Shown piece by piece: positions 1 to 32,342 of a stretch of 32,342 nucleotides of DNA. Position numbers and translations under genes: made by a program. Below the pieces are notes generated by a model, which did not search any database, was not told the DNA's origin, and saw nothing but the letters and a program-made list of their open reading frames with translations. Within the stretch, counting starts at the first letter, position 1, and each line of letters starts with the position of its first letter. The DNA is from Clostridia bacterium. Lineage in GTDB: Bacteria > Bacillota > Clostridia > Christensenellales > Aristaeellaceae. The DNA lies in NCBI GenBank assembly GCA_017552615.1, contig JAFZPI010000001.1, forward strand, positions 1-32,342. Direction: 5' to 3'.

Positions 1-19
1 CAAAGGAGGCTGATCCCCG

Positions 20-3000
20 GTGTACAAGAAAGTTTCCACCGACATGAAATTCGTCGAGCGCGAGCGCGAAGTCATGAAGCTGTGGAAGGACAAGGACATC
101 ATCCGCCGCTCCTTCCATCTCCGCGACGGCGCACCGACCTGGACCTTCTACGACGGGCCGCCCACGGCCAACGGCAAGCCCCACATTGGCCACATCGAGA
201 CCCGCGTCATCAAGGACCTCTTCCCGCGCTACAAGACCATGAAGGGCTTTTCTGTCACCCGCAAGGCCGGCTGGGACACCCATGGCCTGCCCGTGGAGCT
301 GGAGGTCGAGAAGCTGCTTGGTCTCGACGGCAAGGAGCAGATCGAGCAGTACGGCATCGAGCCCTTCATCGGCAAGTGCAAGGAGAGCGTCTGGAAGTAC
401 CTGCACGAGTGGGAAGACATGTCCGACCAGGTCGGATACTGGGTAGACATGGAGCACCCGTACATCACCTACCAGAACCCGTACATCGAGTCCGAGTGGT
501 GGAGCCTGAAGAAGATCTGGGAAAAGGGCTTGCTCTACGAGGGCCACAAGATCGTCCCCTACTGCCCGCGCTGCGGTACGGCGCTGTCCTCCCACGAAGT
601 CGCCCAGGGCTACAAGAACGTCAAAGAGACGTCCGCTTTCGTGCGCTTCAAGGTCAAGGGCGAGGAGAACACCTGGCTCCTGGCCTGGACCACGACGCCC
701 TGGACCCTGCCCTCCAACCTGGCCCTGTGCGTGAACCCGAACGACACCTACGCGAAATTCAACGCCGACGGCGACACTTGGATCTTGGCAAAGGCGCTAA
801 TCCCCGCAGTCTTCGGCGAAAAGCCGGTGGAGATCCTGGAGGAGAAACCCGGCCGCGAGCTCGTCGGCATGAAGTATGAGCCTCTGTTCCACTTCCAGGC
901 GGGGCTGCTTCCGGAAGACACCAACGCCTGGCAGGTCATTGCGGACAACTATGTCACGATGACCGACGGCTCCGGCATCGTGCATATTGCCCCAGCCTTT
1001 GGCGAGGATGACAACCGCGTCTGCCGCGAAAACGGGATGCCGTTCCTCTGCCTTGTGGACACCAAGGGATGCATGACGAAAGACACCGACTGGCCCGGCG
1101 TCTTCGTCAAGGACGCGGACAAGCTGATCCTCGAGGACCTGAAGCAGCGCGGCCTGCTCTTTGCCGCTGTGCCCTTCGCGCACGACTATCCGTTCTGCTG
1201 GCGCTGTGACACGCCGCTGATCTACTACGCCCGCCCAACCTGGTTCATCCAGATGACGAAACTTCGCGACAACCTCGTGCGCAACAATCGCACGATCAAC
1301 TGGATGCCGGACAACATCAAGGAAGGCCGCATGGGCAACTTCCTCGAGAACGTCATCGACTGGGGCCTCAGCCGCGAGCGCTACTGGGGCACACCCCTGC
1401 CGGTCTGGCGCTGCCCGGAAGGTCACCTGCACGTGATCGGCTCCATCGCCGAGCTGCGCGAAATGGCTGTCACCGACCCCGGTCCTGACATCGAACTCCA
1501 CCGTCCCTACATCGACGCCGTGGAGATTACCTGCCCGACCTGCGGCAAGGCCATGCACCGCGTGAAGGAAGTCATCGACTGCTGGTACGATTCCGGCTCC
1601 ATGCCTTTCGCCCAGTGGCATTATCCCTTTGAAAACAAAGAGGTCTTCGAGGCCAACTACCCGGCCCAGTTCATCTCCGAGGCCATCGACCAGACCCGCG
1701 GCTGGTTCTACACGCTCGAGGCCATCTCCACCCTGCTCTTCGACCGCGCACCGTTCGAGAACTGCATCGTGCTCGGCCATGTGCAGGACGGCGAGGGCAA
1801 GAAGATGTCCAAGCATCTCGGCAACGTGGTCGATCCCTTTGACGCACTGAACAAATACGGTGCGGACGCCCTGCGCTGGTACTTCTACGCCACAAGCGCC
1901 CCCTGGCTGCCCACCCGTTTCTCCGACAAGGGCGTTATGGAAGGCCCGATGCGCTTCCTCGCAACCCTCCAGAACGTGTACGCCTTCTTCGCCATGTACG
2001 CGGAGATCGACGGCTTCGACCCTGCCGCGCATCCGCTGGACAAAGTCGAACTGACCCTGATGGACCGTTGGATTCTCTCCCGCCTGAACACCCTCGTGAA
2101 GAAAGTAGACGACGACCTGGCCAACTACCGTGTCACCGAGCCCGCCGCCAGCATCGAGGCTTTTGTGGACGACCTGAGCAACTGGTATGTCCGCCGGAGC
2201 CGCGAGCGCTTCTGGGGCAAGGGTATGGCCGGTGATAAAGAGGCCGCATTCGCTACCCTGTACCATGTCCTGCTGACCCTCGCGAAAGTCTGCGCACCCT
2301 TCATTCCCTTCATGGCGGAAGAGATCTGGCAGAACCTGGCCGTGGGCAAGCTCCGCGGCGCGGAGGAATCCGTGCATGAATGCTTCTTCCCCGTGGCTGA
2401 CGAAAGTATGATCGACCCGGACATGGAAGAGCAGATGGCCGCCCTGTTGGAAGCTGTCCAGCTGGGCCGCGCGGGCCGTGCCCTGGCAAACCTGAAGGTT
2501 CGCCAGCCCCTGGCCGCGATGTACGTGAAGGGCGCCCGTTTCGGCGAGGCTTACCAGTCCCTCTGCGAGGACGAGCTGAACGTGAAGAAGGTCGTCTTCG
2601 TGGACGATGCGAGGGCCTTCACCACCTACAACCTCAAGCCGCAGATGCGCACCCTCGGCCCGAAGTTCGGCAAGCTCCTCGGCGCAATCCGCCAGAAGCT
2701 GACCGAGCTCGACGGCAATGACGTGGTGGACGCTTTTGCCAAGGGTGAAACCGTGAAGTTCGATGTAAACGGCACCGAAGTCGAACTGGCCGAGGCCGAC
2801 GTCCTCACCGAACCTGCCCAGAAGCCCGGCTTCGTCGCGCAGGAGGACAAGGGTGCCACCGTCGTCCTCGACACGAACCTGACGGAAGCCCTGATCAACG
2901 AGGGTTACGCCCGCGAGGTCGTCAGCAAGCTGCAGAACATGCGCAAGGACGCGGGCTTCGAGGTCACGGACCGCATCGACGTTCGCTACACCTGCGGCGA

Positions 3001-3157
3001 CAAGCTCGCCGCCGCCGTCGAGGCCGGCCGCGATATGATCACCCGCGGCACCCTGGCCCTGACCCTCACCCGCGAACCCGCCGACGAGAGTTTCGTCTCC
3101 GCCGACTGGAACATCAACGGCGAGGACGCGACACTGGCTGTGCGCGTGGCGAAATAA
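20..3157 (+). CDS. ileS: Isoleucyl-tRNA synthetase (class I aminoacyl-tRNA synthetase)
   Basis: Charges tRNA-Ile with isoleucine in the cytoplasm. Visible class I signatures are the HIGH motif as PHIGH (residues 55-59) and the KMSKS loop as KMSKH (595-599). Between them lies the CP1 editing domain, with TTTPWTLPSN near residue 224 and GSGIVHIAPAFGEDD near 316. Cys pairs at about 180 (YCPRC), 393 (CWRC) and 504 (CPTC) could bind zinc. The anticodon-binding alpha-helical region follows at about 680-830. At 1045 residues with no C-terminal Cys-rich zinc finger, it fits the longer eukaryote-like/clostridial IleRS class rather than the roughly 930-residue classical bacterial form. The start is GTG at 20, preceded by AAAGGAGG at 3-9. 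Any T-box leader would lie outside the window. Codon use is strongly GC-biased, as in highly expressed genes. A hairpin terminator follows. Confidence 0.97.
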   Translation: MYKKVSTDMKFVEREREVMKLWKDKDIIRRSFHLRDGAPTWTFYDGPPTANGKPHIGHIETRVIKDLFPRYKTMKGFSVTRKAGWDTHGLPVELEVEKLLGLDGKEQIEQYGIEPFIGKCKESVWKYLHEWEDMSDQVGYWVDMEHPYITYQNPYIESEWWSLKKIWEKGLLYEGHKIVPYCPRCGTALSSHEVAQGYKNVKETSAFVRFKVKGEENTWLLAWTTTPWTLPSNLALCVNPNDTYAKFNADGDTWILAKALIPAVFGEKPVEILEEKPGRELVGMKYEPLFHFQAGLLPEDTNAWQVIADNYVTMTDGSGIVHIAPAFGEDDNRVCRENGMPFLCLVDTKGCMTKDTDWPGVFVKDADKLILEDLKQRGLLFAAVPFAHDYPFCWRCDTPLIYYARPTWFIQMTKLRDNLVRNNRTINWMPDNIKEGRMGNFLENVIDWGLSRERYWGTPLPVWRCPEGHLHVIGSIAELREMAVTDPGPDIELHRPYIDAVEITCPTCGKAMHRVKEVIDCWYDSGSMPFAQWHYPFENKEVFEANYPAQFISEAIDQTRGWFYTLEAISTLLFDRAPFENCIVLGHVQDGEGKKMSKHLGNVVDPFDALNKYGADALRWYFYATSAPWLPTRFSDKGVMEGPMRFLATLQNVYAFFAMYAEIDGFDPAAHPLDKVELTLMDRWILSRLNTLVKKVDDDLANYRVTEPAASIEAFVDDLSNWYVRRSRERFWGKGMAGDKEAAFATLYHVLLTLAKVCAPFIPFMAEEIWQNLAVGKLRGAEESVHECFFPVADESMIDPDMEEQMAALLEAVQLGRAGRALANLKVRQPLAAMYVKGARFGEAYQSLCEDELNVKKVVFVDDARAFTTYNLKPQMRTLGPKFGKLLGAIRQKLTELDGNDVVDAFAKGETVKFDVNGTEVELAEADVLTEPAQKPGFVAQEDKGATVVLDTNLTEALINEGYAREVVSKLQNMRKDAGFEVTDRIDVRYTCGDKLAAAVEAGRDMITRGTLALTLTREPADESFVSADWNINGEDATLAVRVAK

Positions 3158-3179
3158 ACGCAGGCAATTTGACCATCGG

Positions 3180-3204
3180 AAAAGGCCGCGCGCAGCGGCC
3201 TTTT
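3180..3204. terminator. Bidirectional intrinsic terminator after ileS
   Basis: A perfect 10-bp stem, AAAAGGCCGC (3180-3189) with GCGGCCTTTT (3195-3204), closes on a GCGCA loop. With A's on one side and T's on the other it can work in both directions. It separates the convergent ileS (+) and ATPase (-) genes. Confidence 0.85.
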
Positions 3205-3220
3205 CCATATCTCAAAGCGC

Positions 3221-4552
3221 TCATATCTCCGACAGATAATCCGGCAGTCTGAACAGCGCATACAGCGGGACGCTCCACAGTCGGGTGTTTTGCAGTTCCA
3301 CGCAGCCGACGTTTTTCAGTGATGTCTTGACCGCAATGGATGGGCAGTATCGGTCACAGAACAGTTTCAGGCTTTTTGCTTTGGTGTTGTCTGCTGATTT
3401 CACTTCGACCGGAATGACACCCCCATTTTTCTCCAAAAGGAAATCAATCTCCGCATTGGCACCGGAACGCCAGTACCATGCATCCATCCCCAAAGCCTTC
3501 AGCTGCGAAAGCACATAGTTCTCCGTCAGAGCGCCTTTGAAATGGATAAACTGTTCATCCCCATCTAGGATCGTTCTGTAATGAATCCTGCTTCTCCGGC
3601 ACAGGAGCCCCACATCTGCCAAATACACCTTATAGGAGCTGTAATCCGCCTCGCCAGAAAGCGGCATCTCCGGCTTTTGCACCAGATACAGCGGCTCCAC
3701 AAGTCCGGCATCGGTCAGCCATTTCAGTGCGTCTTCCAGGTCTTTGGCTCTTCCGCCTGCTTTCACACGAGAAAAAACAAACTTCTGGTTGTCTTTTGCC
3801 AATTGGCCGGGAATCGCGTCCCAGATCAGACGAATTTTGGGCAATTCAGAAACCGGGGCGTGTTTCCCGAAATCATCCGCATAGTCCTCCAGAATCTCAT
3901 CTTGTTTCCGGAGAACTTCCTCAATTTGATGGCTGTCAACCCATTTCTGTACAACTTCCGGCATCCCGCCAATAATGAAATACAGTTTCAGCCAGCGAGT
4001 CAGTGGTTCTGTATAGATTTCAGGCAACGCCCGTTCCTTCTCTGACCTGTGGATCCCCCGGATCAGGTTCTCACCACCGTCAGCGCAGACGAACTCTTCA
4101 AAGCTCATCGGTCTCAGCCGGAGCCGGTTGACCTTCCCCACCGGAAAAGAGATATCCCTGTTTCCAATTTCAACACCCAGCAGCGAGCCCGCGGCAATGA
4201 CATGCAGATCACGCTGATTCTCACAGAAGTATTTCAGGCTGGTCAATGCTCGGGGACATACCTGGATTTCATCGAGAATCAGCAGCGTTTTTCCGGGAAT
4301 GATCGCTTTCCCGCGAATCACATTGCCCAATTCGTCCAGGATCCGTTCAACTCTCAGATCTCCGCTGAAAACAGACGCGAGCGTTTCATTCTCTTCAAAG
4401 TTGAAATAAGCCGTATCCTCAAATGCAGTTTCTCCAAATTGCTTCAAAAGATAAGTTTTTCCGCATTGCCGTACACCCGTCATCAGCAGCGGTTTTCTGT
4501 CCGAAGCATCTTTCCAGGCCATCAGCTGTTCCATCGCAACGCGCTTCATCAT
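3221..4552 (-). CDS. AAA-family ATPase with C-terminal DUF4143 domain
   Basis: A 443-residue protein of the widespread AAA_14 plus DUF4143 family, whose cellular role is not settled. Walker A is GVRQCGKT (residues 26-33) and Walker B is LLILDE (90-95). The C-terminal part holds AEIDFLL followed by IPVEVKS, an arrangement like the D-(x)n-ExK core of the PD-(D/E)XK nuclease fold, as is usual in DUF4143. An in-frame upstream ATG at 4678 exists, but that stretch is the repeat-rich promoter. The start chosen is the double ATG at 4552/4549, behind a weak AAGGGAAG-type site. GC content is lower than in ileS. The gene stands alone between two terminators, which suggests an independent accessory cassette. 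Homologues are often found near toxin-antitoxin or defence genes, but nothing here shows such a partner. Confidence 0.85.
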   Translation of the reverse strand: MMKRVAMEQLMAWKDASDRKPLLMTGVRQCGKTYLLKQFGETAFEDTAYFNFEENETLASVFSGDLRVERILDELGNVIRGKAIIPGKTLLILDEIQVCPRALTSLKYFCENQRDLHVIAAGSLLGVEIGNRDISFPVGKVNRLRLRPMSFEEFVCADGGENLIRGIHRSEKERALPEIYTEPLTRWLKLYFIIGGMPEVVQKWVDSHQIEEVLRKQDEILEDYADDFGKHAPVSELPKIRLIWDAIPGQLAKDNQKFVFSRVKAGGRAKDLEDALKWLTDAGLVEPLYLVQKPEMPLSGEADYSSYKVYLADVGLLCRRSRIHYRTILDGDEQFIHFKGALTENYVLSQLKALGMDAWYWRSGANAEIDFLLEKNGGVIPVEVKSADNTKAKSLKLFCDRYCPSIAVKTSLKNVGCVELQNTRLWSVPLYALFRLPDYLSEI

Positions 4553-4577
4553 TCCCACTTCCCTTCTTCTTATCTGC

Positions 4578-4606
4578 ATTATACATTTATTCGATCGAAA
4601 AAACAA
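4578..4606 (-). promoter_or_regulatory. Promoter of the AAA ATPase gene
   Basis: Read on the minus strand, a TTGTTT -35 (4601-4606) and a consensus TATAAT -10 (4578-4583) are 17 bp apart, about 25 nt upstream of the double ATG. The spacer contains the palindrome TTCGATCGAA and coincides with one of three copies of a 23-bp repeat. Confidence 0.7.
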
Positions 4607-4669
4607 GATGAAACGCATTTTTGCGATGGAATAAATGTTGTTCTTTGCATTTTTTCGATTGAATAAATG
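4584..4669. repeat. Three copies of a 23-bp repeat over the ATPase promoter
   Basis: Copies lie at 4584-4606 (inverted relative to the others), 4615-4637 and 4647-4669. The two direct copies match at 21 of 23 positions and start 32 bp apart, about three helical turns. The third matches at 19 of 23. The shared core reads TTTTTCGATNGAATAAATG with small changes and centres on a TTCGAT/ATCGAA dyad. The arrangement looks like a set of operator sites; the binding protein is unknown. Confidence 0.75.
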
Positions 4670-4689
4670 AAAAAGCAATCATTCAGCAG

Positions 4690-4719
4690 AAGAAAAGGCC
4701 GTCAACACGGCCTTTTCTT
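4690..4719. terminator. Intrinsic terminator downstream of the lipocalin-like gene
   Basis: A perfect 13-bp stem, AAGAAAAGGCCGT (4690-4702) with ACGGCCTTTTCTT (4707-4719), closes on a CAAC loop. On the minus strand it follows the stop of the lipocalin-like gene and precedes the ATPase promoter. Its AAAAGGCCG core is the same as in the terminator at 3180-3204. Confidence 0.88.
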
Positions 4720-4731
4720 CAGGCATTGATC

Positions 4732-5532
4732 TCACTCCGCTTCGGTGTTTTCTTCTTCTGGTAAAGCGTATTTTTCCTGCAGCGCCTGGTATTCTTCTTC
4801 CGTCAGGGGATTATCTGGGCGGGTGAGCACATAGACATACCGGCTGTCAATGCTAACACCAGGGTCATCAAGGATTATATCATCAATCAGCACAATACGC
4901 TCACCCTCAATAGCAACCTGCATCCAACCGTCACTTGTCCCAAGCATGAACGAAACAATTGAATTCGTTGGGAAATAAAGGAAACGGTCTGTGTAGTTCC
5001 AGCGGATACGAAGAACTAAGTCACTTCCGTCGAGATCTATATGGATCTCAGCCGTTCTATCCCTATTATACACAATGCGAAGCATTAGAACACCATATGG
5101 CGAATACATATCCCATTCTCCCAGGAAGAACTCCGCCTCAGGACTAGGCTCTTCCTGCTCGGTTTCGGGCAGACCGTTCACACGTGTATATTCGGTTACA
5201 ACTCCGCTTTCTTCTGTGAGGGTCAGGCAGTCTCCTTCCATCATGACCTGCTGTTCCACAGCATTCATACCTGGAATATCTAGCGTCAGGATATCTCCTT
5301 CTAACTCCCATTGCAGGTCAAAAGCAAAATCTATCATTCCAAGCTGGCCGGTGCCATCTTCATTCAGAACAAGCAGCCCAGTATCGTCCTGATACAGTTC
5401 AACTGGGAATGTCCATACACCGACCAGAGCATCCCGGTCAATGGTTGACTCTTCTGCATTTGCAAAGCACACTCCGGCTGTCATCGTCAGAAGTATGATT
5501 GATGCAAGAATCTTCAGAAGAGCCTTTTTCAT
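4732..5532 (-). CDS. Secreted protein with two lipocalin-like domains
   Basis: A 266-residue exported protein of unknown function. The N-terminus is a typical signal peptide (MKKALLKILASIILLTMTAG, cleavage probably after CFANA). Two similar beta-rich modules follow, each beginning with an L-x-G-x-W signature: LVGVWTFPVE with TGLLVLNEDGTGQLG in the first, and FLGEWDMYSP with a matching strand pattern in the second. This is the pattern of small lipocalin-like/DUF5640-type domains found in clostridial secreted proteins. The tail is rich in Glu. The start is ATG at 5532 with GAAGGAA upstream. It lies 41 nt downstream of proA with no clear promoter in the gap, so cotranscription with proA is likely; a terminator follows. 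GC content is lower than in proA. The ligand, if any, cannot be read from the sequence. Confidence 0.75.
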   Translation of the reverse strand: MKKALLKILASIILLTMTAGVCFANAEESTIDRDALVGVWTFPVELYQDDTGLLVLNEDGTGQLGMIDFAFDLQWELEGDILTLDIPGMNAVEQQVMMEGDCLTLTEESGVVTEYTRVNGLPETEQEEPSPEAEFFLGEWDMYSPYGVLMLRIVYNRDRTAEIHIDLDGSDLVLRIRWNYTDRFLYFPTNSIVSFMLGTSDGWMQVAIEGERIVLIDDIILDDPGVSIDSRYVYVLTRPDNPLTEEEYQALQEKYALPEEENTEAE

Positions 5533-5573
5533 CGTTGTTCCTTCTCTCAGTAAATCGGTTTGAGATGAAATCG

Positions 5574-6833
5574 TTACCGGATCTGTCCGTCCCCGGTAAC
5601 AATATACTTGCTCGTGCAGAGCTCGCGCAGGCCCATCGGGCCGCGGGCATGGAGCTTCTGCGTCGAGATGCCCATCTCGCAGCCGAGGCCGAACTCCCCG
5701 CCGTCGGTGAAGCGGGTGGAGCAGTTGACATAGACCGCGGCGCTGTCCACTTCGCGCACGAAACGGGCGGCGGTCTCCTTGTCTTCGGTGACGATAGCGT
5801 CGGAGTGGTGGGTCGAGTGCGCACCGATGTGCCGGATGGCCTCCGCCGGACTGTCCACGATCTTCACGGCGAGGATATAGTCCAGGAACTCGGTGTCGAA
5901 ATCACTCGGCCCCGCCGGTGTCCCGGGAATGATCGCTGCCGCGTGGGGATCCAGCCGCAGCTCCACCGTCGGCTTGCCCGCTTTTTCGCGATTCTCCGTC
6001 AGCAGGGCCTTCAGCTTCGGCAGGAACTCCCCCGCCACCGCGCTGTGAACGAGCAGCACTTCCTCCGCGTTGCAGACGCTCGGGCGGCTGGTCTTAGCGT
6101 TCTCGACAATCTTCAGCGCTTTCTGCAGGTCGGCGGCAGCATCCACATAGACATGGCAGATGCCGGTGCCCGTCTGGATACAGGGCACGGTCGCGCGCTC
6201 CACACAGGCACGGATCAGGCCCGCCCCGCCCCGCGGGATCAGGCAGTCCACCAGGCCGTCGGCATGCATCAATTCGTCCGCACTGGCACGGCTGGTGTCG
6301 TCAATCAGGTTCACCAACCCCTTGGGCAGCCCGCAAACTGCCAGGCCCTTCCGCAGGGCCACCACGATGGCTGCTGCAGACCGGTGGGCTTCCTTGCCCC
6401 CGCGCAAGACGCACGCGCTGCCGGCCTTCAGGCACAAGGCCGCCGCGTCGGAGGTCACATTGGGCCGGGATTCATAGATGATGGCAATCACGCCCATCGG
6501 CGCGGTGACCTTCTCGATCACCAGCCCGTTAGGCCGCTCGATGTGGTCCAGCACCTTGCCCACGGGATCGTCCAACGGGATCAGCGCACGGATGCCCTCC
6601 GCCAGGCCGTGCACCCGCCCGGCGTCCAGGCTGAGTCGGTCGATCATGACCGGGTTGATGACGCCCCGGGCCGCGGCCACGTCCTCGGCATTGGCGGCAA
6701 GGATGGCCTCAGTATCAGCCTCAATGGCATCGGCCATCGCGGCGAGGGCTTTGTTCTTGGTTTCGGTCGTCAGGTTCGCCAGCGTCCCGCGGACGGCATT
6801 GGCTTCGGCGAGGATTTCGGATGTTGCGTGCAT
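5574..6833 (-). CDS. proA: Glutamate-5-semialdehyde dehydrogenase (gamma-glutamyl phosphate reductase)
   Basis: Second step of proline synthesis: NADPH-dependent reduction of gamma-glutamyl phosphate to glutamate-5-semialdehyde. The 419-residue length matches the family. Recognisable stretches are [25 protein letters not shown], the conserved [11 protein letters not shown], and the catalytic Cys (about residue 253) within [12 protein letters not shown]. The C-terminus has the usual [16 protein letters not shown]. The start is ATG at 6833, where an AAAGGAGG site sits 7-8 nt upstream; longer upstream reading is not needed. The proB partner is on the same strand but 2.7 kb upstream, separated by an LRR gene and a toxin-antitoxin pair, so the usual adjacent proBA operon is split. 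The leader contains a heptamer tandem repeat and a pair of hairpin elements. Confidence 0.97.
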
Positions 6834-6853
6834 GGGGGGACCTCCTTTGGGAG

Positions 6854-6881
6854 TGAGTAGTGAGTAGGGAGTAGAGAGTAG
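6854..6881. repeat. Four tandem heptamers in the proA leader
   Basis: Four consecutive units of the pattern NGAGTAG occur (TGAGTAG, TGAGTAG, GGAGTAG, AGAGTAG), preceded by a partial unit. They begin about 20 nt upstream of the proA start codon, just before its ribosome binding site. Read along the proA transcript the unit is CTACTCN. Confidence 0.8.
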
Positions 6882-6930
6882 TTTGTCGTGGTGCTGGTTG
6901 CTGCCTGGAAGCCGTTTCGGTTGAAGCCCC

Positions 6931-7064
6931 ACCACCGCTGCAGCGGTCCCCCTCCCCGGCAAGCCGGGGAGGAAAGAAAGGGCTGCCTGTACGGCGATCC
7001 GGGCTCGGACGCAGGCTTATTATCCTTTCTCTCCAGCTTGCTGGGGAGATGTCGCCGCAGCGAC
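6931..7064. repeat. Inverted hairpin-doublet element, copy A
   Basis: The left half has CCGCTGCAGCGG (6935-6946) and a 10-bp stem CCTCCCCGGC/GCCGGGGAGG (6951-6972). The right half has TCTCTCCAGC/GCTGGGGAGA (7028-7049, one G.T pair) and GTCGC-CGCA-GCGAC (7051-7064). The order of long and short hairpins is mirrored, as in copies B and C. The region 6834-7104 holds no gene that I can support. Confidence 0.7.
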
Positions 7065-7104
7065 AGAAGGGCAAACCTCGCAGTACTGAGTAGTTACAGT
7101 CAAA

Positions 7105-8805
7105 TCAGTTATTCAGCCAGTCAAGGGCATCCGGATAGGTATAGTTATACCCAAACTCCTTGCAGTACTCAGCAGCATAACTGTTACGTTCGACATAGAT
7201 GGTCATTGCGGTATTGCGCTGGAAATCAAGGGTATCGAAAGCACAATTCCCGATTTCGGTGACACTGCTGGGAATCGTGATGGACGTCAGGCTATCGCAC
7301 CCAGCGAATGCAAACATGCCAATGCTTGTTACCGTTTCCGGAATCACAATTTCCGTCAGATGGTCACAGCGGAAGAATGCACTGGCCCCGATGCTGGTGA
7401 TTCCTTCCTCAAGGACCACGCCCGTCAAGCTGCTCCTGATTTCCGGGCTCTGTGAATACCGCATATCTGCCGAAACAGTCGCAGAAAACAACCCAGCCTC
7501 AACGCTGCCGATACTGCCGGGAAGCACGATCTCAGTCAGGCCGGAGCATCCGGCAAACGCGGCTTCCCCGATTTCCGTCACACTGTCCGGGATGACGATC
7601 CCAGCCAGGTTCGTACAACCCTGAAATGCTCTTCTTCCAATCCGGGTCACATTTCCCGGAATGGAGATCGAAGTCAGGGAAGTACATTGCAAAAATACAT
7701 ATTCCCCAATGACTTCCAATGTATCTGGGATCGTAATACTTGTCAGGTTTGAGCACCCGGCAAATGCACCGAAACTGCCGCTTTGCAGATATGGATCATA
7801 ATTCTCATATCCAATCCTTTTGAGTCCTTGCGGAAGAATAATCGTCCTCAGTTCGGAACAGTTACAGAATGTTCCCTGTTCAATCGCAGTCAATCCATCC
7901 GGAAGCGAAACATACATCAGATCCCTGCAGCCCATAAACGCGCCTTCTCCGATGCTTGTCACACTGTTCGGAATGATCAGACTGACCAGCCCTGTGCCGC
8001 CAAATGCATCCTGACCAATACTGGTCACACCCTCCTGGATGATGACCTGGGTCAGGTTCTTGTGTTGATAGAACGTAGATCTGTCTATCGACTCGACACT
8101 TCCGGGAATAAACAAGCTCGATGGTCCGTGATAAACATTAATATACATATCATATATGCTGTCATACTTCATCCCTGTGCCAGGAAAAGCAGCGGAATCT
8201 ATGATCCGGATCCCATCCGGGACCGCATACTCCTCGCGCTCCAACCCGCCGGGATAACAGACCAGCCGCTTGTCCGCCTTGCTGAACAGCACCCCATCAA
8301 TGACCGCCAGGCCTTTGCAGTCCGGGGATACATGAATCTCTTTCAGATCAAAACAGTCGCTAAACGGATTTCTGCCAATCTCAACAACGCTGTCCGGGAG
8401 ATCGATTGTGACCAGGGCACACTCGTAAAACGCATCATTGCCGATACGGGTAACTCCCTCCGGAATAATTACTTCCGCCAGATTTTCGCACTTTGAAAAG
8501 GCACCAGCTCCGATGTCCGTAATCCCTTCCTGAATGATAACGCGCGTCAGTTCCCTGCACTTCGCAAATGCTCCATCCCCGATTGCGGTGACGGTTACGC
8601 GCGTTTCTCCGCTTTTCTTCGTCTTCTTCACAAGCTCTGCGGGGATTTCCAGTTCCTCTGTTTCCACGCCGACATAACCCGTGATTGTCGCGGTTCCATC
8701 GTCGTTGAGGGTGAATTCAAAGCCCCCCAGTTGGTCCGCCGCGGCGCAGGCAAAAAGCAGAACGCCCACAAACAAAGCGACCAAGAACAGATGAATGTGC
8801 TTCAC
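7105..8805 (-). CDS. Secreted BspA-type leucine-rich-repeat protein (LRR1)
   Basis: A 566-residue exported protein made mostly of 23-residue LRR_5/TpLRR repeats, about fifteen of them, with the signature IPxSVTxIGxxAFxxCxxLTxI. The N-terminal signal peptide includes LFLVALFVGVLLFACAAA. A short entry module follows (FEFTLNDDGTATITGY ... VTAIGDGAFAKC) that recurs in all four LRR proteins of this window. The C-terminus ends in the shared cap (NSYAAEYCKEFGYNYTYPD). The start chosen is GTG at 8805, because CAAAGGAGG lies 9-10 nt upstream; an ATG at 8847 has no such site. Proteins of this class are surface adhesins or binding scaffolds; no catalytic domain or cell-wall anchor is visible. It lies between the toxin-antitoxin pair and proA. 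No clear promoter was found. Confidence 0.88.
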   Translation of the reverse strand: MKHIHLFLVALFVGVLLFACAAADQLGGFEFTLNDDGTATITGYVGVETEELEIPAELVKKTKKSGETRVTVTAIGDGAFAKCRELTRVIIQEGITDIGAGAFSKCENLAEVIIPEGVTRIGNDAFYECALVTIDLPDSVVEIGRNPFSDCFDLKEIHVSPDCKGLAVIDGVLFSKADKRLVCYPGGLEREEYAVPDGIRIIDSAAFPGTGMKYDSIYDMYINVYHGPSSLFIPGSVESIDRSTFYQHKNLTQVIIQEGVTSIGQDAFGGTGLVSLIIPNSVTSIGEGAFMGCRDLMYVSLPDGLTAIEQGTFCNCSELRTIILPQGLKRIGYENYDPYLQSGSFGAFAGCSNLTSITIPDTLEVIGEYVFLQCTSLTSISIPGNVTRIGRRAFQGCTNLAGIVIPDSVTEIGEAAFAGCSGLTEIVLPGSIGSVEAGLFSATVSADMRYSQSPEIRSSLTGVVLEEGITSIGASAFFRCDHLTEIVIPETVTSIGMFAFAGCDSLTSITIPSSVTEIGNCAFDTLDFQRNTAMTIYVERNSYAAEYCKEFGYNYTYPDALDWLNN

Positions 8806-8837
8806 GGTAAAAGACCTCCTTTGAATGCTTGGCGTAA

Positions 8838-8887
8838 TTGACAACAACCATGGAATGTGCTATGATTTCCTTACAAGTAAGGAAATC
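8838..8887 (+). promoter_or_regulatory. Promoter and palindromic operator of the AbrB/RelE-type operon
   Basis: A consensus TTGACA -35 (8838-8843) and TATGAT -10 (8861-8866) are separated by 17 bp. A perfect inverted repeat with 11-bp arms, GATTTCCTTAC and GTAAGGAAATC around AA (8864-8887), overlaps the -10 and the expected transcription start. This is the classic place for a repressor operator, presumably bound by the antitoxin encoded next. Confidence 0.85.
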
Positions 8888-8901
8888 AAGGAGGATCGGG
8901 T

Positions 8902-9192
8902 ATGGAGCTTGCAAAAGTCACCTGCAAGGGACAAATCACGCTTCCAGTAGCCATCCGGCGGGTTCTCGGCCTAAAAGAGGGCGACAAGGTCGCTTTTGTG
9001 GAACAGGGTGGCCAGTATTTGCTGATGAACAGCAATGCACTCTCTTTCCGCATGGATGACGAACTGGACAAGGCAGATGCCGCCGCACTGGCCACCGATG
9101 TGCGATACACTCTCGATGAAGTCGAACAGAGAATGAAGGAGAGGGTCAGGAGCTATGCAACCAGTCAGCGTCCGAATTCTACCGCTGTTTGA
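8902..9192 (+). CDS. AbrB/SpoVT-fold antitoxin
   Basis: A 96-residue protein with an N-terminal swapped-hairpin AbrB/MazE-type DNA-binding domain: KVTCKGQITLPVAIRRVLGLKEGDKVAF (residues 5-32, shown here only as its pattern KGQITLP...LGLKEGD). The C-terminal half is charged and helical and would be the toxin-binding segment. ATG at 8902 has AAGGAGG at 8888-8894. Its 3' end overlaps the toxin gene by 38 nt, as in translationally coupled toxin-antitoxin pairs. It most likely neutralises the toxin and represses its own promoter through the palindrome at 8864-8887. The pairing of an AbrB-type antitoxin with a RelE/ParE-type toxin recalls PrlF-YhaV. Confidence 0.88.
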   Translation: MELAKVTCKGQITLPVAIRRVLGLKEGDKVAFVEQGGQYLLMNSNALSFRMDDELDKADAAALATDVRYTLDEVEQRMKERVRSYATSQRPNSTAV

Positions 9193-9463
9193 AGCCGAGC
9201 TCGCTGAAATCCTTGACTACATTGGTCTTCATCTGCAAAACCCGGACGCCGCCATGCGGTTGGAAGAGGATGTCTTCGCGGCAATCCGGGAAAGAGCAGC
9301 CAGCGCGACTGCGTTCCAACCAATCCCTGTTATGCGGAAGCATTCAGAGGTTTATTATCCCATCCGGGTACGGAACTACACCATTGTGTATGTGGTCCTT
9401 GGCGATGTGATGGAAGTCCGACGCATCTTCTATACGCCCAGCGACTGGCAAAAGCGGCTGTAA
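9155..9463 (+). CDS. RelE/ParE-family toxin
   Basis: A 102-residue protein with the small alpha/beta RelE/ParE fold. It begins VRILPLFEAELAEILDYIG, typical of the N-terminal helix pair, and ends with the beta-sheet residues YPIRVRNYTIVYVVLGDVMEVRRIFYTPSDW. The conserved R-x-R-x-Y-x-I-x-Y pattern supports the family. RelE members cleave ribosome-bound mRNA and ParE members poison gyrase; the sequence does not decide between them. It overlaps the antitoxin by 38 nt, and ATG at 9155 has CAGGAG just upstream. A hairpin follows the stop. The pair sits on + within a minus-strand region, splitting proB from proA. Confidence 0.85.
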   Translation: MQPVSVRILPLFEAELAEILDYIGLHLQNPDAAMRLEEDVFAAIRERAASATAFQPIPVMRKHSEVYYPIRVRNYTIVYVVLGDVMEVRRIFYTPSDWQKRL

Positions 9464-9470
9464 TCATGTT

Positions 9471-9512
9471 AAACTGCGGGACAAACCGGATAACAGATTT
9501 GCTCGCAGTTTT
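9471..9512. terminator. Probable bidirectional terminator between toxin gene and proB
   Basis: An 8-bp stem, AAACTGCG (9471-9478) with CGCAGTTT (9504-9511), is followed by T's on + and preceded by A/T on the other side. The 25-nt interior has only partial extra pairing, so strength is uncertain. It lies between two convergent genes and overlaps the proB stop codon. Confidence 0.55.
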
Positions 9513-10278
9513 ATTCTTCCTTCAAAAACCTTGTCCCAATCTCCTTCCCCTCCACGATATCATACAGCGTTTCCGGCCTCGCGCCGTTGGCGATCACCAT
9601 GTCAATCCCGGCCTGGGTCGCGATTTGGGCGGCGCGGAGTTTGGTCGCCATGCCACCGGTACCGAGGGCGGAACCGCTGCCGCCGGCCATGGCCAGGATT
9701 TCGTCGGTCAGGGCGGGGATCGTGTGAATCAGTTCGGCGTTCGGATCGACATGCGGGTCCGCGGTGTAGAGACCATCGATATCGGAGAGCAGGACGAGCA
9801 GGTCAGCACGGGCCGCTGCTGCCACATAAGCGCTGAGCGTGTCGTTGTCGCCAACGCTGAGCTCTTCCGTCGCCACGGTGTCATTCTCGTTGATGACGGG
9901 CAAGGCACGGAGTTCCAGCAGACGGAACAGCGCCTGCTCAAGGTTGGCGCGGCGGTCCGGGTGCGTGAAGTCATCCGCTGTTAACAGAAGCTGGGCAACG
10001 ACATGGCTGTACTTGAGGAACAGCCGGTCATAGGTGTACATGAGCTCGCACTGGCCCACGGCGGCGGCGGCCTGTTTCCCGGCCACATCCCGCGGACGCT
10101 CGGTAAGGCCGAGCTTGCCCGCGCCCATACCGATGGCGCCGGACGACACCAGGATCACCTGATGCCCGGCGTTTTTGAGGTCACTCAGAACCTTGCACAG
10201 GTGCTCCACCTGGCGGATGTTGATCAGCCCCGTCCCATGGGCAAGGGTCGATGTACCGACTTTCACGACAATACGCAT
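9511..10278 (-). CDS. proB: Glutamate 5-kinase, short form without PUA domain
   Basis: First step of proline synthesis: ATP-dependent phosphorylation of glutamate to gamma-glutamyl phosphate. The amino-acid-kinase fold is shown by VVKVGTSTL at the N-terminus, VSSGAIGMGAGKL, INENDTVATEELSVGDNDTLSA, and LLSDIDGLY. At 255 residues it contains only the kinase domain; the C-terminal PUA domain of the roughly 370-residue enterobacterial type is absent, as in various other bacteria. The start is ATG at 10278 with AAGGAGCGG upstream. It begins 13 nt after the CotH-like gene, so it is the apparent last gene of the long minus-strand run rather than the head of a proBA operon. Feedback control by proline is usual for the family but cannot be checked here. 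Confidence 0.96.
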   Translation of the reverse strand: MRIVVKVGTSTLAHGTGLINIRQVEHLCKVLSDLKNAGHQVILVSSGAIGMGAGKLGLTERPRDVAGKQAAAAVGQCELMYTYDRLFLKYSHVVAQLLLTADDFTHPDRRANLEQALFRLLELRALPVINENDTVATEELSVGDNDTLSAYVAAAARADLLVLLSDIDGLYTADPHVDPNAELIHTIPALTDEILAMAGGSGSALGTGGMATKLRAAQIATQAGIDMVIANGARPETLYDIVEGKEIGTRFLKEE

Positions 10279-10291
10279 ACGCTTCCGCTCC

Positions 10292-12295
10292 TTAATTTCC
10301 GGTAACATTCAGGGTGTTCAGTTTTTCCTGCACATCCCCAAAGTAATACTCCACTTCCACGTCCGTCAGTTTCATGCGTTTCGCGAGCCAGGCGACAACT
10401 TTCTTCGGGCGGACACGGGCATAATACTTGGTGGCGTTGACATTCTTGCGCCAGTTGGTCATCTTTGGGGAACCCCAGCGCTCGATGTGCCGCGGGAGCA
10501 GGGGCTCGAGGGCGTTCTCCATCGCGAGGAAATGCTCCTCCACATAGGGCCAGAGGAAGCTCAGTTCCAGCACCTCCGCAAAGCGTTTCAGGAAGCGGTC
10601 GCGCATCTCCGGGACGGCCAGCAGGGCGTTCAGGGGCTCGTGCCGGAAAGCCGCGTATTTCGCGGAGACGGACTTGATATAGTTGTCCAAGGGCGTGGTG
10701 TCCGAGTCCGAACCGGAGCCGAAAGAGGCCTCCACATCGAAGAGGACATACTTCCATTTTCCGCCGGGCACCCGGTACATCCGCACGTTGGTGATGTCGT
10801 CGTTCCCCGAGATGATCTGGTAAGCCGAGAAGGTGAACAGGTTGTCCACGTCGATGCGGTCCGTGACATACTGCAGGTTTTCCGGGACATTCAGATCCTT
10901 GGTTTTGCAGAAACTGCACAGTTCCAGCCAATCCGCGTTGGACCCGTTCTGCACATAGTCATCGGAACCCGTCCGGGCCAGGAGATCAATGGCGTCCACG
11001 GTCTCCTCGTCGTCCAGATCAATGCCTTCCCACTGGGCCACGAAGTATTTGTTGATCTTTTCGCGGAGGTTGTAATGCCCCCAGTATTCCCCGTTGATGA
11101 ACACCACGATCACTCGCGCGTCCTGGTAACACAAGTCCAGCGGCGCGGCCAGGGAAGAGAACACGACATCCCGGAGGCGTTCGGAGAAAGCGTCGGAGTT
11201 CGTCGAGCGAAGAAGAAGGGACTTGTAGTGCGTGTAATCGCGGTTCGGGAACGGGTTATACTCAAAGTACTCGGGCCCGTATGCTTTGCGCGCATGGAGG
11301 GCAATGGACTTCTGCGGGTTCTGCCGGGCGCTGTGCCCGGAGGCGGTGAAAGACCCCATCTGGTTGATCCGGCAAACCCCATCCTCATCGAAATACTCAA
11401 TGTTCACCGGGTACTCATAAGGCTTATCATAGTTCGGGACAGAGCCGGTTCCCTTTACCAGGGCGCCGTTCTTTTTGCTGAACATATAGTCGCTGTCAGT
11501 GGTCAGGCATACCACCGCGACTGGGAGGTCCTCGCCGATCAGATAGGTCGCGCTGACGGGAGCCGACGGCACGGCGTCGTTTCGGAAAGCCGCCACGCGC
11601 AAGGGAGTCGTTTTCGTCAGGGTCAGCCCTTCGGCCGGAAAAACCTTGGATTTCTCGGTCGGGGTATCTCCATTGGTGGTGTAACGAAGGGTATCCCCCT
11701 CGGCACAGTGGGCGAAAACTGTGACCTTTCCGTCATAGAAGCCCCCGGCAGTATCGATGGCCGGCGTCTCCGCCCGAGAAGCATAGACCGTGTTTCCGTT
11801 GACTTTTCCGGGTGTCCCGGACGGGAAATAGCCGTATTCCGCCCCGCCCTTGGGCAGGCCCCAGCTGATGTTCCCGTACTGTTGGCCGAAAGTGATGTGC
11901 GCCTCGGTCACGCCATCCGGGTCGGTGAGCACCACGTCATCCCCGGAAGCCGAGAGTTTGAACGGCGCGTAAAACGTCGATCCTTTGCCCGGGGCCAGGG
12001 ATTCATCTCCGGTGCAGTAGATCAGCACATAGCCGTCCTTCTTGACCGTGGTTCCTGACGGGAAAACGAACTTGCCGGGTTTCTTCGGGCTGTCGGACAG
12101 CATCCATCCGGAGAGGTCAAGGGTCTTCCCGGATACATTGTGCAGTTCCACCCAGTCATAGGCGTGCGTATTGGTCCATGTGCCGTTGCTGGCCATGACT
12201 TCGTTGATAACGATACGCTCGCTTTCTGCCTGCGCGAAGGAAACAAAAAGCGCAAGCACCAGAACCGCAACGAGCAAGAAATAGATTCGTTTCAC
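10292..12295 (-). CDS. Secreted CotH-like protein with lamin-tail and chitobiase-type domains
   Basis: A 667-residue exported protein with a signal peptide (KRIYFLLVAVLVLALFVSF, cleavage near AQA). Domains in order: a lamin-tail domain at about 25-150 (IVINEVMASNGTW, WVELHNVSGKTLDLSGWMLSD); a chitobiase/beta-hexosaminidase C-terminal-type beta-sandwich at about 175-245 (TLRYTTNGDTPTEKSKVF); and a CotH domain at about 250-600 (VIVVFINGEYWGHYNLREKI, IISGNDDITNVRMYR, YVLFDVEASFGS). CotH of Bacillus spores is an atypical protein kinase; whether this homologue is active is not shown. GTG at 12295 is preferred because GAGGTGA lies 6 nt upstream; GTG at 12304 is the alternative. It lies 21 nt after LRR2 and 13 nt before proB, in the kinase operon. 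Confidence 0.88.
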   Translation of the reverse strand: MKRIYFLLVAVLVLALFVSFAQAESERIVINEVMASNGTWTNTHAYDWVELHNVSGKTLDLSGWMLSDSPKKPGKFVFPSGTTVKKDGYVLIYCTGDESLAPGKGSTFYAPFKLSASGDDVVLTDPDGVTEAHITFGQQYGNISWGLPKGGAEYGYFPSGTPGKVNGNTVYASRAETPAIDTAGGFYDGKVTVFAHCAEGDTLRYTTNGDTPTEKSKVFPAEGLTLTKTTPLRVAAFRNDAVPSAPVSATYLIGEDLPVAVVCLTTDSDYMFSKKNGALVKGTGSVPNYDKPYEYPVNIEYFDEDGVCRINQMGSFTASGHSARQNPQKSIALHARKAYGPEYFEYNPFPNRDYTHYKSLLLRSTNSDAFSERLRDVVFSSLAAPLDLCYQDARVIVVFINGEYWGHYNLREKINKYFVAQWEGIDLDDEETVDAIDLLARTGSDDYVQNGSNADWLELCSFCKTKDLNVPENLQYVTDRIDVDNLFTFSAYQIISGNDDITNVRMYRVPGGKWKYVLFDVEASFGSGSDSDTTPLDNYIKSVSAKYAAFRHEPLNALLAVPEMRDRFLKRFAEVLELSFLWPYVEEHFLAMENALEPLLPRHIERWGSPKMTNWRKNVNATKYYARVRPKKVVAWLAKRMKLTDVEVEYYFGDVQEKLNTLNVTGN

Positions 12296-12316
12296 AGGGT
12301 TCACCTCGCTTCACCG

Positions 12317-13135
12317 TTACGGCGTCGGGGTCGGGGCTGGAATCAACTCGTTCTTGAGGCAATATGCCTCGGCGGGGCTTCCCGCAGGCACATCCAATAC
12401 AAGGTTAGGGCACTCGAAGAACACATTCTCCCCGATGGTCAGGTCACCTCCGGGAAGCGCCAGCGCGCCCAGCGCCATACACTTCCGGAAAGCGCCGTCC
12501 CCGATCTCCAGCAGGCCTTCGGGCAGATTCACGGTTTCCAGACGGACACAGGAGGCAAAGGCGTCCTTTCCGATCCGGGTGAGGCTCTCCGGAAGCTTCG
12601 CTTCGGTCAACGCCGTGCAGTCAAAGAATGCCATATCACCGATGGTCTCAACGCCTTCCGGGATCTCGATTTCGGTCAGACTGCTGCAAAACCGGAACGC
12701 ACGCTCGCCGATCTTGTTCAGTCCGGAGGATAAATGTACGGTCTGCAGCGCGGTACATTCCTCAAAGGCGCCTTCGCCGAGAACCGTCACGCCGGCCGGC
12801 AGTGTGATTTCTGTCAGCTTTTCACTGCGGGCAAACGCGCCTTCCCCGATTGCGGTCACCGGCGCGCCGCCGAGCATGGCCGGGACCACCGCGTGTGCGC
12901 CGTTCCCATGGTATTCCGTGATGGTCACGGTGCGGGTGACGGCATCGGTGTCGGGGTCTTTTTCCTCGATCGTCACATAGGTGAAATCACCGTGGGCCGT
13001 CGGCGTCGAGCGCGGTGCGTTCGGTCCGCTGACACCTTCGAGAAGCAGTCCGGGCCACACGAACAGCATGATCGCCGCCACGACCACCGCGGTGATCGCA
13101 ACCAGCACCATCAGGCTCTGTTTCTGATTCTTCAT
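12317..13135 (-). CDS. Membrane-anchored BspA-type LRR protein (LRR2)
   Basis: A 272-residue protein with a short cytoplasmic start (MKNQKQS), one membrane segment at about residues 8-32 and no obvious cleavage site, then an extracellular region. The shared entry module is present in variant form (FTYVTIEEKDPDT ... VTAIGEGAFARS), followed by about seven LRR_5 repeats (LTEITLPAGVTVLGEGAFEE) and the cap GSPAEAYCLKN. The tail ends in PAPTPTP. The start is ATG at 13135 with GGAGGG 8 nt upstream. It begins 19 nt downstream of prkC and precedes the CotH-like gene by 21 nt, so all are almost certainly cotranscribed. A role as a surface partner of the kinase is inference from position and topology. 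Confidence 0.85.
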   Translation of the reverse strand: MKNQKQSLMVLVAITAVVVAAIMLFVWPGLLLEGVSGPNAPRSTPTAHGDFTYVTIEEKDPDTDAVTRTVTITEYHGNGAHAVVPAMLGGAPVTAIGEGAFARSEKLTEITLPAGVTVLGEGAFEECTALQTVHLSSGLNKIGERAFRFCSSLTEIEIPEGVETIGDMAFFDCTALTEAKLPESLTRIGKDAFASCVRLETVNLPEGLLEIGDGAFRKCMALGALALPGGDLTIGENVFFECPNLVLDVPAGSPAEAYCLKNELIPAPTPTP

Positions 13136-13154
13136 GGTTTTTCCCTCCGCCATG

Positions 13155-15035
13155 TCACTGCAGCACGACCGTCCGCGTGTTCTCCTCGCTGAGGGCATTG
13201 TTCAGGTAAACCCGCATCAGGGTTTCTCCCTCGATCCAGCTCACCAGCTCGATCTCCTGTTCCCGGTCCGCATCGGCGTCGAAAGTGCCTTCATAAGCCA
13301 GCACCTCTCCGCCGCCGATCTCCAGCGTCACGCGGACCGTCTGGCTTCCGTCGGACTGCGGCAGCGACAGGGTCACCAAAGTCCGGCTGAGCTCCGAAGG
13401 CCGTACGTAGATCTTTACCCGGACTTCAGCGTTGATCCGCATGGGGGTCCCCGGCGGATCGCTCTGCCAGGCTACCCGGTTGCGTCCGTCCGCGTCCTGG
13501 TTCTCTTCCGTCTCAACCTTTTCAGACAAGCGGAGGTTAACTTCCGCGAGCTTTTCCCGCGCCTCAAGCAGGGTCATGCCTGTCAGGTCGGGGACTTCCG
13601 CCCGGCCGCCCGAGATCGTCAGCGCGACCGTCCGGTTGTCGGGAACATCGGCCCCGGCCGCCGGGGACTGGCGGAGTACCTGGTCCACCGGTTCGTCGCT
13701 GATTTCGACCGAGAAGACCGAATAGTTCAAATCATCCTGCGCCAGTCGGTCCCTGGCCTCATTGACGGTGTAGCCCGTCACGTTGGGCACACGGCTGGCC
13801 TTCTGCGTGTCGCGCCCCTTGGAGACGGTTACGGTGATCGTGTCGCCCTTGTTTGCCGAGCTGTCCGCCGCCGGCATCTGCTGGAAGATCGTGCCGGCCG
13901 GGCGCTCGTCATTCGTGGCTTCCTCCACGCGCAGCTTCAGTTCCAGACTCCGGGCCCGGGCCTCGGCGTTTTCGCGGGTTAGGCCGATCAGGTCCGGCAC
14001 CGTCACCCGGGTCTGTGCGCTGTTGAAGATCGAATACACCCCGTAACCGAGCGCGCCGACCACCAGCACAACTACAAGCGCTGTGAGGATCCACCACAGC
14101 CAGTTCGGGCGGCGACGGGGCTTCTGGCTTCCGGGTTCGCCTCCCGCTGTTCCGACGGAGAGCTTATCCTGCTGCGTCCCGTTCTGCGGAAGATGATTTT
14201 GCATGACCTCCATCCGGCCTTCGATCGCGGCGCGCAGATCGGCGGCCATCTCCCGGGCGCTCTGGTAGCGAAGGTCAGGGTTCTTGCTCATGGCCACCAT
14301 GCACACGTGGGCCACAGCCGGGGGCACATCCGGCGCGTACGTCGCGATGGGTTCCGGCTGCCCGCGCAGGTGCAGCATGGCAATCGAAACCTGGTTGTCC
14401 GCGTCAAACGGCACACGGCCGGTCAGCATCTCATAGAGCACCACGCCGACGGAATAGATGTCGGAGCGCTCGTCCGCCTCGCCGCCGCTGGCCTGCTCCG
14501 GGCTGAAATAATGCACGGAGCCGACCACGGTGTCGCTCTGGCTCAGGGTCCGGGTATCGGCGATACGGGCAATGCCGAAGTCCGCCACCTTGATCAGCCC
14601 GTCCTCATTGACAAGAATGTTCTGGGGCTTGATGTCCCGGTGGACAATGCCGTTCTCATGGGCGTGCTGCAAAGCCGAGAGTATGCGAATGGTCACCGCC
14701 ACCGCGATCTGCGCGGGAAGGCGGCCCTTCTCCTGGATCACCTGCTTGAGCGTCTGGCCCGGGACATACTCCATCACCAGATAGCGGTTGTCCCCGTCCA
14801 TGCCCACGTCCAGAAGATTGACAATGTTATGGTGGGTCATCTTCGAGGCTGCCTGGGCCTCCCGCTGGAAGCGGCTGACATATTCGGCGTTCTGGGCCAG
14901 TTCCGGCCGCAGGAGTTTCACGGCCACAAAATGGCCTGTACGGCGGTCCTCCGCCTTGTACACAATGGCCATACCGCCGGAACCGATCTGCTCCAGCAGC
15001 CGATAGCGCCCCGCCAGGATGCGCTGTTCGCTCAT
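13155..15035 (-). CDS. prkC: PASTA-domain serine/threonine protein kinase (PrkC/PknB type)
   Basis: A membrane Hanks-type kinase that senses cell-wall fragments or muropeptides in relatives and phosphorylates cytoplasmic proteins. The kinase domain spans about 10-270, with the glycine loop GSGGMA (18-23), Lys40, the catalytic loop HRDIKPQN (132-139) and DFG (152-154). The activation segment contains SQSDTVVGSVHYFSPEQ. A single membrane helix lies at about 312-337 (WLWWILTALVVVLVV). Three extracellular PASTA domains follow, at about 343-407, 413-476 and 478-544, and then a terminal beta-rich region of about 80 residues. ATG at 15035 overlaps the prpC stop by 4 nt (ATGA), with GGAGGTGA upstream. 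The canonical downstream neighbour rsgA is missing; LRR2 follows instead. Confidence 0.97.
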   Translation of the reverse strand: MSEQRILAGRYRLLEQIGSGGMAIVYKAEDRRTGHFVAVKLLRPELAQNAEYVSRFQREAQAASKMTHHNIVNLLDVGMDGDNRYLVMEYVPGQTLKQVIQEKGRLPAQIAVAVTIRILSALQHAHENGIVHRDIKPQNILVNEDGLIKVADFGIARIADTRTLSQSDTVVGSVHYFSPEQASGGEADERSDIYSVGVVLYEMLTGRVPFDADNQVSIAMLHLRGQPEPIATYAPDVPPAVAHVCMVAMSKNPDLRYQSAREMAADLRAAIEGRMEVMQNHLPQNGTQQDKLSVGTAGGEPGSQKPRRRPNWLWWILTALVVVLVVGALGYGVYSIFNSAQTRVTVPDLIGLTRENAEARARSLELKLRVEEATNDERPAGTIFQQMPAADSSANKGDTITVTVSKGRDTQKASRVPNVTGYTVNEARDRLAQDDLNYSVFSVEISDEPVDQVLRQSPAAGADVPDNRTVALTISGGRAEVPDLTGMTLLEAREKLAEVNLRLSEKVETEENQDADGRNRVAWQSDPPGTPMRINAEVRVKIYVRPSELSRTLVTLSLPQSDGSQTVRVTLEIGGGEVLAYEGTFDADADREQEIELVSWIEGETLMRVYLNNALSEENTRTVVLQ

Positions 15036-15847
15036 GCCTTCACCTCCCCGCTGCCGATCCGCACCAGCACAATGCTGATATTATCATGACCGCCGGCCGC
15101 CAGGGCCGCGTCCATCAGCTGCTGGGCTTTTTCGGTGTCCGGGGCATCCCCGCCGAGAATCGCCGCCATGTCCTCATCGCTGACCATGCCGTGCAGACCG
15201 TCGGAGCAGAGGAGCCACAGGTCCCCGTCCACGCGAGGGAAGGTCATCAGGTCTGTTTCCACGTCCGCATCCGTGCCCACCGCGCGGGTGATCACGTTCC
15301 GCATCGGATGGACCGCGGCCGCCTCGGCGGTCAGCACACCGGCCCGGACCATCTCCATGACCATGGAATGATCGTCGGTGACCTGGGTGAGCGTCCCGCT
15401 GGAAAACCGATAGCAGCGGCTGTCGCCCACATGCGCCAGAAAAAGCTCCTTGTCCCCGATCCACATCACGCACAGGGTCGTACCCATGCCATGGACGGTT
15501 ACGTCCTCATTCGAGCGCTCGAAAACCGCCGCATTGGCGTGTTCTACGCCCTGCAGCAGGATATCCCGGTCGGGTGTCTTGCCCCGCAGGTATTCGCAAA
15601 GGGTATCCCGGCAGAGCGACGAAGCCGTCTCGCCGCCGAGATGTCCGCCCATGCCGTCCGCCACGCCTGCCAGGCGGCCTTCGTGGATCAGGCTGTCCTG
15701 GTTGGAGCGGCGAACCATGCCGATATCGGTCAGCGCAACCACAGTAAATCCCTGCGCTTCCGTCTCCTGCTGCTTTTCTGCCCGTTCGCGCATGCTGTCA
15801 AACCCCTCAATGCGGTCCCGGCTTTTCCGGTTCATGTGGAATTTCAT
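15032..15847 (-). CDS. prpC: PP2C-type serine/threonine phosphatase (PrpC/Stp)
   Basis: The 271-residue metal-dependent phosphatase that reverses PrkC phosphorylation. The PPM/PP2C motifs are intact: RRSNQD (Asp51), GVADGMGGH (Asp64), AHVGDSRCYR, CSDGLHGMV (Asp216) and GGHDNISIVLV (Asp255). An N-terminal stretch of about 30 charged residues precedes the domain. ATG at 15847 has GGAGGG 7 nt upstream; the in-frame TTG at 15865 is less likely. It overlaps prkC by 4 nt, as is typical for the pair. It starts 74 nt downstream of LRR3. No convincing promoter is visible in that gap, only a small dyad GATCG/CGATC. Confidence 0.96.
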   Translation of the reverse strand: MKFHMNRKSRDRIEGFDSMRERAEKQQETEAQGFTVVALTDIGMVRRSNQDSLIHEGRLAGVADGMGGHLGGETASSLCRDTLCEYLRGKTPDRDILLQGVEHANAAVFERSNEDVTVHGMGTTLCVMWIGDKELFLAHVGDSRCYRFSSGTLTQVTDDHSMVMEMVRAGVLTAEAAAVHPMRNVITRAVGTDADVETDLMTFPRVDGDLWLLCSDGLHGMVSDEDMAAILGGDAPDTEKAQQLMDAALAAGGHDNISIVLVRIGSGEVKA

Positions 15848-15921
15848 GGGAATCCCTCCGGTCAATTGACTTGGCTAGTCATATTGGATCGTCTGTCGAT
15901 CATAATCAATCAAGAATACTT

Positions 15922-16965
15922 CTACTGCATCCTGAACCCATACTGCGAGCAATACGTCTCCCCGAAACTTCCCGACACCACCGTAAAGATGATGTCCATG
16001 TTGGGTTTGTATTCAACAAGGCTGTAAGTATGGAATGCGGCATCACCGATACGGGTCAGGCTGGCAGGGAGGACAACCGAGCAAAGATTGCTGCAGTTCG
16101 TGAAAGCCAGATTCCCGATAGTTTCGGTACCCTCGGCGATTTCCGCATACACCAAACCGCTGCAGTTGAAGAACGCACTGTTCCCGATGCTCCGCACTCC
16201 GGACGGAATATAGACCGTGGCCAGGCTGCGGCAGCCCATGAACGCTTCGTTCCCGATGGAGGTCACACTTTTCGGAATGCTGACCTCCGTCAGGTTCGTA
16301 CAGAAGGAGAAGGCGGATGTGCCGATGACGGTTACGCCTTCGGGTATGCTCACTTTGGTGAGGCTTTTGCAGCTTGCAAAGAGCGATTCCGGGATCTCTG
16401 TCAGTGCTTTGGGAAGCGTCACATGGGCCAGCGCTTCACAGTTCGAAAAGGCCGAGGCTCCGATCAATGTCACGCTGTCAGGAATTGTGACCTCCGTCAG
16501 GCTGTTACACCGGAAGAAAGCCGAATCGCCGATCGCGGTCAGTCCATCCGGCAGGGTGATGGCGGTGAGTTCCGTGCAGCCGGAGAAGGTAGAATTGCCG
16601 ATGGTTCTCAGCCCGTCCGGAAGGATAACGGAGGTAAGCTTCGAGCGCTCCTTGAACACGCCGTCCCCTAAGGCGGTGACTGCATGGCCGTCAACTTCGG
16701 ACGGAACCGTTACCTGCGTGTTTCCGCTCAGTTCCCAGCGGAGGGATGCCGTCCCGTCCTCCAGAAGGTTATACTGCCATGTCCCGGTCTTGTCCGTCAG
16801 CCGGACCTCGTCTTCCCGCGTCTGCGGTGGCTCGCCTGCCTCCTGTTTCTCGACACTGAACGCCCGCACCAACAGGAACACAACCAGTGCGATGGCGAGG
16901 ACAAGGGCGATCTTTTTGATCCACCACCAGGGACCGCGGACAGTCGGGTTTTCCTGTTCAGTCAT
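15922..16965 (-). CDS. Membrane-anchored BspA-type LRR protein (LRR3)
   Basis: A 347-residue protein with a short cytoplasmic N-terminus (MTEQENPTVRGPWWWIKK), one membrane helix at about residues 18-37 and no cleavage site, then an extracellular LRR domain. The shared entry module reads WQYNLLEDGTASLRW ... AVTALGDGVFKE. About ten LRR_5 repeats follow (LTEVTIPDSVTLIGASAFSN) and end in the cap SGSFGETYCSQYGF. The second ATG of a double start is chosen (16965), 6 nt behind GGAGG; the first (16968) is too close to that site. The gene overlaps the 3' end of rlmN by 8 nt, which points to translational coupling. It lies directly before prpC-prkC, and its topology matches LRR2 on the other side of the pair. 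Confidence 0.87.
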   Translation of the reverse strand: MTEQENPTVRGPWWWIKKIALVLAIALVVFLLVRAFSVEKQEAGEPPQTREDEVRLTDKTGTWQYNLLEDGTASLRWELSGNTQVTVPSEVDGHAVTALGDGVFKERSKLTSVILPDGLRTIGNSTFSGCTELTAITLPDGLTAIGDSAFFRCNSLTEVTIPDSVTLIGASAFSNCEALAHVTLPKALTEIPESLFASCKSLTKVSIPEGVTVIGTSAFSFCTNLTEVSIPKSVTSIGNEAFMGCRSLATVYIPSGVRSIGNSAFFNCSGLVYAEIAEGTETIGNLAFTNCSNLCSVVLPASLTRIGDAAFHTYSLVEYKPNMDIIFTVVSGSFGETYCSQYGFRMQ

Positions 16966-18028
16966 CATGATCCTCCGTTTCACTCGTCCGGTTGATCTCG
17001 CGCCGCCGCAGCTGCCCGCAAGCACCCTCGATATCGTCCCCCATCTCACGCCGTCTCGTCGCCGAGATGCGGTGCTCCGTGAGGGTATCCAGGAAGCGCT
17101 TTACCTGCGCTTCCGAAACCCCCTTCAGTCCGCGCTCGGGAACATCGTTCAGGGGGATGAGATTTACATGGCACTGCAGGTGGCGCAGGCGGGAGGCCAG
17201 CTCAACGGCCTGCGCGGGATCCGCGTTGACGCCGTCCACCAGCGCGTACTCGAAGATTACCCGGCGGCCGGTCTTCTCGACATAGTTCCGGCTGGCGGCC
17301 AGGACCTGGTCGATCGGCCAGCGGTTGGCAACCGGCATCAGCTTTTTCCGGATCCCGTCGTTCGGCGCGTGAAGACTGACCGACAATGTCACCGGCAGGC
17401 CTTCCTCGGCAAAGCGATTCATCCGGTCCACCAGGCCACAGGTGGAAAGGCTCACCCCGCGGAGGGAAAGATTTACACCCTCCGGCTCCCGCAGGAGGCG
17501 CAGAAAGCGCACGGTCTCGTCATAATTGTCCAGCGGTTCGCCGCTGCCCATCAGGACGACATTGTGCACCTTCGTGTCCGGTTCGCCACTCTCAACCAGA
17601 AAGCGGTTGGCGCAGAGAATCTCGCCGAGCATCTCCCCGGCTGTAAGGTTCCGGACACAACCCTCGAGGGTAGAAGCACAGAACGCGCAGCCCATGCGGC
17701 AGCCCACCTGTGTCGAGATGCAGAGCGTGCACCCATGGTGATAGCGCATCAGGACGCCTTCGACACAGTTGCCGTCAAGGAGGGCAAAGAGGAACTTCAC
17801 CGTGCCGTCAAGGGCAGAAACCCGCGTCGTGCGGATGCTCACCGGCTGTGCGATAGCCTCTTCCTTCAGGTTCTCCCGCAGTGATGCGGGCAGATTGGAC
17901 ATCCCGTCAAAGTCCACACCCCGGTGAATCCACTGGAAGATCTGCTTCCCGCGGAAACCGGGCAGCCCCTGGTCTTTACACCAATCCGTCAACTCAGCCG
18001 GATTCATCCCGGTCAGTTCGGTTTTCAA
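16958..18028 (-). CDS. rlmN: Dual-specificity 23S rRNA/tRNA adenine-C2 methyltransferase
   Basis: A radical-SAM enzyme that methylates A2503 of 23S rRNA and A37 of certain tRNAs. The 4Fe-4S motif C-x3-C-x2-C is at Cys110, Cys114 and Cys117. The two mechanistic cysteines are also visible: Cys103 in HGCTLCISTQVG, and Cys337 in the C-terminal GACGQL. At 356 residues the length is normal. The start is TTG at 18028, 7 nt behind AGGAGG; the next Met (18007) has no site at proper distance. In Bacillota this gene usually sits directly between rsmB and prpC. Here a 118-bp inverted repeat element separates it from rsmB, and LRR3 lies between it and prpC. Confidence 0.96.
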   Translation of the reverse strand: MKTELTGMNPAELTDWCKDQGLPGFRGKQIFQWIHRGVDFDGMSNLPASLRENLKEEAIAQPVSIRTTRVSALDGTVKFLFALLDGNCVEGVLMRYHHGCTLCISTQVGCRMGCAFCASTLEGCVRNLTAGEMLGEILCANRFLVESGEPDTKVHNVVLMGSGEPLDNYDETVRFLRLLREPEGVNLSLRGVSLSTCGLVDRMNRFAEEGLPVTLSVSLHAPNDGIRKKLMPVANRWPIDQVLAASRNYVEKTGRRVIFEYALVDGVNADPAQAVELASRLRHLQCHVNLIPLNDVPERGLKGVSEAQVKRFLDTLTEHRISATRRREMGDDIEGACGQLRRREINRTSETEDHDD

Positions 18029-18050
18029 TGCGCCACCTCCTTTCGGTTTA

Positions 18051-18168
18051 CCTCATCCACCACCGCCTGCGGCGGCGGTCCCCCTTCCCCTAAAGGGGAA
18101 GGCTTTGGTTGGTTTATTACGCATACAGCCTTCCCCTTTAGGGGAAGGTGCCCGAAGGGCGGATGAGG
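18051..18168. repeat. Inverted hairpin-doublet element, copy B (118 bp)
   Basis: The element is bounded by CCTCATCC (18051-18058) and its complement GGATGAGG (18161-18168). Each half holds an 8-bp hairpin: CCTTCCCC-TAAA-GGGGAAGG (18083-18102) and CCTTCCCC-TTTA-GGGGAAGG (18129-18148). Each half also has a small outer GC-rich hairpin. The two halves are inverted copies of one unit around an AT-rich centre. It fills the gap between rsmB and rlmN. Confidence 0.85.
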
Positions 18169-18177
18169 TCCTGGGGT

Positions 18178-19941
18178 TCACCGCTTCCTCTTCATCCTGC
18201 ACACATAGAATCCGCCCACACCATCGCGGTGTGCCATCAGCTGCAGACCCAGGGTTTCATGCTGGCGCAGAGCTTCCGGAATCGTGACGGGCAGCTTCTC
18301 CGGCTCAAACTCCGGGTGCCGCTCGAGGAATGCCTTGACCTGGTCCTCGTTCTCCGCTTTCAGCAGGGAACAGGTGGCATAGACCAGCACGCCGCCGATC
18401 TTGACCGACGGGCAAACCGCGTCCAGCAGTTCCGCCTGGGTGCGGATCAGCGCATCGACGTTTTCTTCCTTCAGGCGGAGCTTGATGTCCGGCTTCTCCG
18501 CCATGTCCCCGGTGCCGGAACAGGGCGCGTCCAGCAGCACCGCGTCGAAGGTCATGTCGAGGTCTTCGCGGTAGACCGAAGCGTCCCGGTGGATGGGCCG
18601 GACGTTCTCCAGATGCAGGCGCTTGGCCTGAGCCGTGATCAGATCGACCCGGTGCTCGTGCTTGTCCCATGCCTGGACGCGGCCGCCGCCATTCAGGAGT
18701 TCGGCGATATAGGCCGTCTTGCCGCCCGGCGCGGCGCAGCAGTCCAGCACTTTCCACCCGGGACGCACGCCCAGCGCCAGCACGGCACACTGCGAGCCCT
18801 CGCTCTGGATCGAGTACATGCCGCCCTGCCAGTCCGCGTCGGCAGTGATATCGATCATGCCCTTCACGCGCACAGCGTGGGGCATCATGGCAGGCTCGTG
18901 CTCCCAGACCTTTTTCTGCAGAAGCGTCTCAAACCCCGCGTCGTCCAGGCGCATAAGATTGGGCCGCAGGATGATCCCGCCACGCTTGTCCCGCCAGCGC
19001 AGGAGCTGTTCGGCGGTCTCCTCGCCCCAGTTAGCCTGCAGTCGCCGGATCAGCCATTCGGGCGTACTGGTTTCCACCGACAGCGCCTTCACCAGGTCTT
19101 CCGCCGGATCAGGCCATTGGATCCCCTCGCCGTCACGCTGGCGGATCAGGTTTCGGAGAATTCCGTTGCACACGCCGACGAGCCCTTCCAGGCCGATCTC
19201 GCGGCAAAGGCGGACAGCGGTGTCGGTGGCGGCATTGTCCGGGACACGGTAGCCCAGCAGCAGCTGGCACGCACCCAGCCGCAGGACATTCACCAGCCGG
19301 ATATCGGTATCCGGCCTCGCCATGACCTGGTGCAGCGCCCAGTCAAGTTTGGCGATGTTGTCCAGTGTATCGTAAACCAGCCGGGCCGCGAAGCGTCGGT
19401 CCGCCGCGGAGAGCGTGCAGCCATGGAGCTTCTCGTCCAGTGCCAGCGACGCATACGCGCCGTTCTCGGTGACCTTGCGGATCACGTCGAGTGCCAGCCG
19501 CCGCGCCGGCATGCCGTCGGTCGCGCCGGGACGGACCGCATTCGGCGCCTGTCCAGGCCGATTCTGGGCTTTTCCTCCACCCACCGCACGGTCGAACGAT
19601 CTCTGCGCGTACCCGCTTCCACTTTTGCCGTGGTATTCGCGATATTTGTAACCACCATTCCCACCTTGCGGCTTCGCCGAAGACGTTCTGATCCCCTCTT
19701 CGCCACTCTGGTGCTTAAACTCCGAAGGTTTGGCGCTGTTGTTCCCACCGGAAGCCTCGTTTTTGCGCCATTCCTGTCTGTCGCTCCCACCGGATGCTGT
19801 ATTTTCACCATTGCGGCGGCTCTTCCAGGTGCCGTGGTGGATCAGCGCCCCACCCTGGGGCCGGGAACCGGATTGTCTGTGTTCGCCGACAGGGCCAAAG
19901 TCGTTGCGGCGGGGTTTGTTGGTATTGCGATCGTAACTCAT
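18178..19941 (-). CDS. rsmB: 16S rRNA m5C967 methyltransferase with long disordered N-terminal extension
   Basis: An S-adenosylmethionine-dependent methyltransferase of 16S rRNA C967. From about residue 145 it has the NusB-like RNA-binding domain (ARRLALDVIRKV, RRFAARLVYDTL), then the Rossmann methyltransferase domain. The latter contains VLDCCAAPGGKT (about 400), the catalytic-Cys motif DAPCSGTGD (about 470) and the second Cys in YATCSLL (about 522). At 587 residues it is about 140 longer than the usual roughly 440. The extra N-terminus is hydrophilic and rich in Gly, Ser, Asn, Arg and Lys, and probably disordered. ATG at 19941 has AAAGGAG 8 nt upstream, and no good site precedes the domain start at about 19512, so the extension appears real. 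It begins 29 nt after LRR4. Confidence 0.93.
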   Translation of the reverse strand: MSYDRNTNKPRRNDFGPVGEHRQSGSRPQGGALIHHGTWKSRRNGENTASGGSDRQEWRKNEASGGNNSAKPSEFKHQSGEEGIRTSSAKPQGGNGGYKYREYHGKSGSGYAQRSFDRAVGGGKAQNRPGQAPNAVRPGATDGMPARRLALDVIRKVTENGAYASLALDEKLHGCTLSAADRRFAARLVYDTLDNIAKLDWALHQVMARPDTDIRLVNVLRLGACQLLLGYRVPDNAATDTAVRLCREIGLEGLVGVCNGILRNLIRQRDGEGIQWPDPAEDLVKALSVETSTPEWLIRRLQANWGEETAEQLLRWRDKRGGIILRPNLMRLDDAGFETLLQKKVWEHEPAMMPHAVRVKGMIDITADADWQGGMYSIQSEGSQCAVLALGVRPGWKVLDCCAAPGGKTAYIAELLNGGGRVQAWDKHEHRVDLITAQAKRLHLENVRPIHRDASVYREDLDMTFDAVLLDAPCSGTGDMAEKPDIKLRLKEENVDALIRTQAELLDAVCPSVKIGGVLVYATCSLLKAENEDQVKAFLERHPEFEPEKLPVTIPEALRQHETLGLQLMAHRDGVGGFYVCRMKRKR

Positions 19942-19970
19942 GGGGTGTCTCCTTTGCTGGGTGAATGGGG

Positions 19971-21305
19971 TCAGTCGGCATAGGTGTAGGGAATGTTGTT
20001 GTCAATGGCATATTGTTCGGCAACACTGCCCTTGGAAACAGTCAGCGTCAGTTTTGAACAGCCTTCAAAGGCATCTTGCCCAATGGCAGTGACAGACGGC
20101 AGGATGGTGACGCTTGTCAGTCCATACCGATTGCAAAATGCTTTTTCTCCGATTTCAGTCACGCTTTCCGGAATGGTAATTTTGCTGACCAGCAGTTGGC
20201 TTTTAGTCGCACCCGACGCATTAAAACCAAATGCATTATCCCCAATCGCCACCACCGGATAACCTTCCAGTTCCGCCGGAATTTCCACCGTTTTTGCCTG
20301 GCCGTGATAGCGGGTGATCGTCAGCGCCCCGTCCTCGAAGACTTCATAAGAATAGTCCCCGCTGGTTCCTTCTACGGCGCTGAACACCTCGCCGGGCGTA
20401 TCCGGATAGGTGTAGAGGATGTGGTTTCTCCGGCAATACTGCGCCAGATCGCTGTTGTGTGCAATCGTGAGGATGAAGTCCTCCCTATTGGGAAAAGCAT
20501 TCTCTCCAATCTCGGTAACATTTTCGGGCAAGGTAACGCCGGTCAGTTTCCCGCAATCGCTGAATGCGCTCCTGCCAATGCTGGTCACCCCTTCCGGAAT
20601 GGTGATCTGCGTAAGACTTTTGCATTTGGAAAACGCTGCTTCCCCTATACTCGTAAGGCTGTTCGGAAGAACAACACTAGTCAGATTCTCACAACAGCTA
20701 AAGGCTTCATAGGCGATGTCAGTTACCCCTTCAGGGATGATGATCTGCGTCAAGCCTCCACAATTGTAGAACGCCAGGTTCCCAATGCTTGTGAGGCTGC
20801 TCGGAAGGATGATTTCCGTCAATGCGCCGCAATGGGCAAATGCACCGGATCCAATCCTGGTTACGCTCTCCGGAATCACGACTTCTTCGAGACATTTACA
20901 GCCTGAGAACGCATAAGCCTCGATTTCGTTCACACCTTCTTCGAGGATCACGGATTTCAGTAAATCGCATCTCGTGAAGGCACCTTCACCCATTGCCATG
21001 TCCCTGTTTAACCTTCCTGCACCAAATTCGCTTACCCCGACAATGCACACACTTCCCGGGATGGTCACTTGCACAAGATCGTCACATTCCTTAAACGCTT
21101 CGCTCCCGATGGCAGTCACCGGATGTCCGTCCAGTTCCGTGGGAAGCACGAGCTCGGCCGTGTCTCCTGAATACTTTATAATCGTGACGGTTCCGTCATC
21201 GTTCAGGGAATACTCATAGTCCCCGGACGTCTCTGCCATCACACAGCCGCAAATGCAAAGCATGACGAGGATGATCAAAGCCGCAAGCAGAAATCTGGTT
21301 CTCAT
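19971..21305 (-). CDS. Secreted BspA-type LRR protein with duplicated module (LRR4)
   Basis: A 444-residue exported protein. The signal peptide is MRTRFLLAALIILVMLCICG, with probable cleavage after VMA. A first complete unit has the entry module (YEYSLNDDGTVTIIKY ... VTAIGSEAFKEC), about eight LRR_5 repeats and the cap SDLAQYCRRNHILYTYPD. A second, shorter unit repeats the same plan: entry module YSYEVFEDGALTITRY, about three repeats, and cap GSVAEQYAIDNNIPYTYAD. It thus looks like an in-frame fusion of two related proteins. ATG at 21305 has AAGGAGG upstream. It separates fmt from rsmB, with a hairpin-doublet element between it and fmt. Confidence 0.88.
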   Translation of the reverse strand: MRTRFLLAALIILVMLCICGCVMAETSGDYEYSLNDDGTVTIIKYSGDTAELVLPTELDGHPVTAIGSEAFKECDDLVQVTIPGSVCIVGVSEFGAGRLNRDMAMGEGAFTRCDLLKSVILEEGVNEIEAYAFSGCKCLEEVVIPESVTRIGSGAFAHCGALTEIILPSSLTSIGNLAFYNCGGLTQIIIPEGVTDIAYEAFSCCENLTSVVLPNSLTSIGEAAFSKCKSLTQITIPEGVTSIGRSAFSDCGKLTGVTLPENVTEIGENAFPNREDFILTIAHNSDLAQYCRRNHILYTYPDTPGEVFSAVEGTSGDYSYEVFEDGALTITRYHGQAKTVEIPAELEGYPVVAIGDNAFGFNASGATKSQLLVSKITIPESVTEIGEKAFCNRYGLTSVTILPSVTAIGQDAFEGCSKLTLTVSKGSVAEQYAIDNNIPYTYAD

Positions 21306-21371
21306 GGCAATGCCTCCTTATGTGTCAGTCCAACTTCTTGATAGTTTCAACTGCCGACGTAAAGACCCTTC

Positions 21372-21514
21372 TGGCCTGCGGGCCACCTCCCCACTGCGGT
21401 GGGGAGGCAGGGGTGTTTGCAGGCTTTAGCAGGCGCGTCACTCTCAAGGAACCCGATGCTTCAAGGTGCTCCGTTTGGCTCCCCATCGCAATGGGGAGCT
21501 CCCGCCGCAGCGGG
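21372..21514. repeat. Inverted hairpin-doublet element, copy C
   Basis: The left half has TGGCC-TGCG-GGCCA (21372-21385) and CCTCCCCAC-TGCG-GTGGGGAGG (21386-21407). The right half has GCTCCCCAT-CGCA-ATGGGGAGC (21478-21499) and CCCGC-CGCA-GCGGG (21501-21514). Loops in the two halves are complements (TGCG, CGCA), showing inverted copies of one unit. It fills the gap between fmt and LRR4; nothing else is visible there. Confidence 0.8.
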
Positions 21515-21526
21515 TGAGGGGTTCCC

Positions 21527-22432
21527 TTATCCCCACTTATGTCCTCTCAGCCAATCCTTCGCCTTCATGGCCTTCCCACCGGGCGCTTGCAGCTCGGTGA
21601 TCTCTACCGCGCCTTCGCCGCAAGCGAAGACCAGCCCTTGTTTGGGATCAGCCGCGAGAACGGCTCCCGGCTCTCCGCTGCCCTCAACTGCCTTGGCCCG
21701 CAGCAATTTCAGCCGCCCCTCGGGGATGTCGATCCCACAGCAAGGCCAAGGATTCAGGCCCAGGATGCGGTTTGCAACGTCCTTCGCTGGCTGGGTGAAG
21801 TCCACGACGCCCATTTCCTTGTTCAGCATGGGGTCATAGGTCATGGAAGCTTCGTCCTGAGGAATGGGCACCAGTGTGCCTTCCTTCATCTTTCTAAGCG
21901 TTTCTATCAACAAGTCCGCGCCGATTTTTGAAAGCCGCTCCGTCATCTCGCCGCAAGTCTCTTCGGGGTTACGTGGTGTTTCCGTTTTGAGGAGCATCGC
22001 GCCGGTGTCGATTCCCTTGTCTGTCAACATCGTGGTGACACCGACGGTTTCGTCACCCTGCAGGATCGCCCAGGCGATCGGTGCGCTGCCCCGGTGCCGG
22101 GGAAGCAGGGACGCATGGACATTGACCGTGCCACGGGTTGGGATGTCCAGCACTTCCTGGCTCAGGATCTGCCCGAAAGCCGCGGTGACACAAACCTCGG
22201 GGGCCAGGGCGCGAAGGTCCTCGACTCCGTCCTTACGGATGCGTAAGGGCTGGAAGACTGGAATGCCGTGAGCCTCAGCCAGCTTTTTCACCGGGGAAGC
22301 CTGCAGCTTTTTGCCGCGGCCCGCCGGACGGTCAGGCTGGGTGAAAACCCCGACAACCTCGTGGCCCGCGTCCAGCAAGGCCTGCAGCGACGGTACGGCA
22401 AACTCCGGCGTCCCCATAAAGACGACTCTCAT
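21527..22432 (-). CDS. fmt: Methionyl-tRNA formyltransferase
   Basis: Formylates the amino group of Met-tRNA(fMet), using 10-formyltetrahydrofolate, to make the initiator. The 301-residue protein has the catalytic residues in place: Asn104 and His106 in NVHASLLPRHRG, and Asp142 in DKGIDTGAM. The N-terminus MRVVFMGTPEFAVPSL is typical, and a smaller C-terminal OB-fold domain begins near 205. The start ATG at 22432 overlaps the def stop by 4 nt (ATGA), so the two are translationally coupled. Order and overlap match the usual def-fmt pair. Confidence 0.97.
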   Translation of the reverse strand: MRVVFMGTPEFAVPSLQALLDAGHEVVGVFTQPDRPAGRGKKLQASPVKKLAEAHGIPVFQPLRIRKDGVEDLRALAPEVCVTAAFGQILSQEVLDIPTRGTVNVHASLLPRHRGSAPIAWAILQGDETVGVTTMLTDKGIDTGAMLLKTETPRNPEETCGEMTERLSKIGADLLIETLRKMKEGTLVPIPQDEASMTYDPMLNKEMGVVDFTQPAKDVANRILGLNPWPCCGIDIPEGRLKLLRAKAVEGSGEPGAVLAADPKQGLVFACGEGAVEITELQAPGGKAMKAKDWLRGHKWG

Positions 22433-22941
22433 TCCTTGTTCCCCTTTTCCTGGCGCTTGTTGTCCGCCTCGATCTCTTCCTTGGACATCTCGCGGTCCAT
22501 CACGTCGATGTAGACCACGCCGTCGAGGTGGTCCAGTTCATGGCAGATCGCCCGGGCCAGCAGGTCTTCGGCTTCAAGCTCAAAGGGCTCGCCATGGCGG
22601 TCCTGGGCCTTGACCTTGACCTTCTTGGGCCTTGTGACGATCCCGGCGCGACCCGGCAGGCTCAGGCAGCCCTCGCGGCCGCACTGGGTTTCCTCGCTGC
22701 GCCAGATGATCTCCGGGTTGATAAACTCGATCAGCTGGTCCCGGTTTTCGGAAATATCGATCACCGCCACGCGGCGCAGGATGCCCACCTGCGGCGCGGC
22801 AAGACCCACGCCCTCGGCCTGGTACATGGTGTCCGCCATGTCCTTGAGCAGGGTCCAGAGGCGGAGGTTGAAGCTTTCCTGAGGTTTGCTGGTCTTGCGG
22901 AGGGTATCGTCACCGAGCTTGACAATCTTGCGAATGGCCAT
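22429..22941 (-). CDS. def: Peptide deformylase
   Basis: Metalloenzyme that removes the N-formyl group from new proteins, working in sequence with fmt. All three motifs are present in the 170-residue protein: GVGLAAPQ (44-51), EGCLS (90-94, metal-ligand Cys92) and HELDH (134-138, His134, Glu135, His138). The C-terminus is a charged, Lys/Glu-rich tail. ATG at 22941 has AGGAG about 8 nt upstream. It begins 34 nt after priA and overlaps fmt by 4 nt. Confidence 0.97.
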   Translation of the reverse strand: MAIRKIVKLGDDTLRKTSKPQESFNLRLWTLLKDMADTMYQAEGVGLAAPQVGILRRVAVIDISENRDQLIEFINPEIIWRSEETQCGREGCLSLPGRAGIVTRPKKVKVKAQDRHGEPFELEAEDLLARAICHELDHLDGVVYIDVMDREMSKEEIEADNKRQEKGNKE

Positions 22942-22975
22942 GTTTCTGTCTCCTGTTCTTTATTCTCATTGCATT

Positions 22976-25216
22976 TTACATCATTGTCACCGGGTTGTAT
23001 TCAAACCACACTTCCGCCAGATCGGATCGCGGTTCTCTCGCCAGATCGGTCAGGGCGGCGCAGAAGCGCTCGGCTTCCGGGGAAGCGGAGAGCTTCAGGA
23101 GGACGTGCCAGCGGGCCTTTCCGCGCAGGTACCGGGCTCCGGGCTGATCCACGATGCGGGTCAGCACGCGGCGGTTCCAGTCGGGATGCGCCGCAAGCAT
23201 CTCTTCCACGCGCCGACCCAATTCCTCGGCACATCGGCGGGCGGTATCCTCCGAGGGAGACTCCACCAGGAGCCGCGTCAGCACCGAGAAGGGCGGATAC
23301 CAACTTGCGCGCCTCCGGGCCAGTTCCTCCTCGAAGAAGGCGCGGTAGTCCTGCCTTGCGGCGGCGGCGATCACAGGATCCTCCGGCTTGTAGGTCTGGA
23401 TGATGACCCGGCCAGGTTCCTCGCCGCGCCCCGCCCGGCCCGCCACCTGGGTCAGGAGCTGGAAGGTGCGCTCCCGCGCCCGGTAGTCCGGGAGGTTCAG
23501 GCTCATGTCGGCTGCCATGACGCCCACCAGCGTCACCCGGGGGAAATCCAGCCCCTTGGCGATCATCTGCGTCCCCACCAGGATCTGCGCCCGGCCGGAG
23601 CGGAAGATATCGAGGAGCTTCGCGTGTCCGTCCTTACCGGAGGTGGTGTCCACATCCATGCGGACGATCCCGACGCCGGGGAACATGGCTTTCAGTTCCT
23701 CCTCCACCCGCTGGGTCCCCGCGCCGAAGTATCGGATGTGGGGGCTGCCGCAGTCGGGGCAGATCGTGGGGACCGGCACCGCCGCGCCGCAATAGTGGCA
23801 GTGGAGCCGACCGTCCGAGCCGATCATGTGGTAGGTCATCGAGATATCGCAGTTCGGGCATTTCACGGCCTTGCCGCAGGTCCGGCAGCTGACGAACGAG
23901 TGGTAGCCCCGGTGGTTCATCAGAAGCATCGCCTGCTGTCCTTTGCGGACGGCATTCATCAGGGATTCCCGCAGGGCCCGGGAAAAGATCGAACGGTTGC
24001 CGCTGTTCAATTCGCGGCGCATGTCCGTCAGTTCGACCTCGGGCAGGGGCCGGTCAAAGACCCTCCGCGGCAGTTCCACCAGACGCAGGCTCCCTTTCCG
24101 TGTCCGCGCAAACGACAGGATCGACGGCGTCGCGCTCGCCAGCACCAGGGCCGCGCCTTCGCGGTCGCAGCGCTTTTCGGCGATCGCGCGGGCGTCATAG
24201 CGCGGATGCCTGTCCGAGAGGTACGTGGTCTCATGCTCCTCGTCCACAATGATGACCCCGGGATTCTCCAGCGGCGCGAAGATCGCCGAACGCGCACCGA
24301 TGACCACCCGGGCGTCCCCGCGTCGGATGCGCCGCCACTCGTCAAAGCGCTCTCCCGGGGAAAGCCGCGAGTGCAGCACCGCCGCCACCGGCCCAAAGCG
24401 ACCCATGAACCAGTCCACCATCTGCGGTGTCAGGGCAATTTCCGGCACGAGGATGATCGCACCTTTCCCGCGCGCCAGGCAATCCCGCACAATCCGGATG
24501 AAGACCTCCGTCTTGCCGGAACCGGTCACCCCGAAAAGGAGAAACCGTCCCTCCCCGCGCCGGGTCGGTGGCAGCATGAGGTTCAGGGCTTCGCGTTGCT
24601 CATCGGTCAGCGGGGGATCAGCTTTTTCCGGAGCGTTCAGCGCTCCGTTCGGCCGCCGCAGCACTTCCCGCTCGCTCAGCCTCACCAATCCGGCTTCTTC
24701 AAGCTGCCGCAGAGCTGGCAGGGGATCTTTAACCAGAAGCGCTAATTCCGCTACAGGATGGATTTCCCCGTCACTGAGCAGCGTCAGCAGCGTCCGCCGC
24801 TTCATCGACCGGCCCTGTTCCGACGCCGCTTTTTCGGCCTCCTGCGGGGAAACCGCCAGTTCCGCCACAGTTTCGGTCTTTACCCGCACCCGTCCCCCGC
24901 GCATCTGTGCCGGAAGCATCAGCCGCAGGGTTTCCGCCAGCGAAGCATGGGTCTCTTCCGCCATGTCCGTGGCCAGCGTCAGGAGTTCCGGAAGGATGGC
25001 AGGATAGTCTTCCAGGCGTTCGGTAATGGACCGAACCTTTTCGGGCGGAAGATCGCAGCTTTCCGTGAGGGACAGCACCACGCCTTCGATCGTCCGCTTC
25101 CCGAACGGCACAGCCACACGCCAGCCCGGGACCAGTTCCATGCCCTCCGGCACAAGGTAGGTAAAGGTGCGCGCCACGTTTTCGTGCACGATGTCCACAA
25201 TCACCTGCGCGTACAC
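22976..25216 (-). CDS. priA: Primosomal replication-restart helicase PriA
   Basis: A 3'-to-5' DNA helicase that reloads the replisome at stalled forks. The 746-residue protein starts with the PriA DNA-binding domain (VYAQVIVDIVHENVARTFTY). It has Walker A GVTGSGKTEVF near residue 229 and a DEEH box near 325. The eight-Cys zinc-binding insert lies at about 442-485 (CRTCGKAVKCPNC ... CHYCG ... CPDCG). Helicase motifs such as LVGTQMIAKGLDFPRV and AGRAGRG follow. Start GTG at 25216 is chosen because GGAGGAGG lies just upstream; in-frame ATGs further upstream lack a site and overlap the promoter. It is the first gene of the long minus-strand run. Confidence 0.95.
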   Translation of the reverse strand: MYAQVIVDIVHENVARTFTYLVPEGMELVPGWRVAVPFGKRTIEGVVLSLTESCDLPPEKVRSITERLEDYPAILPELLTLATDMAEETHASLAETLRLMLPAQMRGGRVRVKTETVAELAVSPQEAEKAASEQGRSMKRRTLLTLLSDGEIHPVAELALLVKDPLPALRQLEEAGLVRLSEREVLRRPNGALNAPEKADPPLTDEQREALNLMLPPTRRGEGRFLLFGVTGSGKTEVFIRIVRDCLARGKGAIILVPEIALTPQMVDWFMGRFGPVAAVLHSRLSPGERFDEWRRIRRGDARVVIGARSAIFAPLENPGVIIVDEEHETTYLSDRHPRYDARAIAEKRCDREGAALVLASATPSILSFARTRKGSLRLVELPRRVFDRPLPEVELTDMRRELNSGNRSIFSRALRESLMNAVRKGQQAMLLMNHRGYHSFVSCRTCGKAVKCPNCDISMTYHMIGSDGRLHCHYCGAAVPVPTICPDCGSPHIRYFGAGTQRVEEELKAMFPGVGIVRMDVDTTSGKDGHAKLLDIFRSGRAQILVGTQMIAKGLDFPRVTLVGVMAADMSLNLPDYRARERTFQLLTQVAGRAGRGEEPGRVIIQTYKPEDPVIAAAARQDYRAFFEEELARRRASWYPPFSVLTRLLVESPSEDTARRCAEELGRRVEEMLAAHPDWNRRVLTRIVDQPGARYLRGKARWHVLLKLSASPEAERFCAALTDLAREPRSDLAEVWFEYNPVTMM

Positions 25217-25256
25217 ACCCTCGCCTCCTCCTGCATGGACATAATCCACCATTATC

Positions 25257-25285
25257 ATTATACCGCATTTGGCGGGTGTTGGCAA
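25257..25285 (-). promoter_or_regulatory. Promoter of the priA-def-fmt run
   Basis: On the minus strand, TTGCCA (25280-25285) and TATAAT (25257-25262) are 17 bp apart. The expected start of transcription lies about 35 nt before the priA GTG. No other promoter this good is visible on the minus strand between here and proB. Confidence 0.75.
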
Positions 25286-25308
25286 CAGGATTGAAGCTCC
25301 ACAGACAG

Positions 25309-25337
25309 TTGATTGTTTCAGAAAAGTGATGTATAAT
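25309..25337 (+). promoter_or_regulatory. Promoter of the mntA-hepT operon
   Basis: TTGATT (25309-25314) and TATAAT (25332-25337) are separated by 17 bp, 33 nt before the mntA start codon. It is divergent from the priA promoter; the two -35 boxes lie about 23 bp apart. Confidence 0.8.
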
Positions 25338-25369
25338 TTTGTTGAGCGACACAGAAGGAGGCGGCTGTA

Positions 25370-25678
25370 ATGAGCGAAATATACTCTGTTGCACAACTGC
25401 AAAACGTGCTTAATCCGATTTTTCGCAAAAACAACGTGCGAAAAGCGATTCTATTTGGCTCTTACAGCAAAGGAAACGCCACACCTCACAGCGATGTAGA
25501 CCTTATGGTTGACAGCGGGCTTCGCGGTTTGGCCTTCTTTGGCCTCGTTGATGATGTTTGTGAGTCTCTTGATTGCGATGTGGATATCATGGATATCACG
25601 GATATCATCCCGGATTCCAAGGTAGATCGCGAAATCAAACAGACAGGAGTCGTCATCTATGAGCAGGAGCAGGTTTGA
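25370..25678 (+). CDS. mntA: MNT-domain nucleotidyltransferase antitoxin (MntA-like)
   Basis: A 102-residue minimal nucleotidyltransferase. The GSx10DxD active site is intact: Gly30-Ser31 in LFGSYSKGNATPHSDVDLMV with Asp42 and Asp44. A third acidic position is probably in CDVDIMD (Asp70 or Asp72). In characterised MntA-HepT pairs this enzyme AMPylates the HEPN toxin on the Tyr of its RX4HXY motif and so silences it. ATG at 25370 has AAGGAGG upstream. It overlaps the downstream HEPN gene by 20 nt, the usual antitoxin-first order. GC content is lower than in the neighbouring priA and pgsA, consistent with acquisition. Confidence 0.88.
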   Translation: MSEIYSVAQLQNVLNPIFRKNNVRKAILFGSYSKGNATPHSDVDLMVDSGLRGLAFFGLVDDVCESLDCDVDIMDITDIIPDSKVDREIKQTGVVIYEQEQV

Positions 25679-25991
25679 TGACATTCGTGACAAAATCATC
25701 CGTCATATTGAACATACACTGTCCTACTGTGAAGGCATGACACAGGATGATTTCGACACAAATCTTATGTTTCAGGAAGCTTGTATTTTCAATGTCCTTC
25801 AAGTCGGTGAACTGGCAGCCAAAGTAATTGACCTTGAACTGGATACCGAGTATCCGGAAATTGAATGGCGCCAGATGCGCGGAATGCGGAACAGAATTGT
25901 ACACGACTATGATGGCGTTCATATGGATATCGTATGGAATACTATCCAAGATGATTTTCCAAAGCTGCTCGAACAGCTCAGCTCCATATAA
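25659..25991 (+). CDS. hepT: HEPN-domain RNase toxin (HepT-like, DUF86)
   Basis: A 110-residue all-helical HEPN protein. The RX4HXY catalytic motif is intact as RNRIVHDY, with Arg77, His82 and Tyr84; the Tyr is the AMPylation site in characterised pairs. It should be an RNase toxin held in check by MntA. The HEPN helices around FQEACIFNVLQVGELAAKV are typical of DUF86. ATG at 25659 lies within the end of mntA, with CAGGAG upstream. A terminator hairpin follows 20 nt after the stop, so the two genes form a closed operon. Confidence 0.9.
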   Translation: MSRSRFDDIRDKIIRHIEHTLSYCEGMTQDDFDTNLMFQEACIFNVLQVGELAAKVIDLELDTEYPEIEWRQMRGMRNRIVHDYDGVHMDIVWNTIQDDFPKLLEQLSSI

Positions 25992-26009
25992 ACTACAGAT
26001 AAATCGATA

Positions 26010-26040
26010 AAGCCGCCATCCAATACGGGTGGTGGTTTTT
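26010..26040 (+). terminator. Intrinsic terminator of the mntA-hepT operon
   Basis: A stem CCGCCATCC (26013-26021) pairs with GGGTGGTGG (26027-26035), with two G.T pairs and an AATAC loop. The stem can be extended by flanking A-T pairs and is followed by five T's. Confidence 0.8.
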
Positions 26041-26071
26041 CAAGACAATCCTATCGGTGCGCAACTCATTA

Positions 26072-26100
26072 TTGAAAAATGACCCGTTTTGCGCTACAAT
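26072..26100 (+). promoter_or_regulatory. Promoter of pgsA
   Basis: TTGAAA (26072-26077) and TACAAT (26095-26100) are 17 bp apart, 39 nt before the pgsA start, directly after the hepT terminator. Confidence 0.75.
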
Positions 26101-26139
26101 CCCCTCTGATAACAAGATTCCTGTACAGGAGGGACCCCC

Positions 26140-26709
26140 ATGAAGGAAAAGCTCCGTGACCTGACCCGGGACATGTGGAACATCCCCAACGCCCTCACCA
26201 TGTGTCGGCTGGTGATGATCCCGGTCTTTGTACTGCTGTACCTGAACGGACAGCTGTACTGGGCGCTCGGGGTCTTCTGCCTGGCCAGCATCACGGACTG
26301 CTTTGACGGCCTGCTGGCGCGGAAGCTGAACCAAATCACCAACTTCGGGAAGCTTTTTGATCCCCTCGCAGACAAGCTGATGGTAGTTTCCGCGCTGACC
26401 TGCCATGTGATCAAGGGCGTTTTCCCCTGGCCCGCGCTTGCCATCATCGCGGCAAAGGAATTGCTGATGATCATTGGCAGCACGGTGCTGCTGAACAAAG
26501 GCCATGTGGCTTATTCCAATATATTCGGCAAGGTTGCGACCGTGGTTTTTATGGCCGCACTGATCCTGGGATTTTTCAAGGAACAACTGGATCAGGCCGG
26601 GGCACCGGTTTATCTGTGGCTGCTGTGGACGGCAGTGGGTCTCTCGCTCGTGGCGTTTGCCTCCTATGTGCGGTTTGCCCTTCAGAAGATAAGGGAAACA
26701 AACACCTGA
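26140..26709 (+). CDS. pgsA: CDP-diacylglycerol-glycerol-3-phosphate 3-phosphatidyltransferase
   Basis: Membrane enzyme making phosphatidylglycerol phosphate from CDP-diacylglycerol and glycerol-3-phosphate. The CDP-alcohol phosphatidyltransferase motif D-G-x2-A-R-x8-G-x3-D-x3-D is complete in DGLLARKLNQITNFGKLFDP followed by LAD, near residues 53-77. The 189-residue length fits the family, with several hydrophobic helices (LVMIPVFVLLYL, WPALAIIAAKELLMIIG, VVFMAALILGFF). A cardiolipin-synthase-like (Crd) function in the same family is the alternative. ATG at 26140 has CAGGAGGG upstream. It has its own promoter and is followed by the PFOR promoter, so it looks monocistronic. Confidence 0.9.
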   Translation: MKEKLRDLTRDMWNIPNALTMCRLVMIPVFVLLYLNGQLYWALGVFCLASITDCFDGLLARKLNQITNFGKLFDPLADKLMVVSALTCHVIKGVFPWPALAIIAAKELLMIIGSTVLLNKGHVAYSNIFGKVATVVFMAALILGFFKEQLDQAGAPVYLWLLWTAVGLSLVAFASYVRFALQKIRETNT

Positions 26710-26748
26710 AAAACAAGGTTTGCGTTTTATGTAGCCTTTGTGTTTGAC

Positions 26749-26776
26749 TTGACTAACCCTGCAAAAACATTATAAT
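26749..26776 (+). promoter_or_regulatory. Promoter of the pyruvate:ferredoxin oxidoreductase gene
   Basis: TTGACT (26749-26754) and a consensus TATAAT (26771-26776) are 16 bp apart. The leader before the start codon is about 90 nt and shows only a small CCCG-AAA-CGGG hairpin. Confidence 0.8.
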
Positions 26777-26870
26777 AGAAAGGTGCAAAAGCAGGCCGTT
26801 TTTTCCGCGCCTATGAACGGGCGGATGGCATCCCGAAACGGGTTTCTGCAAAGACAGGAGGAGGTTTCCA

Positions 26871-30398
<3,528 letters not shown>

Positions 30399-30418
30399 TT
30401 CAATCCAAAACAACTTGT

Positions 30419-30445
30419 CCCCCTGCCGTGAGGCAGGGGGATTTT
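30419..30445 (+). terminator. Intrinsic terminator after the PFOR gene
   Basis: A perfect 9-bp stem, CCCCCTGCC (30419-30427) with GGCAGGGGG (30432-30440) and loop GTGA, is followed by ATTTTG. The T-tract is short but the stem is very strong. Confidence 0.8.
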
Positions 30446-30482
30446 GAATGGTTGCGAATTGGTATGGAGTTTTTCCCTGTGA

Positions 30483-31319
30483 TCAATTTTCCCGTACCAG
30501 CGTCCCCGCGATCCAGCCCCAGGTTCCGTCTACATTGACATAGTACCACGGATGATTGTTGGTGCCGATCTTTGTACCGTAGAAGGGGAAGACGTTGTAG
30601 CTCTGGGCACGGGCAACCCAGTTGGAGGCTGTGTCAGCCTTCGCGCGCACCAGGCACTGGTCGCCAATGACCGTTACAGTACCCTGGAGAGCGCTGCCGT
30701 CGGGAGCTGCCTGCGGGAAGGTGCTCAGGTCCGGGATATCAACCACGGTGCTGTCCGTGCGAAGGATCTCCGTGCTCCGGGGGATGAAGCCGCGGGTATA
30801 CTGGCCGTCGATCTTACATTCAATATACCACCAGTCGCCGTAGTAGGTGTACTTCGCGAGGATGGCATACGTGCTGCCCTGAGGAAGGATGGCAAAGTAG
30901 TCGCTCTTGCCCATGGGATTGTCCGTGATGCCGATATGGGTCGTGGCTTCGCAGGTGATATAGCTGAAATTCAGGTTGTTCTTGGCGGTGAAGGAATCGA
31001 CCTTGCTGCGCGGGATGTAGCCTACGCGGTCTGTCCGATTGTTGGTCATGTAACGGACAAGGATCCACCCGCTGGCGTCTCGGCCGGCGACATAGACTTC
31101 GCTGTCCGTGTCACAGCTTGCGCGGCCGACCCGGTAGGCGTCGGTACTAGGCGCGGTATAGATAGAGCAGACTCCGCAGCCGATGCCGTCCTTATAGTGG
31201 CGGAACAGGAATTCGGGGACCTGCTCCAGTTCCGGGTCTGTCTGGTTTTCAGCGATGGCAACACATGCTGTGAAGAGCATCACGGCAGCCGCCAGCAGGA
31301 CGAAGAGTTTCCTGAACAT
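30483..31319 (-). CDS. Secreted protein with three SH3-like repeats
   Basis: A 278-residue exported protein of unknown function. The signal peptide is MFRKLFVLLAAAVMLFTA, with probable cleavage after AIA at 23; a lipoprotein alternative at Cys19 is weak because the lipobox is poor. Three bacterial SH3-type segments follow. The first spans roughly VCSIYTAPSTDAYRVGRA to VGYIPRSKV, the second GITDNPMGKSDYFAILPQG to RGFIPRSTE, and the third CLVRAKADTASNWVARAQ to TWGWIAGTLV. Such domains often bind peptidoglycan, but no hydrolase domain is attached here. ATG at 31319 has GGAGGG 7 nt upstream; longer upstream reading lacks a site. It is convergent with the PFOR gene. Confidence 0.82.
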   Translation of the reverse strand: MFRKLFVLLAAAVMLFTACVAIAENQTDPELEQVPEFLFRHYKDGIGCGVCSIYTAPSTDAYRVGRASCDTDSEVYVAGRDASGWILVRYMTNNRTDRVGYIPRSKVDSFTAKNNLNFSYITCEATTHIGITDNPMGKSDYFAILPQGSTYAILAKYTYYGDWWYIECKIDGQYTRGFIPRSTEILRTDSTVVDIPDLSTFPQAAPDGSALQGTVTVIGDQCLVRAKADTASNWVARAQSYNVFPFYGTKIGTNNHPWYYVNVDGTWGWIAGTLVREN

Positions 31320-31341
31320 ATTGATCCCTCCAGATACTGAT

Positions 31342-31353
31342 CTCAATATTGAG
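31342..31353. promoter_or_regulatory. 12-bp palindrome in the leader of the SH3-repeat gene
   Basis: CTCAATATTGAG is a perfect 12-bp palindrome about 23 nt before the start codon, inside the predicted 5' leader. It could be a small operator or chance. Confidence 0.35.
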
Positions 31354-31401
31354 GCGGAAGGTATGTTGGATTGCATATGGGCGATTTCCGTCTCTGGCCA
31401 G

Positions 31402-31430
31402 AGTGTAACATAAGCAGGAAGAAAACACAA
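31402..31430 (-). promoter_or_regulatory. Possible promoter of the SH3-repeat gene
   Basis: On the minus strand, TTGTGT (31425-31430) and TACACT (31402-31407) are 17 bp apart, about 80 nt before the start codon. Both boxes deviate from consensus. The rest of 31320-31544 shows no gene. Confidence 0.5.
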
Positions 31431-31544
31431 GGTAGAGGTTTGCGTTTCTTGCTTCCACCACATGGAGAAAATGACATGCATAGAACTCAAAGAGCCAGGT
31501 TGTATATGTAACCATGATAATACCCGCCATATGATGTGGCGAGA

Positions 31545-31781
31545 TTACTGTAATGCGACTCTATTCGGTCTGTCAGTTGTACGCTGTTTTATATGTTCCA
31601 TCACGTCTTCGACTTTGCAGTCGAGGATATTGCAGAATGTGTCAATCGTATGGGTGCTAACGCTTTCGTTGCGTTTTAATCGTGTGATCTGGGCTGGACT
31701 GATATGGTAGATGTGAATCAATGCATATTGGCTGATGTTTTTTCTGCGCATGGTTTCCCATAACGGGGCATAGGAAATCAT
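31545..31781 (-). CDS. Small XRE (Cro/CI-type) helix-turn-helix regulator
   Basis: A 78-residue DNA-binding protein consisting almost entirely of one Cro/CI-type HTH domain (HTH_26/YozG-like). It begins MISYAPLWETMRRKNISQYA and carries HISPAQITRLKRNESVSTHT as the turn and recognition helix, then IDTFCNILDCKVEDVMEHI, which is characteristic of this family. ATG at 31781 is chosen because GAGGAGG lies 7-8 nt upstream; an in-frame ATG at 31820 has no site and lies on top of the promoter. It is divergent from a small membrane protein gene. Two copies of a palindrome lie between them and are the likely binding sites of this regulator. Confidence 0.88.
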   Translation of the reverse strand: MISYAPLWETMRRKNISQYALIHIYHISPAQITRLKRNESVSTHTIDTFCNILDCKVEDVMEHIKQRTTDRPNRVALQ

Positions 31782-31813
31782 GCGCCACACCTCCTCATTG
31801 CTTGAATTACCTG

Positions 31814-31864
31814 TTGACATAATAACCGAAATCGGTGTAGAATGTGATTAACCGAAATCGGTTA
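31814..31864. promoter_or_regulatory. Overlapping divergent promoters with two identical operators
   Basis: The plus promoter is TTGACA (31814-31819), 18 bp, TAGAAT (31838-31843). The minus promoter is ATCACA (31843-31848), 18 bp, TATTAT (31819-31824). The palindrome ACCGAAATCGGT occurs at 31825-31836, in the spacer of both promoters. It occurs again at 31851-31862, extended to TAACCGA/TCGGTTA at 31849-31864, over the plus start of transcription. The copies are 26 bp apart. Confidence 0.78.
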
Positions 31865-31881
31865 TCATGGAGGAATGCATC

Positions 31882-32250
31882 ATGGAAGAAAGTATCATGG
31901 AACCAAAGCGCAAAAAAACAGGCGTTATCATCACGGTTGTTGTATTGGTACTCTGTGCTGTTGCAGCAGTTCTCTACTTCACTGTGATTGCTCCAGGAAA
32001 CCAGCGCTCAAAGGCTGATGAATTGCGAGCACAAGGCAAGTATGTTGAAGCTGATGCAGTTTATGCAAAGCTTGGACAAACCAGCGAAATCCAAGGGATT
32101 AGAAAGGATCTGTTCTATGAATCAAGAGTTTTGCATTGTGCATTATTACTGAAAAACACTCTGATTGTGCCCGAATCTTTGAAAATACGGGAAGCACTAG
32201 TTATTGACATACCAATAAATACTTGTATTTTAACACAATCTGTGTTATAA
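31882..32250 (+). CDS. Small single-pass membrane protein, probably truncated at its C-terminus
   Basis: A 122-residue protein with a short charged N-terminus (MEESIMEPKRKKTG), one membrane helix (VIITVVVLVLCAVAAVLYFTV) and an extracellular part. That part holds one TPR-like helix pair (KADELRAQGKYVEADAVYAKLG) and then FYESRVLHCALLLKN ... PESLKIREALV. The last segment looks like the start of a domain that would normally continue, but the frame ends about 15 residues later in AT-rich sequence that also forms a promoter. I infer truncation by a rearrangement near 32200. ATG at 31882 is preferred because GGAGGA lies 7 nt upstream; ATG at 31867 falls next to the operator and has no site. Function unknown. 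Confidence 0.6.
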   Translation: MEESIMEPKRKKTGVIITVVVLVLCAVAAVLYFTVIAPGNQRSKADELRAQGKYVEADAVYAKLGQTSEIQGIRKDLFYESRVLHCALLLKNTLIVPESLKIREALVIDIPINTCILTQSVL

Positions 32251-32251
32251 T
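32223..32251 (+). promoter_or_regulatory. Promoter with internal inverted repeat near the right edge
   Basis: TTGTAT (32223-32228) and TATAAT (32246-32251) are 17 bp apart. An inverted repeat AACACA/TGTGTT (32232-32246, 3-nt gap) fills the spacer and touches the -10, a plausible operator. Confidence 0.65.
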
Positions 32252-32257
32252 GTTTAT

Positions 32258-32342
32258 GTGGAAAACGAACTGAAATCCGATGCACTGAACATCGGGTCAA
32301 AAGGGCAGCACGACCTCCGCAAAACAATCATACGGATGCTGA
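32258..32342 (+). CDS. Start of an unidentified gene, cut by the window edge
   Basis: An open frame starts at GTG 32258 and continues to the end of the window (28 codons), beginning VENELKSDALNIGSKGQHDL and staying hydrophilic and helical in character. GTG lies 7 nt after the TATAAT box, exactly where transcription should start, and no ribosome binding site is present, so a leaderless message is possible. The nearby ATG at 32256 gives only a five-codon frame. I do not recognise the protein, and a later start outside the window is possible. Confidence 0.35.
   Translation, partial: MENELKSDALNIGSKGQHDLRKTIIRML

What the first reader, a model, noticed from the sequence alone, without database searches (positions are those of the whole stretch)
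12317..16965. Two membrane-anchored LRR proteins bracket the PASTA kinase/phosphatase pair
Seen: LRR3 overlaps the upstream gene rlmN and precedes prpC; prpC and prkC overlap by 4 nt; LRR2 starts 19 nt after prkC. LRR2 and LRR3 both have one uncleaved N-terminal membrane helix with an extracellular LRR domain, the same topology as PrkC. The LRR proteins further away (LRR1, LRR4) instead have signal peptides. Known: PrkC-type kinases sense wall fragments through PASTA domains. Inference: the LRR ectodomains may act as co-receptors or substrates of the kinase, a bacterial split version of an LRR receptor kinase.
Basis: partly seen in the sequence, partly recalled or inferred. Interest (0 to 1): 0.72.

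Follow-up and report, generated by a model that had tools for sequence, protein, structure and literature searches.

The report
Membrane-anchored LRR proteins flank a kinase
An uncultured gut Clostridia genome has two surface proteins, tied to the membrane, encoded on either side of its cell-wall-sensing kinase; the relatives examined lack this arrangement, but some carry similar repeat domains fused directly onto other kinases, so a sensing partnership is plausible though unproven.

Summary
The layout is real: on the minus strand rsmB–rlmN–LRR(up)–prpC–prkC–LRR(dn)–cotH, at operon-like spacing, both LRR proteins with an apparently uncleaved N-terminal anchor.

It is not conserved in the loci read. 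Of 124 unique related loci with rlmN and prpC placed, none has an LRR gene between them; of 128 with downstream DNA, none has one directly after prkC. In this genome the rsgA–rpe–CE2-esterase block has moved to another contig and LRR(dn) fills its slot. A secreted LRR4 sits between fmt and rsmB. So LRR genes entered this operon, and not only at the kinase.

Two results still favour a kinase link. Of this genome's 20 detected LRR_5 genes only these two look anchored; 18 have signal peptides. A genus sample gave 0 anchored of 22 readable. The same bacterial family also encodes single-chain kinase/LRR_5 proteins: 11 in 7 genomes, 9 with a membrane helix between the domains, and 7 label changes on the kinase tree.

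My reading: lineage-specific accessory ectodomains for the PASTA kinase, about 40%; an equally serious rival is coincidental insertion of surface proteins. No interaction was tested.

The parts
15922..16968 (-).
   Evidence: LRR_5 E 1.2e-67; helix 14-38 and solenoid in AlphaFold model, mean pLDDT 82.7; overlaps rlmN by 8-11 nt
12317..13135 (-).
   Evidence: LRR_5 E 1.4e-55; helix 2-32 and solenoid, mean pLDDT 85.7; ATG 19 nt after prkC
13155..15035 (-). prkC: PASTA Ser/Thr kinase, 626 aa; glycine loop, Lys, HRD, DFG and activation-loop motifs present
   Evidence: NF033483 558.9 bits, cutoff 450; Pkinase and 3 PASTA stretches; motif positions
15032..15847 (-). prpC: PP2C phosphatase, Stp1/IreP family
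   Evidence: NF033484 246.3 bits, cutoff 230
16958..18028 (-). rlmN
   Evidence: TIGR00048 356.4 bits, cutoff 290
18178..19941 (-). rsmB
   Evidence: PRK14902 373.8 bits, cutoff 319
10292..12304 (-). cotH: CotH-kinase/lamin-tail-domain protein with an N-terminal leader, 12 nt after LRR(dn)
   Evidence: CotH E 5e-34, LTD E 1.9e-16; relative 81% identical over 426 aa behind prkC-rsgA-rpe-CE2 in G008
19971..21305 (-). LRR4: signal-peptide LRR_5 protein between fmt and rsmB of the same operon
   Evidence: LRR_5 E 2.1e-98; signal peptide; a signal-peptide LRR_5 gene in the same junction in L165

Best explanation
SHOWN: the two genes are intact reading frames at operon spacing on both sides of prpC-prkC and encode LRR_5 solenoids behind a membrane helix, predicted to lie in the same orientation as PrkC (N inside, C outside). 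Among the loci read they are a lineage-specific addition to an old housekeeping operon, and LRR(dn) fills the slot vacated by rsgA-rpe-CE2. INFERRED: made with the kinase and held at the same membrane face, they act as accessory ectodomains. They would bind a surface or dietary polymer or a cell-surface protein, meet PrkC laterally through TM helices or the LRR and PASTA domains, and bias its dimerisation and activation, so that kinase output reports an adhesion-type cue besides wall fragments, with PrpC resetting it. That is the trans version of the kinase-TM-LRR_5 fusions found in the same family.
For: Spacing and ribosome sites. Only these 2 of the 20 LRR_5 ORFs found in the genome are anchored; 18 have signal peptides. 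In a sample of 20 genus regions, 27 LRR ORFs: 17 signal peptides, 4 leaderless, 1 unclear, 3 starting within repeats, 2 cut at the 5' end; 0 anchored of the 22 with a readable start. LRR(up) and LRR(dn) are not evidently sister copies: 40.6% identical over 180 aa of repeats, each matching LRR4 as well or better, and no match between their N-terminal parts, so the anchors may have arisen twice. Eleven one-chain kinase/LRR_5 proteins in 7 genomes and 6 genera, 9 with a TM between the two domains. The LRR label needs 7 changes on the kinase tree. One fusion also has PG_binding_1 domains (L214). No minus-strand promoter-like or terminator-like site falls between these genes (weak, since the scan found fewer promoters than expected by chance).
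Against: Not seen in any of 129 unique related loci, the same genus included (nearest PrkC 57% identical). LRR(dn) sits at a rearrangement scar. A secreted LRR4 sits elsewhere in the same operon, so LRR insertion is not kinase-specific. No sign of enrichment near prkC: LRR ORFs in 5 of 129 unique loci. No PASTA domain was listed on the fused kinases, no fusion was found in the own genome, and LRR(up)/LRR(dn) resemble secreted LRRs as much as they do the fusions. No LRR-only gene lies beside the kinases in the 20 regions. Interaction untested.
Confidence: 0.4

Rival explanations
1. Coincidental insertion. LRR_5 surface-protein genes are numerous and change place in these genomes; several landed in the priA-def-fmt-rsmB-rlmN-prpC-prkC stretch, where they gain steady expression. 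They are ordinary surface or adhesion proteins with no role in kinase signalling.
For: No conservation. LRR4 between fmt and rsmB, and a signal-peptide LRR_5 gene in that same junction in another genus (L165). rsgA-rpe-CE2 displaced to contig C32 while cotH stayed. 23-160 LRR_5 domain matches in each of the 12 genus genomes.
Against: Does not explain why the only two anchored LRR_5 proteins among 20 are the two flanking the kinase, nor the absence of anchored ones among 22 readable in the genus sample.
Confidence: 0.42
2. Substrates: PrkC phosphorylates the cytoplasmic tails of the two LRR proteins to control their surface activity.
For: Adjacent genes and same membrane; LRR(up) tail has two Thr.
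Against: Tails of about 13-19 and about 7 residues; the single Ser of LRR(dn) abuts the membrane. No phosphosite data.
Confidence: 0.08
3. The LRR proteins belong with the neighbouring CotH-type kinase (surface-protein phosphorylation or surface assembly), and PrkC is a bystander.
For: cotH starts 12 nt after LRR(dn); CotH of Bacillus subtilis phosphorylates a coat protein (PMC7821199, start of abstract seen in a listing).
Against: cotH lies near prkC without an LRR neighbour in G008; LRR(up) is on the far side of prpC-prkC.
Confidence: 0.08

Closest known systems
PASTA-kinase operon of Firmicutes (rsmB-rlmN-prpC-prkC-rsgA-rpe)
   Same: PrkC, PrpC, rlmN and rsmB present in the usual order
   Different: LRR_5 gene between rlmN and prpC, another directly after prkC, rsgA-rpe moved away
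BspA-type (LRR_5) surface proteins
   Same: Repeat type and solenoid; solved relatives 4gt6, 4fs7, 6mlx
   Different: The other 18 found in this genome are exported by signal peptide; these two keep a membrane anchor
Single-chain kinase-TM-LRR_5 proteins of the same bacterial family (found here)
   Same: Ser/Thr kinase domain, one predicted membrane pass, LRR_5 on the other side
   Different: One polypeptide, no PASTA domain listed; in the window the LRRs are separate chains next to a PASTA kinase
Plant LRR receptor kinases with LRR co-receptors
   Same: Extracellular LRR ectodomain proposed to feed a Ser/Thr kinase
   Different: Different LRR class and reversed order (kinase first in the bacterial fusions); no shown complex (plant features recalled and from PMC3268121 passages)
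Reported LRR-bearing bacterial kinases: a Pseudomonas aeruginosa STYK (PMC1262709) and Vibrio STPKLRR (PMC10237653); passages seen
   Same: Ser/Thr kinase and LRR in one bacterial protein
   Different: STPKLRR is a secreted effector with the LRR before the kinase; neither set of passages describes a transmembrane LRR_5 receptor

Membership tests
PASTA kinase/PP2C pair (PrkC/PrpC) | Stk1-family kinase with PASTA repeats next to a Stp1-type phosphatase | tested here: met
   NF033483 and NF033484 over cutoff, 4-nt overlap
Canonical rlmN-prpC-prkC-rsgA operon | Uninterrupted gene order rlmN-prpC-prkC-rsgA | tested here: not met
   LRR genes at both junctions; rsgA-rpe on contig C32; most relatives read keep the order
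BspA-type LRR_5 proteins | PF13306 repeats over the curated cutoff | tested here: met
   226.1 and 187.1 bits against 27.7
LRR receptor kinase (one chain) | Kinase and LRR ectodomain on one polypeptide | tested here: not met
   Separate genes in the window; both domains in one protein in 11 cases in relatives
LRR co-receptor of a kinase | Conserved linkage to the kinase gene | tested here: not met
   0 of 124 loci at rlmN/prpC and 0 of 128 directly after prkC
LRR co-receptor of a kinase | Physical complex or effect on kinase activity | not testable with these tools
   No complex prediction offered; needs experiment

The most novel reading that the evidence does not exclude
This bacterial family builds LRR receptor kinases in two ways: by repeated fusion of LRR_5 ectodomains to Hanks kinases in one chain and, in this genome, as a split complex of a PASTA kinase with two separately anchored LRR ectodomains that widen what the wall-sensing kinase can detect.
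Probability: 0.33. Interest if true: 0.72.

Novelty: new variant of a known kind. Interest (0 to 1): 0.45.

Why it matters
PASTA kinases control wall growth and division in Gram-positive bacteria, and the input described for them is mainly peptidoglycan fragments (PMC6213207, passages). A trans-acting LRR ectodomain would be a new kind of input. Independently of that, the one-chain kinase-TM-LRR_5 proteins show that gut Clostridia have repeatedly joined LRR domains to Ser/Thr kinases, a design usually discussed as eukaryotic; a survey of 884 bacterial genomes named LRR receptor kinases outside land plants only in eukaryotes (PMC3268121, passages and section 5), although it looked for the plant-like architecture.

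Tried and rejected
Descent of LRR(up)/LRR(dn) from a broken kinase-LRR fusion: LRR(up) does align through the TM to the L092 fusion (residues 11-281; N-terminal part E 2e-5 with composition correction off), but several secreted LRRs match as well or better, so not supported. Foreign origin by GC3: LRR(dn) 0.74 and LRR(up) 0.72 rank 3rd and 5th of 20 LRR genes, at the low end of the conserved operon genes (0.72-0.84); uninformative. Enrichment of LRR genes around prkC: LRR ORFs in 5 of 129 unique loci, no sign of it, though no formal expectation was computed by a call. Promoter/terminator scan: 1 promoter-like site against 3.2 expected, 13 terminator-like against 11.1; no information. Literature: no paper in the library holds BspA, leucine-rich repeat and PASTA together (0 papers). 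Searches listed at most 15 papers each of up to 2,713 that held the terms; I saw titles and starts of abstracts, and passages of four papers; none reported a bacterial kinase-TM-LRR_5 receptor. Subscription journals are mostly not held, preprints of bioRxiv not at all. Sampling limits: of the 133 family genomes outside the genus with a PrkC match, 67 loci were fetched, mostly the best-scoring ones; the rest were not read. The kinase sample for the fusion count is biased: 30 loci, 20 regions chosen mostly for long reading frames, and the genus hits; 53 rows went into the tree after dropping rows cut at the 3' end, short ones and duplicates. Two rows labelled 'other' there (L209, L211) are PASTA kinases. 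The L094 row is on a long branch and its place is unsure; 6 of 500 label shuffles needed as few changes as the real labels (mean 10.2), so the LRR label is somewhat clustered.
Full report
Setting. The window is contig C19 (1-32342) of a metagenome-assembled genome of 2.03 Mb in 49 contigs, 72.8% complete. Its relatives by PrkC are mostly uncultured gut and rumen Clostridia; two records are titled Christensenellaceae or Christensenella.

Observation. Minus-strand order: priA, def, fmt, LRR4, rsmB, rlmN, LRR(up), prpC, prkC, LRR(dn), cotH (def and fmt named from recall and their place, priA). LRR(up) overlaps rlmN by 8-11 nt, prpC and prkC overlap by 4 nt, LRR(dn) starts 19 nt after prkC, and cotH starts 12 nt after LRR(dn). 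Both LRR proteins score far above the Pfam LRR_5 cutoff. AlphaFold models from the single sequences show an N-terminal helix, a linker and a solenoid. The closest solved structures of LRR(up) are LRR_5-type proteins such as 4gt6, 4fs7 and 6mlx. PrkC keeps the kinase motifs looked for.

Conservation. I collected 156 loci with a PrkC match: 80 from named genome contigs, 9 from the same genus and 67 from the family. After removing duplicates 129 remained; 12 of these are distant Firmicutes. In 124 both rlmN and prpC could be placed: none has an LRR between them, and in 117 they lie at most 150 nt apart. The seven with larger distances are L020, L037, L046, L048, L065, L068 and L082; in L037 def, fmt and rsmB lie between. 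Of 128 with enough downstream DNA, the automatic rule finds rsgA directly after prkC in 125; in L004 it is also there on inspection; L020 and L082 lack it. None has an LRR directly after prkC. In what I could read the bracket is unique to this genome. The nearest PrkC is only 57% identical, so conservation at species level cannot be excluded.

How it arose. In relative G008 the order is prkC-rsgA-rpe-CE2 esterase-cotH, with cotH 81% identical to the window's over 426 aa. In the window's genome rsgA, rpe and the CE2 gene lie together on contig C32; the two CE2 proteins are 81% identical over 346 aa. So a block that sits between prkC and cotH in G008 is elsewhere here, and LRR(dn) is in its place. 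LRR4 is a separate gene between fmt and rsmB; an LRR_5 gene with a signal peptide occupies the same junction in L165, of another genus. In three of the nine genus loci an LRR lies farther downstream of prkC, behind rsgA, each with a signal-peptide-like start: L081 and L086 over the Pfam cutoff, L084 just under it. LRR genes thus occur in this region without being tied to the kinase.

Topology test. The genome holds 43 LRR_5 matches in 20 ORFs. By hydropathy and the A-x-A rule 18 have cleavable signal peptides, and only LRR(up) and LRR(dn) have anchors without such a site. If two anchors were dealt at random among 20 genes, both would flank the kinase once in 190. In 20 genus regions, chosen for short LRR frames, 27 LRR ORFs were found: 17 with signal peptides, 4 without a leader, 1 unclear (L232:2008-3048), 3 that start within repeats and 2 cut at the 5' end; none of the 22 with a readable start is anchored. 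Topology was judged by a simple script and by eye, not by a trained predictor.

One-chain LRR kinases. Searches of the genus showed reading frames holding both kinase and LRR_5. Reading them and widening to 150 family genomes gave 11 proteins with Pkinase and LRR_5, each confirmed by Pfam: L092 and L093 (two) in G002; L094 in G001; L213 and L217 in G112; L214 (two) in G152; L218 in G143; L228 in G133; L229 in G105. In 9 a predicted membrane helix lies between kinase and LRR; in the two of L093 none was found. On a 53-row kinase tree (11 with LRR) the LRR label needs 7 changes, also when only well supported branches are counted; gains and losses cannot be told apart. In the own genome only 2 kinase matches were found: PrkC, and one whose gene overlaps a PP2C gene; neither is fused to LRR_5.

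Weighing. Lack of conservation, the rearrangement scar and LRR4 speak for coincidence. The topological exclusiveness, and the habit of this family of joining LRR_5 to kinases across the membrane, speak for a functional tie. I put the accessory-ectodomain reading at 0.40 and coincidence at 0.42. They are practically equal; I file the former as the mechanism to test because it alone accounts for the anchors. The substrate version is unlikely given the short tails.

Known and new. PASTA kinases and their neighbouring phosphatases are well described (PMC6213207, passages). LRR-bearing bacterial kinases have been mentioned: one in Pseudomonas aeruginosa (PMC1262709, passages) and the Vibrio effector STPKLRR (PMC10237653, passages). 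I found no report of kinase-TM-LRR_5 receptors or of LRR genes flanking prkC in searches, which cover an open-licence library and of which I saw only the listed papers. Hence: new variant of a known kind.

Noticed in passing
L092:3701-9061; L094:3217-6543; L213, L214, L217, L218, L228, L229: One-chain Ser/Thr kinase-TM-LRR_5 proteins in 6 genera of the family; the LRR label needs 7 changes on the kinase tree.
   Followed up: yes
L214:4081-7608: Kinase-TM protein whose far part holds LRR_5, DUF285 and two PG_binding_1 stretches: LRR and peptidoglycan-binding modules on one kinase.
   Followed up: partly
L093:2923-5235 and 5294-7249: Two neighbouring kinase-LRR_5 proteins without a detectable membrane helix, so the LRRs may be cytoplasmic.
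   Followed up: no
G005:C2:215781-236581 (L096, L097): Five Hanks kinases within 21 kb with odd C-termini, one with S1 RNA-binding domains and DUF6273; no PrkC match at E 1e-20 in this genome (89% complete).
   Followed up: no
window 19971-21305 and L165:524-2116: Signal-peptide LRR_5 gene in the fmt/rsmB junction in two different genera.
   Followed up: partly
L098:706-3236 (own contig C10): A second kinase in the own genome, with a C-terminal membrane helix, its gene overlapping a PP2C_2 gene by 4 nt.
   Followed up: partly
window 8902-9463 (+): MazE/AbrB-type antitoxin gene overlapping a ParE-family toxin gene, between LRR1 and cotH: a likely type II toxin-antitoxin pair.
   Followed up: partly
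L099:7044-9742 and L083:1373-4328: rsgA-rpe-CE2 block: next to prkC in G008, on another contig in the window's genome; a clean case of operon break-up.
   Followed up: yes
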